Source: Maribacter polysiphoniae | GTDB taxonomy: Bacteria > Bacteroidota > Bacteroidia > Flavobacteriales > Flavobacteriaceae | Direction: 5' to 3' | DNA length: 64,000 nt | Assembly: GCF_003148665.1 (NCBI RefSeq) | Contig: NZ_QGGQ01000004.1 | Span: forward strand, 372,001-436,000 | Part shown: positions 1 to 64,000 of the stretch, piece after piece | Numbering within the stretch: position 1 is the first letter of the stretch | How the letters are laid out: each line of letters begins with the position of its first letter | Notes under the pieces: generated by a model | The model's database searches: none | The model's input: only the letters and a program-made list of their open reading frames with translations | Told to the model about the DNA's origin: nothing | Made by a program: the position numbers and the translations under genes

Positions 1-1
1 C

Positions 2-781
2 AAAACCGCATTACAGGTTACCCAAACCCTAAGTGGGGCCATCGTGGCTAAACGAATTGCCCCTTTGGGCATAAATCCGAACAAAATTCTAGGTACCGTA
101 TTGCCCATTAACATAAATACAAGGGTTTTGGGAAACCCGCAATATAATTATGTGTATTATCTGTTACCCGGCTTAACCACCGTTTTATTACAAATGATCA
201 TTTTCCTAGCCGCCGCCAGGGCTTTCAACCTCGAATGGAAAAACAACACTTATCAGGAATTGTTTACCCTCGCCAGAGGAAGCATCCCTAGCATGATATT
301 GGGCAAATATTTTGCTTTTATGGTATATTCCCTCGGTTTGTCCGGATTGACATTCGCCATCATATTCCCTATTTTTGGGATTCCCATCTACGGGAACATA
401 GGCTCACTACTTCTATTATTATTGCTTTTTATCACCGTTAGTATTATAATGGGATTCGGATTGTCCCTAATGGTCAAGGATGAAATCATCGCCCTTGATG
501 CGGCCATATTCTACAATTCGCCCGCCTTTGTGTTCAGCGGATTCACCTTTCCGATCTGGGCAATGCCTTGGCCCAATACCGTGTATGCCGAAATAATACC
601 CTATACCCATTTCCTTACGGCTTTTCTAAAGTTATATCAACTGGATACGTCACTGAACTTTATTTTACCAGAGGTTTTGAAACTCCTATTATTCCTATTC
701 TGTGGGATACTCATGATCGCGATAGGACTCTTGATCAATAGAAAATCTATTTTTCTTTCCCCAAAGACTGCTGCGTTATGA
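2..781 (+). CDS. ABC-2 type transporter permease, partial (5' end outside window)
   Basis: This is the C-terminal part of an integral-membrane ABC exporter subunit. The reading frame is open from base 2, and the GTG at 44 is only an internal codon, so the true start lies left of the window. The visible part has five or six hydrophobic segments (for example around residues 45-60, 95-125, 135-155 and 225-240) in the usual ABC-2 arrangement. Its stop overlaps the start of the next permease by 4 bp (ATGA at 778), which shows translational coupling. The two permeases would form the channel of a YbhFSR/YhiI-like efflux pump, with ATPase and membrane-fusion genes expected upstream. I see no direct link to glycan use. 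Substrate unknown. Confidence 0.85.
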   Translation, partial: KTALQVTQTLSGAIVAKRIAPLGINPNKILGTVLPININTRVLGNPQYNYVYYLLPGLTTVLLQMIIFLAAARAFNLEWKNNTYQELFTLARGSIPSMILGKYFAFMVYSLGLSGLTFAIIFPIFGIPIYGNIGSLLLLLLLFITVSIIMGFGLSLMVKDEIIALDAAIFYNSPAFVFSGFTFPIWAMPWPNTVYAEIIPYTHFLTAFLKLYQLDTSLNFILPEVLKLLLFLFCGILMIAIGLLINRKSIFLSPKTAAL

Positions 782-1983
782 ACCTAAGACTTATTTTGAC
801 ATTAATTATAAAGGAAGCTGAACAGGTTATCAAAGACCATAGTATCCTTTTGGTTTTATTCATTGCACCCATACTCTATTTTGTGATGATGGGGTCAACC
901 TACATCAAGAAGGATGAGGAAAAAGTCAGTGTGGGGGTTGTGGACATGGACCTGACAAAGAGTAGTAAGTCATTCCTGAATAAGGTCAATGCGACACAAA
1001 AGGTCGATATCACCCATGTGTACAACAGTCTTCCCGAAGCCAAGATCGGAATGTCAAAATTTGAGATTCAGGGAATCATTAGTATACCCCGTGATTTTGA
1101 AAAAAAACTCAAAAAGAACGAAAGCTCCCCTATTGGACTAATTCTGAACAATACGAAATTCCTGTCCTCAAACGACATTAACAAGGCGGTGAATCTTGTG
1201 ACAATGGATTACGCCCTAGAATCGCGACAAAAGTATTTTGAGTCCAAAGGCATAAATCCGACGTTTGCTGAAATAAAGGCCAATCCGATAACCACACAGG
1301 TAAATGGGGTGTACAATCCGACCAATAATTATGGGAACTTTCTATTGCCTGCCCTTTTGGTGCTTATTCTACACCAAACATTACTCATTGGGCTATCGGA
1401 AAGTATCGCTTCAGACCGTAAGAAAGGCTTGATGAAGGTTGGCTTTGAAACGAGTAAGAATAACTTTCTAACTTATATCACAGGTAAATTAGGCTTTCAT
1501 CTATTCTTATATTCGGCATATTTGCTGTTTACTTTTTTAGTTGCCTTTCCATATTTCGACCTACCCATCAAAGGTGATTTCCTCACGCTGATTTTTGTTT
1601 CGCTGGTCTTCTTCATGGCAACACTTCTGTACGGCTGGTTTATCTCGACTTTCTTCAGTTCACAAGCCGTTGCGATGGAAATTATGGCCTTTACATCTTA
1701 TCCTGTATTCTTGGTTACGGGTATTACGTGGTCTATAAGTGATATGCCCCTGTTTCTACAGTTCATCTCGAACCTTCTCCCTCTAAAACCTTTTTTTGTT
1801 TTTATAAAAAGACATGCCATTATGGGAGTGGATGCCTACCTGTATAGCCATGAGGTCATTCAACTATTGCTCCTCTTACTACTTGGATACGTAGCAGCAT
1901 TTTTAAGGTTCCGATATCTTCAGAAAAAATCAATGCAGATAAAACCTATGGTTTCTGGCACCCTTGATCAAAACGGGATATAA
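778..1983 (+). CDS. ABC-2 type transporter permease
   Basis: Full-length permease of 401 aa. One N-terminal membrane segment (about residues 20-42) is followed by an extracytoplasmic domain of about 145 residues and then five or six C-terminal membrane helices (about 188-380). This is the typical ABC2_membrane_3 topology of drug or lipid exporters. It overlaps the preceding permease by 4 bp and probably forms a heterodimer with it. The frame ends at TAA 1981-1983, but the downstream 180 bp stay open in the same frame (see the intergenic entry). No catalytic motif is expected. Substrate unknown; antimicrobial or lipid efflux is an inference from the family. Confidence 0.87.
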   Translation: MNLRLILTLIIKEAEQVIKDHSILLVLFIAPILYFVMMGSTYIKKDEEKVSVGVVDMDLTKSSKSFLNKVNATQKVDITHVYNSLPEAKIGMSKFEIQGIISIPRDFEKKLKKNESSPIGLILNNTKFLSSNDINKAVNLVTMDYALESRQKYFESKGINPTFAEIKANPITTQVNGVYNPTNNYGNFLLPALLVLILHQTLLIGLSESIASDRKKGLMKVGFETSKNNFLTYITGKLGFHLFLYSAYLLFTFLVAFPYFDLPIKGDFLTLIFVSLVFFMATLLYGWFISTFFSSQAVAMEIMAFTSYPVFLVTGITWSISDMPLFLQFISNLLPLKPFFVFIKRHAIMGVDAYLYSHEVIQLLLLLLLGYVAAFLRFRYLQKKSMQIKPMVSGTLDQNGI

Positions 1984-2420
1984 ATATTCAAGTACAACCG
2001 GGTATTTTACAATCTATGGATACCATGGCATTCTATTTTTTTAATTTCGGCAGGCTTACTTTTTATCGTAAAACCCTTAAAGCCCCAAAAGTGCATTCCT
2101 TGCCAACGTGCGTGGGTAAATTGCACAGCCAAAGAATCCATAAAGGAAGGCAGCTACCAAAATTGAGGGAAAGGTGGCCTCTTTTTAATGATTTCGATGC
2201 CTTGGCATTATGCAGACATGAACTTATTATTCCAACACCTAGAAACCCTCTTAATTTGACGGTATTTGAATTTTCCTTATGGTTAATGGCAGTGTCGTTA
2301 AAAGAAAAATAATAAATGTTTTTGCGTGTGCGCCTTCAAAATTGTTGGTATATTATCTCTTCAAAAGTTACTTTGAAAATACCGAAAAAAAATGACCAAA
2401 TTACTTTAAAATTCAAAACT
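1984..2420. other. Intergenic stretch, possible decayed coding sequence
   Basis: There are 437 bp between the ABC permease and the sulfatase. Immediately after the permease stop, the same frame stays open for about 60 codons to a TGA near 2167. It encodes a hydrophobic segment followed by a Cys-rich stretch (KCIPCQRAWVNC). A different frame is open from 2016 to 2312 and could encode 98 aa with no recognisable motif. Two overlapping frames with no signal peptide, no convincing start and no known fold look more like a degraded gene than a working one. I cannot name an ancestor. Confidence 0.35.
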
Positions 2421-4010
2421 ATGACCCACAAAAATTATGGATTCCCAATATTTACCCTTCTTGCCTTTTTGGCAATAAGTTGTAAAAATAAAAGCACGGA
2501 AATCCATAAATCCATGGAATTACCAAAAAAACCCAATATCGTACTTATTTATGCCGATGATCTAGGCTATGGCGATATAAGTCCATATGGCTCCATTGGT
2601 CTTCAAACCCCTTATTTGGATTCCTTGGCCACGGAGAGTATTGTATTCCGAAACGCCTATGCAACCGCAGCGACCTGTACACCTTCCCGTTATTCCCTAT
2701 TAACGGGTAATTACGCTTGGCGAAAGAAAGGGACCGGTGTTGCAAAGGGAGATGAGTCCCTCTTGATCGATACGGCTAGTACAACCTTACCTTCCGTTTT
2801 AAAATCTGCTGGATATGAAACCGGTATCGTGGGCAAATGGCATTTGGGTCTTGGAGGCATAGGAGGTCCCGATTGGAATGGAAAAATAGCCCCTGGACCT
2901 TTGGAAATTGGGTTCGATTACTCATATATCATCCCAGCGACCGGAGATCGTGTTCCCTGTGTTTTTGTTGAAAATCACAATATTGTGAATCTAGACCCTA
3001 ACGATCTTATTCAAGTCGATTACAAAGAAAAGGTTGGGGATTGGCCAACGGGCAAGGAAAACCCCGAACTGTTAAAAATGAAACCTTCACAAGGCCATGA
3101 CAACACCATTGTAAACGGCATAAGTCGTATTGGCTGGATGACGGGAGGACGTGCCGCACTTTGGGACGATGAGACCATCGCCCAGCAATTGGTTAAAAAG
3201 TCGACCGACTTTATCGCATCGAATAAAGACGAACCTTTTTTCCTTTATCTCTCTACCCACGATATCCATGTACCAAGGGCTCCCAATAAAATGTTCCAAG
3301 GTAAAAGCGGTCTGGGACCCAGGGGCGACGTAATCCTGCAATTGGATTGGACTGTGGGTCAAATAATGTCCTTCCTTAGACAACAAGATCTTATGGACAA
3401 CACCATAGTAATCTTTTCTAGCGACAACGGCCCGGTAGTGGACGATGGATACTATGACCAAGCAAGGGAACTCATTGGAGACCATAAACCAACAGGTGAT
3501 TTAAGGGGCGGTAAATACAGTTCCCTTGAAGGAGGGGCCAAAATCCCATTGATTGTAAGGTGGCCAGATGGGAAGGGCAAAGGAACCGTTTCCAACGCCA
3601 TGATCAGCCAAGTGGATTTCTTGAAATCCTTTGGCCGCTTGGCAGGGGTAGATAAAATCCAAAATGATGTAATCGATAGCCAGGACCGATTAGACGTTTT
3701 ATTGGGCGACAACAAGGTTGGCAGAAATTCATTGGTCCAAGAAAGTTTTGAAGGGCCCTTATCCTATATTGATGGTAATTGGAAGTATATTGCACCGCAC
3801 GACGGCCCTAAATTGGTTCCGTGGGGACCAAAGATCGAGACAGGATTCGAGCCCAACCAACAACTATACAATTTGAAAGAAGATTCTGGGGAGTCCAATA
3901 ATCTTGCTGATAAATTCCCGGAGAAGACAGCGGAAATGGAAAAGAAACTAGCGGCCATCCTAAAAAATTCCTTTACGAACAAACTGGAGGTACATGTTGA
4001 GCAATATTAA
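2421..4010 (+). CDS. Type I sulfatase (arylsulfatase family), lipoprotein
   Basis: Hydrolyses sulfate esters, most likely on a polysaccharide (family S1). I chose the ATG at 2421 because it directly precedes a lipoprotein signal with lipobox AISC (Cys21); the frame is open further upstream without such a signal. The formylglycine motif CTPSR is at residues 86-90 (Cys86 would be converted by an FGE-type sulfatase-maturating enzyme). Metal-binding Asp residues lie in ADDLGYGD (45-52), GKWHLG is at 138-143, and SSDNG is further on. The 529 aa length is normal for S1. It is transcribed alone, followed by a hairpin terminator, and is the only sulfatase in the window. The subfamily and the sulfated sugar cannot be read by eye. 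Confidence 0.93.
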   Translation: MTHKNYGFPIFTLLAFLAISCKNKSTEIHKSMELPKKPNIVLIYADDLGYGDISPYGSIGLQTPYLDSLATESIVFRNAYATAATCTPSRYSLLTGNYAWRKKGTGVAKGDESLLIDTASTTLPSVLKSAGYETGIVGKWHLGLGGIGGPDWNGKIAPGPLEIGFDYSYIIPATGDRVPCVFVENHNIVNLDPNDLIQVDYKEKVGDWPTGKENPELLKMKPSQGHDNTIVNGISRIGWMTGGRAALWDDETIAQQLVKKSTDFIASNKDEPFFLYLSTHDIHVPRAPNKMFQGKSGLGPRGDVILQLDWTVGQIMSFLRQQDLMDNTIVIFSSDNGPVVDDGYYDQARELIGDHKPTGDLRGGKYSSLEGGAKIPLIVRWPDGKGKGTVSNAMISQVDFLKSFGRLAGVDKIQNDVIDSQDRLDVLLGDNKVGRNSLVQESFEGPLSYIDGNWKYIAPHDGPKLVPWGPKIETGFEPNQQLYNLKEDSGESNNLADKFPEKTAEMEKKLAAILKNSFTNKLEVHVEQY

Positions 4011-4070
4011 AATCGATTTTTAGTGTAGCAAAGGACACGTTCCCGCAACCGCATAAGGTATAAAATAACG

Positions 4071-4107
4071 AGGGTTTGACTTTTTAAATAAAGCCAAACC
4101 CTTTTAT
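4071..4107 (+). terminator. Rho-independent terminator after sulfatase
   Basis: Arms AGGGTTTG (4071-4078) and CAAACCCT (4095-4102) pair over 8 bp. After one mismatch the stem extends by a further 4 bp around a six-base loop, and TTTTAT follows. It lies 60 bp past the sulfatase stop and before the opposing phosphodiesterase gene. It may also slow transcription from the right, although the T tract is better on the plus strand. Confidence 0.7.
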
Positions 4108-4247
4108 AGAACGAAAGGAATTGATATAGAATGATGCACCATTTCCTCATGGGCATGGATAACTTATTTGGCAACTTCCCTAGGAATCAAATAGACGTCC
4201 AATTCCCCAATATTATTAAAACCCATTATTGCTTATGGATTTTTCAA

Positions 4248-5108
4248 TTACTCATGCAACCCTTTATGCCTCAACAATTGCAACAACATTTCGGGCTCAT
4301 CTGTCTGTATGATATTCACACCATGTTTCAGTACCTCCCGCAAAGCCTCTTCCCCATGTCCATAGCGAATTTGGGCATCAAACTCCCCCAAGGTATTCAT
4401 CCAAATTCTTGAATTGTTCCTTTTTATCAAATCGCCAACCTCTTTACTATTAAATTTTTTATCAATATGTATAACGGGCGGCGCAAACTTTACAATGGCC
4501 GAATCTGCCATTTTTAATGAATAAGCCCGAGGCATCAATTGGGCCGATCTTCGCAATGTTTTGATCCTGTCCAATTGATCATAGTCATTATCAAAATAAA
4601 AGACTTCATTGTGGGTGCCTGTTTTTTCCACTGCCGCCAGAATACCTTCCACATTATCGGTTTTCATATCCACGTCGACCATAATCTTTCCCTTGGTTAC
4701 TTTTAAAAACTCTTCAAAGGTTGGTACAGTTTCTTTACTTATCCTACCATAAGGTGCTTTAAGTTTATACTTTCTGATTTCAGCCAAAGTCAAATCCTCA
4801 ACCTTGCCTTTTCCTGTAGTGGTTCGATCAATACTTGAGTCATGCATTAAAACCAAATAGCCATCTTTTGTGGTTTTTACATCAGCTTCGATAATATCAA
4901 CACCTAATCTAATGGCTTGCTTTGCCGACGCGATAGAGTTTTCAAAATTATCCATATGTGCGCCCCTATGGGAAGCCACCATCACGATATTTGAATTAGG
5001 GTTATTAAAAGCCTTTAAAGTTTCCGGTAAATCCGTAGTTGTTCGGGTGCTCGCGCAAGCCATGAAAAAGAAGGCAAAACCCACTACTAACAATTTAAAA
5101 AACCTCAT
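4248..5108 (-). CDS. Glycerophosphodiester phosphodiesterase family lipoprotein
   Basis: GDPD-family TIM-barrel enzymes cleave glycerophosphodiesters to sn-glycerol-3-phosphate and an alcohol. The lipoprotein signal ends with lipobox FMAC (Cys18). The catalytic layout is present: His47-Arg48 (SHRG), Glu74 and Asp76 (EADV), and His89 (LMHD). The DRTTTGKG stretch typical of the family follows. At 286 aa it is normal for GDPD. It starts 54 bp after P1 on the same strand and is probably co-transcribed with it. That pairing suggests that P1 products or substrates carry a phosphodiester, which is an inference. Some GDPD relatives act on lysophospholipids or glycosyl phosphodiesters instead. Confidence 0.9.
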   Translation of the reverse strand: MRFFKLLVVGFAFFFMACASTRTTTDLPETLKAFNNPNSNIVMVASHRGAHMDNFENSIASAKQAIRLGVDIIEADVKTTKDGYLVLMHDSSIDRTTTGKGKVEDLTLAEIRKYKLKAPYGRISKETVPTFEEFLKVTKGKIMVDVDMKTDNVEGILAAVEKTGTHNEVFYFDNDYDQLDRIKTLRRSAQLMPRAYSLKMADSAIVKFAPPVIHIDKKFNSKEVGDLIKRNNSRIWMNTLGEFDAQIRYGHGEEALREVLKHGVNIIQTDEPEMLLQLLRHKGLHE

Positions 5109-5162
5109 AAATTCACTATTTATTTATTATTATTATTGGTGTTATATTTCCATTAAAGCATA

Positions 5163-7367
5163 CTATTCCTTGACCGGAGCACTGATTGCTTCGGCATAGC
5201 GACCTGCCCAATAGGGCAACAGGTAAATGTAAGGTGCATATTCCTGCCTGGCATTCCCCCCATTATTCTTATATGCCCCATTATGCTTGTGTAGTACACG
5301 CTCATCACCAGGTAACACTTCAGAATACGTTTGGCTTCTAAAGTTAGGCTCGATCATAATCAAGTCCTTACGATGGCTATTGTCAATTTTCCAGTCGATC
5401 AAATCCATTGGGAACTCCCGTAAATTCCATGCAGACTCCTCGCTATCAATAGTTGTACTACCAGTTAACGCAAAAAGATAATTCCACAATGGATTTTTCT
5501 CTGAACGCTCAACTTCCCAATGACTCTTAACCGTTTCAAAATGCTTTTTCCGTTGTTCTTCTGTAAATGAATAATTCACAAAGCCCGGTATGGTTAAAAA
5601 ATACATCTCATCATCAGAATGATTCCAACGATCACTTAAATCCTCACCTTCAACATAACCAATTGTGGTAGCAGGGCGATTTGCATTTTCATCATAACCA
5701 TATCTCTTGATTAATTTTAGGGCCGCCTTCTTGTATTTTTCGTCTTTCGTAAAATGATATGTCGTTTGCAAGAAGGACAGTATAAGGGTAGAATTCAATC
5801 TTCTATCGCCCACATTTATCGGAAAACTATTTACGTATTTGGGGTTCCATTTGCCCCAGGCCGTAGGTTCACCATTCCAATCGACCAAATACCAATTATT
5901 ATCCATAATATGGTCCATTTGAATCTTAAGTTGGTGTATTGCGCGATCTCTCCATTCTTGATCGGGAGCCAACTCCGCAAAAAGTGCATGGACATAGAAA
6001 TGCCCACAGGTTTCATCACTACTTGTCGTAGATTTCCATCGCCATTTTCCATCAGGGGTCAATCGCCAAATCCTACCGTTTTCGGCTACATGTTTTTTAT
6101 ACCATTCCTCTGAGAATCCGTTAGCATGCAATCCTACTTCGTAACCATCCCGTTCAAATGATCTTGCCGGAAAACCATGCATGGGGGTAATTGCCGTCAG
6201 CCTTTCCATAGCTTCAAAGGCCTCATATGCATTTTGCTTTGCATCCTCATCCTTTGTAACCGCATAGCGATATAACTCCCCCGCCAAATACATCGAGGTC
6301 CATAAGCCATCATTATCGGTATCATGGTAATACCCTGACGTAAGATCGCCTGGAGTCTTCAACTCAAGATTAACGGTTAAACCATATCGAATATGACGCA
6401 AACGTTGGATTTTTTGGAAATAATCCGCTTTTTCAGCGAGGGTCATCGACACAAAATTTATTTGTGATAAGCCCGTTTTTGTAGCGATCAACACGCTATT
6501 CTCCGGCCCTTTTGCTATATCAATCACCACATCATCAACTAGCCAACGTTTTGATGCATAATAGTCATACTTGCCATCTTCACGTAATTTGAATGCTCCT
6601 TTTGTAGACCCAAACCACAGTTGTTCATTAATGTTGGTGATGCTTGTGATTTCCGTCCATGGTAATTTTTGATTGATTTCACCCGCCTTCAAAGGATTGC
6701 CAGACAAGGTAATGACACCATTACCCGTACCTAACACAATACCATTTTCAGAAAGTGCAAACGCAGTAAGATTTGAACCTGAATAAATCTTCTTTAGTTC
6801 CGGTTTTTCGGGTACAATTTCATATAGGGCATTTGCTGTCAACATTAAAAAACGATTCCCCCGTTTATCATATTTTAACGAGATAGGATGCAATTCGTTT
6901 TCTTTGGTTTCCCAAATTACCTTCCCTTCCTTACCTATCAATTTTAGTGCATTTATTGAAGCGACCAAAGCCTTGAAATCCGAACCAATGGCAAAATGGG
7001 AAGCTGTTGTCAAACCATGTTCTACTTCATACGTACCGCCCCAAGCATTACTCAAAACAGAGGTATCCGTTAAATACACAAATTGATCTTGATAATTATC
7101 AAAGGCAATAATATTCATATCCGTCAAGGGTCTGTATTGCAGATCCAAAGACAATTCATTCCCAAATGCATTTAAGAGTCCATCAGCAGAAAGCACTTTA
7201 ATCGCCAAATTTCGATCGCTTTCCACTTGCCATAAGGCAGTACCCCCAATAGTTTCCTGTAGTTCATATTTCACAGCATAATCTTGAAGATAGGGTGTAT
7301 CTGTATACTGCTGCGCATTTACAACAATTGAAAAAATAAGACCCACAACAACTATTAGTTTTCTCAT
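5163..7367 (-). CDS. P1: secreted beta-propeller plus helical-toroid protein, putative glycan-active enzyme of unknown family
   Basis: 734 aa with a signal peptidase I leader ending near residue 19 (VNAQQ). Residues about 20-310 form a beta-propeller with two-component-regulator-type blades (LWFGSTKGAFKLREDGKYDY at 250-269). Residues about 315-730 are mostly alpha-helical, with motifs shared with three paralogues in this window: DNDG (351-354), GFPAR (398-402), W.WKSTTSSDE..GH (442-456), VDWNG..TAWGKW (495-507), NHSDDEMYF (about 585) and LLPYWAGRY near the C-terminus. The pattern resembles an (alpha/alpha)6 hydrolase or lyase, and the invariant Asp/Glu residues would be the catalytic candidates. 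There is no transmembrane or histidine kinase domain, so this is not a sensor kinase. It leads a unit with the GDPD gene. Its upstream region carries both recurrent cis elements. Function unknown. Confidence 0.8.
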   Translation of the reverse strand: MRKLIVVVGLIFSIVVNAQQYTDTPYLQDYAVKYELQETIGGTALWQVESDRNLAIKVLSADGLLNAFGNELSLDLQYRPLTDMNIIAFDNYQDQFVYLTDTSVLSNAWGGTYEVEHGLTTASHFAIGSDFKALVASINALKLIGKEGKVIWETKENELHPISLKYDKRGNRFLMLTANALYEIVPEKPELKKIYSGSNLTAFALSENGIVLGTGNGVITLSGNPLKAGEINQKLPWTEITSITNINEQLWFGSTKGAFKLREDGKYDYYASKRWLVDDVVIDIAKGPENSVLIATKTGLSQINFVSMTLAEKADYFQKIQRLRHIRYGLTVNLELKTPGDLTSGYYHDTDNDGLWTSMYLAGELYRYAVTKDEDAKQNAYEAFEAMERLTAITPMHGFPARSFERDGYEVGLHANGFSEEWYKKHVAENGRIWRLTPDGKWRWKSTTSSDETCGHFYVHALFAELAPDQEWRDRAIHQLKIQMDHIMDNNWYLVDWNGEPTAWGKWNPKYVNSFPINVGDRRLNSTLILSFLQTTYHFTKDEKYKKAALKLIKRYGYDENANRPATTIGYVEGEDLSDRWNHSDDEMYFLTIPGFVNYSFTEEQRKKHFETVKSHWEVERSEKNPLWNYLFALTGSTTIDSEESAWNLREFPMDLIDWKIDNSHRKDLIMIEPNFRSQTYSEVLPGDERVLHKHNGAYKNNGGNARQEYAPYIYLLPYWAGRYAEAISAPVKE

Positions 7368-7693
7368 AATTTATAGAATTAAATCAGTCAATAAATTTAC
7401 CTATATAGCGCAGGGCTTGTTTCATCATTATTGATTAAAATACATGGAATTTTGACCTATGTGTTAAAAATAACATTTCAATAAATCATTATAAATATTT
7501 TCTTGTTTCAAACAAAAAATCAATAATATAAGACAAATATGACCTATTTATAAGGATGATTGAAGATACCCTCTGATTATTCCAAATTAAGAAAACAACA
7601 AAAAAGGTTAAATTTCCATATAAAAATATCAAGAATCCTGTTGTAGTATCGTGTAGGCATCACTATTTTTATTCAAACTTGAATCCACAGACC
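7368..7693. promoter_or_regulatory. Divergent intergenic control region of P1 and VCBS genes
   Basis: This 326 bp AT-rich stretch separates P1 (left) from the VCBS gene (right). On the minus strand it holds the palindrome TGTTAAAAATAACA (7462-7475), then GTCAAAATTCCATGTA (7456 to 7441), then a poor -7-like TATTTTAA (7442 to 7435). Both first elements recur elsewhere in the window. On the plus strand I see no strong TAnnTTTG before the VCBS gene; TATTTTTA near 7663 is the closest candidate. No small ORF is convincing. Confidence 0.5.
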
Positions 7694-9667
7694 ATGCATT
7701 GGAACAAATCACTTTTATTAATTCCCTTTTTCCTGATTCTAGCTTATGTCGTAAGTGATGAACCCCAGATAAAGACATCAAATAGTTCGCCTAAATTTGA
7801 AAGGTTGGCATACAATAATCCGGACTTGACCGTAGATCTTGGTGTGGGGCTTTGGGCCTCACCATTACCTATGGATTATGACAATGATGGGGATTACGAC
7901 CTATTGGTTTCCTGTAGTGATGTGCCTTTCAACGGAATTTTCTTTTTCGAAAACACAAGCGGTGATTCATTTCCCGTTTTCGCCCCGGCCGTCAAGGTTA
8001 GCGACAACCCTATCAAACATATCCAAGTATCCTATGTAAATGGTGAACCTCGTTTCTTACGTCCAGGGGAGGAATTGACAGATTTTAAAAACACTTTTGC
8101 CGATACATCCAAAGCACTCTACCCAGGGGATGTTTTTGATAAACTCCATAATAACATCCGATTCAATCAATGGAAATATGTCGATTATGAGAATGATGGT
8201 GATCTGGATATCATTGTCGGAATTCAGGATGGTGAGGATTATGGTTGGGATAATGCCTTTGACGACCATGGTGTTTGGACCAACGGACCGCTCCATGGTT
8301 ATGTTTATTTAATCGAAAACGTAAACGGTACCTACGCATTGAAGGATAAGATTGTTGCAGGTGGAGCCCCGATTGATGTTTACGGTGCCCCTACCCCAAA
8401 CTTTGACGATTATGACAATGATGGTGATTTGGATATTATTTGTGGGGAATTCATGGATAAATTCACATGGTTCGAAAATATCGGTACAAGGGAAAATCCA
8501 AAATATGCCAAGGGTATGTATTTGGAAAATGAGAGTGGGATTATAGCCATGGACCTTGAAATGATCCTGCCCGTTTCTTTGGACTGGGACAAGGATGGTG
8601 ACATCGACTTGGTTGTCGGGGACGAAGATGGCCGGGTGGCCTATGTAGAAAACACAGGAAAAACCAAGAATGGCATGCCTGTTTTTAACGACCCCAAGTA
8701 CTTTCAGCAAAAAGCGGAACATGTAAAATTCGGTGCACTGGTCACTCCGTTTAGCACCGATTGGGATGATGATGGTGATGAAGACCTTATCTGTGGCAAT
8801 TCCGCAGGATATATTGCATTTATTGAAAACCTAGATGGAAAGGATACCCCAAAATGGGATGCCCCAAAATTATTGTCCGCCGATGATGAAACGATCAGGA
8901 TCCAAGCTGGTGAAAGTGGTTCCATTCAAGGTCCCTGTGAAGCTAAATGGGGCTATACGACCTTGTCCGTAGAGGATTGGAACAATGATGGCTTAAAGGA
9001 TATCATCGTAAACTCGATATGGGGAAAAGTTGTTTGGTATGAAAATATAGGCACAAAGGGGAACCCCAAACTTGGTGCTGAAAAACCCATATATGTGCAA
9101 TGGGAAGGTAAAACACCCAAACCTGAATGGTATTGGTGGGATCCCGAACCCAATACTTTGGCCTCCCAATGGCGCACCACGCCCACTGTTATCGACTGGA
9201 ACAAAGACGGACTCCAAGATTTGGTTATGTTAGACCCTGAGGGATATTTAAGCTATTATGAAAGATTCAATAACGGAAATAACCTATTATTGAAACCTGG
9301 CGAACGAATCTTTCACTTTGCCAATGGCACGTATGACCGAAAGAACAACCGAATTGGAAATGCCAATGGTCCGCTACGTCTCAGTGAAAAAAAATACGGT
9401 AGTAGTGGCAGGCGAAAGCTTGCTTTTGGTGATTGGGATGCCGATGGGGATATCGATATTTTAGCCAATGGCATCAATGCGGTGCTATGGGAAAACGTTG
9501 GACAGACCCATGGGAAGGTCGAATTCAAATTCAAGGGAAACTTATCAGACCTGAAATTAGCGGGCCATTCCACTAGCCCAACCTTGGTGGATTGGGATAA
9601 GAATGATATACCCGATTTGCTTTTGGGTGCCGAAGACGGTTATTTATACTATTGGAAAAACGACTGA
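7694..9667 (+). CDS. Secreted FG-GAP/VCBS repeat beta-propeller protein
   Basis: 657 aa from the ATG at 7694 (an in-frame TTG at 7679 is less likely). A signal peptide is followed by at least seven repeats with Asp-rich calcium loops of the form DxDxDGDxDL, such as DYDNDGDYDL, DYENDGDLDI, DYDNDGDLDI, DWDKDGDIDL, DWDDDGDEDL, DWNNDGLKDI and DWDADGDIDI, each followed by an aromatic strand (WFEN, VWYEN). This indicates a calcium-stabilised propeller filling the whole protein. Such proteins in Bacteroidota glycan loci are usually binding or scaffold proteins, but lyase activity occurs in some propellers. It stands alone between P1 and P2 on the opposite strand. Role unknown. Confidence 0.85.
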   Translation: MHWNKSLLLIPFFLILAYVVSDEPQIKTSNSSPKFERLAYNNPDLTVDLGVGLWASPLPMDYDNDGDYDLLVSCSDVPFNGIFFFENTSGDSFPVFAPAVKVSDNPIKHIQVSYVNGEPRFLRPGEELTDFKNTFADTSKALYPGDVFDKLHNNIRFNQWKYVDYENDGDLDIIVGIQDGEDYGWDNAFDDHGVWTNGPLHGYVYLIENVNGTYALKDKIVAGGAPIDVYGAPTPNFDDYDNDGDLDIICGEFMDKFTWFENIGTRENPKYAKGMYLENESGIIAMDLEMILPVSLDWDKDGDIDLVVGDEDGRVAYVENTGKTKNGMPVFNDPKYFQQKAEHVKFGALVTPFSTDWDDDGDEDLICGNSAGYIAFIENLDGKDTPKWDAPKLLSADDETIRIQAGESGSIQGPCEAKWGYTTLSVEDWNNDGLKDIIVNSIWGKVVWYENIGTKGNPKLGAEKPIYVQWEGKTPKPEWYWWDPEPNTLASQWRTTPTVIDWNKDGLQDLVMLDPEGYLSYYERFNNGNNLLLKPGERIFHFANGTYDRKNNRIGNANGPLRLSEKKYGSSGRRKLAFGDWDADGDIDILANGINAVLWENVGQTHGKVEFKFKGNLSDLKLAGHSTSPTLVDWDKNDIPDLLLGAEDGYLYYWKND

Positions 9668-9741
9668 TCTTTTTATCTTACCTACTTGAGGATATGACCT
9701 TCAAAAGTCGATAGTGGAATTTGCACCAACCACTATTCCGA

Positions 9742-11988
9742 TTATTGTATCACCTCAAGATAACGCCCCATCCAATACGGTAAAAGCCAATATACAGGTT
9801 CTAGTTCCTGAGAGGGGTCCCCACTTGTCGCTAAATAAGGATTGCGATCCCAACGAACAGTCCGGTATTCACTCGGTGGACGTAAGGCCACTTGTAATTC
9901 TTCCAAAATCGGTGCTCGTACCGTTTTGAGGTCTTCGCGTTTAGAGTTGTCTATATGCCAATCGACAAGATCTAAAGGTGCATCTTTCAAAAAACCGATG
10001 GAATTTTCCAGTTCCTCTGTATTGTCGGCCAATAGGTTGTAGGTAAAATTCAGAAATGGACTTTTGGCTTTCCTATGCTTTTGGAACCATTGTTCCATAT
10101 GGTCTCGATATTCCTTGCCAAGCTTTGGATCCTCTTCATAATCGATCAAGATCGGATACATATACAAGGCCAAATAAATATCAAAATAAGTCTCCCAAGC
10201 TGGATTGGTGTTGTGCAACATTTTGGCATTTTTTAGATAGCCTTGATCTTCAATCAGCTTCAAATATTCGCTTTGGTACTTTTCATTTTGGGTTATATGG
10301 TAGGTGAATTTAAGGAATGCGAGTAATTCCAACGAATTCAATGCCCTTTCCGGCGCCCATTCGGGATCATGGTTCAACAACTTGGGAGACCAAACACCCC
10401 ATTTTGTGCGCTGTCCATCAACATCTACCAGGTTAAAATCGTTTCGTATCAGGTGATCCATGATCTTACTGAAATGTTCGGCCACCCGTTTCTTTTCCTT
10501 CTCATCGGCCACCAGATTATAGTACCAATAGTATCCGAACAAATGACCACAAAGTTCATCACTGCTGGTGTCTCCCTTCCATTTCCATTTTCCATCCTTG
10601 GACACATGCCATCGCTCTTCCACCGGTTTATGCCTTGGGTTATCAATAAGGGCTTCGGCCATTTCCCGATCGGTGTAGGTGCGGTTCATGTCATGTGATC
10701 GCTCCCATGAAACGGGGATTATGGTTCTGGCAAAAAAACCATCAACTTCGGTAACCGTTCTCAAATAATGCAAAAAATCAAATGCCTTTTTGGCCCGGGT
10801 CTTGGCCTCAGGGTCTTTAGTGACAGCATATCGAAAAGCTTCCATCGCCAGATAATTAGAGGTAAACTCACCATCATTATCATCATCATCAGGTTCGATC
10901 GACGCCGTATCACCAGGAATCGTCAATTTGGACCTCGCAATGATCCAGGGTTCCCGAACATGACGCTGAATTAATTTATCATAGAAAAAATCTGATTTTT
11001 CCTTTAAGGTCATTTTCTTGTTCTTTATGGCACTCACCCCATTGGAAGTTGCGATCCAAGCGTTTCCATCTTTATCAAAAGTGATATCCCTCACTTCATT
11101 CGAACGTAGCCAACGCTTGCTCAAACGTACCGAATACGTATCTTTCGCCGGTTCAAACCTGGTAATCCCATAATCGGTACCCACCCACATTGTACCGTTT
11201 GGCGCTTTTTTAACCACATTGACGTGGGCATTGGCAATGCCATTTTCCGGCCTTTTATCGCTTATTCTTCGTTCCCCGTTCCTAATCGTGACACCCCCCA
11301 TACAAGCAACCCATAGATTACCTTTCGCATCAAAATCCATTCCCGTGACATAGGCACTGATCAGATCGTCATTACCCTGAAACACCTCGGTTTTTTCATC
11401 CGTACAATGATAGAGTCCCACATCGGTCCCTATCCAAAGTCCCCCATTGTTATCTGATAAGGCAGCCCGAATACTTCTGGCTATCCCAAAGTCCTTTTTA
11501 ACCCAATCAGTAGTATCAAAATACCATGAGCCATAAGGCCCCAAGGCATAAATCCCCTCATTTGCCACAACTAATTTAGCTATCGGTGGTTGAGGCCCCT
11601 CTATCTTTTGAAGTCCGGTGGTATCACCCATATAGACCCCATCCCAGGTAGCCAGCCATACTTTATGATCTAGTCCGATGGCAACATCATAAGCCGGACC
11701 TTTTGTCTCCCCTTGGATACCAAGCACCCAATCTTTGGAGCTTTCCTGTTTAAAATAGACCCCATCTTTTGTGGCAATCCAAATAGTGCCATCACCATCG
11801 GTTTCAATCGCCCTTACATCCTGTGCCTCTGCATTTCCGCCGGCAACCTCATATCCCTCATGATATTCTTGAACAAACGGAGTATCCTCATAAAACAATT
11901 TATCCCCGGTCTGGGTTACTTGTGTTTTATAATCATCATTCTTACACGATATAAAAACGAGGATTAAAAATAAAATCGATTTTCCCAT
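9742..11988 (-). CDS. P2: lipoprotein with regulator-type propeller and helical-toroid domain
   Basis: 748 aa with a short lipoprotein signal (VFISC, Cys15). Residues about 50-325 have at least five clear two-component-regulator propeller blades (IWIATKDGVYF, VWLATWDGVYM, LWIGTDVGLYH, LWVACMGGVTI, MWVGTDYGITRF, AWIATSNGVSAI). The helical domain (about 330-748) shares the family motifs DNDG (370-373), GFFAR (417-421), WKWKGDTSSDE..GH (468-482), VDVDG..TKWGVW (521-533), DNSKRED and LLPYWMGRYL. It groups with P4 rather than P1 or P3: it has the IIPVSWE insertion after GFFAR and lacks NHSDDEMYF. No membrane anchor beyond the lipid, and no kinase. Role unknown; probably surface-exposed. Confidence 0.8.
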   Translation of the reverse strand: MGKSILFLILVFISCKNDDYKTQVTQTGDKLFYEDTPFVQEYHEGYEVAGGNAEAQDVRAIETDGDGTIWIATKDGVYFKQESSKDWVLGIQGETKGPAYDVAIGLDHKVWLATWDGVYMGDTTGLQKIEGPQPPIAKLVVANEGIYALGPYGSWYFDTTDWVKKDFGIARSIRAALSDNNGGLWIGTDVGLYHCTDEKTEVFQGNDDLISAYVTGMDFDAKGNLWVACMGGVTIRNGERRISDKRPENGIANAHVNVVKKAPNGTMWVGTDYGITRFEPAKDTYSVRLSKRWLRSNEVRDITFDKDGNAWIATSNGVSAIKNKKMTLKEKSDFFYDKLIQRHVREPWIIARSKLTIPGDTASIEPDDDDNDGEFTSNYLAMEAFRYAVTKDPEAKTRAKKAFDFLHYLRTVTEVDGFFARTIIPVSWERSHDMNRTYTDREMAEALIDNPRHKPVEERWHVSKDGKWKWKGDTSSDELCGHLFGYYWYYNLVADEKEKKRVAEHFSKIMDHLIRNDFNLVDVDGQRTKWGVWSPKLLNHDPEWAPERALNSLELLAFLKFTYHITQNEKYQSEYLKLIEDQGYLKNAKMLHNTNPAWETYFDIYLALYMYPILIDYEEDPKLGKEYRDHMEQWFQKHRKAKSPFLNFTYNLLADNTEELENSIGFLKDAPLDLVDWHIDNSKREDLKTVRAPILEELQVALRPPSEYRTVRWDRNPYLATSGDPSQELEPVYWLLPYWMGRYLEVIQ

Positions 11989-12169
11989 AATTCAAACGGT
12001 ATTTAGGCCTTTTAGAAATATTACGGATTCAACATGTATCCGAAGGTACCAAACCGGAAAAACCGATTTGTTTTTAGGTGTAAGGAAAGTTATCACTACT
12101 TTATAAATGGATATAAGAAGACTTTATAACGGGGTTTCAGGGCCATCTTCCTTTTTCCTAAACCTTAAA

Positions 12170-13573
12170 TTATTTAGGCGCCACAAAGTCACTTTTCAAT
12201 CGTATAGGACTGTCAGGCACTTTATTTATCAATTTCTTTTTACCTTTCTTTTTTATAATCTCAAAGGCATCATAAAGCGTGCCTATGGGCGTATAGGCCC
12301 CATAGGTTATAGAATTCTTGGACACTGTGATAATTTGAAAAAGTTGGGTATACTCCCCTCTTCTCACCATCCATTCCTGGTCTGCCGATTCATACATTTT
12401 TGGGCCACTTACAGATACGGCATAAACAGTACCGGCATCTTTCACTACCGTTAAACCTTTACCTTCATTCTCAGGAAAACCCCTTGCATAGGTATGATCA
12501 TGCCCCTGTAACACTAAATCTACCCCATATTTATCGATCAACGGTTTTATAGCCTCCCTCAACTCCCAATTATCCCTGCCCTCTTTCGTAGAATACACTG
12601 GGTAATGTGTTGTTATGGTTATCCATTTTTTGGTGTTTGACTGTAAGACGGAATCAAGCCATTTTACTTGGGCTGTTCGTGCCTCCATACTTTCGTCAAA
12701 ACCCTCGCTATCGATGGAAATCAATTTCATGTCTTGATAATCAATGGCAAAACACGTTTCTTTCAATGCTTCAATCGGCCCGTTTTCAGGAAGGGTGAAC
12801 TGTGGTCTCCATAAAGAAGTTAGTACCCCATCCCTATATTCATGGTTGCCTGGCGTCATAACACTTGGCACTGTGGCGTGAATAAAACTACCTGCGTGAA
12901 ACCATTCGCCCCATTCCAAATTCGCGTCCCTATCATTTATCAAGTCTCCGGCATGCAACATAAAATCCACCTGCGGAAACTGACGGTATGAATTACGGAT
13001 AACCCTAGACCATAATGATTTTACATGGTTCTGGGCGTCACCAAAATAGATAAAACTAAAAGGTTTTTCCATGTCGGTCCGAGCGGTTGTGATTTGAAAC
13101 CATTCGCTCCAATAACCATTATCCTTCTGTCCATTGCCCACTCTATACACATAAGTGGTATTAGGCTGTAGACCATCGATTTTTGCCGAATGATAGGTTG
13201 CCTTAACAAGGGGTTCATTTCTATTTTGGTTTTCAAATAGTTGTGAAACCGCTTTGATTTGTCGAACCTTACCCAACAAAAATTCAGGGCCATCAGTGGC
13301 CAAAGCCACCTCTACCACTCCATTCGGTACTTGTTGATCGGTACGCCAGTTTACGGCAAAGCTATGTGCGGCATCCTCAGTAAGGTTCGAAATAATACGA
13401 TCCGGTGTACTTGATGGAAAAATCAATTTATGCGCTGGGGTAGCATAGTGTTCCATATAGTGTGAATGACCACTGTGTTCTTCTCCATTGGCATGCCGAT
13501 GTTGCGCCTGTAGCGTAAAGTTCAACATAAACGTTATCACAAAAACCGTAAGACTCTTTAATGTTCCCATCAT
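12170..13573 (-). CDS. Purple acid phosphatase-like secreted metallophosphoesterase (PAP1)
   Basis: 467 aa with a signal peptide ending near residue 24 and then a His-rich linker (residues 25-50). An N-terminal Fn3-like purple acid phosphatase domain (about 55-165) carries WRTDQQ and the TTYVYRVG strand. The catalytic domain shows dimetal ligands in order: FGDAQN (Asp179), AGDLIND (Asp210), GNHEYRD (Asn243, His244), THYPVYST and GHDHTYARG (about 373). It hydrolyses phosphomonoesters, and possibly diesters, outside the cytoplasm. It lies 84 bp after the Gfo/Idh gene and may be the fourth gene of the aldolase-transporter run. It is one of three PAP-type genes here. Substrate unknown. Confidence 0.88.
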   Translation of the reverse strand: MMGTLKSLTVFVITFMLNFTLQAQHRHANGEEHSGHSHYMEHYATPAHKLIFPSSTPDRIISNLTEDAAHSFAVNWRTDQQVPNGVVEVALATDGPEFLLGKVRQIKAVSQLFENQNRNEPLVKATYHSAKIDGLQPNTTYVYRVGNGQKDNGYWSEWFQITTARTDMEKPFSFIYFGDAQNHVKSLWSRVIRNSYRQFPQVDFMLHAGDLINDRDANLEWGEWFHAGSFIHATVPSVMTPGNHEYRDGVLTSLWRPQFTLPENGPIEALKETCFAIDYQDMKLISIDSEGFDESMEARTAQVKWLDSVLQSNTKKWITITTHYPVYSTKEGRDNWELREAIKPLIDKYGVDLVLQGHDHTYARGFPENEGKGLTVVKDAGTVYAVSVSGPKMYESADQEWMVRRGEYTQLFQIITVSKNSITYGAYTPIGTLYDAFEIIKKKGKKKLINKVPDSPIRLKSDFVAPK

Positions 13574-13657
13574 TGATTTTATTCTATTTTCAAAACTATT
13601 TTAAACTTGGTTTAAAACCAATATCCATATTGCAACTTATTGTTAACGCTACTCACC

Positions 13658-14647
13658 TTAAATAGTAACACGACTACCCAATCTATGGCTTTCGTGTAAT
13701 TTCCCTATTACGGTCAAGTTATCAATGGCATCATCCAAAGGTACCGGTGTTGCCTTATCTTCTAATATAGCCAATGAGAAAGCATCGGCCTGCAATGTAT
13801 ATTGATCACAAATTTCAAATTCAATTTCCGTTATTACCTCATCCTTTGTCAACCACATTTTAGACGGTCTATCGTTAGGCGGATTAAAAGGAATCTCAAA
13901 TCGGATACTGCCTTTTGTACCGAAAATTTGGGCCTGTTGTGTATAATCCAATTGGGTTGCACAAAAGAAAGTGGCATTCCCTTGTTCAAATTCAAGGATT
14001 CCCGAGGCTAAAATATCCACTTCATATTCCGGATGGTATTCAATGGAGGCCATTACACTTTTCGGCTCTTCCCCAAACAACAATCGGGAAATGGAAATGG
14101 AATAACATCCAATATCCATCAAACTCCCCCCACCAAACGATTTCCTATTGGTAATGCTTGTGGCATCGTCATCAAAAAACGAAAACGAAGATTGTATCGT
14201 CTTCAAGGTGCCTATTTCCCCGGAATCAATCAGTTCCTTGGCTTTAACCCATTGTGGATGAAATTTATACATAAAAGCCTCCATCACTTTAAGCCCTGGA
14301 TTCTTTTGGGCTTCATCCTGTAATCCCAAAACCTCTTTGGCATTCATTCCCGCCGGTTTTTCAACAAGCACATGTTTTCCGGCCTTCAAGGCTTTGATGG
14401 CCCACTCCACATGTAAATGGTTTGGCAGGGGAATATAAACAGCTTCAATATCAGCGTCATTCAGGAGTTCTTGATATCCTTCATAACATTTTGAAATACC
14501 GAATTTTTCTGCAGTTTTTTGGGCCTTGACCTTATTTCTTGAGGCTATGGCCAACACATTGCAATACTTGCTTTTAAGCATTGCCGGAATAACCTGCTCC
14601 ACTGCTATGGTCGCTGCTCCCAACACCCCCCATTGTACTTTCTCCAT
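13658..14647 (-). CDS. Gfo/Idh/MocA family NAD(P)-dependent oxidoreductase (cytoplasmic)
   Basis: 329 aa. An N-terminal Rossmann fold (GVLGAATIA, residues 7-15) is followed by the conserved VEKPAG (Lys97), the active-site Lys-Pro of the family. The C-terminal part is the usual substrate-binding domain (GGGSLMDIGCYSI). No signal peptide, so it is cytoplasmic. Such enzymes oxidise or reduce sugars, inositols or sugar acids. It lies 46 bp after the sodium:solute symporter and very likely processes the imported sugar before or after the aldolase. The trans-1,2-dihydrobenzene-1,2-diol/D-xylose dehydrogenase subgroup looks closest by its start and length, but I cannot fix the substrate. Confidence 0.88.
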   Translation of the reverse strand: MEKVQWGVLGAATIAVEQVIPAMLKSKYCNVLAIASRNKVKAQKTAEKFGISKCYEGYQELLNDADIEAVYIPLPNHLHVEWAIKALKAGKHVLVEKPAGMNAKEVLGLQDEAQKNPGLKVMEAFMYKFHPQWVKAKELIDSGEIGTLKTIQSSFSFFDDDATSITNRKSFGGGSLMDIGCYSISISRLLFGEEPKSVMASIEYHPEYEVDILASGILEFEQGNATFFCATQLDYTQQAQIFGTKGSIRFEIPFNPPNDRPSKMWLTKDEVITEIEFEICDQYTLQADAFSLAILEDKATPVPLDDAIDNLTVIGKLHESHRLGSRVTI

Positions 14648-14693
14648 TCTAAAGTATATTATTATTTGCTGTTATACGATATACCCTATGATC

Positions 14694-16172
14694 TTATTTA
14701 CCCCTTTTATTGGTTACCGCAAATAAAAGCGACAATACAATAAGTCCGGCTGTAGCAACGGCCCCGATTATTATAGGATCAAGTGTACATTCGAGCCAAT
14801 CCAATTGGGGTGATAGGTTTCTTAAGAAAGTACCCCAAATGATAATCAAGATACTAAAAACAACAGCGGTAATTCCCTGCCAAGGTTTGATTTTAACATT
14901 AAAGATGGCCAAAAGGAACAGTCCAAGGATTCCCCCTCCGAAGATTCCTGAAATCTGCCACCAAATATCAAGTGCACTCTTGGCGTTGATTAACAACAAA
15001 CTGAAGATTATTCCGAGTATGCCCCAAATTACGGTTGTCCATCTTAAAAACCCGATACTACTTTTTTCAGAGGCATTGGGTCTAAAATACTTCTTATAAT
15101 AGTCCAAATAAAGTACCGTTGCCGAAGAATTCAAGGCCGAATCGACCGTACTCATCGATGCGGCAAGTATGGCCGCGATGATAAGTCCCTTTAACCCTAC
15201 AGGTAATTCGGTCGCAATGAAGTATGGAAAAACCTCATCGCCCTTTATGATTGATGGGTCAAGAACATGTCCCCCCCCTGCATAAAAAGCGAACATTGCG
15301 GTTCCTATATAAAGGAATATGGCGGTTAGGGGTAAGTAGATGAGCATAGCGATCCATACCGATCTTTTAGCTTTTTTCTCGGTGGCCACCGAACTATATT
15401 TTTGTGTATAGTTTTGGTCGGCCATTAAATTTCTGATGTTCTCGGTAACCCCGTATATCACCATTACCAAAATAGTACGGCTACTCAATGACATGGAAGT
15501 GTCACCTAAACTGAATTTATTCGCATCAAAGGCATTTTGAATCAGGAAATCGGGTTTTGAAAATACTTCGGTCGTTAATATGTAGGCGCTAAAAAGCAAC
15601 CCTCCGATCATAATAATCGACTGTAGTACATCGGTCCAGATTACAGCTTCCATGCCCCCCATTAAGGTATAGGCAATGGTGAGGACCCCAATAATCAAAA
15701 TCAAGGTACGTATATCAATATCAATAAAGGAAGTCAGTAACAGGGAGGACAAGTATAGGATTACCGCCGTTCTACCCACCATAAAAAGCACAAAGGAAAA
15801 AGAGGCATATATACGCCCCCAATCCCCTATTTTCTCCTCAAGGTATTTATAAACTGAAATAATCTTATGCTTTCGATAATGAGGAATAACATATTTGGTC
15901 ACAAACCAAGCTACAGGTAAGGCCGTTAGGGCAAAAATCAAAGGATGCCAATTATCGTCAAAGGCCTTACCAGGCACCGCAATATATGAGATACTACTGG
16001 TGTAAGCACTCATTACGGCTATACCGGCTGCCCATGCAGGAATACCCCTACCAGCCACCATAAACTCCTCAGAGGTTTTGGTCTTCCTTAAAAAATAAAT
16101 TCCCATTGCCACCATTATCAATCCATATAAGATCAATATAACCGTGTCAATCGTTCCAAGTTGATAATTCAT
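14694..16172 (-). CDS. Sodium:solute symporter (SSS family)
   Basis: Imports a sugar or organic acid with Na+. The ATG at 16172 is preferred over an in-frame GTG at 16181. About 492 aa with 12-13 transmembrane helices and SSS features: the N-terminal F(M/L)VAGRG-type loop, MSAYTSSISYIAVPGKAF (helix 2) and the LAASMSTVDSALNSSATVL segment (helix 8-9) that carries the sodium-site residues. It lies 27 bp after the DHDPS-family aldolase and 46 bp before the Gfo/Idh gene, so the three form an uptake-and-catabolism unit. In other Bacteroidota such aldolase-SSS pairs serve sialic acid or related keto-sugars; that link is not proven here. Confidence 0.9.
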   Translation of the reverse strand: MNYQLGTIDTVILILYGLIMVAMGIYFLRKTKTSEEFMVAGRGIPAWAAGIAVMSAYTSSISYIAVPGKAFDDNWHPLIFALTALPVAWFVTKYVIPHYRKHKIISVYKYLEEKIGDWGRIYASFSFVLFMVGRTAVILYLSSLLLTSFIDIDIRTLILIIGVLTIAYTLMGGMEAVIWTDVLQSIIMIGGLLFSAYILTTEVFSKPDFLIQNAFDANKFSLGDTSMSLSSRTILVMVIYGVTENIRNLMADQNYTQKYSSVATEKKAKRSVWIAMLIYLPLTAIFLYIGTAMFAFYAGGGHVLDPSIIKGDEVFPYFIATELPVGLKGLIIAAILAASMSTVDSALNSSATVLYLDYYKKYFRPNASEKSSIGFLRWTTVIWGILGIIFSLLLINAKSALDIWWQISGIFGGGILGLFLLAIFNVKIKPWQGITAVVFSILIIIWGTFLRNLSPQLDWLECTLDPIIIGAVATAGLIVLSLLFAVTNKRGK

Positions 16173-16199
16173 AAGCTTCACTAATTAATCAACGATCTT

Positions 16200-17093
16200 T
16201 TATATTTCGTTCATATATGATTTGATTTTCTCTCGATCCCCATTTTCAAACCTTCGTAAGGGTAATGCCATATGATCTTCACAGATGTCCATTACCGATA
16301 ATGCACTCTTAATTCCTTTGGTTACCCGTGATTCGTATTTACCCACACTATAAATCGTGTCGTAAATATACTTTACCTTTTTATTAAGTTCATCAATAAC
16401 CAAATGGTTATTTTGAACCGAAGCGTTATAAAGATCCACAAATAGTCCAGGTACAAAATTGGCCCCACCGGCTACGGCACCATGTCCTCCTTTTCTAATG
16501 GTTTCCGATAGAAAAGATTCGGTACCCACAATAATGGGGAAGTCGGGCGAGTCTTTGAATTCCTCGATCAACGAATTTAAATAACCCATATCGCCAGAGC
16601 TATCCTTTATACCTATGGCTCCAAGTTCCTTCGCTCTCTTAACCGTTTTTATCGTTAAATGTATTTTGGTACAGCTCGGCATATTATACATCATAAAGGG
16701 CAATGGAAGTTTAGGGGCCAAACACTCTAAATATTCGATCATTTCATTCTCCGATATCGGAAAATAATAGGGTGGCGCCACCACTACGGCATCCGCCCCG
16801 GCTTTTTTGGCATGTTCGGCAATGTCAAGTGATCCTAAAAACGACGTATCGGTAATACCTACCAGGACAGGAATCCTACCGGCCACGAATTTACAGGAAT
16901 ATGAAATCAATTCCTTACGCAATTCATAGGTCAAGCTGGGTCCTTCCCCATTGGTGCCAAGCAAGAAAATACCATGCACCCCTCCAGAAATCAAATGCTC
17001 TATAAGTCGTTGCACGCCATCTATATCCAAATTACCATCTGCCGTCAATGGTGTAATCATCGGTGGAATAATACCCTTTAATACTAATTTCAT
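16200..17093 (-). CDS. DHDPS/N-acetylneuraminate lyase family aldolase
   Basis: Class I pyruvate-type aldolase of 297 aa. I start it at ATG 17093 (sequence MKLVLKGIIPPMITPL) because the open frame further upstream has no homology-like sequence. Family residues are present: GTNGEG (46-51), YNMP with Tyr136 and the Schiff-base Lys163 in GIKDSSGD. It cleaves or forms a 2-keto-3-deoxy sugar acid. Sialic acid, KDG or similar are possible substrates; GTNGEG differs from the GSTGEA usual in neuraminate lyases. It is first in the aldolase-SSS-Gfo/Idh run and divergent from the AraC gene, whose product probably controls it. It is one of two family members here. Confidence 0.88.
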   Translation of the reverse strand: MKLVLKGIIPPMITPLTADGNLDIDGVQRLIEHLISGGVHGIFLLGTNGEGPSLTYELRKELISYSCKFVAGRIPVLVGITDTSFLGSLDIAEHAKKAGADAVVVAPPYYFPISENEMIEYLECLAPKLPLPFMMYNMPSCTKIHLTIKTVKRAKELGAIGIKDSSGDMGYLNSLIEEFKDSPDFPIIVGTESFLSETIRKGGHGAVAGGANFVPGLFVDLYNASVQNNHLVIDELNKKVKYIYDTIYSVGKYESRVTKGIKSALSVMDICEDHMALPLRRFENGDREKIKSYMNEI

Positions 17094-17141
17094 AGTCCTG
17101 TTTTTATCTTTTACAAAGAAAATCGAAACAGAGTTACTTAA

Positions 17142-17160
17142 ACGCAATTATTTTACGCAA
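17142..17160. promoter_or_regulatory. Direct repeat, candidate AraC operator
   Basis: ACGCAA (17142-17147) is repeated as ACGCAA (17155-17160), with a start-to-start spacing of 13 bp, in the divergent region between the aldolase operon and the AraC gene. AraC-family regulators bind direct repeats with one face of the helix per half-site, so this is a plausible autoregulatory and operon operator. The site was found by eye. Confidence 0.4.
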
Positions 17161-17232
17161 ATCATATAGTATCTTAACTTAGATATCATTTTTTTTATGT
17201 AATATTGAAAATAAGAGTTAAAATAGTAAGAT

Positions 17233-18081
17233 ATGGAATTTGTTTTTGAGAAAATTTATGTCCCTAACAACCACTCTTTTATTTCTAGGAAATTGCCGCT
17301 ATCCTCTGATGCCCGGATACATTCCCACAAGAATTTCGAACTTAATTATATTACTTCGGGTACAGGCAGAAGAATTGTTGGCGATAATATTTCGGGATTT
17401 GAAAAAGGTGACCTTGTATTATTGGGTCCTGAGCTACCACATTGTTGGGAATTATTGGATGCTGAAAAAGATGAGGATCCCGCCTGTATTGTAACGCATT
17501 TTTCGGAAAATATCATAGATAATGAGTTCTTTAAAATGCCAGAACTCCAAAATGTAGTGGTATTATTGAAACAAGCCAACCGTGGTATTCGATTCAGAAC
17601 CGAAAACGACAGTGAAATCAGTGAAATTTTAACTGAGCTGTCCCAAAGCGTAGGTCTCGAATATTATATAGGTTTACTTAAGATTTTCAACCTATTGATA
17701 AAAATCGAGGATAGGGAAAGACTCTCCAACCCAATGAATCGATCTTCCGTTTTCACCAAAAACATTGAAAAGATCAATAAGGTCTATGAGTATGTATTCT
17801 TAAATATCCAAGAAGGCATTAATCTTGAAGAAGCTTCATCGGTATTGAATATGGCCCCGAGTTCATTTTGCAGGTTTTTCAAAAAGAAGACCGGTCTTAC
17901 GTTTATGGAGTATGTGAAAAATGTAAGGGTCGGAATGGCCGCCAAACTGTTAGCCGAAACAGATAAGCAAATCACCCAAATTTGCTATGAAAGTGGTTAT
18001 AATAATTTAGCTAATTTCAACCACTACTTTAAAGCGAGTATGGGCAAAACCCCATCTGAATATCGCAAAAACTTCAGGTAA
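17233..18081 (+). CDS. AraC-family transcriptional regulator with cupin sensor domain
   Basis: 282 aa cytoplasmic regulator. The N-terminal half is a cupin-like sensor (HSHKNFELNYITSGTGRRIV at about 30-49, and LGPELPHCWE). The C-terminal 100 residues contain two helix-turn-helix motifs (INLEEASSVLNMAPSSFCRF and ITQICYESGYNNLANFNHYF) and end with the family signature KTPSEYRKNF. It is divergent from the DHDPS-SSS-Gfo/Idh genes, 139 bp away, and probably activates them when the sugar (or a keto-acid) binds. It is the only DNA-binding regulator in the window, so it is also a candidate for the dispersed motifs reported here. Confidence 0.93.
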   Translation: MEFVFEKIYVPNNHSFISRKLPLSSDARIHSHKNFELNYITSGTGRRIVGDNISGFEKGDLVLLGPELPHCWELLDAEKDEDPACIVTHFSENIIDNEFFKMPELQNVVVLLKQANRGIRFRTENDSEISEILTELSQSVGLEYYIGLLKIFNLLIKIEDRERLSNPMNRSSVFTKNIEKINKVYEYVFLNIQEGINLEEASSVLNMAPSSFCRFFKKKTGLTFMEYVKNVRVGMAAKLLAETDKQITQICYESGYNNLANFNHYFKASMGKTPSEYRKNFR

Positions 18082-18111
18082 GGCCATTAGCAATAAACAA
18101 AGTCACAAAAA

Positions 18112-18762
18112 CTACCTGCGCCCCAAAAGGTTGACCATAAAGCCCATAAAAAACAAAGTAAACGAAAGTAGGCTTATTGGAGGTAATCCTCCATGCCATT
18201 GATCGATCCCCAACCATCCTTTGAAGCCCATAAAAAAAACATGGGTACCAAAAAAGAACATGGTACACACCACTATTTTTTTGGACTTCGCAGCCACAAT
18301 AATGGGATATGCCCGTTTAACCCCTTCCTTAAAACCAAAATGATGGATACCTGCAAGCGTAAAACCCAAAATACCAGCCATAACAATAATACTCCCCTGT
18401 AAGGACAGGGTATGATCCGAAGCAAAGAATTTAGGAAAATACCCAGGATTTAAAATTGACATGCTCATTAATAAATGTATTAAAACATAGACAAACCCTA
18501 TAATACCCATCGATTTTCTTACATGTAAGATCGATTCTGAAATACGCACCCCCAAATTACACATCGGCCCTAACGAAAGGCTACCTATCAACAATACCAA
18601 TGAGGCCAAAGAAATCCCTTTGTTTAAAACAAATACAGGCACATCCTTCCAAGGTACATTCCCCGCCACATTATAACGTACGATCGCATAGGCTATGCAT
18701 AGGATCGTTGTTATGCTAATTATTCTATTTTCAATGCTTCTAGTGCTGTAAACAACTTTCAT
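18112..18762 (-). CDS. Polytopic membrane protein, ferric-reductase/MsrQ-like
   Basis: 216 aa from ATG 18762 (an in-frame TTG at 18789 is possible). Six or so hydrophobic helices. The stretch RKSMGIIGFVYVLIHLLMS, followed by an aromatic loop and a helix ending in AGIHHFGFK, resembles the haem-binding helices of the ferric reductase-like transmembrane domain (MsrQ/YedZ), in which His residues on neighbouring helices hold b-type haem. It is last in the tight leftward operon PHP-GH31-membrane protein. A redox partner was not found next to it. The assignment to the family is tentative. Confidence 0.55.
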   Translation of the reverse strand: MKVVYSTRSIENRIISITTILCIAYAIVRYNVAGNVPWKDVPVFVLNKGISLASLVLLIGSLSLGPMCNLGVRISESILHVRKSMGIIGFVYVLIHLLMSMSILNPGYFPKFFASDHTLSLQGSIIVMAGILGFTLAGIHHFGFKEGVKRAYPIIVAAKSKKIVVCTMFFFGTHVFFMGFKGWLGIDQWHGGLPPISLLSFTLFFMGFMVNLLGRR

Positions 18763-18814
18763 TTCAACTCCCAAATTATTCAATCCCAAGGCAACATAGC
18801 TTCAGAACGGTTTT

Positions 18815-20083
18815 TCAATTAAATCGATTGTGACTATGTGGCAATTCACCATGGATACTAATCAAGATCACTGTACACAGGGCTATAAACGCCAGAAAAC
18901 CCAATAAATAGACGAACCATTTTTTGCTATTGACCGTATCTGAAACCACATCGAAGGTTCCATAGTTTCCCTTCTTGTACAAAAAATAGATTGCGATTAT
19001 ATTCAACACATATAGATGGTGGTTTAAAATCATATGACCTGCAAACAAACCTTTGATCACATAACTCATTAAGGCGTACAAGCCCAAGTAGGTAAAAAGA
19101 AAAAGAGCGGTTTTCTTTTGGTCATAATTTACGTTCTTCAACCGCGTATAAACCAGAACTACGGTCACTACCATTATCGTCGCGGCAAAAATAGTACTCG
19201 ACAATGCTACCTTCTCCAGATTATCAACCTCTCCCAGTCGTTTTATAAGGTGACCATACGCCAATGATTCGCGATAAACGATCAAGGGCACGAATACAAG
19301 GACAATAAATAAGGAGACCCTATTTACCCATGCTCTAGGTTTGGATTCATCCACAGGCCATTTAGAACTGAACACCCCATAGGCCATACCCGATCCCCCA
19401 AAGAAACCGATGCTATACTCCATCACGTTCCACATATTGAAATCTATCTCCATCACATTGCCCACCACATGCAGAAAATTCCCGAATGCAAAACCGAATC
19501 CCCCGCCAAGTGCGGAAAAAACAGCTACCCTTATGGCTGAATTTCTTTGGTTACGTGCCATATACCAAAGCATGGCAAGACCGGCTCCCAATATGATAGC
19601 CCAGGCCTCAGATCGTGGTGGAGTCATTTTAAACCCAATTTGTTCTACCAGAAAATAGTAGGAAATAAGTCCACCAGCAGTCATCTCCGAAACCAGGGAA
19701 CCCCATCGAACCTTATTCTGTTTGGTATGACCAAGAACCAAACCAACCAATCCACCTCCTAGCAATCCGAAAAGTGCCCCTATGACGAACAGCATCGAAA
19801 GACCATAAAAGGCATTTGGGAAATTATCGGCCCGGCCGTAACCCACGACCTGACCATAACTGATCATACCTCCGGCACCCCACCCTACAGCGGATGCCAG
19901 GGCCACTAAAACCATTTTGGGATACCAATCTTTCCTTTTTGCTGCCAAAACCAGGGCTAGCCCTCCGATGGCACCCGCCCATGCAGCACCTTGTTCATGA
20001 CCGAACTGACCCCTGATGGCCCATGCCGTTGCGAGCGACATGGCCACTATCAATATACCAAGACCTTCTTTTTTTATATTCAT
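18815..20083 (-). CDS. Polytopic membrane protein of unknown function
   Basis: 422 aa with about 11-12 predicted membrane helices and many Gly-rich helix segments (LFGLLGGGLVGLVLGH; ALGGGFGFAFGNFLHVVGNV). A conserved-looking N-terminus, AWAIRGQFGHEQGAAWAG (about residues 20-37), carries the only strongly polar intramembrane residues (Arg, His, Glu, Gln) and may form a substrate or ion path. It lies 11 bp after the GH31 gene and 52 bp before the MsrQ-like gene. The context suggests transport or membrane-linked processing of a glycan, but I do not recognise the family. Confidence 0.75.
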   Translation of the reverse strand: MNIKKEGLGILIVAMSLATAWAIRGQFGHEQGAAWAGAIGGLALVLAAKRKDWYPKMVLVALASAVGWGAGGMISYGQVVGYGRADNFPNAFYGLSMLFVIGALFGLLGGGLVGLVLGHTKQNKVRWGSLVSEMTAGGLISYYFLVEQIGFKMTPPRSEAWAIILGAGLAMLWYMARNQRNSAIRVAVFSALGGGFGFAFGNFLHVVGNVMEIDFNMWNVMEYSIGFFGGSGMAYGVFSSKWPVDESKPRAWVNRVSLFIVLVFVPLIVYRESLAYGHLIKRLGEVDNLEKVALSSTIFAATIMVVTVVLVYTRLKNVNYDQKKTALFLFTYLGLYALMSYVIKGLFAGHMILNHHLYVLNIIAIYFLYKKGNYGTFDVVSDTVNSKKWFVYLLGFLAFIALCTVILISIHGELPHSHNRFN

Positions 20084-20094
20084 CCTTACCTGTT

Positions 20095-21861
20095 TTAATA
20101 ATTGATTCTATACGCACCATTGCTAAAATGACCTGCTGATCTTATTATCAATTTTTTTTGTTTTGGGTCATATTTCCACATTTGTTGTGGCAAATCCCTG
20201 TTATCCAAGGTTATTGTTTGGGGAGCCTTTTCTGAATGTATTCTTAAAATATGGGATAATTCACCTCCCTTGAAACTTATGTTTAGCCCCCTGTTTTTAG
20301 TCTCATAGGAAATAATCGTTTCCCTTGACGTTTCCACATCATAATATGTGAACGTATTATCTCCTTCGGGATATATCAAAACCGTTATAAAGCCTTCCGA
20401 ACCACTGTCGCCCAAACCGGTGTATTCCCTTTTGACATCCATGGGAACAATAGCACCTTCTTTGATATAAACCGGAAATCCGTGAAGTGGAAATTCCCTT
20501 TCAAATTCAAGGGGTCCTTCCAATAACGTAGTATCATCAAAAAAATAACGCCATTTACCTTCAGGCAACACCACCTCCCTAAGACCGGTATCCTTATAAA
20601 TTGGGGCAATCAAAAAATCATCCCCGAACATATATTGGTATTTACCCTGTTTTAAAGGTGTCTGTAATTTTCGTCCCCCATTATGGGCACTAATCACATA
20701 GTGATACATATAGGGGACCAATTCTGTGTGCAACCATGCATAATTTCTAATAATCCGCAATTCTTGATCGGTTCTTTTCCATAGGCGCCGTTCCCCATGT
20801 CCCCCGTTAAGGAATAATCCGCAAAAAGAGGAAAACTGTGCCCATCGTATATAAAGTCTTGGTGGAATGGTTGACCCAGAAAACCCTCCCACATCGGAAC
20901 CGACAATATTATAGCCAAGTTTGGCACTTTTAAGGATGTTATCAATAGCCGATTCAAAACCCTGTACCCCTTTTAAAGCAATATCTTTCCGTGGGTTGTC
21001 ATTTTCCTTAATCATTTTATCGGTCACCCATTCGTGTTTTTGATCCCCGACCCAGTTGACGGGTGAGGCATCGATAGGCGCAAACCCTTCCGGATGGTAC
21101 CCACGGTCGATAGCTCTTGAGAGCGTCAAAAATTCAGGATTCTGTGTTAATCCGTAGGTATACTCATCACGATAATAATGGTCCATATAAGTTCTAGTGG
21201 ACATCCATCCTGAACTCGTTTTTTTATAGAAAAAAGGTAACGCACCGATTTCCGAGTAAAAAAGAGTCGCTGCGCCGTCCAATTTCCATCCATCAATACC
21301 CAAATCAAAGACATTTTGCTGTAATCCCCGCCACCAATCCATGGCCTTGGGGTTGGAATAATCGATAAAGCCCCCTTCGCCTTTCCACCATTCATTAGGT
21401 GATTTCGACTTGGCCAAAAACCCTTTCTCCATGCTGTCATCATACCATGTTCTATCTTCCATGACCCTAGTGTCATTGCTGTAACTATTGACCATTGGGG
21501 TCATCCAAAGCACAATGCGATACCCTTCATCCTGCAATTTGGGAAACCAAACCTCCGGATCTTTATATCTTATGGTGTCAATCTCAAAATCATTATAACG
21601 CACCGACCATGGGCTATCCAACAAAACAGTGCGAACGGGGATATCGTACTCCTTGTATCCCCTTAATAATTCATCGACATAATCCGAAGTATTGACATCG
21701 TCTTCCCAAAGCCAGCATTCCAATGCCCAAGCCGGAGTAAGCGGTGGGTTCCCTTGTCGCTGCCCATTAAAAGGAATTCCCCAAACGGGAAGAAACCAAT
21801 AGAAATAAGCTATGCCCAACAAAAAGACCAATGCCCAAAACGCTATTTTAAGACCTTTCAT
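20095..21861 (-). CDS. Membrane-anchored glycoside hydrolase family 31
   Basis: 588 aa from ATG 21861 (a GTG at 21867 is also in frame). One N-terminal transmembrane anchor (about 5-25) leads almost directly into the GH31 (beta/alpha)8 barrel. The nucleophile is Asp195 (GIDGWKLDG) and the likely acid/base is Asp273 (NWVGDQ, matching the usual W.GD). SDVGGF is at about 318-323. C-terminal beta-sandwich domains follow (PVYIKEGAIVPM). GH31 enzymes hydrolyse alpha-glucosides, alpha-xylosides, alpha-galactosides or sulfoquinovosides. The usual N-terminal beta-sandwich of about 150-250 residues is missing. It is translated directly after the PHP gene. Confidence 0.9.
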   Translation of the reverse strand: MKGLKIAFWALVFLLGIAYFYWFLPVWGIPFNGQRQGNPPLTPAWALECWLWEDDVNTSDYVDELLRGYKEYDIPVRTVLLDSPWSVRYNDFEIDTIRYKDPEVWFPKLQDEGYRIVLWMTPMVNSYSNDTRVMEDRTWYDDSMEKGFLAKSKSPNEWWKGEGGFIDYSNPKAMDWWRGLQQNVFDLGIDGWKLDGAATLFYSEIGALPFFYKKTSSGWMSTRTYMDHYYRDEYTYGLTQNPEFLTLSRAIDRGYHPEGFAPIDASPVNWVGDQKHEWVTDKMIKENDNPRKDIALKGVQGFESAIDNILKSAKLGYNIVGSDVGGFSGSTIPPRLYIRWAQFSSFCGLFLNGGHGERRLWKRTDQELRIIRNYAWLHTELVPYMYHYVISAHNGGRKLQTPLKQGKYQYMFGDDFLIAPIYKDTGLREVVLPEGKWRYFFDDTTLLEGPLEFEREFPLHGFPVYIKEGAIVPMDVKREYTGLGDSGSEGFITVLIYPEGDNTFTYYDVETSRETIISYETKNRGLNISFKGGELSHILRIHSEKAPQTITLDNRDLPQQMWKYDPKQKKLIIRSAGHFSNGAYRINY

Positions 21862-21869
21862 TCCCACAA

Positions 21870-23336
21870 CTATGCTGTTTTATGAATTGATTTAAAAAAA
21901 CGTCTATATCCCACCAATAAGGTGATTAGCAAAAAAACTAGACCCACAGGCCCCAAGATTACCATGTATTCGGAATACATGTCACTATAGCCTCTTATAT
22001 TTTTGTCCTTAAAATAATATACCAAGGCCAAGGTCATCAGAAAAAGGGCACTTATACCCGCCAGTATTATGATCCTTTGATTAAAATCGACTTTTAGGGT
22101 ATTTATTCGTTTACCCAAAAAACTAAATAATAGTACCCAGAAACACCAAGAAACGACTTGAAAAAGATTGAGTGTCCTGAAATAATCAATTACGGTCAAA
22201 AAAGGTCTGAACCATAGATTTGAATCGGTATAAAAGGGTCGGTCCTTATATACCAGTATTCTTATTTTTTCTTGGGGACCTGCTTTTAGAAGGGTTAAAA
22301 TCGCCTGTTCCTTGGAATCCGGATCCATAGTATTCCAATTGGGTATTTCTAAGGCATTGTAAACCGAACATGCCCTACCATAACCGTGGAAATCGAGTCC
22401 ACCAACCATTATTAAGTCATTTTCACTACAAAACTTCCTTAATTTTTCAAAAAGGTCACGGTCATAATAGAGGTCACTCCCTACATTCTCGATTTCAAAA
22501 CCATCAGCCCCTAGATTGCGATAAAACTCTTTTTCTTTTCCCTTACCATCGAACCAGTGGTTTATAATTACCACTCCCCCATGCCGATGAACCGAATCCA
22601 TTACGGCCCCGTCTGACATTCCTTTTGTTTCGAATGCTCCGTCAAGTCCCAATAAACTCATATGATTGCTCCCGGAATGCTCCTGACCGACCAGGACCAA
22701 AGGTGACATGGGGAATGCACCTTTCCGTTGTGCCTGGGCAAATTCCAGGCTTTTTTTATGGTTGGCATGATCTGTAATAAAAAAAGCGTCAAAACCATTT
22801 CTTTGATGCCACCGCCACATACCTTTCTGGGAAATCAGTCCATCATGACTATATTCGGTATGGGCATGGGTTGTTACCAAAACAGCGTTTTCGGACTTGT
22901 TTACAATGGTATTATTGGGCAATGGAACGAATAAAATGAGTGCGAACATCGAAAAACAAATTCCTGCCAACAGAAGTACATTGACCAATGCGTTCCCTAT
23001 TTTTTTCTTTTTAAATCCCTCGCGCCCAAATATTCCACTGAAAACAAGATAAATAATCAACACCCACAAGAATAACATCGGCAATTCCCGAAGCGCATAA
23101 ATTGAACGGTTAAAAAAGAGTAATGGCCCCAATATAGGTTCTAAAATTATTCTCCATATTGAGACACCCACCTCAAAATCAGATTCCGGCAGTCCGGTAA
23201 GTGCATTCTCGAAATAAATTTCAAAACGAAATACGACGGACAGGGTGATTATCAAAACGAGAAGAACGGCAACGCCATATTTATTTATCATACCCCTTTT
23301 CATACAATCCTGTTTTTTTGACCGGCCCATATCCAT
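21870..23336 (-). CDS. Membrane-embedded PHP-domain phosphoesterase
   Basis: About 488 aa from ATG 23336 (GTG 23354 and ATG 23303 are alternatives). Three N-terminal membrane helices (about 20-40, 85-102, 115-137) precede an extracytoplasmic PHP domain, and three helices close the C-terminus. PHP metal motifs are intact: HAHTEYSHDG (157-166), ITDHANHK (187-194), HGGVVIINHW and GGLDFHGYG. PHP enzymes hydrolyse phosphomonoesters or diesters with a trinuclear metal site. Placing one between membrane helices outside the cytoplasm is unusual. It is the first gene of the PHP-GH31 operon, whose stop and next start lie within 10 bp. Confidence 0.85.
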   Translation of the reverse strand: MDMGRSKKQDCMKRGMINKYGVAVLLVLIITLSVVFRFEIYFENALTGLPESDFEVGVSIWRIILEPILGPLLFFNRSIYALRELPMLFLWVLIIYLVFSGIFGREGFKKKKIGNALVNVLLLAGICFSMFALILFVPLPNNTIVNKSENAVLVTTHAHTEYSHDGLISQKGMWRWHQRNGFDAFFITDHANHKKSLEFAQAQRKGAFPMSPLVLVGQEHSGSNHMSLLGLDGAFETKGMSDGAVMDSVHRHGGVVIINHWFDGKGKEKEFYRNLGADGFEIENVGSDLYYDRDLFEKLRKFCSENDLIMVGGLDFHGYGRACSVYNALEIPNWNTMDPDSKEQAILTLLKAGPQEKIRILVYKDRPFYTDSNLWFRPFLTVIDYFRTLNLFQVVSWCFWVLLFSFLGKRINTLKVDFNQRIIILAGISALFLMTLALVYYFKDKNIRGYSDMYSEYMVILGPVGLVFLLITLLVGYRRFFKSIHKTA

Positions 23337-23559
23337 GATGTAACCTTGTAACACCCATAATTTCTTGAATGCAGCCGATTATCCCCAATCATATTCCTAT
23401 TTTGGTAATTCAATCCGATTGATGGTCTTACTACCTAAAACCTTTGTTTTCAATTTAGGAAATCACCTAAAGCGATATCATTTCCCCCTGTAGTTGTTCC
23501 AAAGACTATTCATTTGTAATCAAACAAATTAACACTAAAACCCAACCTTATACCACCAT

Positions 23560-23584
23560 AATATTATAGTAAACTTATAATATT
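23560..23584. promoter_or_regulatory. Long inverted repeat, possible operator of the PHP-GH31 operon
   Basis: AATATTATA (23560-23568) and its exact reverse complement TATAATATT (23576-23584) are separated by GTAAACT. It is AT-only and so a weak hairpin, but the symmetry is perfect. It sits about 220 bp upstream of the PHP start. Confidence 0.3.
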
Positions 23585-23776
23585 TTAACCCTTTGGGGCC
23601 TGCAACCTAACATATACCATTTATGGGGTAAAAAAACACCAACGTCCTTTTCGGTACTTATTCATTAAAACACACCGAAACCCTTTTTTCCCTTTATGGG
23701 TTAACCCCATCTAACTGCAGAAAAGATAGGAAGCACCCCATCCGTCAAAATACGTTTCAACCTGCACCCTGCTATC

Positions 23777-23808
23777 AAAAAAAAGGTGCTTCCTATGAAG
23801 CACCTTTT
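23777..23808 (-). terminator. Rho-independent terminator of the SusCD operon
   Basis: A perfect 12-bp stem: AAAAGGTGCTTC (23781-23792) pairs with GAAGCACCTTTT (23797-23808) around the loop CTAT. On the minus strand the hairpin ends in a run of eight T (23784 to 23777). It starts 28 bp after the SusD stop codon and clearly separates SusCD from the PHP operon. Confidence 0.9.
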
Positions 23809-23836
23809 ATAACGTAATCCGGGAATCAAACCATCA

Positions 23837-25495
23837 TCAGTACGGTTTGTTCGTTCCTTGTAAAAGCCACATTTTGGACCATGCGCTATTATTACTGGAA
23901 TCATCCCCCAGGAATTCCGTGGGCTCCAATCTATTGACGGCCTGTTCGGCATTTTCCGTATTATTGTCCAATTCATCGATATGGTAATAAAATCGAAGTG
24001 GCAATGCTCTTCTTTTGGCCGACTTGCCGGGCTGTAGATCAGGAAGTCCCGTTCTTCTATAATCGAACCAAGCCTCTGATGCAGCAGACCAACTTGCTAT
24101 CCATTTTTGCTCAAGAATATCATCATAACCGGAATAAGCCGCGGCTCCGGAAATGTAATCGCCATAATCATCTACAACCCCCCAAGCTTTAAAAGATTGT
24201 AATATCCCTTCATTATAGTACTGCTCGGCAGACCCCGAAGCCCAGCCTTTCTCAGCTGCTTCCGCTAGTACAAAATTCACTTCGGCAGCGGATATTAAGC
24301 GCGCTTGTAGCAAAGGTCCACTAGCCTCTTTATAGATATCGTTTAATTGTGAGGCATGCTTGTTAAAGGTTCCTTGGTTAACATCCTCACTTAGATTATA
24401 GGCAGCCCCAAGGGTGAGTCCCGTTGGCAAACCAATATATTCCTTATCATAATCAACTGGGAAACCATATGATGATTCATAGGCATCAACAATGGCCTGT
24501 GACACGTGACGCTCACCATCAATTACCTCATCATAATCATCGGGAACATCAGATTCGAGTACTATGGGCTCTGCTACTTTATTGGCCCAAACCCCCAGTC
24601 GGGGATCGTCCAATTCCTGCAAGGCATCGACCAAGGTTTTTGCCATTTTAATCCTGAAATAGGCCCCTTGTGAGCTCTCATCAAACTTTGTGTTGGTAGG
24701 CCAAGAATCATCACTCGTATTACCTATATAAGCCATATTGGCATCATCCTCAGCATCCAATATCAAAGGATACTTGCTTGGGTTTGACACTATATTGGCG
24801 ATTCCCTGTTGTGCCAAGGTAGGTTCTTTCTCCGACAATCTCATGTAATAGCGCAAGGCCAATGAATTGGCGAATTTTCGCCATTTTGACACCTCTCCAT
24901 TATATAAAATATCCTGTTTATCCTCAATTCCGAAATAGGCACCTTCATCTTTGGACAAGAGGGTATTGGCCCTATTCAAATCGGAGAATATATTTTGGTA
25001 AATTGATGATTGCTCATCAAAAGGCGAATCGAAATACTCAAACCCCAAATCACCCTTTAATGCCTCAGAATAAGGAGCATCTCCCCACAAATCGGTGATT
25101 AGGCCAAACAGATAGGATTTCAAAACCAACCCTACGCCTAGTTGAAAGTCAAGGGCATCGGTCTCGGACTTTTCAATCATTGTCTGATTATTCTTCAATA
25201 GGGCATAATAATCTTTCCAACTATGGGAATCATTACTCCAGTCATAGGAATTATGGCCACTTGACCAGCCATCTTTTTGGGTATGTTGTACAACCCCTGC
25301 CAAATCCCCAAAACCAAGACCAACGAAAGTCTTACCCGTTCCTTTGATAACTGTGGGCATTAAAAGATTAGGGTCGATTTTCTCTTGCCCCGCAGCATTT
25401 GGATTCTCGTTCAAATCTTCCAGACCATGGCAGGCGACAAGGAGAATACCCCCTAAGAACAAAACGACTATTTTATTTTTAATTTGATACATCAT
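23837..25495 (-). CDS. susD-like: SusD/RagB-family outer-membrane nutrient-binding lipoprotein
   Basis: 552 aa with lipobox LVAC (Cys22). The N-terminus LNENPNAAGQ and the DPNLLMPTVIKG block are typical of the SusD-like_2 group (PF12771). The helical TPR-like core and the RRTGLPDL motif near residue 480 are also family features. It caps the SusC barrel and binds the glycan on the cell surface. It starts 19 bp after SusC and is followed by a strong terminator. The ligand cannot be predicted from the sequence; this group is less well studied than starch-type SusD. Confidence 0.95.
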   Translation of the reverse strand: MMYQIKNKIVVLFLGGILLVACHGLEDLNENPNAAGQEKIDPNLLMPTVIKGTGKTFVGLGFGDLAGVVQHTQKDGWSSGHNSYDWSNDSHSWKDYYALLKNNQTMIEKSETDALDFQLGVGLVLKSYLFGLITDLWGDAPYSEALKGDLGFEYFDSPFDEQSSIYQNIFSDLNRANTLLSKDEGAYFGIEDKQDILYNGEVSKWRKFANSLALRYYMRLSEKEPTLAQQGIANIVSNPSKYPLILDAEDDANMAYIGNTSDDSWPTNTKFDESSQGAYFRIKMAKTLVDALQELDDPRLGVWANKVAEPIVLESDVPDDYDEVIDGERHVSQAIVDAYESSYGFPVDYDKEYIGLPTGLTLGAAYNLSEDVNQGTFNKHASQLNDIYKEASGPLLQARLISAAEVNFVLAEAAEKGWASGSAEQYYNEGILQSFKAWGVVDDYGDYISGAAAYSGYDDILEQKWIASWSAASEAWFDYRRTGLPDLQPGKSAKRRALPLRFYYHIDELDNNTENAEQAVNRLEPTEFLGDDSSNNSAWSKMWLLQGTNKPY

Positions 25496-25514
25496 GATTC
25501 TGTTTAATTTTTAA

Positions 25515-28500
25515 TTAAAAAGTTACGCCGATTTTAATACCTATAGGAACCAACCAAGGTTCTACATTATAACGTTCTATACCTTGTTTAAACTGTGTAC
25601 CTCTATTTCCACTGCTCGTTTCGGCCTGAAAGGCCCTTTCTGGATCTACACCAAAAGCCGAGTCTTTGGTCCAAAGCATAATATTTCGACTATAGATTGA
25701 AAAATTAAGGTTATCAATCCCCATTCGTTCAACGAATTTACTGGGCAAAGTGTACCCCAATGAAATTTCCCTTAATTTGATAAAGTCGGCATCAAACATA
25801 TGATTGGTTCCAAAATCCCAAGGGTTACTTACCGAAAACGGTATAAAATCGGTTCCGGCGTCACCAAGGTTCTCATGCTCCAATATAAAGTTTCCGGCAT
25901 CGTCATATGAACCCCTTACCCCAGGAACGAAAACCCCATCATAAACGGCCTGTCCCGATAGATTTTCAACAAAACCACCATTACCTGGCGTACCACCCAC
26001 TGAATGGAAATTTTCGGCGTAAAGAACCTCATCGGCATGATCTAATACCCATTGCTTCAATTCCGGTCCTGCTTCCGATATGCCTGGATTAACCAAATTA
26101 TCCAATAGTTGTTGACCGTAACCATCCTCTACCATATATCTTGAGGTTTGGGACATATACTGTCCGCCAGAACGCCAATCGAAAGTCATATTCAAGGAAA
26201 AGTTCTTATAGGTGAGTCCGGTTTGTAAGCCCATAATGAAATCGGGATTATAATTCCCTACCTTAAACCATTCATCTTCATTGGCAAGCCATTCGGCATC
26301 TTCCCCTTCCCCTATAAAAGGGTAATTGTAATAGGGTGAATTAACATCGGTAACCCTCTTTATTTTCCGGGAATATATATTCCCTACCAAACCATCTTCC
26401 CCAGTTTCCGGATTAGCAACGAAGCCTCTGGAAACACTCTTATTATCACTCCAAAACTCAATATAATCAACCCCATCGGACAAGGCCAATATCTTGGATT
26501 CGTTGGTTGTATAGTTCACATTGATATCCCAATTCCAATTTTTGGTTTTAATCGGTGTAAAACCCATGGAGATTTCAAAGCCCTTACTCTCCAATACCCC
26601 TGCATTCAAGCTCACACTATTAAAGCCCGAAGAACCTGCTATAGGAATGTTCGGTACTATTTGATTTTTATTTTCAACGGTATAATAGGTTCCTTCAAAG
26701 CGAAGTCTGTTATTGAACATGGTCAGATCTACACCGTATTCCTGGGATGTAGCTTCCTCTGGTTCCAAGTCGGGGGTATTCAACCCGGTCTGCCCACCGT
26801 AAAGCGTGGCATTTTCCCATTCTCCAGCATTATTGTAATAAACCCCCAATTGGTACGGATTGGTATCATTACCTACCTTTGCCCATCCACCGCGAAGTTT
26901 AAAAAGGTCCACTTTAGGAATATCGATCAATTCACTTACCAATAAACTTAACGAGGCTGAAGGATAGAAATAAGAACGGTTATCAACCGGTAGTGTACTT
27001 GACCAGTCATTTCTGGCCGTTACACTAAGGTATAACAAGTCCATATATCCGATATCGGCAATACCATAAACACTATTGATGGCCCTTTCGGTCAAAAAGC
27101 TCGAATAATTCAATGTCCCTGAGGCAATGTTATCCACCGTAAAAAGATTAGGGACCGTAAGTCCTGCCCCATTAGCGGATGAATTGACAAGTCCTGTGTT
27201 CTTTTGATACATCAGGTTGCCCCCTGCTGAAATTGAAAAATCAAAATTATCGTAATCCTTGGCATAAGTGGCCAAAAAATCAATATTGGTCTCTAACCCC
27301 TCGGTCTTGGCAATACCATAAGTACCATTGTTACTCTCCCTGGTATAGCCCGGTGCCATTTTGGTCTCCTGCGTTTGGTTATAACTGTTCAGGTTATAAC
27401 TGGTTCTAATATTAAAATCAGGGGACACTTTCCAATCCAACGCAATATTTCCGTAAATCCTATTTCTCGAAAAGCTATTCTTTATTTCATTGGCCAAAAA
27501 CCATGGGTTCTCATAGTCTTCAGAAAAATTATACACCTCAACACCTGGTAAATCATAATCCTTTATATCCAGGATATTAACGTTCGCCGGTACGGCATAT
27601 GCCCATTGTAAAGGGTTGGTACCCCTATTCGAAGACGGCCTATTATTGGCATAACTGTTGACATAATTAATATTGGTACTAACCATCAACTTATCGTTCA
27701 AATCGGAAGTAGCGGATAATGATATACTGTTACGCTTTAAATCCGAATTTGGAATGATTCCGATATTATCCATGGCCGTTACCCCCAATCTATAATTTAT
27801 TATGTCCGAACTATTGCTTATGGTCAAGCTATTGGTCGTTGTAATCCCCGTACGCACAAAATTCTGTATATTGTTGGGATAGGACTTCAATTCCGTGGGT
27901 ACGGGATTGCCGTTGGCATCCTTAGGGGAATTCCATTGCACCGCAAAATACCCCCTATCCAATTCTGGCCCCCCATTACCTCCTGTAGGCAACACATCGG
28001 GCATAATATAGCTTCCTCCTTGGGATTCCGGGGAATAAGACAAGTAACCCGAAGCAAAACTATGTTGGGCATCCAAGAACTTATACGGAACGTCAAAAAC
28101 GGTATTGGACGTTATATTAACTTTCATCTTTTGGTTTTTCTCAGCCTTCTTCGTGGTTATCAATACCACCCCATTACCAGCCCTTGAACCATATAAGGCA
28201 GCCGCACTGGCCCCTTTCAATATAGTTACATTGGCAATACTATTGGGATCTAAATCAGAAATGGCATTACCATAATCCACCGGATTTCGATCACCAAACC
28301 CTCCAATATTATTCAGGCCGTTGACCACGGGTACCCCGTCGACCACAAAAAGCGGCTGGTTGTCAGAGCTCAGTGAAATCGCCCCCCTAATGACCATACT
28401 TACCGAAGACCCGGTTCCTCCAGTTGCATTTAACGAAACCCCGGCTACTTTACCTGAAAGCGAATTCAGGACGTTCTCTTGGGCGACCCTTGTCAATTCC

Positions 28501-28928
28501 TCGCCAGCCACGTTCTCTACCGAATACCCTAATGATTTGTCCTCCCTTTTTATACCAAGGGCGGTAACCACAACCTCATCCAAGGCTTGGGCACTAATGG
28601 CCATAGTAACATTAATTGTTGTTCTACCATTTACCGCTTCTTCACGGGACATGAATCCAATATAGGAGAAGACCAAGGTTCCGGTTGCAGGTACTTCAAT
28701 GGAATAATTACCGTCAAAATCGGTAGTCTTTCCTATAGCAGTACCCTTTAATACAATACTGACCCCCGGCAAAGGCATACCATCCTCTTCAGACACGACT
28801 GTTCCGGTCACCGTAATGGTACTTTGGGCCCATACGGAATGAATGCCGAAAAGCAGGAACATCAGAAAAAACAAAGCAGAAAACCGCTTGATGTTTTTCT
28901 TAGTGTAATAATAAAAGTGCTTATCCAT
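25515..28928 (-). CDS. susC-like: SusC/RagA-family TonB-dependent outer-membrane transporter
   Basis: 1137 aa. A signal peptide (to about residue 35) is followed by a carboxypeptidase-regulatory-like beta-sandwich (TVTGTVVSEEDGMPLPGVSI), a TonB-box region (LDEVVVTALGIKRE), the plug domain (PLFVVDGVPV, LKGASAAALYGSRAGNGVVL) and a 22-strand barrel ending in a C-terminal aromatic (GIKIGVTF). There is no N-terminal STN domain, so it is not wired to an anti-sigma FecR system. With SusD it imports oligosaccharides into the periplasm using TonB energy. It is the only SusC here and defines the window as a polysaccharide-utilisation-type locus. Confidence 0.97.
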   Translation of the reverse strand: MDKHFYYYTKKNIKRFSALFFLMFLLFGIHSVWAQSTITVTGTVVSEEDGMPLPGVSIVLKGTAIGKTTDFDGNYSIEVPATGTLVFSYIGFMSREEAVNGRTTINVTMAISAQALDEVVVTALGIKREDKSLGYSVENVAGEELTRVAQENVLNSLSGKVAGVSLNATGGTGSSVSMVIRGAISLSSDNQPLFVVDGVPVVNGLNNIGGFGDRNPVDYGNAISDLDPNSIANVTILKGASAAALYGSRAGNGVVLITTKKAEKNQKMKVNITSNTVFDVPYKFLDAQHSFASGYLSYSPESQGGSYIMPDVLPTGGNGGPELDRGYFAVQWNSPKDANGNPVPTELKSYPNNIQNFVRTGITTTNSLTISNSSDIINYRLGVTAMDNIGIIPNSDLKRNSISLSATSDLNDKLMVSTNINYVNSYANNRPSSNRGTNPLQWAYAVPANVNILDIKDYDLPGVEVYNFSEDYENPWFLANEIKNSFSRNRIYGNIALDWKVSPDFNIRTSYNLNSYNQTQETKMAPGYTRESNNGTYGIAKTEGLETNIDFLATYAKDYDNFDFSISAGGNLMYQKNTGLVNSSANGAGLTVPNLFTVDNIASGTLNYSSFLTERAINSVYGIADIGYMDLLYLSVTARNDWSSTLPVDNRSYFYPSASLSLLVSELIDIPKVDLFKLRGGWAKVGNDTNPYQLGVYYNNAGEWENATLYGGQTGLNTPDLEPEEATSQEYGVDLTMFNNRLRFEGTYYTVENKNQIVPNIPIAGSSGFNSVSLNAGVLESKGFEISMGFTPIKTKNWNWDINVNYTTNESKILALSDGVDYIEFWSDNKSVSRGFVANPETGEDGLVGNIYSRKIKRVTDVNSPYYNYPFIGEGEDAEWLANEDEWFKVGNYNPDFIMGLQTGLTYKNFSLNMTFDWRSGGQYMSQTSRYMVEDGYGQQLLDNLVNPGISEAGPELKQWVLDHADEVLYAENFHSVGGTPGNGGFVENLSGQAVYDGVFVPGVRGSYDDAGNFILEHENLGDAGTDFIPFSVSNPWDFGTNHMFDADFIKLREISLGYTLPSKFVERMGIDNLNFSIYSRNIMLWTKDSAFGVDPERAFQAETSSGNRGTQFKQGIERYNVEPWLVPIGIKIGVTF

Positions 28929-28984
28929 AATCGATTTAGTATAAATTGGTTATTGTTAGTTTTGGTTTAAAAAACGCTTTCTGT

Positions 28985-29935
28985 CTACTCAACCGTTTCA
29001 AAGGTCAATATAACCGCGTTGGTATTTATCCCTATATAGTCCTGGGATGCAGCTAAGAACATGACCAATCGCATGGAATTCGATGAGATATCCTGAAGGA
29101 TTACCTTATTCTCAAAATCCTTAAGGCCAATAAACTCATTCCCTGAAAAATCAAGCGTGGTGACCCCTTCATAGGAAATTGCACCGCCTTCGCCATACAC
29201 CGACGATGTAGTCATGGTATCATTTTCGGCATATGTAAAGGTTGCATCCGTTTCAGGTTCAAACAATCCAGTACAAAGACCAAAATCACTACCTCCATCA
29301 TTTACGATACCTGCGCCTCCGGTTGTCACAAATTGATATAACAATCCACTAAAAGCCGCACCATCATCCTTTACATCATGGCCATAACTTCCATCAAAGT
29401 AAAAAGTAAACTCGTCCTCATATACTTCAGCCATTCCTAGTCCAGATCCGAAGATTCCCCCTGGCAATGGATTTGGTGCCCCTTCAAAAGGTGATAAATC
29501 GGCATCTGAATTCGCAAAATAATCATTCCCCGAATGACCGTTTGATATCCGCCATGTTTTACCATCAGTATCATTGGCACCACCTGTCAAAAGCACATAT
29601 GGCGTAATATCCAATGCCAGTTCAACCTCCTTGGCTATAGTTGCACCCGAATTATCGGTCACCGTAAGAACCGCAGTATAATAACCTGCTTCCCCATAGA
29701 CGTGAACCGGGTTTTGTTCGCTACTTTCCGTACCATCCCCAAAATCCCATTTCCATGATGCCGCATTATTTGTCAAGCCATGGAAAGCAACTTTCTTCCC
29801 TTTTACAGAATGATAAATATCAGCGGTAAACGGAATAACGCTTTTTGCCTCATCGTCGTCAGTATTACAGGACACTATGGTCAATAATACCGAAAAACAG
29901 AGTCCTGATAATAGGTATACATACTTTTTTCTCAT
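28985..29935 (-). CDS. PKD-domain surface lipoprotein, probable glycan-binding protein
   Basis: 316 aa from ATG 29935, chosen because it starts a lipoprotein signal with lipobox TIVSC (Cys23) and an acidic N-terminus (NTDDDEA) typical of surface export. A PKD domain occupies about residues 33-115 (WKWDFGDGTES..NPVHVYGEAGYYTAVLTV). The C-terminal 190 residues are beta-rich with a TWRISNGHSGNDYF start seen in SusE/F-like surface proteins, where it may hold carbohydrate. It precedes SusC by 56 bp rather than following SusD. Likely the accessory glycan-binding protein of this SusCD pair; no catalytic motif seen. Confidence 0.82.
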   Translation of the reverse strand: MRKKYVYLLSGLCFSVLLTIVSCNTDDDEAKSVIPFTADIYHSVKGKKVAFHGLTNNAASWKWDFGDGTESSEQNPVHVYGEAGYYTAVLTVTDNSGATIAKEVELALDITPYVLLTGGANDTDGKTWRISNGHSGNDYFANSDADLSPFEGAPNPLPGGIFGSGLGMAEVYEDEFTFYFDGSYGHDVKDDGAAFSGLLYQFVTTGGAGIVNDGGSDFGLCTGLFEPETDATFTYAENDTMTTSSVYGEGGAISYEGVTTLDFSGNEFIGLKDFENKVILQDISSNSMRLVMFLAASQDYIGINTNAVILTFETVE

Positions 29936-30036
29936 AACTGAATTTGATTTTAATGCCTCCGCAAAACTGGATATAATTTGATACACCAGTCTTAATTTTG
30001 AGTTATATAACTGTTAAATAAAAATCACAATATCCT

Positions 30037-30044
30037 CAAATTTA
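30037..30044 (-). promoter_or_regulatory. Candidate -7 element of the PKD-SusC-SusD operon
   Basis: TAAATTTG on the minus strand matches the Bacteroidota -7 consensus TAnnTTTG, 102 bp upstream of the PKD lipoprotein start. A TTG lies about 23 bp further upstream (near 30068), a loose fit to the -33 element. The same 224-bp gap must also drive the rightward ceramidase-like operon, for which I found no exact match. Confidence 0.45.
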
Positions 30045-30159
30045 TATCCAATTACTTCAATATAATTCAATTATTTTATTAATTAATGAACATATCTTAA
30101 CCCAGCAGTTGTTTTTTAAAGATTAATTTTACAAAACATATCAATATTTTGACACTTTT

Positions 30160-31503
30160 ATGAAAATCAATAAGGACTTGTCATATTTAACAAATCCAAT
30201 TTGTTATCGGCACAGCAGGTATATTTTCAACAGAAGGTTCTTACTTATAGTCCACTTAATGTTTTTTGTGTTTATATGCGGTGCGCAAGACTTAAAAGTC
30301 GGATGTGCCAAACGTGTATTGACACCAAATCCCTTACTTCCTGTTTCTGGTGGTGTGGGACTCCCCAAACCTGCAGAAATCAAGAAAGGCGATCTTTATG
30401 TTCGCGCTATGGTTTTGACGAAGGGCACCGAAAAAATAGCGATCGTATCCATTGACAACCTGGGTTGGCCGGCCGCTCTCGGAAACAAATCAAGGAGTCT
30501 GATCAAGGAGATACCAAGCGAGAACATTCTTATAGGTGCGACGCATACACACAGCGCTCCCGATGCCTATGCCTTTCCTAATTCTGAAGGCATCCATGGT
30601 GCGGACCTTGAATACCTGGATTGGTGTACCGTCCAAGTGGCTGAAACCATTAAGGAAGCACTCAAGAATACAGAACCTGCCCAATTAAAGATAGCTGTTG
30701 GGAAAGCGGAAGGAAAAATCGCTTACAACTATTATGCCCCTGACCTCTACGACCCCCGTTGTGGTGTAATCCAGGCTATTGGCACTCAAGGAAAGAACAA
30801 GGGCAAACCCATTGTCACCCTTGTAAACTATGCCATTCACCCTGAAGTTATTGGCAGCAACCGAGGCATATTGAGTCCGGATCTGGTGGGTCCCTTAAAC
30901 GAAAAGATAGAAGCGGAAACCGGTGGAATGGGCATTTTCATGAACGGTGCCCAAGGAGGTATGGTCACCGCCGACAATCGTTTGGCCGATGGTAAGGAAG
31001 CCGGTAATTGGGAAGAATGTATACGCATAGGAAATCTTTTGGCCTCTGAAGCATTACGAATTGTAAAGGACGCACCAGTACAAAAGAACGCGGATATCCT
31101 CTGTACATACAAAAAGGTAGCATTCCCCATTGAATCAGCCATGTTGCGCTTTATCCTAAAAAATTCCCCTCTGAGTATGGGGTCTTCCGATGGACAATCA
31201 ATTCAAACAACGATCAACCTATTAAATATAGGTAGCGCACAAATATTGACCATACCCGGTGAGGCCTTGCCCAATATCGGTTTTTATCTAAAACGCAAAA
31301 TGAATACCGGCCACCCCTTTCTTTTTGGTCTGACCAATGATGCTTTTGGCTACATTTTGACCAAGGAAGACTTCAACAGTTTTGAAAGATACAAATACAT
31401 CAGTCGAACCAGCTTAGGTGAGATGACCGGTGAAATACTCATATCGGCATCCCTCGATTTAATTAATAATAGTCCAAAACCCAAAAAAACAGATACCCAA
31501 TGA
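30160..31503 (+). CDS. Neutral ceramidase-like secreted hydrolase 1
   Basis: 447 aa, with an N-terminal hydrophobic export segment (about 25-42). Belongs by eye to the neutral/alkaline non-lysosomal ceramidase fold (PF04734). Zinc ligands are conserved: THTHS (128-132), NYAIHPE (His227), IPGEA (about 363-367) and Tyr in FGYILTKEDF. The nucleophile motif, GDVSPN in true ceramidases, reads NGAQGGMVTAD (262-272), so the catalytic Ser is replaced by Val. It probably hydrolyses an amide or ester in a different way, or acts on a sugar derivative. It opens the rightward operon and overlaps the next gene by 4 bp (ATGA). Confidence 0.8.
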   Translation: MKINKDLSYLTNPICYRHSRYIFNRRFLLIVHLMFFVFICGAQDLKVGCAKRVLTPNPLLPVSGGVGLPKPAEIKKGDLYVRAMVLTKGTEKIAIVSIDNLGWPAALGNKSRSLIKEIPSENILIGATHTHSAPDAYAFPNSEGIHGADLEYLDWCTVQVAETIKEALKNTEPAQLKIAVGKAEGKIAYNYYAPDLYDPRCGVIQAIGTQGKNKGKPIVTLVNYAIHPEVIGSNRGILSPDLVGPLNEKIEAETGGMGIFMNGAQGGMVTADNRLADGKEAGNWEECIRIGNLLASEALRIVKDAPVQKNADILCTYKKVAFPIESAMLRFILKNSPLSMGSSDGQSIQTTINLLNIGSAQILTIPGEALPNIGFYLKRKMNTGHPFLFGLTNDAFGYILTKEDFNSFERYKYISRTSLGEMTGEILISASLDLINNSPKPKKTDTQ

Positions 31504-32918
31504 CAACAAACTCATTTGTACACAGGTATGGGATCCTTGCCCTTACCCTTTCCTTTACGCTAATATGGTCATGTAAGAATACGAGTAAGTCCAATAAAGA
31601 TACGATGGCTTCACTTTCCTTAACGGAATCCAAGCCTACCCCAAAAACCGCATTGCAAAGCTATTTGAAAAATGGCGATACCACCTACAATTGGGTAGTC
31701 AAGGATTCTTTTTCCATAGGGGGTGTAACCGCTTACGACCTTTTGTTAACCTCGCAAAAATGGCGTGAATTCACCTGGAAACACCAATTGACCCTTATGG
31801 TACCAGCAGAAATCAATTACGATGGGGCATTACTTTTTATTACAGGAGGAAGTCAATCCAATGGTATGCCCAATTGGAAATCAAAAGAGAAAACCGGAAG
31901 CGAAAGTGGTGCAATGGCCCAGATTGCCGAAAAAAACAAGGCAATCGTAGGCATTTTGCGACAGGTGCCCATGCAACCTTTATATGAAGGGGACTTAGTT
32001 GAAGACCAATTGATTTCCTATACCTTACATAACTATAAGAAAGATAAGGATCTATCATGGCCACTCCTATTCCCTATGGTCAAAAGCGCAGTACGCGGTA
32101 TGGATGCCATTCAAGAATTCTCTGAGAAGAAACTACACCATCCCGTATCCCGATTTACGGTCACAGGGGCATCAAAACGCGGATGGACGACTTGGTTGAC
32201 CGGGGCCAGTGATGAGCGTGTAGAAGCCATCGGACCCATGGTCATCGATGTACTCAATATGCCGATAAGCCTTGATTACCATATTGAGGCCTGGAAAGAG
32301 TACAGTATACAAATCAATGACTATATCAAACTTGAAATTCCCCAAACAGTCAATACCGAAGATGGCAATGCCCTAACCCAAATGATCGACCCATACTCCT
32401 ATCGTGATCAATTGACCATGCCCAAAATTATATTTATCGGCACCAATGATGAATATTGGCCGGTTGATGCCATTAAGAATTATATCAATGATATTCCGGG
32501 TGAGAATTATATACATTACACCCCGAATGCCGGACATAACCTCAATGGGGGAGAAAAAGCATTGAAAGCCCTCAGTGCCTTTTGGGGCAGAACGTTAGCC
32601 AAAAAACCGTATGCCGATTTGGAATATGAGCTTTCAACCGATAAATCCTCGGCGCTATTAAAAGTTGGATCCGATGATGAAAACCTAACATCGGCCTTCC
32701 TTTGGTCAGCCAATTCCGAGGATCGTGATTTTAGGGATGAAAAATGGGATTCCATACCTGTGGAATTTTCCGGCCATGGGGAGGTACAAGAGCGAATCCC
32801 ATTCCCAAAAGAAGGATTCAAGGCCTTTTATCTTGACCTCGAATACAAAGATTCCAACGGTGGCACCTATACCAAGAGCACCCGTATGTATTTGGCCGAC
32901 GATGATGAAGTACTCTAA
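31500..32918 (+). CDS. PhoPQ-activated pathogenicity-related (PqaA-type) alpha/beta hydrolase, lipoprotein
   Basis: 472 aa with lipobox IWSC (Cys25). The central part matches the PqaA family (PF10142): GGVTAYDLLLTSQKWRE, VTGASKRGWTTWL with nucleophile Ser225, then the EAIGPMVIDVLNM block. The catalytic acid Asp is in GTNDEYWP (about 319) and His in NAGHNLNG (about 345). Members are alpha/beta hydrolases of poorly defined substrate. Its start overlaps the ceramidase-like gene, and its end overlaps the next hydrolase by 17 bp, showing a tight operon. Likely a cell-surface or periplasmic esterase on the glycan. Confidence 0.88.
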   Translation: MTTNSFVHRYGILALTLSFTLIWSCKNTSKSNKDTMASLSLTESKPTPKTALQSYLKNGDTTYNWVVKDSFSIGGVTAYDLLLTSQKWREFTWKHQLTLMVPAEINYDGALLFITGGSQSNGMPNWKSKEKTGSESGAMAQIAEKNKAIVGILRQVPMQPLYEGDLVEDQLISYTLHNYKKDKDLSWPLLFPMVKSAVRGMDAIQEFSEKKLHHPVSRFTVTGASKRGWTTWLTGASDERVEAIGPMVIDVLNMPISLDYHIEAWKEYSIQINDYIKLEIPQTVNTEDGNALTQMIDPYSYRDQLTMPKIIFIGTNDEYWPVDAIKNYINDIPGENYIHYTPNAGHNLNGGEKALKALSAFWGRTLAKKPYADLEYELSTDKSSALLKVGSDDENLTSAFLWSANSEDRDFRDEKWDSIPVEFSGHGEVQERIPFPKEGFKAFYLDLEYKDSNGGTYTKSTRMYLADDDEVL

Positions 32919-33819
32919 AAACAAACGTAATTGGCTAATCGGTATAAGCCTAATGGGCTTGGCCGCCTTGGGGGTATTCAAGTTGTTTTTTGACCCAAGT
33001 ACCACGTTTCCCGTTTCGGATTATTATGAATACGACAAAGCCATTCCGCTGAAGGATACGACACATATAATTTTGGATACTACCGATTATCAAATGTTCA
33101 GCATTTCGTACACCAGTATCCATGATCAAAGGGTTAACGGATTATTAAGTATCCCCAAGAGCAGTTCAAAACCCTTGCCGACCATTATACTCATGCACGG
33201 CCTTGGAGACCACAAAGCCGTTGATTACGTCGCATATGGGAACGAACTCTTCCTTAAAAATGGTTATGCCGTATTGCGTATAGATATTAGCGCACATGGT
33301 GATAGGGAAAAAGACTTCTATGACTTCGACCTCACAGGTCCCAACAAATACTGGACACGCAATATCGTTAGTCAGACTGTTTTTGATTTGCGACGTGCGA
33401 TAGACCTAATCGAGACAAAGCCAGAGCTCGACCCCGGTAAAATTGGATATTATGGCATTAGTCTGGGGGGTATCATCGGCTCCATATTTTGCAGTGTTGA
33501 CGATCGGGTAAAAGTCCCTGTATTGGCATTGGCAGGGGGGCAATTGAATTTATTGTATGGGAAACAGGCTGCTACGAAGGAGGTCAAAGACTTTCTCGGC
33601 ATCATTGAACCCCTCAATTTCATAGCCGATATTTCACCGAGGCCTTTGTTAATGTTAAATGCAAAAAACGATGAGATCGTACCACCTATTATGAGTAAAT
33701 TACTTTACAGAAAAGCCAAAAAAGAAAAAGAAATAATTTGGTACGATGCCAAACATAGGGATGCTCCCCTTGATATTATTTTCGGTGATGGATTGGATTG
33801 GTTTAATCAATATTTATAA
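32902..33819 (+). CDS. Membrane-anchored alpha/beta hydrolase (dienelactone-hydrolase/acetyl-esterase type)
   Basis: 305 aa from ATG 32902. The frame is open upstream but lies inside the previous gene, and this start gives a proper signal-anchor (residues 11-29). Alpha/beta fold motifs: ILMHGLGDH (oxyanion His-Gly, 97-105), GYYGISLGG with nucleophile Ser187, AKNDEIVPP with the acid Asp, and the His in YDAKHRDAP near the C-terminus. Probably removes acyl groups from sugars in the periplasm. It overlaps the PqaA-type gene by 17 bp and is 5 bp from the deacetylase gene. Exact family (CE7-like or other) uncertain. Confidence 0.85.
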   Translation: MMKYSKNKRNWLIGISLMGLAALGVFKLFFDPSTTFPVSDYYEYDKAIPLKDTTHIILDTTDYQMFSISYTSIHDQRVNGLLSIPKSSSKPLPTIILMHGLGDHKAVDYVAYGNELFLKNGYAVLRIDISAHGDREKDFYDFDLTGPNKYWTRNIVSQTVFDLRRAIDLIETKPELDPGKIGYYGISLGGIIGSIFCSVDDRVKVPVLALAGGQLNLLYGKQAATKEVKDFLGIIEPLNFIADISPRPLLMLNAKNDEIVPPIMSKLLYRKAKKEKEIIWYDAKHRDAPLDIIFGDGLDWFNQYL

Positions 33820-33824
33820 AAAAA

Positions 33825-34844
33825 ATGAAAAATTACAAGCACTTAACAACCATTCTCTATTTTTTGATTCTATTCTCAGGATGCAAGGAGAAAAAGACCC
33901 CTACCACTACTCCCGAAACCACGATGGCAAACTCCGAAATCAATAAAAACCCCAGTACCTGGGCGGAGAAATTGGGTTGGCCAGCGGATAAAAAAGTCAT
34001 TTTACTACACGCCGATGATATCGGCATGTGCCCCGAAGCCAATATTGCCGCAAAGAAGCAATTGACTGACGGGGTCATACAATCCGCTGCGGTAATGATT
34101 CCATGCCCCAACGCCCAGGAATTCATATCATGGGCCAAGGAAAACCAAAAATTGGACATAGGCCTTCACCTTACCTTGACCAGCGAATGGAAAACGTATC
34201 GCTGGGGCACTGTATCGGATAAATCCGAAGTACCGGGACTATTGGACGAGGAACATAAAATGTGGCATGAGGTACCCCAAGTAGTGCAACATGCCAGTGC
34301 GACAGAAATTGAAAAGGAAATAAGGGCGCAAATAGAACAATCCTTGGCCTGGGGTTATCGGCCAGACCATATCGACACCCACATGGGCACCTTATTTGGA
34401 CATCCCTCCTACGTAAAAGTCTATATGAAGGTCGCACAGGAATATGGCATACCTGCCAATATAATAGACATATCCAATCCAAAAGTACTGGCAGAGTTCA
34501 GAAGTCAAGGTTACCCCATGGATGATAGTGTGGTTAGGATGACCGAAGCGTATAGCCTACCTAAACTCGATTATTTCACCAGTGTTCCCAAGGCCAAAAC
34601 CTATCCCGAAAAAATCGCCAACTTTAAAAAGCTTATTGGCTCCTTGGATTCCGGACTTACCGAAATCATTTTCCATCCATCGGTGCTTACCGAAAACTTA
34701 AAGGGTATTACGAACTCTTGGCAACAACGCTCTTGGGAGGCACAAATGTTTTCCGACCCGGAACTCATCCAATTTTTCAAGGATGAAGGGATAATATTTA
34801 CCAATTGGAGGGAAATCATGGAGCGTTTTCAAAAACAGAAATAA
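33825..34844 (+). CDS. ChbG/YdjC-type carbohydrate deacetylase-like lipoprotein
   Basis: 339 aa with lipobox LFSGC (Cys20), so it is exported, unlike cytoplasmic E. coli ChbG. The YdjC fold (PF04794) is shown by LLHADDIGMC (Asp64-Asp65 general base and metal ligand), HLTLTSEW with a metal His, HIDTHMGTLFGHP (second His pair) and EIIFHPS near the C-terminus. ChbG removes one N-acetyl group from chito-oligosaccharides. Here the substrate could be any N-acetylated or O-acetylated oligosaccharide of the locus. It is fourth in the rightward operon, with a 147-bp gap after it. Confidence 0.87.
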   Translation: MKNYKHLTTILYFLILFSGCKEKKTPTTTPETTMANSEINKNPSTWAEKLGWPADKKVILLHADDIGMCPEANIAAKKQLTDGVIQSAAVMIPCPNAQEFISWAKENQKLDIGLHLTLTSEWKTYRWGTVSDKSEVPGLLDEEHKMWHEVPQVVQHASATEIEKEIRAQIEQSLAWGYRPDHIDTHMGTLFGHPSYVKVYMKVAQEYGIPANIIDISNPKVLAEFRSQGYPMDDSVVRMTEAYSLPKLDYFTSVPKAKTYPEKIANFKKLIGSLDSGLTEIIFHPSVLTENLKGITNSWQQRSWEAQMFSDPELIQFFKDEGIIFTNWREIMERFQKQK

Positions 34845-34991
34845 TTCAACTATCCTAACACCCAATACCATTAAAACCGAAAAAACATTCAGCTATAGAC
34901 AATATTTAATGTGTTTCGAATAATATTCAAGTAGCCTTGTGTTTAGATTAAGGTGTTATTTGTAATATATAAAATTTCAAATCCAAAAGGT

Positions 34992-36074
34992 ATGAGACAA
35001 TTTACTTTTTTCGCCCTGGTATTAATGATTTTCTCTTGTAAGGAAAAGTCTCCCCAATTACCCAAGGTCGTTCCCTTAAACCACCCAGCCGTGATCACCG
35101 AAGAATTCATTTATGAGATAGACAAGGCACCCACACCCGAGTGTCATGCCTCAACGGTAGCCGTAAGTAATGGGGTGATCGTCGCATCCTGGTTTGGTGG
35201 CACCAAGGAAAAAAACAAGGATGTAGGCATCTGGGTCGCTCGTAGAACGAACGGAAAATGGTCTTCCCCTATTGAAATCATCAATGGGGTACAGGAAGAT
35301 GGCACCCGCTACCCGTGTTGGAATCCTGTTTTATTCAAACCTAAGGGAAAGCCGCTCTATTTGTTTTATAAGGTAGGCCCCAGTCCACAAGAATGGTGGG
35401 GACTTTATATGACCTCTAAAGACAATGGCCAAACATGGTCAGAACCGACAGAACTTCCTAAAGGCATTTTAGGCCCCATAAAAAACCAACCGATTCAACT
35501 GGCCGATGGAACCATTTTGTCCCCATCGAGCAACGAAACCACTTCCGGGGATTGGACCGTTCATTTAGAGTATAGTATGGATAGTGCAAACACATGGACC
35601 AAATCGAAACCTTTGAACCTACCAGAGGAATTTGGGGCCATACAACCTGTGATATTGAATTACGGAAACGGAAAGTTACAAGTATTGAGCCGTACCAAAA
35701 ATGGTGTTGTAAGTGAAAACTGGTCCGATGACCATGGAAAAACCTGGAGCGCCATGACGGCTACTTCGTTACCGAACCCAAATTCAGGAATCGATGGGAC
35801 CAGCCTTCTAGATGGACGACAATTTCTGGTGTATAACCCTACCGATAAAAATTGGGGTGACCGGGTACCTTTGAGTATTGGACTTTCAAAGGATGGCAAA
35901 AACTGGGACCGGGTGCTCGACTTGGAACCCTTACGCGAGAATACGGATAAGGAAGGAGAGGAATATTCCTATCCCACCGCTTTACAAGCTGAGGACGGAA
36001 AAATACATATCGTCTATACGTGGAACAGGAAAACGGTCAAATATGTGGTCATTGACCCCGTAAAACTTCAATAA
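34992..36074 (+). CDS. Sialidase-like BNR-repeat propeller lipoprotein
   Basis: 360 aa from ATG 34992, giving lipobox IFSC (Cys16). A six-bladed propeller of the BNR_2 type (PF13088) with two clear Asp-boxes (TSKDNGQTW and SDDHGKTW) and the motif CHASTVAVSNGVIVASWFGG near the N-terminus. Annotated relatives include exo-alpha-sialidases, but the same fold holds alpha-L-rhamnosidases (GH145) and other glycosidases. The sialidase FRIP-type Arg is not visible, so I do not call it GH33. It abuts the next ceramidase-like gene exactly (TAA then ATG). Confidence 0.82.
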   Translation: MRQFTFFALVLMIFSCKEKSPQLPKVVPLNHPAVITEEFIYEIDKAPTPECHASTVAVSNGVIVASWFGGTKEKNKDVGIWVARRTNGKWSSPIEIINGVQEDGTRYPCWNPVLFKPKGKPLYLFYKVGPSPQEWWGLYMTSKDNGQTWSEPTELPKGILGPIKNQPIQLADGTILSPSSNETTSGDWTVHLEYSMDSANTWTKSKPLNLPEEFGAIQPVILNYGNGKLQVLSRTKNGVVSENWSDDHGKTWSAMTATSLPNPNSGIDGTSLLDGRQFLVYNPTDKNWGDRVPLSIGLSKDGKNWDRVLDLEPLRENTDKEGEEYSYPTALQAEDGKIHIVYTWNRKTVKYVVIDPVKLQ

Positions 36075-37481
36075 ATGAAAACAAAAAGATGGCATCGGCG
36101 ACTTTTAAGGGTTTTTGCGACCCTCCTTGTCATCTTCCTTTTCCTCTTTATTTTTGCCACAAGGGCTATTGACAATACTCCGTATTTCGAAACGGACTAT
36201 TACAAAAACACCATCGTGAACATGGATAGCGAAGTCAAAAGCATGACTGAAGCCAAAGGCTTGCTCTATTCAGGTTTCGCCAAGGTGAATATTACCCCGA
36301 AAATCGTTGAAGGCAACGCCGATGATACCAAAGGGGAATTCAATGCCATAAGAATGGCCGGTTATGGGGACGGAAAAATTGCAAAAGGTGCTCACGACCC
36401 ATTATATGCAAAGGCCATTTCCCTTCAGGTCAATACCAAGGAAATAGTACTAATAAGTGCCGATATGGTCTTGATTCCCGAATCGGTAGTACTTCAAGTT
36501 TCGGAAAATCTAAAAAATAGGATTTCAAGAAAACAACTCTTTTTTGGTGCTACGCATACCCATGCCAGTATAGGCAATTGTATACCCGGTTTTGTTGGGG
36601 AAAGTTTTGGCGGGGAATTCAACCCTAAGGTGGTTCAATGGCTCAGTGATAAATTCACCTCCCTTATTTTAAAAGCATTGGACGACAAACAACCCTCAAA
36701 ATTTGGATCCGGATATGTACAAATGCCGCACTTGGTACGAAATCGGATTATTGGTGAAACCGGCCGTCTCAATTCAAAATTTACCCTGTTATCAATCATT
36801 CAAGACAATGGGAAACATGCCGTCGCTGGTATTTTTTCGGCCCATGCCACCACAATTGGCCCTTGGAACGATACGTTCAGCGCCGACTACCCTGGCTACT
36901 TTCAGCGAGGTCTTGAAGCCAAGGGAATCGATTATGCCCTGTTTTTTGCCGGTACGGTAGGCAGCCAATCAAACAAAGGAAAAGGCAAAAAGTTCGATAA
37001 GGTGAAATATATCGGAGAAACTTTGGCTGACTCCGCAAAAGCAACACTTAACAAAATGCAATATGATTCGATCATGAATCTATCTGTCATCTCCCCTGAA
37101 TTGGAAATACCCCGATTACAGGCTTTCTATGTGTCAGACAGCCGAAGATTTTCCCCGGCGGCAAGTCGACTGTTGATGCCTGAATTAAAATCGGTTTATA
37201 TACAAGGACTACGATTAAATAACCTGATATGGATCGCCATGCCCTATGAACTGAGTGGTGAATATGGGATAGACCTCAAAAATGCCTTGGAACTAAAAGG
37301 CTATAATTCCGCCATGACGAGTTTTAACGGCCAATATCTTGGCTATATCGTTCCCTCGAAATATTATTATTACGATACGTATGAAGCCCGTTTGATGGGG
37401 TGGTACGGCCCTAGTATGGGCGATTATTTAATGGAACTGAACTATAGGTTGGCAAATATCCTCACACATTCACGATTATAA
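36075..37481 (+). CDS. Neutral ceramidase-like hydrolase 2, membrane-anchored
   Basis: 468 aa with an N-terminal signal-anchor (about 10-30). Ceramidase-fold zinc ligands: THTHAS (160-165), FSAHATT (His257), a Glu in MPYELSGEYG and the Tyr-rich LGYIVPSKYYYYDTYE segment. The nucleophile region reads AGTVGSQSN (292-300), which keeps a Ser (Ser299) where true ceramidases have GDVSPN, unlike the two paralogues here. So it is the most likely active amidase of the three. Its start codon directly follows the stop of the BNR gene, and it is 10 bp before the third paralogue. Confidence 0.8.
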   Translation: MKTKRWHRRLLRVFATLLVIFLFLFIFATRAIDNTPYFETDYYKNTIVNMDSEVKSMTEAKGLLYSGFAKVNITPKIVEGNADDTKGEFNAIRMAGYGDGKIAKGAHDPLYAKAISLQVNTKEIVLISADMVLIPESVVLQVSENLKNRISRKQLFFGATHTHASIGNCIPGFVGESFGGEFNPKVVQWLSDKFTSLILKALDDKQPSKFGSGYVQMPHLVRNRIIGETGRLNSKFTLLSIIQDNGKHAVAGIFSAHATTIGPWNDTFSADYPGYFQRGLEAKGIDYALFFAGTVGSQSNKGKGKKFDKVKYIGETLADSAKATLNKMQYDSIMNLSVISPELEIPRLQAFYVSDSRRFSPAASRLLMPELKSVYIQGLRLNNLIWIAMPYELSGEYGIDLKNALELKGYNSAMTSFNGQYLGYIVPSKYYYYDTYEARLMGWYGPSMGDYLMELNYRLANILTHSRL

Positions 37482-37491
37482 TCCCAATAGT

Positions 37492-39048
37492 ATGAAAAAA
37501 GTATTAAAAGTATTAGGCCTTCTGATTTTATTGATTGCCTTAATCATTGGCGGTATTTTTATCTATAACTGGCGCGATAGACACCCCAATTATAACATTG
37601 ACCTGAAAACGATAAGCCAAAACCCTAGCCCCATAAAAGCCGGTTTTGCCAAACGCCCCATAACCCCGACTATTGTTGACACATGGAATGATGCCAATGG
37701 TGATAACAAATACAACGAGAAGGATGGGGACACCTATAACGACAATAACGACAATGGCACTTTTGATGCTTTCTGGATAGCCGGGATGAGCAATGCCAAA
37801 CCTGCCCAAGGTGTTCATGATGATGTATGGTCGAGGGTAATGGTACTCGACGATGGTAAAAGTCGTGTTGCGATGGTATCCTTGGATGCCATTGGGTTCT
37901 TACATGGTGATATCATTGATATAAGAAAAAGGATCCCTAAGGAATTAGGTATCGATTATACCCTAATCGCTTCAACCCATACCCACGAAAGTAACGACCT
38001 GGTCGGTATTTGGGGTGAAAACATGTTCAATTCAGGGGTAAACCCGGAAATGTTGGAGTACGTCAAAGAACAAACTGTTGCTGCCGTTACCGAAGCGGTT
38101 AACAATCTTCGATCGGCAAAACTGGTTTTTGCTGAAGATTTAACGGAAAGGGATTCCGTACTGATCAAAGACACCCGGAAACCCATTGTAAAAGCTACTG
38201 GAATCCATTTAATGCAAGTTCTTGACGCCAATACCGATGCGACTTTAGGTACGCTTATCAATTGGTCTAACCACCCGGAAACGTTGTGGAGTCAAAACCT
38301 TTTGATCAGCTCCGATTTCCCCCATTATGTGAGGGAGGCCATTGAAAATGGGGTTTATAGTAACAATGAGCTTAAAGAGAAAGGTTTAGGAGGAGTCGCC
38401 ATTTATTTCTCAGGGGTTATAGGTGGATTAATGGCCCCCCATCCTTCCATTTCCATTGAAGACCCTTATACGGGGGAATCCTTCGCTTTGCCCACTTATG
38501 AAAAAACAAAGGCGTTAGGGGACCAATTGGCACTAATGTCTTTGGAAGCTTTACGTAAAAGAGGCGATACCATGGCTACCTCAAATATTTCATTACGGGC
38601 TAAAACAATCTTGGCCCCTTTGGACAATACAACGTTTAAGATCGCAAGTGGCATTGGATTGATAAAAATGGGGGTCCCCGAATATTTTAAAACCCGTACC
38701 GAGGTCGGGGCCATTCGAATCGGACCTGCCATGTTCCTGAGTATTCCGGGAGAAATCTATCCTGAAATCATTTTTGGGGGCGTTGAAGCACCTGAAGGGC
38801 GGGAATTCGACATACAACCCTTAGAGACCCCCCCTATCCAAGAATTCATCAAAGACAAATACAAATTCTATTTAGGACTTTCGAACGATGAAATCGGGTA
38901 TATTATACCGAAAAGTGAATGGGACACCGAAGAACCTTACCTCTATCTGGATAAGCGCGATACGTATGGGGAAGAAAATTCCCTGGGTCCTGAGACTGGC
39001 CCCCTTATCTATAACTCCCTAATAGAGGTCATTAACGATTTGGAATAA
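37492..39048 (+). CDS. Neutral ceramidase-like hydrolase 3 with Asp-rich loop, membrane-anchored
   Basis: 518 aa with a signal-anchor (about 5-26). Zinc ligands are conserved: THTHES (162-167), WSNHPE (His261), IPGEIYPE and the Tyr in IGYIIPKSEW. The nucleophile motif reads SGVIGGLMAPH (307-317), with Met in place of Ser. An insertion at residues about 65-92 is full of Asp and Asn (DANGDNKYNEKDGDTYNDNN) and looks like a calcium-binding loop absent from the other two copies. Last gene of the rightward operon; it converges with the HAD gene with only 8 bp between. Confidence 0.8.
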   Translation: MKKVLKVLGLLILLIALIIGGIFIYNWRDRHPNYNIDLKTISQNPSPIKAGFAKRPITPTIVDTWNDANGDNKYNEKDGDTYNDNNDNGTFDAFWIAGMSNAKPAQGVHDDVWSRVMVLDDGKSRVAMVSLDAIGFLHGDIIDIRKRIPKELGIDYTLIASTHTHESNDLVGIWGENMFNSGVNPEMLEYVKEQTVAAVTEAVNNLRSAKLVFAEDLTERDSVLIKDTRKPIVKATGIHLMQVLDANTDATLGTLINWSNHPETLWSQNLLISSDFPHYVREAIENGVYSNNELKEKGLGGVAIYFSGVIGGLMAPHPSISIEDPYTGESFALPTYEKTKALGDQLALMSLEALRKRGDTMATSNISLRAKTILAPLDNTTFKIASGIGLIKMGVPEYFKTRTEVGAIRIGPAMFLSIPGEIYPEIIFGGVEAPEGREFDIQPLETPPIQEFIKDKYKFYLGLSNDEIGYIIPKSEWDTEEPYLYLDKRDTYGEENSLGPETGPLIYNSLIEVINDLE

Positions 39049-39056
39049 ATCGATGC

Positions 39057-39710
39057 CTAAGCATTGAACTTGCTTATAAAATCGACGGTGATATCGGAAT
39101 AGGCCGATATAATACGATCGGCAAGGGTCAATCGATCAGGCTTTTCACTATTCGTTATAGCAACACATGCCATACCCGCTGCCTTGGCCGATTTCACCCC
39201 ATTTTCAGAATCTTCGATAACCAAACACCTATCGGGCTGGACACCTAGCTTTTCCGCAGTAAGCACATAGGGTTCTGGGTCGGGTTTTCCTTTTTGAACA
39301 TCCTGGGAAGTTACCACCACTTCAAAATAGGGATGGAGTTTCAATAAGTCAATGACCGCACTTGCCTCCTCGTAGGTAGAGCTTGTCGTTAAAGCGAGAT
39401 TGTAGTTTTCATGTAGTCTTTTGATCAAATCAAGGACCCCATCAAAAATTTTGAGATTGTCTTTGACCAAAATCGTGTAATAGCGTGTTTTGGAAGCCAT
39501 CAAATCATTTATTTCCACATGTGCGATACCATAGGTCTCCATAATATCCTTAAACGCGGAAACATCGGTTCTTCCCAAACAGAACTTTCGATAAATTTCA
39601 GGGGACATTTCAAAGCCTATTTCCTTAAAAGCCCTTTCCGTGGCCAATTCATGGCAATCCTCGTCATCGGTAATGACCCCGTTCATATCAAAAATGATGG
39701 TCGTTATCAT
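39057..39710 (-). CDS. HAD-superfamily phosphatase/beta-phosphoglucomutase-like protein
   Basis: 217 aa, cytoplasmic. HAD motif I reads DMNGVITDDE: the nucleophile Asp8 is present, but the usual second Asp (general acid/base, DxD) is Asn10. Motif II is LTTSST, motif III Lys is in QKGKPDPEPY and motif IV is VIEDSENGVKSA. The cap type and length fit the beta-PGM/sugar phosphatase subfamily. It overlaps the preceding aldolase gene by 23 bp, so the two work on the same metabolite. The Asn10 change may slow aspartyl-phosphate hydrolysis and favour phosphotransfer, which is an inference. Confidence 0.85.
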   Translation of the reverse strand: MITTIIFDMNGVITDDEDCHELATERAFKEIGFEMSPEIYRKFCLGRTDVSAFKDIMETYGIAHVEINDLMASKTRYYTILVKDNLKIFDGVLDLIKRLHENYNLALTTSSTYEEASAVIDLLKLHPYFEVVVTSQDVQKGKPDPEPYVLTAEKLGVQPDRCLVIEDSENGVKSAKAAGMACVAITNSEKPDRLTLADRIISAYSDITVDFISKFNA

Positions 39711-40620
39711 AATCTAATTTTAATTTTGCCTCTAGTTCCAGAATGCGGTTTATATGTTTATTGGCAATTTCCTGATGCACCCGGTCAAAGGGCAAACAGG
39801 GTTGTCTAACATTTGGCGTCGGGTATATCCCCTGTCTGTATAAAAGCTGTTTGAAAAAATTAATGGAAATATCCAAATGCTGGTTTGAGAAAGCCAAAAT
39901 CGGTACGATCTGTCTGAACAATTTTTCGGATTCATTGATCTTACCTTGCTCAAACAACCTATAAATGGCCGTATATATAAAGTGCATTCCTGTGGGCATG
40001 AAGGCATGAACACCCCTTTGCAGCCCCTCGATCATTTGCGATACGGCCCACCCGCCACTAACATTCAGGCGCCCCTTGGTCAATTCCAAGATCCGTGAAT
40101 ATTTAATGCCTGCCGGAACCGTTTCAATTTTAAGACAACGAAAAGACGCTACATTCTCAAATAGTTCGCATATAAGATCGTCAGGTAAGCCATAACCCGT
40201 GGCATCCCAATCCTGAAGCATGATCATTTGGGGACCAAGTGCCGCCAATTCATAAAAGTGTGCTTTGAAACGCTCTTCGCCATCGTATGGGATTTGGAAC
40301 AATACATTATCGCACCCCAATGCAAGATACTGCCGCAGCAATATTTTACTTTTAGCCAAATCGGTTTCCCCTGCCCCTGCAATTACGGGAACCTTGCCAT
40401 TTACCGTTTCAAGCACGGTAGCCACCATTCCGAGGCGTTCACTATCGGACAACTTGTAAACCTCTGCGGCCATCGCCGGAACCAAAAAACCTGCCACTCC
40501 GGCACCTAAGGCCTCCTTTACATGGTTGCTAAGCGCCCCGTGATCAATAGTATCATTACGGTCAAAAGGTGTATTGAGTACGGTAACGATGCCCCTTAGG
40601 GGATAGGTTTCTTTTTTCAA
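39688..40620 (-). CDS. Divergent DHDPS-family aldolase
   Basis: 310 aa. The only plausible start is TTG at 40620: an in-frame stop lies just upstream and the next Met is at residue 50. The barrel and Schiff-base Lys164 (CLKIETVPAG) are conserved. The GTTGE motif is replaced by VPAMAAE (47-53), and the catalytic Tyr motif YNxP is replaced by LQDWD (135-139). It therefore belongs to an uncharacterised branch of the family, perhaps with a different proton relay. It follows the purple acid phosphatase genes by 44 bp and overlaps the HAD gene. Possible role: cleaving a 2-keto-sugar acid freed from the glycan. Confidence 0.82.
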   Translation of the reverse strand: MKKETYPLRGIVTVLNTPFDRNDTIDHGALSNHVKEALGAGVAGFLVPAMAAEVYKLSDSERLGMVATVLETVNGKVPVIAGAGETDLAKSKILLRQYLALGCDNVLFQIPYDGEERFKAHFYELAALGPQMIMLQDWDATGYGLPDDLICELFENVASFRCLKIETVPAGIKYSRILELTKGRLNVSGGWAVSQMIEGLQRGVHAFMPTGMHFIYTAIYRLFEQGKINESEKLFRQIVPILAFSNQHLDISINFFKQLLYRQGIYPTPNVRQPCLPFDRVHQEIANKHINRILELEAKLKLDYDNDHHF

Positions 40621-40664
40621 AATATTTAAGGGTAATTGTTCTTTTTACTACACACGGTTAACGA

Positions 40665-42971
40665 TTATTTATGGATCAATTCAAAATAGTCCATGATTCC
40701 TCCGTCCGAACCGTCACCATTCATTTTACGTGCGGTACATTTTAAGTGTTTTCCATCAATCTCGAAAACAACATAGTGATATTCATAAAATTCCCCAGCA
40801 TCGGTATTGTCATTATCCTTTACCGCCTTATGGTCTGGGTAATCTATTTGTTCCCATTCAGAATATTTGTGGTTATCCAGATTGGATCCCCCTCCTCCCG
40901 ATATAATATAAGTCGCATTATTGCCCTTGCCCGTTTTGGGATCATAAGGAGGATGGGGCAATCCCCTCTCATAGTCATGTGTATGGCCACTTAAGACAAC
41001 ATCTACCTTATTCGCCTCCATTAAAGGGACAATATACTTACGCAAAGGTGGTTCCCCGTCATATGGACCTCCCGACCAAGCTTCGGAATACGGTGGTTGG
41101 TGCATTAAGGTAAATATCCATTCGCTGTTTTTCTGGGCTTTTTTAAGGTCGTCCACAAACCAGTTGTATTGTTGGCTGTGAACAGTGATACCCTCACCCT
41201 CCTCAAAATTGGACTTATTGGGATCTAGAAAAATGAAATGAGAATTCCCATAGTCCACTGAAAAGTAATATTCCGTACTCCCAGGAGAATTACGTGGGTG
41301 ATCGACATACTTTTCAAAAGGCGGAACTATCCGATCTTCACCATACCCCCCATATTCGTGGTTTCCGATGGAAATATAGGTGGGGGTGGTGCCACTAACA
41401 TGGCGTAGTGGATAAAAATATTCATCGATCCAACCCGTCAGGTTTGTACCCGTAGATACCACATCACCAACATTCAAGATAATATCGGCTTGTTCAAGTG
41501 CCATCATTTTAACCAGATTGTCGTGCACTTTCGGATAAGACCGATTGTCTCCATAAACAATAACCTTGATCGGGGCATCTTTGGGCTTTCTGGTTCTAAA
41601 CGTCTTCAATTCACTACGCAAATTGGCCGATTCGACCCTATAGGTATAAGTCTCATTGGGTTTAAGACCTACCAGAGTGATTTCGTGCATGGTTTTTGGA
41701 ATTTCATTCTCAACGACTTCATGATCCAATTCACCGTTTTTCCCATAAACAACCTTTCCATAGGTAGGATATACCGTTTCCCACATCACGGTAATGGACT
41801 CCTCCTGCAAATTCTGTAAATAAGGGGGTATTACAAAGGCTGGTGATTCCTGAAGTTGTACCTCCGCACTTTCAAGCGCACTATTGGTAAAAGCCAATCT
41901 CGTTGCTAGATCGAGTGTTCGTGTTCGCTGTAATGTCTGGGAAAATTCATGGATTACCCCCATATTTGGTTTTGGGTGTCTTTCACAATAACGATCCAAT
42001 CGATTTAGGGCCGAATTGACCTCTTCCAAGGTCTTTTTAAGTTGATAGGCCTCATCGCTTACCAAACGTACCTTTCGCAGATCGCCCGAACCCCATTCAT
42101 TGAATACTTTTATGGCAATCCATAAGGCATCCCCAACATGTGCCGAGTTACTGAGCACAATATTCCCTTCTCCCCCGGTAAATCGCTGCCGTAATTTACC
42201 ATTGACCCAGATTTCACCCCTATCATTGGCATTGACCGTTAGTCGCAATGTCCTATCCTTTACTTGGAAGGTGTCTATGGACTCCGGAATTCTTAATTTG
42301 GTCCGATACCAAGCATGGGTATATTCACCACGCCAACTCTTGCCGGCACTCCTTTCTTCCCAGGAGGAATCATCAAATGCGATTTCCGATGCCTTATCGT
42401 TGGCTTTGTGCTTGAATTTCCAATCGACTACATCTATGCCTTCCACGGGCAAAGGAAAATTCAAACCACTCATAAAAAGGGCATATCCCCTGGGCATTCC
42501 CGTAATTCGGGCATTATAAAAACGACTGTTATAATTACCGTTCTTGGTTTTTATCTGTATCGTATATTTTTTCCCTTCCTTAGCCGCTTCGGCCAATATC
42601 CCCTTTCCTGAATACCCGCTTGCCAAAAACAATTCCCTGCCATTTACATAGACCTGTGCCTGTGGTGAAACATTAATATGAAGGACAAGATCGTAACCAG
42701 CGAGGTATTTCGGAACAATAACTTCCTGTTTAAACCACTTTATTCCATTCTTCTCCCAAAAAGGTTTGTTCAATGTTTCCGGTTTCCAGAGCTGGGGCGT
42801 ATCAGCCAACACCTCTTTCAAAGTCAAGTCCCCTTCATGGGCTTGCCATTGTTCAATTTCCAGATAAGGATGGGACTCCGATTTTTGTACGATTGTATCT
42901 TTTTGGGCTGATAATATCATCGTCCAAAAAAATAAGGTCAAAACTAAATACTTACTATGTATAACTTCCAT
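40665..42971 (-). CDS. Multidomain purple acid phosphatase with galactose-binding-like N-terminus (PAP2)
   Basis: 768 aa with a signal peptide to about residue 22. Residues about 45-160 and 180-320 look like two galactose-binding/jelly-roll domains of the type found in sialate O-acetylesterases and GH2-like enzymes ([28 protein letters not shown]). A helical linker and an Fn3-like domain ([17 protein letters not shown]) follow. The phosphatase domain has [33 protein letters not shown] and [10 protein letters not shown], which supply the dimetal ligands. The carbohydrate-binding-like half suggests it removes phosphate from a sugar polymer. It follows PAP3 by 73 bp. Confidence 0.85.
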
Positions 42972-43044
42972 TACTTGATTTAATAATAATTTAAAGGCAA
43001 CCCATTAAGGTATAAAAACAACAGGGTCAAAATTGGTTCATTGG

Positions 43045-44178
43045 TTATTTAATCGTCCTTCTTTCCACCTTAATGGTATCAAACTCGTTGCCTTCAATAT
43101 CGAACACATGCAATACGGCTTCATCCTGTTCAACTTCAACATTGATAAAGTGCTCTATTTTTTTATAATTAAGGGTTTCCGGCTGTACGGCATCAATATC
43201 ATATAATGGCGCCCCTGCCCCTGCTGATGTGATAAAATGAACCCCCTTGTCATATGCATGGTGGTAATGATGGTCATGGCCATTTAAAAATACCTGTACG
43301 CCATATCGACTAAAAATATCGCCCCAAAAAGCACGGACCTTCTTTGACTCTTCCACACGACTTTTTTTCACACTGTATAAAGGGGTGTGCTGAAAAATAA
43401 AAACGAATCCTGCCTCACGGTTCAATTCCAAGACCTGTTCCAACCATTCCTTTTGTTTCTTTAGATATTCAATGCCCGATTCTTCCCAATAGGTATCTTC
43501 CATGCCCTCGGATGTGAAAGCGGGTATCGTTGTCCTTAAACCTTCACTATCCAATACAACGAACAACGCATCACCCACGGTAAAATAGTAGTAGCGTTCA
43601 TTGTAGGGAAGGTCAAAAAAATCGTAATAATAGGGTGAATCCTTTTCATGATTGCCCAATACCGGATAGTAGGGCGTATTGGTCATAAAATCCTTATTGA
43701 TCTTAAAAAAAGACTCCCAATCGCGCATTGAAAGTCCGTTGGCAACCAAATCCCCTGAATTCACAATAAACCTTGGATTTAGTTGCCCTACCTGTTCGAT
43801 TATTCTCTTATGGACATTGTTTCTACTGCGTGTATCCCCTATTGCTACAAAATTAAAAGGTATGCTTTTATCCGGATACGTCCGCAACTTACCTTTTCCC
43901 TCATCGCTACCGTCATTCAAAACATCATAAACATATTCAGTGTCCGGTTCTAAATTGGCCAAATGTATTTTATGTTGTTTAAATTCCCGGATTGTGTCTT
44001 TTTCCCCCGCTATATCCGTAATGGTCATCTCACCCTCAAGGGTCGACCAACATATGGTCGCATCTTTTGTACTCATTTGTTGGATATAAGGTCCGAAGGC
44101 AATCTTATCACTGGTTTGCCCTGCAAGCTGTAGGATGGTAAAGAATAAAAAAAGTGTAATTGGAATCGTATTTTTCAT
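43045..44178 (-). CDS. Secreted purple acid phosphatase-like metallophosphoesterase (PAP3)
   Basis: 377 aa from ATG 44178, which starts a signal peptide (ends about residue 21, LAGQ). The frame is open 17 codons further upstream without signal features. A short Fn3-like domain (about 22-95) leads into the catalytic part: AIGDTRSR, NSGDLVANG, GNHEKDS, FQHTPLYS and NGHDHHYHH. These give the full set of dimetal ligands. First gene of the leftward PAP3-PAP2-aldolase-HAD operon, preceded by TATATTTG at 44266-44273. Probably periplasmic. Its closeness to PAP2 suggests sequential action on the same phosphorylated substrate. Confidence 0.87.
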   Translation of the reverse strand: MKNTIPITLFLFFTILQLAGQTSDKIAFGPYIQQMSTKDATICWSTLEGEMTITDIAGEKDTIREFKQHKIHLANLEPDTEYVYDVLNDGSDEGKGKLRTYPDKSIPFNFVAIGDTRSRNNVHKRIIEQVGQLNPRFIVNSGDLVANGLSMRDWESFFKINKDFMTNTPYYPVLGNHEKDSPYYYDFFDLPYNERYYYFTVGDALFVVLDSEGLRTTIPAFTSEGMEDTYWEESGIEYLKKQKEWLEQVLELNREAGFVFIFQHTPLYSVKKSRVEESKKVRAFWGDIFSRYGVQVFLNGHDHHYHHAYDKGVHFITSAGAGAPLYDIDAVQPETLNYKKIEHFINVEVEQDEAVLHVFDIEGNEFDTIKVERRTIK

Positions 44179-44510
44179 GGTATCGGTTATAAGAAGTTTA
44201 TTTCTGTTTATGAAATGAAGTTTACACAATAGCTTAAATCGATTGAACCTTCCTTAGTCATGTAACAAATATATTCAACCCAAACAAAGACGTATTAGTT
44301 TATCTTATTTGAAACCTATGTTATTTTAACCATTCACTCTTTTCAATTGCTCTATTTTTGTTTATGAAGTTAAAATTCCAACACATTGAATAACCAGAAT
44401 TATAGATTCAGTGAAGGATCTATTTCGATACACTGGATTAATTCATATTGAAGTACCCGTATTCTGAGTTGAAATCCATATCTTCTTGACATCTTTTATC
44501 AATTGATTTT
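44179..44510. promoter_or_regulatory. Divergent control region between PAP3 operon and cytochrome/VCBS gene
   Basis: These 332 bp contain no gene. The minus strand carries the -7 element TATATTTG (44273 to 44266) for PAP3, 88 bp from its start. The plus strand carries the palindrome ATGTTATTTTAAC (44318-44330) followed by TATTTTTG (44353-44360) for the cytochrome gene. The palindrome could serve both promoters. Confidence 0.55.
44318..44360 (+). promoter_or_regulatory. Promoter with GTTA-TTT-TAAC palindrome, before the cytochrome c/VCBS gene
   Basis: ATGTTATTTTAAC at 44318-44330 starts exactly 35 bp before the -7 element TATTTTTG (44353-44360). There is no TTTG at the -33 position, where the palindrome sits slightly upstream. 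With a start point 5-7 bp past the -7 element, the palindrome is centred near -41, the usual place for an activator that contacts RNA polymerase. The same 13-mer with the same 35-bp offset occurs before the GH92 gene. Confidence 0.55.
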
Positions 44511-46088
44511 ATGAAGCTTTTTTGTGTTTCCCTTTTATTTTTTACCTTATTTGTATCCTGCAAGGAAGAACCTAAAAGCAGTATTGTTCTACCTATTGAA
44601 CCCAAGGCAACACTCTTGGGTGGGGACCAATTGGCAAAAGCACAATGTGCCGCTTGCCATCAATTTGTTCCTCCCCAGGTATTATCCAAATCAATATGGA
44701 AGGAAGATGTACTACCGGCCATGGGGCACCGATTGGGTATATTCAATGGTAGCAGACCACCAGATAGTATTTTTGGTTCTCCCCGGAATGCCATTATTGT
44801 CAAAAAAGCGAATATTTATCCGGAAACACCCCTATTGGCAAAGGCCGACTGGCAAAAAATCGTGGATTATTATATTGAAAACGCCCCAGATTCCCTTTTA
44901 CCCCAAAAAAGAAACCATACTATCAAAATAGGGCTTAAACACTTCAAGTACAAAGAACCTTCCTATGCCCATCCTCCACCTTTAACCGCAATGGTTAAAA
45001 TAAGGACCCATAAAAAGGGACTTGTTTTTAGTGATGGCAAGCGCAACAACAATGTGCTCACCTTTCTTGGTCCTGATCTGAAGTTTAGGAAGAATCTGCT
45101 TTTTAAAAACACCCCCGTCCATTTCCATGAAGATTCAGATACAATCTATTTGACTACAATCGGCAAGAACATTTTCCCTCATGATACCCATGACGGGGCC
45201 ATACAGAAAATCGTTGATTCTAAAAAAGGTCAAGACCAAATAATCGTAAAACCTGTTATTGAAGAACTTCAACGCCCTGTTTTTATGGCTTATGGCGATT
45301 TGAACAATGATGGAAAAGAAGATATCGTAGCCTGTGAATATGGGGACCTAACGGGAAAATTGGTGTGGTATGAAAATCAGGGGGACTCCAAGTACATCCC
45401 AAAACCACTAATGAATAAGCCAGGGGCTATAACCGCGATTATCAATGACTACAATGCAGATGGCCTAAACGATATCTTTGTACTGATGGCCCAAGGGGAC
45501 GAAGGTATTTTTTATTTTGAGAATAAGGGTGATGGCTCCTTCTTTGGGAAAAGATTATTTACCTTTTCCCCCCTCAATGGCAGTCAATATATGGAGCTTG
45601 GTGATTTCAACAATGATGGCCATAGCGACATTCTATATGTCTGCGGGGATAATGCGGACAAAACCCCGATTCTTAAAGATTATCATGGTATTTATATTTT
45701 CTTGAATGACGGAAACCTGAATTTCACCCAAGGATATTTTTACCAACAAAATGGGGCCTACAAAGCCATGGCAAGGGATTTTGACCTTGATGGGGATTTG
45801 GATATTGCGGCAATTTCATTTTTCCCGGATTACTTGAACCATCCTAAAGAAAGTTTTGTATACCTTGAAAACATAGGTGATTTGACCTTCAAGGATTTCT
45901 CCTTTCCTGAAGCAACAAATGGACGGTGGATCACTATGGATGTCGGGGATATTGATGACGATGGGGATATTGACATCGCCTTAGGTTCCTTTGTTTACTT
46001 TATAGCGAAAGGTGATACTACGGGATTGAGCAAAAAATGGCTTAAAGAAAGTCCTTCCGTCATTTTGCTCGAAAACACACTTAAGTAA
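44511..46088 (+). CDS. Cytochrome c-like/VCBS-repeat fusion lipoprotein
   Basis: 525 aa with lipobox FVSC (Cys17). A small c-type haem domain carries CAACH (46-50) and a probable axial Met71 in PAMGHRLG, and ends near residue 135. The remainder is a propeller with VCBS/FG-GAP calcium loops (DLNNDGKEDI, DYNADGLNDI, DFNNDGHSDI, DFDLDGDLDI, DIDDDGDIDI). The fusion of a single haem with a binding propeller suggests electron delivery at the surface or a redox sensor or adaptor. It stands alone next to the Tat-exported Gfo/Idh genes, which may pass electrons. Role not established. Confidence 0.82.
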   Translation: MKLFCVSLLFFTLFVSCKEEPKSSIVLPIEPKATLLGGDQLAKAQCAACHQFVPPQVLSKSIWKEDVLPAMGHRLGIFNGSRPPDSIFGSPRNAIIVKKANIYPETPLLAKADWQKIVDYYIENAPDSLLPQKRNHTIKIGLKHFKYKEPSYAHPPPLTAMVKIRTHKKGLVFSDGKRNNNVLTFLGPDLKFRKNLLFKNTPVHFHEDSDTIYLTTIGKNIFPHDTHDGAIQKIVDSKKGQDQIIVKPVIEELQRPVFMAYGDLNNDGKEDIVACEYGDLTGKLVWYENQGDSKYIPKPLMNKPGAITAIINDYNADGLNDIFVLMAQGDEGIFYFENKGDGSFFGKRLFTFSPLNGSQYMELGDFNNDGHSDILYVCGDNADKTPILKDYHGIYIFLNDGNLNFTQGYFYQQNGAYKAMARDFDLDGDLDIAAISFFPDYLNHPKESFVYLENIGDLTFKDFSFPEATNGRWITMDVGDIDDDGDIDIALGSFVYFIAKGDTTGLSKKWLKESPSVILLENTLK

Positions 46089-46221
46089 AAAGTAGCCTCG
46101 TAGCGGCCCCACCCCACAATACACCTATACGTTTAATATCGGGTCCTTTTAACAGGTCTATGGGTATAAAACAGAGCACCTTAGCTTCACTATCTATGTA
46201 TCGATATACGGTAATCCAATC

Positions 46222-47307
46222 TTAAATACCAGCGAAGTCGATATAGGCCTTGTCCAATTGGGCTTTATCAATCTTGCCATCAAAAACAGCTATTCGATAG
46301 GTAAAGGTAACCGACTCATTAGGTAGTAAAGAAAAATTCAATACCTCCTTGCCATCACTGAATATTTTTTGTCCTAGCGGATTGGCCGCAAACAAACCAT
46401 AACCACGGGCATGCCAATATGTAGGATACCCCACGTTATTTGGACTATCCATAATAACCACGGTTACATCCTTATTGTCAATGGTTCCAAAAAGCGCCAC
46501 CCATTTGGCCCTAGTACCCCATACCGCATCACCCTCAATACCCGTACTGCTTAAATAATGTCCATTGACCCCTTCATTATCCAAAACGGGCACATCGGTC
46601 TTATTCCCTTGGGCATCACTGAGTGTCACGGGCTTTTTACTAGGGTGCTCCAGTCCACGAGCGGTACGAATAGCTATCATCCCTTCTTTGTTATCCTTAA
46701 AAACGATAGGGTCGTCCAATGCTTTTAGGGTAACTACCCGATCAATAATCCGTTCTCCATTTTTAGCATAAAAAACAAATTTGGTATCTTCTTCCAACAT
46801 TATGGAACCGTCGGGTTTCAACCAATTGGCCGCTACTTCCAAATCAGCCTTCCCGGCACCTCCATCCATGGCAATAATTCGATCATGCCGAATGGTTCCC
46901 ATTTTATCACTTTGTTCTTCGGGAATGGCATCCGAATTGTTCCAAAAATCCAACCCGTTTACATCACCGTAATTGAACCATGCCCCTATATGGTGCGGAT
47001 GATCGGTACGCTCCTTTCCTTTTGGTGCTATGGGATAACCGCGGGTAATGGTTGCTCCGTTGGCTGCATTGATAGGATAGAGCGTAGTTTTTTTAAGAAC
47101 CGGAAGGTCATCGGTATACAAATAGGATGTAAATAATTTTCCATCGACCAAAACATCAATTTTAGCCTCATTCGTGTTATCTGTCACCTCTATATTATGC
47201 TTCCCGACTTTTACGACTTCGCCCATTTTCTTTTGTTCCTGTTTGCAACTATAAAAGCCAAGGGCCAAAAAAGTAACAACAAAAAGTGATGTTCTAATTT
47301 TCTTCAT
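46222..47307 (-). CDS. DUF6807 (PmoA-like) lipoprotein
   Basis: 361 aa from ATG 47307 (an in-frame TTG at 47313 is less likely), with lipobox FYSC (Cys21). The family is recognised by the YPINAANGATITRGYPI block, DHPHHIGAWFNYGDVNGLDFW (about 100-120) and YWHARGYGLFAANPLG near the C-terminus. It is annotated as methane oxygenase PmoA-related in databases, a name that does not reflect a shown function. The paired His residues (DHPHH) and Trp-rich loop could form a metal or sugar site. It follows the Tat-exported Gfo/Idh gene by 68 bp, a pairing common in Bacteroidota and Planctomycetota sugar loci. Confidence 0.85.
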   Translation of the reverse strand: MKKIRTSLFVVTFLALGFYSCKQEQKKMGEVVKVGKHNIEVTDNTNEAKIDVLVDGKLFTSYLYTDDLPVLKKTTLYPINAANGATITRGYPIAPKGKERTDHPHHIGAWFNYGDVNGLDFWNNSDAIPEEQSDKMGTIRHDRIIAMDGGAGKADLEVAANWLKPDGSIMLEEDTKFVFYAKNGERIIDRVVTLKALDDPIVFKDNKEGMIAIRTARGLEHPSKKPVTLSDAQGNKTDVPVLDNEGVNGHYLSSTGIEGDAVWGTRAKWVALFGTIDNKDVTVVIMDSPNNVGYPTYWHARGYGLFAANPLGQKIFSDGKEVLNFSLLPNESVTFTYRIAVFDGKIDKAQLDKAYIDFAGI

Positions 47308-47375
47308 CTTCAAAAATTATAAATTTTTAATTATTCCTATTTTCTATCCTTCATTCACCCGAATCGCAAGTATTT

Positions 47376-48860
47376 TTAGACCACGTCGGGAACCGTAAAT
47401 CCCTTTCGGTACTCCCTAGTGAGCATTTTGTTTGCCTCTTTATCCTTAACGAAGGACTCTTGGTTACCGTCAATCCGTAATTCCCTTCCCAGTCGATAAG
47501 CAACATTGGCTATCAATGGAAGTACTGTTGATTGATGACCCGTTTCTATATCACAAGTCAATTCAGACCTATCATTGTTACGAACGGCGGAAATGAAATT
47601 ATCAAATATGGCATCTCCCCCTCCGCTTCCGGTCAAATCAAGGGGATCATAAGAATCGTCTTTTTCCCCAGAGGTAGGTCCAGCCTCGTTTTTGCGACCA
47701 AAAAAGGTTTGCCAATTACCACCGGCATCAATCTGCATCCACCCTTCCGTTCCTAAAACAATGGTTCCTATTTTAACAGGGGTCGCATTGGTGGTTGCCG
47801 ATATTTTACCATCACCGGTAAGCTGTATATTGGGTAAAAGCACACCTTCCGGATTTGTGGTTAAGCCCCGGGTTCCAAATTCCAGGATTTTGCCATCTTC
47901 ATATTCGAAAAGTGACGTTTGTGAATTTGGGGTCTCTTGCGATGAATTATATCCATAATAACCCCCCATTGAATTTACCCTGACCGGCAGTTCATCTTTC
48001 CCCAAAGCCCATCGGGCCACGTCAAACTGATGGGGACCTTGATTACCCGTGTCTCCATTACCATAGTCCCAATGCCAATGCCAATTGTAATGGAACCTAT
48101 TTCTGTTGAAAGTCCGTTTAGGTGCCGGGCCAAGCCACATATCATAATGTACCTTGTCCAAATACGGTTGGGTATAGGGTGTCTCATAACTTCCAGACTC
48201 CAAATTCATCCGGAATTTTTCACCGGTCTTCATCGCCCCATCAGGATATTGACCAATATTCGCCCTCGGCTTAAAACAGAGTCCTCGAGTCATATATACC
48301 TCACCCAATTTACCATCGCGAATGAACTTCATGGCCCTAATCGTACTATCTATGGAACGGTTTTGATAACCGACCTGTACCAATACATTGTGTTTTCGTG
48401 AGGCCTCTATCATTTTTCGACCTTCAAAAACATTATGCGAGGATGGTTTTTCAACATACACATGCTTACCTGCCTGTGCCGCCCAAATGGTTGACAGGGC
48501 ATGCCAATGGTTTGGGGTCGCAACGGATACCGCATCAATCTCATTATCATCAAAAACACGTCGCATGTCCCATTCTGTTTTGGGGCGGTACCCTCCCAAT
48601 TCCTCCACTTGATCCAGGCGTTCCTTGAAGAGGTTTTCATCTACATCAACAAGATATTTTAAACGTACATTCTTCATTTTCCCAAAATTATCGATATGGG
48701 TCCCTCCCCTTCCCCGGATACCGATAACCGCCATTTGAATGGCATCGTTCGAGCCAAGGATACGACCATAAGAAAGAGCACTAGTAGAAAGCATTGAGGC
48801 CCCCACTAATCCAGCAGACCCTTTCTTGATAAATTTTCTCCTGGTGATTTTTTTCTTCAT
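47376..48860 (-). CDS. Tat-exported Gfo/Idh/MocA-family oxidoreductase
   Basis: 494 aa with a twin-arginine signal (TRRKFIKKG, residues 5-13), so it folds with its cofactor in the cytoplasm and works in the periplasm. The Rossmann motif is MAVIGIRGRGG (about 43-53), with the conserved VEKPSSHN (Lys in EKP, about 133). The C-terminal half has the GNGDTGNQGPHQFDVARWALG block of large exported family members, and the C-terminal REYRKGFTVP. Such enzymes use tightly bound NAD(P) and catalyse oxidation or redox-assisted glycoside cleavage. It is co-transcribed with the DUF6807 gene. Substrate unknown. Confidence 0.9.
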   Translation of the reverse strand: MKKKITRRKFIKKGSAGLVGASMLSTSALSYGRILGSNDAIQMAVIGIRGRGGTHIDNFGKMKNVRLKYLVDVDENLFKERLDQVEELGGYRPKTEWDMRRVFDDNEIDAVSVATPNHWHALSTIWAAQAGKHVYVEKPSSHNVFEGRKMIEASRKHNVLVQVGYQNRSIDSTIRAMKFIRDGKLGEVYMTRGLCFKPRANIGQYPDGAMKTGEKFRMNLESGSYETPYTQPYLDKVHYDMWLGPAPKRTFNRNRFHYNWHWHWDYGNGDTGNQGPHQFDVARWALGKDELPVRVNSMGGYYGYNSSQETPNSQTSLFEYEDGKILEFGTRGLTTNPEGVLLPNIQLTGDGKISATTNATPVKIGTIVLGTEGWMQIDAGGNWQTFFGRKNEAGPTSGEKDDSYDPLDLTGSGGGDAIFDNFISAVRNNDRSELTCDIETGHQSTVLPLIANVAYRLGRELRIDGNQESFVKDKEANKMLTREYRKGFTVPDVV

Positions 48861-49244
48861 AATACTCTGTTTTTATATATGCGTTTGTCTATTTTTCTTT
48901 TGGGGATTTCAACAAAGTAAACCATAATAAAAACGTGATGCTTCAACTATTTTGCTCTTTATACGTGCTCGTTTGACCTTTTCGTTTTATAGTTTCTGCA
49001 ACCCTAACCGTTCTTAAATCAATCCATTAAAGGGATTTTCTATTTTTTTAAAAAAATCCATCTTTATTTATGTTTAAATCCAAAATGTCAATATTCCATG
49101 TAAAAACAGTAAAATAGAAGAAACACAACAAGTAAGGTATATACTATATTTAGGATTCGGAATGGGCTTTTGCCCTTCCTTAGATTCTACCCACAGGAAA
49201 AAATAGTTTTCTGGATAAGATATCAATCAACTAAAACGAAACGA
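48861..49244. promoter_or_regulatory. Divergent intergenic region before the esterase gene
   Basis: 384 bp, no gene. On the plus strand it contains GTCAATATTCCATGTAAA (49087-49104), the element shared with P1 and P3, followed by AACAGTAAAATAG. TATATTTA near 49145-49152 is a weak -7 candidate. On the minus strand, for the Gfo/Idh gene, I see no exact TAnnTTTG. Confidence 0.45.
49087..49104 (+). repeat. Recurrent element GTCAATATTCCATGTAAA, copy A
   Basis: Exact 18-mer shared with 55228-55245. It is 141 bp upstream of the esterase start and preceded by the T-rich TTTATGTTTAAA. See copy B and the minus-strand copy at 7441-7456. Confidence 0.6.
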
Positions 49245-50396
49245 ATGGGAAAGCTTTTTATTTATGTGTTTTTTATGACCCTCGCGCTCAATGCCCAAGA
49301 AGACATGTTGTGCCAAGGAAGCTATTGGACAGAAGACCAAGCCAATTTGAAGATGAAGGACTTCGCCACCCAATGGAATGACCTTCCTTCTTGGGAAAAA
49401 CGAGCCAATATCCTTCGAACAGGAATTATTAAAGGGATGAAATTGGATAAAATGCCACAAGTCAAGGGTAATTTCAATCCAATCATTCGAGACAAGAAAG
49501 TAATGGATGGTTATTCCGTTGAAAATATTGCCATCGAAAGCTTTCCCGGATTTTATATCACCGGAAACCTATACCGACCCAATGACCCCGATAAAAAAAA
49601 TGCAGCCATTCTTTCCCCCCATGGCCATTTATCGGACAAGCGCTTAAAAGAGGATGTACAAACCCGGTGTGCCGTACTGGCCCGAATGGGTGCTATTGTG
49701 TTTGCCTACGATATGGTCGGTTATGCCGAATCAACACAGGTAACTCACAAAATGCCGATTGCCTTATTGTTACAAACCTGGAACAGTAAGCGGGTACTTG
49801 AGTACCTGCTCTCTCGACCGGATGTTGACCCTGAACGGATCGGAATGACAGGAGGCTCTGGTGGGGGTACACAAACCTTTGTACTGGCCGCTATCGACAA
49901 CCGTATAAAAGTCGCCGCACCAACCGTTCAGGTTTCCGCCCATTTCTTTGGAGGTTGTGTCTGTGAAAGCGGTATGCCAATCCATAAAAGTGCTAACCAT
50001 CAGACCAATAATGTGGAAATTGCCGCGCTTTGCGCACCACGACCCCTTTTACTTATTTCAAATGGATCGGATTGGACAAGGAATACACCGCGAATCGAAT
50101 ACCCATATATTCAGAAAGTATATGCCTTGTACAATGCAGAGCATAAGGTTGAAAATGTCCATTTTCCTATGGAAAAACATGATTACGGCCCCTCAAAACG
50201 TGCAGCGGCTTATATGTTCTTTGCCTACCGTCTCAAATTGGACAAGGGCAAGGTCACCATTACAAATGGGGTTAAGGAGGATTTTGTTACGATTTTACCC
50301 AAAGATGACCTAAAAGTGTTTACAAAAACCCACCCAAGGCCTGAAAATGCCATAATAGGAGATCAGGCTATCATGGATTATTTGGGAATCCATTAA
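49245..50396 (+). CDS. Secreted alpha/beta hydrolase, acetyl-xylan-esterase-like
   Basis: 383 aa from ATG 49245, which begins a signal peptide (ends about residue 16, LNAQ); the frame is open for 25 codons upstream without signal features. Catalytic parts: SPHGHLSDK (oxyanion), GMTGGSGGGTQTF with the nucleophile Ser, NGSDWT with the acid Asp, and EKHDYG with the His. Family resembles abhydrolase_7/AXE1-like esterases that remove acetyl or methyl esters from polysaccharides. Transcribed alone, with a control element shared with P1 and P3, so probably induced with them. Confidence 0.86.
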   Translation: MGKLFIYVFFMTLALNAQEDMLCQGSYWTEDQANLKMKDFATQWNDLPSWEKRANILRTGIIKGMKLDKMPQVKGNFNPIIRDKKVMDGYSVENIAIESFPGFYITGNLYRPNDPDKKNAAILSPHGHLSDKRLKEDVQTRCAVLARMGAIVFAYDMVGYAESTQVTHKMPIALLLQTWNSKRVLEYLLSRPDVDPERIGMTGGSGGGTQTFVLAAIDNRIKVAAPTVQVSAHFFGGCVCESGMPIHKSANHQTNNVEIAALCAPRPLLLISNGSDWTRNTPRIEYPYIQKVYALYNAEHKVENVHFPMEKHDYGPSKRAAAYMFFAYRLKLDKGKVTITNGVKEDFVTILPKDDLKVFTKTHPRPENAIIGDQAIMDYLGIH

Positions 50397-50568
50397 AAGG
50401 GACCTCCAGCATACGGTCCAATGACATCCAACTCAAAAGAAAAACAAAATGGGTATATGGGATTACTATCGATATGCCTATATACCCGGCTAGGTCACCC
50501 AATTGTCCATGGAGGGAGGTTCACACAAAATGTGTCATCACGTTACTCCATATTTCTTCTCTTTAGGT

Positions 50569-51543
50569 TTATCCTTGCCCGACCTCGATTCCTGTGTTTG
50601 CTGTTTTCAGGCGTTCATTTTCCCATCCATGGTCGACATATTCCCATGTGAAGTCATCACCTTGCACTTTGATCTTCATAAAACCTTCTTTGGTGTTGTG
50701 TCTTCGACCTTTCCATCCGTTTCCTGCAATAGAGCCACCGGTTAAAAAATGGAATCGGTCATTTACAAATCCATATTCCTTCCAATGGATATGTCCCTGC
50801 AACACCAATTTTAAATTGTAACCTTCCAACATCCTAAACACTTCAAAGCCGTTGCTCACCGTACGGCTTCCCTCACTCCCATTTAACTGGGAATAGGCAC
50901 ATATCATAGGAATATGGGTCGTTATTACAATGGGTGTTGCCTTATCGACCTTGTTTAGGTCTTCGGCCAACCACTGCAATTGCTCTTTATGAAAAACACC
51001 TTTGTACCGCTTGCTTTCCGTTACATCCAACGAATTCAAAGTGATAAAATGCCAACCCTTATGATCAAATGAATAATAGGTGTCCCCGAAATGTCTTTCC
51101 CACATGCCATACTTATAATCAGGATGGTCCGGACCTTCGGGACTTTCCTCATAAATCCCGAATAAATCATGGTTTCCGATACAATTATAAACCGGCATTT
51201 CAAACCCCTTGCTCATATCCTTATACAAGCTAAACAGCGATTCACTCTTTTCAAAATTACCGCGCATGACATCATAAACAAGGTCACCTCCAGTGATAAC
51301 AAAATCAGGATTCAACCCATTCACCTTATCGATGGCCATCTGAAAACCTTTTGGGGCATTCATTTCCGGCTTGATATGGATATCGGTCAAAAAAGCGAAT
51401 TCAAAGGAATCACCCGCATCCGTTTTTGTCCCCAAAGTGCCTTGTCGGCATGAGTTTGATAGAAAAGGAACTGCCGCCGCTGCCAATCCCGTGCGGAACA
51501 AGAAAGATCTTCTTCCCAAACCATCTTTATTACGATCTTTCAT
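50569..51543 (-). CDS. Tat-signal metallophosphoesterase (Calcineurin-like)
   Basis: 324 aa. The N-terminus has a twin-arginine motif (GRRSFLFRTG, 10-19) and a lipobox-like SNSC (Cys32), so it is a Tat-exported lipoprotein. Dimetal ligands in order: FLTDIHIKP (Asp, His), TGGDLVYD, IGNHDLFG, ITTHIPM and LQGHIHWKEYG. It hydrolyses phosphomonoesters or diesters, possibly cyclic nucleotides or sugar phosphates, in the periplasm. It follows the D-2-hydroxyacid dehydrogenase gene by 57 bp. It is distinct from the three PAP-type genes because the Fn3 domain is absent. Confidence 0.88.
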   Translation of the reverse strand: MKDRNKDGLGRRSFLFRTGLAAAAVPFLSNSCRQGTLGTKTDAGDSFEFAFLTDIHIKPEMNAPKGFQMAIDKVNGLNPDFVITGGDLVYDVMRGNFEKSESLFSLYKDMSKGFEMPVYNCIGNHDLFGIYEESPEGPDHPDYKYGMWERHFGDTYYSFDHKGWHFITLNSLDVTESKRYKGVFHKEQLQWLAEDLNKVDKATPIVITTHIPMICAYSQLNGSEGSRTVSNGFEVFRMLEGYNLKLVLQGHIHWKEYGFVNDRFHFLTGGSIAGNGWKGRRHNTKEGFMKIKVQGDDFTWEYVDHGWENERLKTANTGIEVGQG

Positions 51544-51600
51544 TAATAAGGTATTTATTCAACATATGTCAGAGTATTCGAAATGGAAAACCCATTCGTA

Positions 51601-52563
51601 TCAATTCACTTTATTAATAGGATTACCCTGTAGGTATGCGTTAAGATTATCGATAGCCAAATTCAACAACCTAGCCCTGGATTCCTTCGAGGCCCATGCA
51701 ATATGGGGGGTAATGATACAGTTTTTGGCCTTTAAGAGCGGGTTATCCGCTTCAATGGGTTCCGTCGATACCACATCAATGGCCGCACCGGCCACTTTTC
51801 CATGATCCAAGGCCTCCTTTAAATCCTTTTCGACAACCAACTGTCCCCGGGCTGTATTTATGAGCATTACACCATCCTTCATCTTAGCTATGTTGGCCGC
51901 ATTTATAATTCCTTCGGTATCAGGAGTCAATGGACAGTGTAGACTAATAACATCCGATTCCGTCAATAGCCCATCCATATCAACATACTTACAGGTCGTT
52001 GTTTCCAATTCGGGCCGCCTACGGCTAGCAGAGGCTAAAATATTCATTCCAAAGGCCTCGGCTAATTTAGCGGTTGCCCTTCCTATTCGTCCAAAACCAA
52101 TAATCCCCATGGTCTTCCCTTCCAGTTCGACCAAAGGATAGTTCCAAAAGCTAAAATCCTTGCTATTCGTCCATTCCCCCTGTTTTACGGCTCGATTGTG
52201 TTCACCAACATGATGGCATATCTCAAGAAGTAAGGCCATCGTCATTTGAGCTACGGCAGTGGTACCATAGGTGGGTACATTGGTGACCGTTATACCCAAA
52301 TCTTTTGTCGCCTGCATATCGACTACATTATACCCTGTAGCCAAAACCCCTATATATTTTAAAGATGGCGTCCTTTCAAGGACTTCTTTTGGCAAAGGTG
52401 TTTTATTTGTGAAAATGACCTCGGCATTACCAATGGCATCCACGATTACCTCATTGGAGAATTCGGTTCTATCGTATACCGTCAATTCGCCCAAAGCCTC
52501 TAATTTTTCCCAACTCAAATCGCCGGGGTTCAAGGTATACCCATCAAGGACTACTATTTTCAT
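51601..52563 (-). CDS. D-2-hydroxyacid dehydrogenase (glycerate/hydroxypyruvate type)
   Basis: 320 aa, cytoplasmic, NAD-dependent. Motifs: GVLATGYNVVD (substrate-binding loop), GIIGFGRIGRATAKLA (Rossmann dinucleotide fold, about 151-166), INTARGQLV with catalytic Arg, DVVSTEPIEADNPLL with Glu, and ITPHIAWAS with catalytic His. It fits the glycerate dehydrogenase (HprA) subgroup by length and the TGYNVVD loop. It could turn hydroxypyruvate or a related keto-acid from the aldolase route into D-glycerate. First gene of a two-gene unit with the metallophosphoesterase and divergent from GH92. Confidence 0.9.
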   Translation of the reverse strand: MKIVVLDGYTLNPGDLSWEKLEALGELTVYDRTEFSNEVIVDAIGNAEVIFTNKTPLPKEVLERTPSLKYIGVLATGYNVVDMQATKDLGITVTNVPTYGTTAVAQMTMALLLEICHHVGEHNRAVKQGEWTNSKDFSFWNYPLVELEGKTMGIIGFGRIGRATAKLAEAFGMNILASASRRRPELETTTCKYVDMDGLLTESDVISLHCPLTPDTEGIINAANIAKMKDGVMLINTARGQLVVEKDLKEALDHGKVAGAAIDVVSTEPIEADNPLLKAKNCIITPHIAWASKESRARLLNLAIDNLNAYLQGNPINKVN

Positions 52564-52632
52564 TCTAATATATTTTACTCAAAAGACCCATTATCCCCTG
52601 CCCAAAACAGTTGTTTTAAAATGGCTTCTTTA

Positions 52633-52640
52633 CAAATATA
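52633..52640 (-). promoter_or_regulatory. Candidate -7 element of the D-2-hydroxyacid dehydrogenase gene
   Basis: TATATTTG on the minus strand fits TAnnTTTG and lies 70 bp before the start codon. No TTTG is visible at the -33 position. Confidence 0.45.
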
Positions 52641-52685
52641 AGACTTAAGACATTCCTATTATTTCCGCTATCTTATCCCATTTAC

Positions 52686-52728
52686 ATGTTATTTTAACTA
52701 TCGGATTATATTTACTAATTTATCTTTG
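52686..52728 (+). promoter_or_regulatory. Promoter with GTTA-TTT-TAAC palindrome, before the GH92 gene
   Basis: ATGTTATTTTAAC (52686-52698) starts 35 bp before the -7 element TATCTTTG (52721-52728), exactly as before the cytochrome/VCBS gene. The -7 element is 77 bp from the GH92 start codon. The missing -33 TTTG and the palindrome near -41 fit an activator-dependent promoter. Confidence 0.55.
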
Positions 52729-52786
52729 TTAAGCAGGTAATATTCTTTAGGTGACTAAGAAATAACCTCAACCAAACTTTAAAACC

Positions 52787-52791
52787 GGAGG
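52787..52791 (+). promoter_or_regulatory. Strong ribosome binding site before GH92
   Basis: GGAGG six bases before the ATG at 52798. Most genes in this window have no such sequence, as usual in Bacteroidota, so this one stands out and fixes the GH92 start. Confidence 0.6.
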
Positions 52792-52797
52792 ATTCCC

Positions 52798-55170
52798 ATG
52801 AAAAATTTACTGAACCTGATATATCCACTTACGTTTTCAATGTTCTTTGCATGTACCCAGATCGGTTATACACAGGCCAAGACGCCCAGTGCGTATGTGG
52901 ACCCCTTTATTGGTACCGACTTTTTTGGGCACACCTATCCCGGTGCAGCATTACCCAATGCACTTGTGCATTTAAGTCCGGATGTATATACAGAGGGCTG
53001 GACCTACTGTGCGGGTTATATCTATTCTGAAAGTTCAATCATGGGTTTCAGCCACACCCACTGGAGTGGTGTTGGCATGGTCAATGGTGGCGAGATATTA
53101 CTGATGCCCACGGTGAACCAAAAACTACAGATCGTACCGGGTTCCTTGGAAGATCCCGATGCAGGGTATCGCTCACGATTCGACCACTCCGAAGAGCGTG
53201 CCACACCGGGCTATTACACGGTAAAACTAAAGGATTATGATGTTAACGTTGAACTAACGGCTACCCAACGGGCTGGTTTTCATCGTTATACATTCCCAGA
53301 ATCAACGAATTCGCGCATTATTTTGGATGTTGGCCATCAAATCGGGGATATGACCAAAGGCGAACTATCCGAACTCAAGATTGTCGATGACCACCGTATT
53401 GAAGGTGCGAAAGGTGCAGGGCTAGGAAAAGTGTATTTTGTAGCGGAGTTCAGCAAACCCTTTTTATATTATGGCACTTTTGACGCCACGTATAAGACCC
53501 CTGAATCCAATGGCAGTATTTTCCCATACAAAAACGCCGAGGTAGGTGATAAAATAGGGGCATTTGTACAATACCATACTGCAAAAGACGAACAGGTTTT
53601 AGTAAAAGTAGGCCTATCCTACACCAGTATTGAGGGTGCGCGAAGAAACCTCCAGCAGGAAATACCTAACTGGGATTTTGATGGTGTAAGGGATAACGCA
53701 AAAAAAATATGGGACAAGGAGCTTTCAAAAATCACCGTTAAAGGAGGCTCTGAAGACCAAAAACAGATTTTCACCACCGCACTCTACCGATCTCTGTTAG
53801 CGCAATATATTTCACAGGATGTCGATGGTAAATATTTTGGTTCGGATGGAAAAATACACGAAGCCAAGGACTTCGATTTTTATGGGTCTTTTTCATGTTG
53901 GGACACTTACCGAACCCAGCATCCCTTACTAACCCTTGTGGCTCCTGAACACGTAAACGACTATATCAAATCGATAGCGGCAAAGGTTGAAAATTATGGA
54001 TGGCTACCAGCCCAACACTTTTTAAACGTCTATGGGGAGTCCATGGTCGGCGATCACCTGATCCCGATTATTGTGGACGCCTATTTAAAAGGGTATCGCG
54101 ATTTCGATATCAACCTATTGTACAAGGCGATGAGAAAAAAAGCTTTGGAACTACCCAAATCCCCCATTTCGAAGGATGTGGGGCGCTCGGGGTTGACTTA
54201 TTATCTTGAAAAAGGATATGCCCCCATCGATAAGGTGACCGAGGCAGTACCCAATACCCTTGAATTGGCCTATGATGACTGGTGTATTGCCCAATTGGCC
54301 AAAGCGCTTAACAAACCAAATGACTATGCCCTATTCATGAAACGGGCCAACAATTACAAGAATGTCTGGGATTCCAAAACCCAATTCATGCGCCCCAAAA
54401 AATATGATGGCACTTGGCTCCCTGAAATCGGGGACAACAAGCAGGAAATCATCAAGAATGGTGACCACAGTTATTACAAATACTTTGACCCCTTATTGGT
54501 TGGTCGACGTCCAAATCGCCACTATACCGAATCGAATGCCTGGCAATATATATGGTCTGTACAACATGACCCGCAAGGACTCATATCCCTTTTCGGGAAC
54601 AAAAAAGAATTTATCGCCAAGCTCGATACCTTTTTTGAGATGAGTCCGGTTATTAGTCCACCAAAGTATGTAGGTGTGGTCGGCACCATAGGGCAATATG
54701 TCCATGGCAACCAACCTTCGCATCATGTTGCCTATTTATACAATTATGCCGGCCAGCCATGGAAAACACAATTCAGGGCCCGCCAAGTAATGGATAAAAT
54801 GTACCGAATAGGTCCTGGCGGCCTTCCGGGAAATGAGGATATGGGTTCACTTTCATCCTGGTATGTGTTAAGTGCCATGGGTATTTACCCTATGGCCCCA
54901 GGAAATACTGTTTATACGATTGGCAGTCCGCTTTTTGATGAATTGAGTCTACACCCCACAAAAAACAAAACATTTACGGTACGCGCCCAAAACAATTCCA
55001 AGAAGAACGTATACATCCAATCCGCAACCTTCAACGGTAAACCTTTCAACAGAACATGGATTACCCATGAGGAAATTGTCAAAGGAGGTGTTCTTCAATT
55101 TAAGATGGGACCACAGCCAAACACGAAATGGGGCACGGACAAAATACCTACATCCTTATTACCCAACTAG
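52798..55170 (+). CDS. GH92 exo-alpha-mannosidase
   Basis: 790 aa with a signal peptide (about residues 1-26, TQA). GH92 hallmarks: YVDPFIGTDFFGHTYPGA (34-51), GFSHTHWSGVG (about 83-93), GSFSCWDTYRTQHPLL (about 366-381), ESNAWQYIW, HGNQPSHHVAYLYNYAG and GNEDMGSLSSWYVLSAMGIYPM. Members are calcium-dependent inverting exo-alpha-1,2/1,3/1,4/1,6-mannosidases, some acting on mannose-1-phosphate-6-mannose. Length fits the family. It implies mannose in the substrate. It is followed 200 bp later by P3 and P4, and its promoter shares the 13-mer palindrome. Confidence 0.95.
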   Translation: MKNLLNLIYPLTFSMFFACTQIGYTQAKTPSAYVDPFIGTDFFGHTYPGAALPNALVHLSPDVYTEGWTYCAGYIYSESSIMGFSHTHWSGVGMVNGGEILLMPTVNQKLQIVPGSLEDPDAGYRSRFDHSEERATPGYYTVKLKDYDVNVELTATQRAGFHRYTFPESTNSRIILDVGHQIGDMTKGELSELKIVDDHRIEGAKGAGLGKVYFVAEFSKPFLYYGTFDATYKTPESNGSIFPYKNAEVGDKIGAFVQYHTAKDEQVLVKVGLSYTSIEGARRNLQQEIPNWDFDGVRDNAKKIWDKELSKITVKGGSEDQKQIFTTALYRSLLAQYISQDVDGKYFGSDGKIHEAKDFDFYGSFSCWDTYRTQHPLLTLVAPEHVNDYIKSIAAKVENYGWLPAQHFLNVYGESMVGDHLIPIIVDAYLKGYRDFDINLLYKAMRKKALELPKSPISKDVGRSGLTYYLEKGYAPIDKVTEAVPNTLELAYDDWCIAQLAKALNKPNDYALFMKRANNYKNVWDSKTQFMRPKKYDGTWLPEIGDNKQEIIKNGDHSYYKYFDPLLVGRRPNRHYTESNAWQYIWSVQHDPQGLISLFGNKKEFIAKLDTFFEMSPVISPPKYVGVVGTIGQYVHGNQPSHHVAYLYNYAGQPWKTQFRARQVMDKMYRIGPGGLPGNEDMGSLSSWYVLSAMGIYPMAPGNTVYTIGSPLFDELSLHPTKNKTFTVRAQNNSKKNVYIQSATFNGKPFNRTWITHEEIVKGGVLQFKMGPQPNTKWGTDKIPTSLLPN

Positions 55171-55227
55171 AAAACTTCAATTATTCTAACACTATATAGG
55201 TATATATTGCCAACATTATTTTAAAAG

Positions 55228-55245
55228 GTCAATATTCCATGTAAA
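55228..55245 (+). repeat. Recurrent element GTCAATATTCCATGTAAA, copy B
   Basis: Exact copy of the 18-mer at 49087-49104, here 126 bp before the P3 start, preceded by CATTATTTTAAAAG and followed by CCTTGTAGAATATAG. The minus-strand relative before P1 differs at one base in the first 16. Confidence 0.6.
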
Positions 55246-55370
55246 CCTTGTAGAATATAGGTGGTAATGTACTTATAAAATCGGTTTATTTGTTTTGAAT
55301 GTTATGCAGTGTTTTGCTTAACCGTATATCAACATCATTAACAATTAACCATCCTAACCTCATAGATATT

Positions 55371-57608
55371 ATGAAAAAGATCAATCAATACTGCATTTTG
55401 ATGATTTCACTTCTCGTGGTTTCCTGTAACAACCCTGATAAGGAAAAAGAACAAACATCCTCAATGCCTATATATGAAGACATCCCTTACCTTCAAGATT
55501 ATAGCATAAAATACAATTGGACCCAAGATCAGGATATATCCAAGGTATATATGGATAGGAATGGCGTAATCCAAGTGCTTTCTACAGACGGCCTTCTACG
55601 AACACATGATGGACAATTTTTATATCCCGGCACGCTGCTGAAAGACAAGACATATCGCCCACTTACCGATAAGCAAATAAGTGGACTTACCCTGTATGAA
55701 AACCAATTTGTCTATTTAGATGATAAGGCGGTTTTCAGCAATGCATGGGCAGGTAGTCTTTACCTTTCCCACAATCTACCCAAGGCCCATATTTTGGCTG
55801 CGGGATCCAATTTCGATTTTCTGATCAGTGATGGTAAGTCCCTTCAATTTCTATCAAAGGATAAGGCCCCTTGGGAAGGAGCAATCGATGACCGACTTTT
55901 GGACATACGGTACCATGCCGACCAAAAAACATTCTGGATTTTAGGAGCGCACAGTATTTCTAGTTTTGATGCGACCACCAGTACTTTAAAAACAACACAA
56001 CAAGAACAACAATTGACGGCATTGGCCCTACAGGGTGATCATTTGGTCATAGGCACTTCAAATGGTTATTTTGAACTCAATCCCAAAACGGTAACGAAGG
56101 TTGGCCCGCTGCAAAACAAACTACCGGTTACCGATATTACTTATATCGAAACCATCGACGATCATCTCTGGTTTGGATCTTCCGAAGGCGCCTTCAAATT
56201 ACGTGATGATGGTAAATTCGATTACTACTACGGAAAGCGTTGGTTGCCCAACAACCATGTAAAACATATATCCAAAGGAAATGATAACTCCATCTTGATT
56301 TTGACCGATACCGGTCTGGGCCAAATCGTATTCGAAGAAATGACCCTTTTTGACAAGGCCGAATATTATGAAAAACAAGTAAGGGACCGTCATATCCGTT
56401 TAGGCTTCAATGCCTCTTTGGTCGATATGGACAATGGAAATATTGATACCGGACGACTTTCGGATTCCGATAACGATGGCTTATGGACAACCATGTATCT
56501 GGCAGGGGAGGTTTTTCGCTATGCGGTGACCCAATCTGATGATGCCTTACAGAATTGTAGGGAATCCATGGAGGCTATGGAGCGGTTATTCAGTATCAAT
56601 CCAGTTCCTGGGTTTCCCTCACGATCCTTTGAGCGCAGTGGTTATATTGAAAAATTGCACGACCCGGACAGATGGCAACACTCCAACGACCCGGAGTGGG
56701 ATTGGAAATCGACCACCAGTAGCGATGAGGCTATCGGGCATATATTTGCTTACGGTGTCATGGCTGAATTGATGGACAATGACCTGAAAGACCGAGCCAT
56801 AACCCTTATCGATACCTTGATGAGCCATATCGTCCGCAATGACTTGTACATGGTTGATTATGATGGAAAACCCACTACTTGGGGCAAATGGAACCCCGAT
56901 TATGTGAATGCCAGACCGAAAATGGTGGGCGATCGAAAAATAAACTCTTCCAATATTATTGGTATGTTACAGACTGCCTATCATTTCACTGGAAAGGAAA
57001 AATATAAAGAAAAAGCCTTCGACCTGATGAATAACCATGGCTATCTCGAAAACCTTATGTGGCCGATGAAGGATGTAGCCCCCGCCCCTGACGATGCGGA
57101 CGACTGGAGTAAGATGCTATCGGAATCATGGAACCATTCCGATGATGAAATGTATTTTGTGGGGTACTGGGGATTATACAATTATGCTTTCAACGACACG
57201 CTTAAAACAAAATTCAAAGCATCCATTCTTGACCATTGGGAAATTGAACGACCTGAAAAAGAAGGCGCATGGAACATTATGACGGCATTGACCGGTACTT
57301 CCGAATTTGACCTTGACGAAGCCGTATGGTATCTCAAAGAGCATCCTATGGATATGGTTTCATGGGATGTCAAAAATAGCCATAGAAAGGATTTGGATTT
57401 TATAGCCCCCAATTTTAGGGAGCAGACCACGAAAGAGGTACTTCCCCCTGATGAAAGAAAGATACAACGCCATAATGGTAATATGTTTCGATTGGATAAA
57501 ATCGGAAATGACGGTGGTGAAGAATATTCGGCTGGGGATATTTGGCTCCTCCCCTATTGGATGGGCCGATATTTGGGCGTGATCAGTGAACCCCAACCTT
57601 TGGATTAA
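55371..57608 (+). CDS. P3: lipoprotein with beta-propeller and helical-toroid domain
   Basis: 745 aa from ATG 55371, which gives a lipoprotein signal (LVVSC, Cys19). Residues about 35-325 form a propeller aligning well with P1 (YRPLTDKQISG; HLWFGSSEGAFKLRDDGKFDYY). The helical part has DNDG (367-370), GFPSRSFERSGY (414-425), WDWKSTTSSDE..GH (444-457), VDYDG..TTWGKWNP (495-509), NHSDDEMYF, NSHRKDL and LLPYWMGRYL. It is the closest local relative of P1 (subtype A). It may be co-transcribed with P4, 45 bp downstream. Catalytic activity is suspected but not shown by any family I recognise. Confidence 0.8.
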   Translation: MKKINQYCILMISLLVVSCNNPDKEKEQTSSMPIYEDIPYLQDYSIKYNWTQDQDISKVYMDRNGVIQVLSTDGLLRTHDGQFLYPGTLLKDKTYRPLTDKQISGLTLYENQFVYLDDKAVFSNAWAGSLYLSHNLPKAHILAAGSNFDFLISDGKSLQFLSKDKAPWEGAIDDRLLDIRYHADQKTFWILGAHSISSFDATTSTLKTTQQEQQLTALALQGDHLVIGTSNGYFELNPKTVTKVGPLQNKLPVTDITYIETIDDHLWFGSSEGAFKLRDDGKFDYYYGKRWLPNNHVKHISKGNDNSILILTDTGLGQIVFEEMTLFDKAEYYEKQVRDRHIRLGFNASLVDMDNGNIDTGRLSDSDNDGLWTTMYLAGEVFRYAVTQSDDALQNCRESMEAMERLFSINPVPGFPSRSFERSGYIEKLHDPDRWQHSNDPEWDWKSTTSSDEAIGHIFAYGVMAELMDNDLKDRAITLIDTLMSHIVRNDLYMVDYDGKPTTWGKWNPDYVNARPKMVGDRKINSSNIIGMLQTAYHFTGKEKYKEKAFDLMNNHGYLENLMWPMKDVAPAPDDADDWSKMLSESWNHSDDEMYFVGYWGLYNYAFNDTLKTKFKASILDHWEIERPEKEGAWNIMTALTGTSEFDLDEAVWYLKEHPMDMVSWDVKNSHRKDLDFIAPNFREQTTKEVLPPDERKIQRHNGNMFRLDKIGNDGGEEYSAGDIWLLPYWMGRYLGVISEPQPLD

Positions 57609-57653
57609 CAGTCCAAGGCCACTTTTAAAACAAACCATTCAATACGATATCCT

Positions 57654-59783
57654 ATGCGAACCATTTTACTGATTTCAATAGCATTACTGCAATTCTCTTT
57701 TATATCAATTGGGGAGAAAGATAAATTCCGACAGGATGTTGCCGTAATGCATGGTAGCGAACAGGGGCTCCCCCAAGGAGCCTTTACTGAAATACAGTTA
57801 TACAACAATATACCCATTGCGATAGCTTCCGGGGGAACCTACGAATGGAACGGTAGCCAATGGACAAGGATAGAGGGTTCCAAACCGGAACATTCATTAT
57901 CACAATTCAAAAAATTACCAGAAGGTACAGGAAAAGTACTCTCCGAAGTAACCTATAAAGGCGAGACCTATCTGGGTTGTGAAAACGGTCTATACGTTAA
58001 GGCCAAAAAAGGCAAATGGAAGCAGGTATTACCCTTTGACGAAAATTATAGCTGGGCCTTGAAAAAAGTCGCCGCCCTGGTTGTAGATACGAACGGCAAT
58101 CTATGGTTTGGGTCCAAGGAAGGGATTGGTAAAAACACCAATGGGAAATGGCAATTGTTTACGGGAAAGGAAGGCGTTCCCTATACCCAATTCACTTGTG
58201 CTTCGGCAGGACCCCAGGGCGAAGTATGGTTCGGCACGGAAAATGGCGCCATAAGGGCCGAAAACGACTATTTTTACTATCGTACCACACGACGTTGGCT
58301 ACCTGACAATCATGTAAACGACATTGCCGTAGACCAAGAAGGCACCGCTTGGTTTGCAACGGACAAAGGCATTGGTCAAATTATTCCCAAAGAGATGACC
58401 TATGAGGAAAAGGCAGCCTATTTCACCCATCTAACGGAAGAAAGACATAACAGAATGGGGTTCATTTGCCAAAACCACCTCAGCAAGCAATTCGATATAG
58501 ACAGCTATGAACTGGCCATCTCTGACAACGATGGCCAATATACCGCCATGTACGGTGCCGCACAGGCTTTTAGATATGCCATAACGGGTGATAAGGAAGC
58601 AAAGGCAATTGCGGATAGAAGCTTTAAGGCAGTAAAGTGGCTGGTCGATATTACACCTGAGCCAGGTTTTCCCGCCCGTGTTATCATTCCCGTTGATTGG
58701 CACGAAACGGTAAACGAACAATACAGTAAGGAGTACAACAAAAGGCATCAGAAAAACGACCCCTTCTGGAAGGATATCTATCCCCGTTTTCCGCTAAGTC
58801 AGGATGGCAAATACCGTTGGAAATGTGATACCAGTTCTGACGAGTTGGCGGGACATTACTTCTATTATGGAATCTACTACGACCTTGTCGCTGAAACCGA
58901 AGAAGAGAAAGCAGCGGTTAAACAAGTAGTGGCCGATGTTACCGACCATCTTATCCGCCATAGTTTCAAATTGGTCGACTACGATGGTAAACCCACACGT
59001 TGGGGCAGTTTTGACCCTGACTACTTTAACTCGATTTGGGGTTGGGATCAGCGCGGCCTAAATTCGATGATGATGCTCTCCTTTCTTAATGTAGCCAGCC
59101 ATGTTACCGAAGACCCAAAATATGACGAGGTGTCCAAAATGCTGCGTGACGAAGAAAATTACCACATTAATGCCATGCATCCCAAGGAATTTTTTCCTCC
59201 TGAAAACGTAGTCCCATGGGACAACAACCTTGGGTTAATGAGTTTTTACGGTCTGATCAACTATGAAAAAGACCCCGAACTCCTTATGATGTATCGTCTT
59301 TCCTTGGAATATGCCTGGTTAAATATCAGCAAACAAAAGAATGCCTTTTGGGATGGACTTTACGGAGCATTGGCAAATACTTTTACCAAAAAAGTAAACG
59401 AAGGTTATTTCAATACACGTGAATTGTTCAAGGAGAATCCCTTGTTTGCCCAATCGGTCATTGACCGCTATGGGAAAAGCAGTCTTGACACCCGATATAT
59501 CAAGGAAACCCTACAACGTATTCCCTTAGACCTCATCGGTTATGAAATGGACAACACCCATCGTCTTGATGTACTTTTCGACCCCACCCCAGCCCAGGAA
59601 GCTGATATGGGATGGCGCATGGACTCCTATGCGCTCCCTATTGACGAACGCGGGCATGTTCGGTTGGACAGGGATGCTTTTGACCTTCACGATTCAGAAG
59701 GAAATGGTTATTCAGAACACGAAGGCACTTTCTATCTTTTACCCTATTACTTCGCGAAGTACCATGATTTAATTCCCCAGTAA
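57654..59783 (+). CDS. P4: secreted beta-propeller plus helical-toroid protein
   Basis: 709 aa with a signal peptide (about 1-20). The propeller part is short (about 25-250), with fewer blades (LWFGSKEGIGK, VWFGTENGAIRA, AWFATDKGIGQI). The helical domain carries DNDG (291-294), GFPARVIIPVDWHE (338-351), YRWKCDTSSDE..GH, VDYDG..TRWGSFDP, DNTHRLDV and a variant C-terminus LLPYYFAKYH. It shares the IIPV(S/D)W insertion with P2 (subtype B) and lacks NHSDDEMYF. So the tandem P3-P4 holds one of each subtype, as does the distant P1/P2 pair. Function unknown. Confidence 0.8.
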   Translation: MRTILLISIALLQFSFISIGEKDKFRQDVAVMHGSEQGLPQGAFTEIQLYNNIPIAIASGGTYEWNGSQWTRIEGSKPEHSLSQFKKLPEGTGKVLSEVTYKGETYLGCENGLYVKAKKGKWKQVLPFDENYSWALKKVAALVVDTNGNLWFGSKEGIGKNTNGKWQLFTGKEGVPYTQFTCASAGPQGEVWFGTENGAIRAENDYFYYRTTRRWLPDNHVNDIAVDQEGTAWFATDKGIGQIIPKEMTYEEKAAYFTHLTEERHNRMGFICQNHLSKQFDIDSYELAISDNDGQYTAMYGAAQAFRYAITGDKEAKAIADRSFKAVKWLVDITPEPGFPARVIIPVDWHETVNEQYSKEYNKRHQKNDPFWKDIYPRFPLSQDGKYRWKCDTSSDELAGHYFYYGIYYDLVAETEEEKAAVKQVVADVTDHLIRHSFKLVDYDGKPTRWGSFDPDYFNSIWGWDQRGLNSMMMLSFLNVASHVTEDPKYDEVSKMLRDEENYHINAMHPKEFFPPENVVPWDNNLGLMSFYGLINYEKDPELLMMYRLSLEYAWLNISKQKNAFWDGLYGALANTFTKKVNEGYFNTRELFKENPLFAQSVIDRYGKSSLDTRYIKETLQRIPLDLIGYEMDNTHRLDVLFDPTPAQEADMGWRMDSYALPIDERGHVRLDRDAFDLHDSEGNGYSEHEGTFYLLPYYFAKYHDLIPQ

Positions 59784-59834
59784 GGTCAATCGGAAAATAC
59801 TAAAACAAGCCAATTATCTTTCCCGAAGCAAAGC

Positions 59835-61067
59835 CTAATTTTGTGCTTCGACTTGGGCGAATTCATTGGCTCCGGGTTTATACCCATTTACCGCATAATA
59901 AATGATAAATGCGTAACATAGAAGTGGCAATATATAAGAAAGATGGAGACCGATAGCCGGCATATCGGCCAAAACCCCTTGTAACAGTGGTAATATCGCC
60001 CCGCCAACCGGTGCCATTACCAAAATACCCGAAGCCTTGTTGGTATATTTACCAAGTCCCTTAATAGACAAGGTAAAAATATTGGACCACATTATCGAAT
60101 TAAACAAGCCTACAGCCAGCATGGCCCACATGGCGACATAACCATTGGTGAGTATCGTCACGGCCAGCAACAGAACAGAGGCCAATGCGGAAAAACACAA
60201 TACTTTTTGGGCGCTAGCCTTTTGTAGAATAGCTGACCCCAAAAAACGACCTATCATCAATCCGGCCCAATAAAGAGGAATATAGGTCGCCGCTTTTTTC
60301 TCGGCAAATCCGGCAATATAGGGTTCCCCCAAAAAGTTCACGATAAAACTGCCTATGGCCACTTCCGCACCGACATATAACATCAAAGCAATGACACCCA
60401 ATCGCAATTGCCTGAATTTCAATACATTTCCCTTAACTTTCACCCCATCGGTCTCCAACACCTTCGGTAGCTTCAGAAAAAAGAAAACAATAGCTATCAA
60501 AAAGGCGAAAATCGCCAAGCCTACGTATGGCCCCTCAACAGCGGCCGCGGCTTCTTTCGGGGTGTCATAATGACCCAAGATTAAAAATCCACCCGCCAAA
60601 GGAGCCAATGTGGTAGCCAAGGAATTGATTCCCTGGGCCAAATTCAACCGACTGGAAGCCGTTTCAGGTTTCCCTAAAATAATCACATAGGGGTTCGCCA
60701 CTACCTGCAGAATCACACTGCCCGTAGCCATGGTAAACAATCCGAATAAAAACAACGGATACGAAACAGCCCATGAAGCGGGCAAAAACAAAAGTGCCCC
60801 CAAACCAATCGTTATCAAGCCGGCAGAGATACCCTTTTTATATCCAATGCGCTCAACGAGTAGACTGGCAGGAATCGCCATTAAGAAATACGCCCCAAAG
60901 AAACAGAACTGTATCAGCATGGTTTCGGTGTAGCTCATATCGAATAACCCCTTGAAATGGGGAATCAATATGTCGTTTAAGGAAACAATGGCCCCCCAAA
61001 TAAAAAATAATGAAGTCATTAAGGCAAAAGCACCCCTAAAATTATTCGTCTGTGTTGCGTTCTTCAA
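59835..61067 (-). CDS. FucP/GluP-type MFS sugar:H+ symporter
   Basis: 410 aa, 12 membrane helices. The only reasonable start is TTG at 61067. Family features of the fucose:proton symporter group: SLFFIWGAIVSLNDILIPHFK (helix 1, with Asn and Asp conserved), QFCFFGAYFLMAIPA, RIGYKKGI and the LQVVANPYVIILG motif in helix 4. It imports a hexose or amino sugar. It is the last gene of the ROK-SIS-DUF3748-MFS run, 38 bp after DUF3748. Candidates are mannose, glucose, galactose or N-acetylhexosamine; none can be fixed from sequence alone. Confidence 0.9.
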   Translation of the reverse strand: MKNATQTNNFRGAFALMTSLFFIWGAIVSLNDILIPHFKGLFDMSYTETMLIQFCFFGAYFLMAIPASLLVERIGYKKGISAGLITIGLGALLFLPASWAVSYPLFLFGLFTMATGSVILQVVANPYVIILGKPETASSRLNLAQGINSLATTLAPLAGGFLILGHYDTPKEAAAAVEGPYVGLAIFAFLIAIVFFFLKLPKVLETDGVKVKGNVLKFRQLRLGVIALMLYVGAEVAIGSFIVNFLGEPYIAGFAEKKAATYIPLYWAGLMIGRFLGSAILQKASAQKVLCFSALASVLLLAVTILTNGYVAMWAMLAVGLFNSIMWSNIFTLSIKGLGKYTNKASGILVMAPVGGAILPLLQGVLADMPAIGLHLSYILPLLCYAFIIYYAVNGYKPGANEFAQVEAQN

Positions 61068-61105
61068 TGGTATGGATTTAAGTTATTATCTGGAGGGCCT
61101 TGATT

Positions 61106-62485
61106 TTAATGGGTAAGGGCATCATGCAGTTCTAAAATGAATATCTGTTTATACAGATTGCTTTGAGCATCGTCTATAATTCGTGAACTGGTTGCATTGG
61201 GCATGTCAACATTATAGGCCAGTATTTTTCCATCAGGGGACACAACCAAAGCTTCCCGGTCCAAATCACTGGGAGTCAATACAATTGATTTTCCGAAGCC
61301 GTCCGGTCCACCAACAAAACTGGCATAAACTTTTCCATCACTAATGGAAAACAACCATTGATCGGAGGGATGCCAACGGACATAACCGGCATCTGCCGTA
61401 TAATTTGTGACCTGCATCGGTCTGCTTTTCGGATCTACCGCCAAATCGGAACCGCCAACCGGAATTACAAACACTTGTAATATGCCCTTTTCGTCCTTTG
61501 ATAAATAAGCGATCTGTTCCCCCGAGTATGATCCCCGCACAATACCCTCATCAGTGGTACTATGGGTCAATCTTTTTATTTTGATACCCACGGGAGGTTC
61601 GGGATATGTATTGGCATCACCGGAATACGCCGATGTAATATCGACGGTATTGGGTATTTCAGCGACGAAAAGCGAAGTTTCATAATCAACTCCGTTTTCG
61701 GCACGAACCTTTCCTATAAAGGCACGTTTCGTTCCCAAGGAATCTACCCAAGAGTCGCCGTAGGCCTTTTCAATTTCACCAGGTTTCGATTCGCCCTTTT
61801 TTACGGGTTTCAACATTACCGCAAAATAATGGCTGAATCCTTCCGGAGCACTCTTATTAACTTCCATATAACCGATGGTACGGTCATAGTCCTGTTGCAG
61901 AAAGTCATCATAGGTAAAACCGATACGCCGCCCGTTTCTGGAATATTCATGTCGGTGGGTACCCCCTCGTTGTGCTCCCGGGGTTATTGGCCTATCGGTA
62001 ACCACGTCCCTTAAGTCAGCAATTGAAATTTCTCCCTTTCCATCGGCGCTGACGATGGCCCCATTTCTGTTTCGTATGTCATAATGACCCCTTTCGTCAA
62101 CTTCCTCCAATTGGGGACCGTGAATAAAAACCACCTTGTTTTCTGTAGGATGATACGAAACCGCGGCAACACCAGGAGCACCATGCTCCCCGGAAACGGA
62201 TTCCGGTTGCAATAGTACGGTTTCCTCTCCCGTTGCCAAGGCTACTTTTTCTATGGACTTACTATTGGCCAGGTTGGTATTGAACACCATATAACGCGTA
62301 TCGTAACACAAAAAGCGTCCGTCTGGGGAGAAATTATCATTGTTATCCAGGGCGTGTGTCTTTGCATTGAAGGTAATCTGTTTTTCGGTCATGATGTTGT
62401 TTTTGGAGGCTACTCGTTCCTTACAACCTATCATGAGGGAAAAGACCATAATCAATAAGGAACCTGGGATTTTTAAAGTGCGCAT
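61106..62485 (-). CDS. DUF3748 TolB-like propeller lipoprotein
   Basis: 459 aa with lipobox MIGC (Cys21). TolB/WD40-like propeller repeats (NFSPDGRFLCYDTRYMVFN; VSYHPTENKVVFIHGPQ; VRWHPSDQWLFSISDGKVYAS; VSPDGKILAYNVD), and the DUF3748 core (THRHEYSRNGRRIGFTYDDF). Relatives are annotated as biopolymer transporter TolB-like or as uncharacterised. It sits between the sugar isomerase and the MFS transporter. It may act as a periplasmic sugar-processing or binding protein, but no catalytic residues can be named. Confidence 0.8.
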   Translation of the reverse strand: MRTLKIPGSLLIMVFSLMIGCKERVASKNNIMTEKQITFNAKTHALDNNDNFSPDGRFLCYDTRYMVFNTNLANSKSIEKVALATGEETVLLQPESVSGEHGAPGVAAVSYHPTENKVVFIHGPQLEEVDERGHYDIRNRNGAIVSADGKGEISIADLRDVVTDRPITPGAQRGGTHRHEYSRNGRRIGFTYDDFLQQDYDRTIGYMEVNKSAPEGFSHYFAVMLKPVKKGESKPGEIEKAYGDSWVDSLGTKRAFIGKVRAENGVDYETSLFVAEIPNTVDITSAYSGDANTYPEPPVGIKIKRLTHSTTDEGIVRGSYSGEQIAYLSKDEKGILQVFVIPVGGSDLAVDPKSRPMQVTNYTADAGYVRWHPSDQWLFSISDGKVYASFVGGPDGFGKSIVLTPSDLDREALVVSPDGKILAYNVDMPNATSSRIIDDAQSNLYKQIFILELHDALTH

Positions 62486-62538
62486 TTATATAATTGTTAC
62501 TTTAACAGCTACTAGATAAAATACTTATATTCAATATC

Positions 62539-63174
62539 TTAAAAGAAAGTCTCTTCTACTATAATACAAAGGGCATGGTATATAGGCAAATGATATTCCT
62601 GTACCGCTGCTGTGCTCGTCGCGGGGACGCATACTGCCACATCGCATAACGATTTGATCTTGCCTCCCGTTTCCCCAAGCAAACCAACTACTTTCATCCC
62701 CATGGCTTTGGCGGTAAAACAGGCATCAACAACATTGACGGAATTCCCCGAAGTGCTAATGGCCAATAAAACGTCATTCTTTCGACCATAGCCCAACACT
62801 TGTTGTGCGAAAATGAAATCGCCCCCTATATCATTTGAAATTGCGGAAATCAAACCACCATGGGCATTCAATGAGATTGCCGGCAACCCCCTTTCCAGTT
62901 TCGATGCCAGAGTCGCTCCCCTTTCCCCAGAGCTTTCAAGAAGGTTTTTTTTGAATTCAGAGGTAACAGGGCGTTTTTTGGAAAAGCTTTTCATCAACTC
63001 CCCCACAATATGATCCGAATCGGACGCACTTCCTCCATTACCGCAGACCAACAATTTACCTTCGTTTCGATAACATTCGACCCATGTTTCACCTGCTTCC
63101 CTGACTACATCCTTACAGCTTTCAAGCGATGGATAACGCCGTATTAAGTTTTCTATTATATCTTCCCTATTCAT
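62539..63174 (-). CDS. SIS-domain sugar-phosphate isomerase (GmhA-like)
   Basis: 211 aa, cytoplasmic. SIS fold with VCGNGGSASDSDHIVGEL (about 42-59) and the ISTSGNS phosphate loop (about 139-145). Zinc-site residues of phosphoheptose isomerase appear conserved: His and Glu in DHIVGEL, Gln and His in VQEYHLPIYH. Compared with E. coli GmhA it carries an extra loop (FSKKRPVTSEFKKNLLESSG). It probably interconverts a sugar phosphate made by the neighbouring ROK kinase rather than making LPS heptose. It is 66 bp after that kinase gene. Confidence 0.85.
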   Translation of the reverse strand: MNREDIIENLIRRYPSLESCKDVVREAGETWVECYRNEGKLLVCGNGGSASDSDHIVGELMKSFSKKRPVTSEFKKNLLESSGERGATLASKLERGLPAISLNAHGGLISAISNDIGGDFIFAQQVLGYGRKNDVLLAISTSGNSVNVVDACFTAKAMGMKVVGLLGETGGKIKSLCDVAVCVPATSTAAVQEYHLPIYHALCIIVEETFF

Positions 63175-63240
63175 ATGAACTCTTTATCTTTCGCCAAAAA
63201 GGCTACCCCTGTTAATTTCGTTTTATTTTCGGTTTCCTAT

Positions 63241-64000
63241 TTATTGCATGGCTACACCCAATGCAGCATAATCCCCTATTTTATCGCCTAATTGGGCCGG
63301 TAAAATACGACAAACTTCCAAGGCTTCCGGAATGGCTTCTTTTTCAAGCACTTTATAGACCAATGGTTTTAATAAGGCTTCGTTCCTGGCGTAAATACTA
63401 CCGATGACGATGCATTCGGGATTCAAGGTATCTATAAGTATGGCCAATGCCCTACCGAGATACTCCGCAGTGGTTTTCACAATTTCCAACGCCACCCAAT
63501 CACCCTGTATGGCCGCGGTAAAAACCGATTTGGCCGTAATGGCATCGATATCTTCCGCTGAGGGACAAAATCCGACAGTTATACCGTTCTTTAATTTATG
63601 TTCAACGGTACTTTTGGCCAAACGGGCAATACCTCCCCCACTACAAAATCCTTCAAATGACCCGGCTTTACCAAAACCTACAGGTCCGTCTTCAGCCATA
63701 CGAATATGCCCTACTTCCCCCCCTAGGTCATTGGTTCCAGAGTATATTTTTCCGTTCAGGATGAGTCCAGCTCCCATTCCAGTCCCAAAAGTCAAAAAGA
63801 TCATATTCTCAGTGCCTTTTCCGGCACCCATCATCCACTCGGCCAGGGCACAGGCATTGGCATCGTTTTGGATCGCTACATCTATTCCAAATTCCTGCTC
63901 AAGAATCTCTACTATTGGAATATTATCCCAGCCCGGTAAATTGGGCGGCGATTTTATCAATCCCTTCTTAGAATCAAGGGGACCTCCACAACTTATTCCA
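63241..64000 (-). CDS. ROK-family sugar kinase, partial (5' end outside window)
   Basis: The reading frame stays open to the right edge (it reads GISCGGPLDSKKGLIKSPPN there), so about 50-60 N-terminal residues are missing. ROK features: QNDANACALAEW, FLTFGTGMGAGLILNG (catalytic-loop region) and GGEVGHIRM. The zinc motif CxCGxxGCxE is replaced by VGFGKAGSFE: all three Cys are absent while the Glu remains. The product phosphorylates a hexose or N-acetylhexosamine. It heads the leftward run to the SIS isomerase, DUF3748 and MFS genes. Allokinase-, glucokinase- or N-acetylmannosamine-type activity are options. Confidence 0.88.
   Translation of the reverse strand, partial: GISCGGPLDSKKGLIKSPPNLPGWDNIPIVEILEQEFGIDVAIQNDANACALAEWMMGAGKGTENMIFLTFGTGMGAGLILNGKIYSGTNDLGGEVGHIRMAEDGPVGFGKAGSFEGFCSGGGIARLAKSTVEHKLKNGITVGFCPSAEDIDAITAKSVFTAAIQGDWVALEIVKTTAEYLGRALAILIDTLNPECIVIGSIYARNEALLKPLVYKVLEKEAIPEALEVCRILPAQLGDKIGDYAALGVAMQ

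Follow-up and report, generated by a model that had tools for sequence, protein, structure and literature searches.

The genome of the marine bacterium Maribacter polysiphoniae encodes two adjacent proteins, P3 and P4, in which a β-propeller is followed by a helical toroid. All coordinates are positions in the window, i.e., the whole 64,000-nt stretch of DNA that was analysed. P3 (745 aa) occupies 55371..57608 on the + strand, with an ATG start at 55371 in a frame that is open from 55299, and P4 (709 aa) occupies 57654..59783 (+); both open reading frames lie where the initial annotation had placed two neighbouring proteins of these lengths. The genes are intact and under purifying selection (dN/dS of 0.051 for P3 and 0.079 for P4, each against the nearest relative compared). 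Signal peptides can be read by eye in both translations, with a lipoprotein-like cysteine (VVSC) in P3 and without a lipobox in P4, and both proteins are predicted from them to be exported. P3 and P4 share 29% identity (158/537 columns, E 4e-62) and fall into different deep clades of the tree; therefore, the tandem described earlier is one of position and not of recent duplication.

The AlphaFold2 model of P3 (mean pLDDT 95.8) consists of a β-propeller at residues 40-324 (55488..56342, +) and an (α/α)6 toroid at residues 326-745 (56346..57605, +). In P4, the N-terminal part is shorter and contains Reg_prop repeats, and the same toroid spans approximately residues 246-709. The propellers had been assigned to the two-component-regulator type. 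For P4, this is borne out by Pfam repeats (Reg_prop, 5.4e-11, matched in P4 only), whereas P3 stays without a Pfam hit even with E allowed to reach 10, and it is the model that yields its propeller, with Z of 23.5-24.6 over approximately residues 40-324 among the 50 VIA-align matches listed and a Foldseek match to 2qc5 (E 1.9e-12). Among PDB sequences, P3 has only a weak match, to the propeller sensor 3v9f (E 0.024). As propellers swamp the fold searches with the whole protein, the toroid (residues 320-745) was modelled and searched alone. The resulting model (pLDDT 96.4) has twelve main helices, and its residues 3-421 match many (α/α)6 enzymes in VIA-align, mostly sugar-active ones among the 50 matches listed. 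Model and fold matches agree on the annotated fusion of a propeller to an (α/α)6 toroid, and both toroids are acidic as claimed (pI of 4.74 in P3 and 5.05 in P4).

The best structural neighbour of the toroid is GH76 (PDB ID: 4v1r; Z 18.6, rmsd 4.2, 307 aligned residues, 7% identity), with cellobiose 2-epimerase (Z 16.6), GH9 (Z 15.7), and polysaccharide lyase BACCELL_00875 (PDB ID: 5no8; Z 14.8) below it; Foldseek places GH9 CelD first (E 4.0e-5). Terpene cyclases, which have the toroid fold too, also occur among the matches (Z 14.6-15.2), and sugar chemistry is therefore not proven by the fold alone. The best fold match, a consecutive Asp-Glu pair like that of the GH76 enzyme BT2949, and the adjacent GH92 gene would all suit divergent GH76 α-mannanases whose sequences have drifted past profile recognition. 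Such an identity is nevertheless improbable: neither P3 nor P4 nor any of 15 member toroids matches PF03663 (GH76), even with an E limit of 10, the hhalign value of the toroid against GH76 (14.8%) lies inside the range that GH76 gives against six other toroid families (1.0-92.1%), and the Z of 18.6 compares with DALI Z of 34-44 among GH76 structures themselves (PMC4321491).

Nor does the toroid have a family model in Pfam or NCBIfam, and its profile has no match among PDB sequences; within these three resources, the initial annotation of a domain matching no known family holds. The hhalign value against GH127 (PF07944, 6 members) is 27.2% over 154 columns, below those between the known families GH9 and GH127 (50.1%) and GH76 and GH127 (46.6%), and a GH127 Pfam signal (0.03) appears in one of the 15 toroids. 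Profile comparison was made with seven toroid families, many of which lie at least as near to one another as the toroid lies to them. DUF2750, which matched 4/15 members (best 2.7e-4) and stayed below the cut-off in one member with a bit score, was rejected.

At least 557 of 593 candidate stretches in the genome collection encode relatives, and the 80 loci kept are from Bacteroidota by title, bar one labelled Thalassobius. The family is thus large, and its toroid is nameless in Pfam and NCBIfam. One of the eight matching genomes contributed an L,D-transpeptidase (19.4 bits), which was not counted as a relative. Six stretches of viral contigs matched the pattern, none of them a relative, and a single one of 72,556 plasmid records matched, covering 7% of P4. 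The Maribacter genome itself carries five copies in approximately 63 kb: besides P3 and P4, these are the full-length paralogs W1, on the same side of the tree as P3 (5163..7367, -; 734 aa), and W2, on that of P4 (9742..11988, -; 748 aa, with a Reg_prop match), and a fifth copy without the propeller approximately 3.4 kb outside the window.

Sequence conservation points to a candidate active face. Both P3 and P4 carry the annotated motifs DNDG, GFP(S/A)R, WK(S/C).TSSDE..GH, VDYDGKPT.WG, and LLPY, except for the first Trp of the W.WK motif, which is replaced by Tyr in P4. They had been called invariant; across 114 rows, this is strictly so only for K329, L406, R418, S450, D452, W504, P509, and D591, with D452 and D591 the only acids kept in 114/114 rows, and other positions vary. 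In P3, the conserved DSDNDG loop (residues 365-370; 56463..56480, +) precedes inner helix 2 and is a candidate calcium-type or active-site loop. The segment SSDEAIGH (residues 450-457; 56718..56741, +) starts inner helix 4 and holds, by conservation and secondary structure, the candidate carboxylate pair D452/E453. The conserved DYDGKPTTWG loop (residues 496-505; 56856..56885, +) precedes inner helix 6, and D591-D592 (57141..57146, +), marked by the conservation of D591, opens inner helix 8. DxDxDG is a calcium-loop pattern; the DSDNDG loop may bind calcium, its pattern suiting a calcium loop as well as a catalytic site.

Twenty columns are at least 85% conserved as D/E/R/K/H/N/Q, and 17 of them are located on the loops that lead to inner helices or on the opening residues of these helices (Fisher p 0.003, compared with the other columns having a D/E/R/K/H/N/Q consensus residue), whereas all 56 strongly conserved columns taken together are not enriched at the same face (32/56, p 0.32). 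Helix order and conservation suggest that the conserved acids cluster at one face of the toroid, as had been proposed. In a clade of 11 rows, N368S, G370N, P416F, E453Q, H457Q, M532F, and T638Y are fixed together relative to 71 other P3-type rows; the covariation of E453Q/H457Q with the changes in the DNDG loop ties DNDG to TSSDE, and only these two motifs. Stand-alone members of 409 aa have lost D367, D369, and E453. The alteration of several candidate pocket residues in these members and in the 11-row clade, along with the occurrence of the same propeller type in glycan sensors, would be expected if the toroid were degenerate and the proteins served as non-catalytic binding proteins or scaffolds, but the presence of D452 and D591 in every row and the focus of polar conservation on one face render such a role decidedly unlikely.

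Another chemistry might be drawn from the near-invariant Y558, Y729, R418, R672, H341, and N561, which could serve β-elimination, as in a polysaccharide lyase, or epimerisation. The fold matches to 5no8 and to the epimerases, just under GH76, lend this some weight, as do weak Pfam signals for GH88 (E 0.0074) and for a C5-epimerase domain (E 0.028); each of these signals, however, comes from a single one of the 15 toroids with E > 0.001. Hydrolases top the fold ranking, hhalign gives 4.2% against AGE epimerases (10 members) and 0.2% against GH88 (PF07470, 12 members), and the uronate gene UxuA is limited to Dyadobacter among the 80 loci; a lyase or an epimerase is accordingly judged unlikely.

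From the modelled fold, the conservation, and the genetic setting, we infer catalysis, a mechanism, residue roles, and a substrate for P3 and P4, which have an even chance of being exported carbohydrate-active enzymes, putatively glycoside hydrolases with a GH76-like D452/E453 pair. The C-terminal toroid would be the catalytic domain, with the active site on the loop face ahead of the inner helices. D452, together with E453, would hydrolyze a glycosidic bond in the manner of GH76, with help from D591, which precedes inner helix 8, and from R418, W445, and W504, while the DSDNDG and DYDG loops might hold a metal or complete the pocket. For the propeller, a role in holding the substrate or in packing is probable. 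Evidence against a GH76-like site is the replacement of E453 in 14/114 rows (Gln in 11 and Lys in 3, with Glu in 100) and the spacing of D452 and D591 (139 residues in P3, 119-148 across the family), which is longer than that of GH76.

The genes around P3 and P4 bear on the substrate. A GH92 family protein (52798..55170, +; Pfam PF07971, 1.3e-177) is encoded 200 bases upstream of P3, and the window further contains GH31, sulfatase, SusC/SusD-type, and purple-acid-phosphatase-type proteins, in keeping with the glycan-degradation setting of the initial annotation. Pfam also identifies a YdjC-like protein of the deacetylase type (33825..34844, +), a BNR_2 protein (34953..36074, +), and a DUF3748 protein (61106..62485, -). 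Homologs of the YdjC-like and DUF3748 proteins are each found in 26/80 loci and those of the BNR_2 protein itself in 10/80, with the BNR_2 cluster in 29/80 family loci; raw counts are 16/80 for the purple acid phosphatase cluster and 9/80 for GH92. Family genes often occur in shared operon-like arrangements. The glycan would be attacked also by the GH92 mannosidase, the BNR-repeat protein, the YdjC-type deacetylase, and phosphatases. Phosphodiesterase, purple-acid-phosphatase-type, ceramidase-like, YdjC, and GH92 proteins are encoded around P3 and P4. A fuller account built on this setting, in which a new catalytic family widespread in Bacteroidota acts on a glycan or glycolipid headgroup that contains mannose, phosphate, and N-acetyl groups, the propeller feeds the toroid, the tandem proteins have complementary specificities, and one clade has been repurposed by E453Q/H457Q, is rather doubtful.

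Several other pathways were considered from the setting. Of the 80 loci, only those from Dyadobacter contain the UxuA (uronate catabolism) and PfkB-HAD clusters, and these two clusters were therefore left out of the argument. Sialic acid catabolism was considered because of DHDPS, ROK, and BNR genes, and was rejected with NCBIfam matches to NanA and NanK far below the cut-offs. Breakdown of an inositol-phosphoceramide headgroup was rejected as well: the dehydrogenase at 13658 reaches only 116 bits against the cut-off of 355 for inositol 2-dehydrogenase, and titles and abstract openings yielded no relevant literature.

Among the titles and abstract openings listed from the literature searched, none names the propeller-toroid architecture, nor was a tested activity of the family found in that literature. 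If P3 and P4 are enzymes, they may found a new carbohydrate-active family, its novelty judged by Pfam, NCBIfam, and PDB sequences, and may point to a glycan whose breakdown awaits mapping. Copies that lack the propeller and the clade with E453Q/H457Q are ready natural tests of domain and residue importance.

Among known systems, GH76, and especially BT2949, resembles P3 in the (α/α)6 toroid, the consecutive Asp-Glu, and GH92 at the locus. BT2949, the top structural neighbour of the toroid, is described with a consecutive Asp143-Glu144 and with Asp249 106 residues on (PMC4321491), other GH76 enzymes with an Asp-Asp pair (PMC9213526, PMC4321491), and Salegentibacter with GH92 in the same loci as GH76 (PMC9213526). 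D452-E453 of P3 is likewise a consecutive pair, likened to that of BT2949 by sequence order. Unlike the GH76 endo-α-1,6-mannanases, to which it shows 7% identity over 307 residues and no Pfam match, P3 adds a propeller and has other motifs. AGE-type cellobiose 2-epimerases also share the toroid (Z 16.6), but PF07221 has no match at E up to 10 in the 15 toroids, hhalign remains at 4.2%, and the signal peptide and propeller are peculiar to P3 in this comparison. GH99 is a TIM-barrel family and not a toroid one. In marine Bacteroidota, the GH195 sulfated α-mannanase works alongside GH92 and sulfatases, much like the setting of P3 and P4, and it is described as distantly related to GH99 (PMC13063451); judged by this description, it was set aside. 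The hybrid two-component and one-component sensors BT4663 and BT4673 share the regulator-type propeller with P3 and P4, whereas Pfam finds no kinase, regulator, or DNA-binding domain in these two proteins even with E allowed up to 10; they carry an enzyme-like toroid instead.

P3 (55371-57608, 745 aa) and P4 (57654-59783, 709 aa) are both complete ORFs on the plus strand of the window, separated by 45 bases and preceded by a GH92 gene; the adjacent propeller-plus-helical-domain proteins described in the initial annotation are real. The two align with 29% identity, and by eye their N-termini resemble signal peptides, that of P3 apparently ending in a lipoprotein-like VVSC. The minus strand of the window encodes two further full-length copies, W1 (5163-7367) and W2 (9742-11988). 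A stand-alone 409-aa copy without the propeller lies about 3.4 kb outside (L028:7372-8598); its acids are altered, and inspection by eye suggests that a second SusD and SusC follow it. The dN/dS values relative to G005, the nearest relative used, are 0.051 (P3), 0.079 (P4), 0.093 (W1), and 0.06 (stand-alone copy); the W2 comparison is saturated.

Whole P3 was modelled with a mean pLDDT of 95.8 and pTM of 0.91 (112 sequences), and its structure searches returned, among the matches listed, only propellers or propeller-bearing chains. The C-terminal toroid (residues 326-745), modelled alone from residue 320 onward (pLDDT 96.4, pTM 0.94, 114 sequences), is placed by VIA-align closest to GH76 (4v1r, Z 18.6; 4v1s, 18.3; 6u4z, 17.7), followed by cellobiose 2-epimerases (16.6), GH9 (15.7), drimenyl diphosphate synthase (15.2), endoglucanase CelA (1is9, GH8; 15.1), polysaccharide lyase BACCELL_00875 (14.8), and GH116 (14.8). 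The top Foldseek matches are GH9, epimerases, and GH76 (query TM-scores roughly 0.25-0.49). The model and these matches bear out the (alpha/alpha)6-like C-terminal domain predicted earlier; the modelled fold class can thus be considered secure and the nearest family cannot.

Neither the P3 nor the P4 toroid matches Pfam or NCBIfam; 15 toroids gave only scattered weak signals against Pfam, and their profile found nothing among PDB sequences at E up to 10. In hhalign, with alignments built from loci, the toroid scored 14.8% against GH76 (n=6 of 8 loci; L167 and L170, in which no fitting ORF was found, were left out), 0.7% against GH9 (n=12), 0.9% against GH144 (n=12), 27.2% against GH127 (n=6), 4.2% against AGE (n=10), 0.2% against GH88 (n=12), and 0.1% against GH92 (n=10), with 0.1-0.6% for nine more context alignments as controls. 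Since the seven families score 0.1-92.1% among themselves (21 pairs; highest for GH76-GH88 and GH127-GH88), these profiles argue that the toroid is a separate branch at hhalign sensitivity. The domain forms a new branch within a fold that is itself well known, and the propeller-toroid fusion is without precedent in the literature and databases searched.

With P4 as query, 33 of 60 genomes, including its own, matched at E up to 0.001, mostly in the propeller only; rows read by eye reach the toroid in six (G000, G003, G005, G022, G029, and G037). Among 395 genomes sampled from the phylum, again including its own, the toroid profile found matches in 8; one of these, L045, is not a relative. The species collection holds at least 557 relatives among 593 candidate stretches listed. 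The best 80 of these bear Bacteroidota titles, except for an uncultured Thalassobius (L068), probably a binning error. The closest named organism among the matches listed is Maribacter aquimaris, whose toroid is 98% identical to that of P3.

Gene neighborhoods were compared across the 80 loci, whose flanks do not count as independent samples where the genera are related. Clusters in the fetched flanks, named from one representative each by Pfam (SusD by eye, GH92 by match to the GH92 of the window), include BNR_2 (29 loci, 11 organism labels), DUF3748 (26, 10), YdjC (26, 8), SusD (26, 16), purple acid phosphatase (16, 11), GH67N-like protein (14, 13), and GH92 (9, 9). In one locus, a PfkB kinase-HAD phosphatase fusion (L096:3722-5644) lies directly upstream of a family gene; the cluster it belongs to occurs in 13 of the 80 loci, all from Dyadobacter. 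The immediate same-strand neighbor within 400 bases is BNR_2 for 26 and DUF3748 for 21 of 99 P3-type ORFs (fragments counted), and YdjC for 10 and PfkB-HAD for 9 of 22 W2-type ORFs. Mannose, N-acetyl groups, and phosphate are plausible components of the putative substrate. When proteins of the window itself served as queries, BNR_2 was matched in only 10 of the 80 loci and GH31 in one, and no locus had a match to the sulfatase, the PHP protein, or one of the ceramidase-like proteins; a large part of the window is therefore not common to family loci. Three neutral-ceramidase matches (30160-31503, 36075-37481, and 37492-39048; one over the Pfam cut-off, two under) surround YdjC and BNR_2 genes. 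Four calcineurin-type phosphoesterases occur in one locus (12170-13573, 40665-42971, 43045-44229, and 50569-51543), the purple acid phosphatase N-terminal domain being over the Pfam cut-off in two and under it in a third. For a 225-aa ORF (18112-18789), Pfam gave nothing at E up to 0.01.

Among the weighted toroid rows (effective number 21), 56 columns are conserved at 85% or more. With inner and outer helices assigned from their order in the model, 32 of the 56 fall on loops entering inner helices or on first helix residues (no enrichment, p 0.32), as do 17 of the 20 conserved D/E/R/K/H/N/Q columns (p 0.003). K329, R418, D452, and D591 are invariant in the alignment; D369 occurs in every one of the 111 fused rows, with Cys in its place in the three stand-alone rows. 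Position 453 is Glu in 100 of the 114 rows, Gln in 11, and Lys in three. The E453Q rows form a single clade (support 0.998), carry H457Q as well (L050, L065, L066, L074, L081, L083, L087, L093, L104, L117, and L123), and all 11 loci contain another family gene or fragment in the same stretch. Compared with 71 other P3-type rows, the clade has fixed differences at 368, 370, 416, 453, 457, 532, and 638, positions chosen post hoc and reflecting one evolutionary event. Five lie in two loops (DNDG and GFP.R/TSSDE..GH) and two on inner helices; joint change of these loops is what a shared pocket would predict. VDYDG is outside the fixed set, D498N occurring in just two of the 11 rows. The clade members may be repurposed or inactive as enzymes.

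The proposed chemistry of the family is a strong lead. DSDNDG may be a metal site, and elimination or epimerisation by the toroid is possible; by analogy with GH76, a hydrolase appears likeliest for P3 and P4. The GH76 catalytic pair consists of consecutive acids, D136/D137 in ShGH76 (PMC9213526), and BT2949, reported without activity on yeast mannan substrates, has Asp143-Glu144 plus an additional Asp249 (PMC4321491). In P3, D452-E453 starts inner helix 4 and D591 starts inner helix 8; these would be the places equivalent to Asp143-Glu144 and Asp249, and it is this equivalence that suggests hydrolysis. The D452-D591 spacing is 119-148 in this family, whereas the corresponding Asp143-Asp249 spacing in BT2949 is 106.
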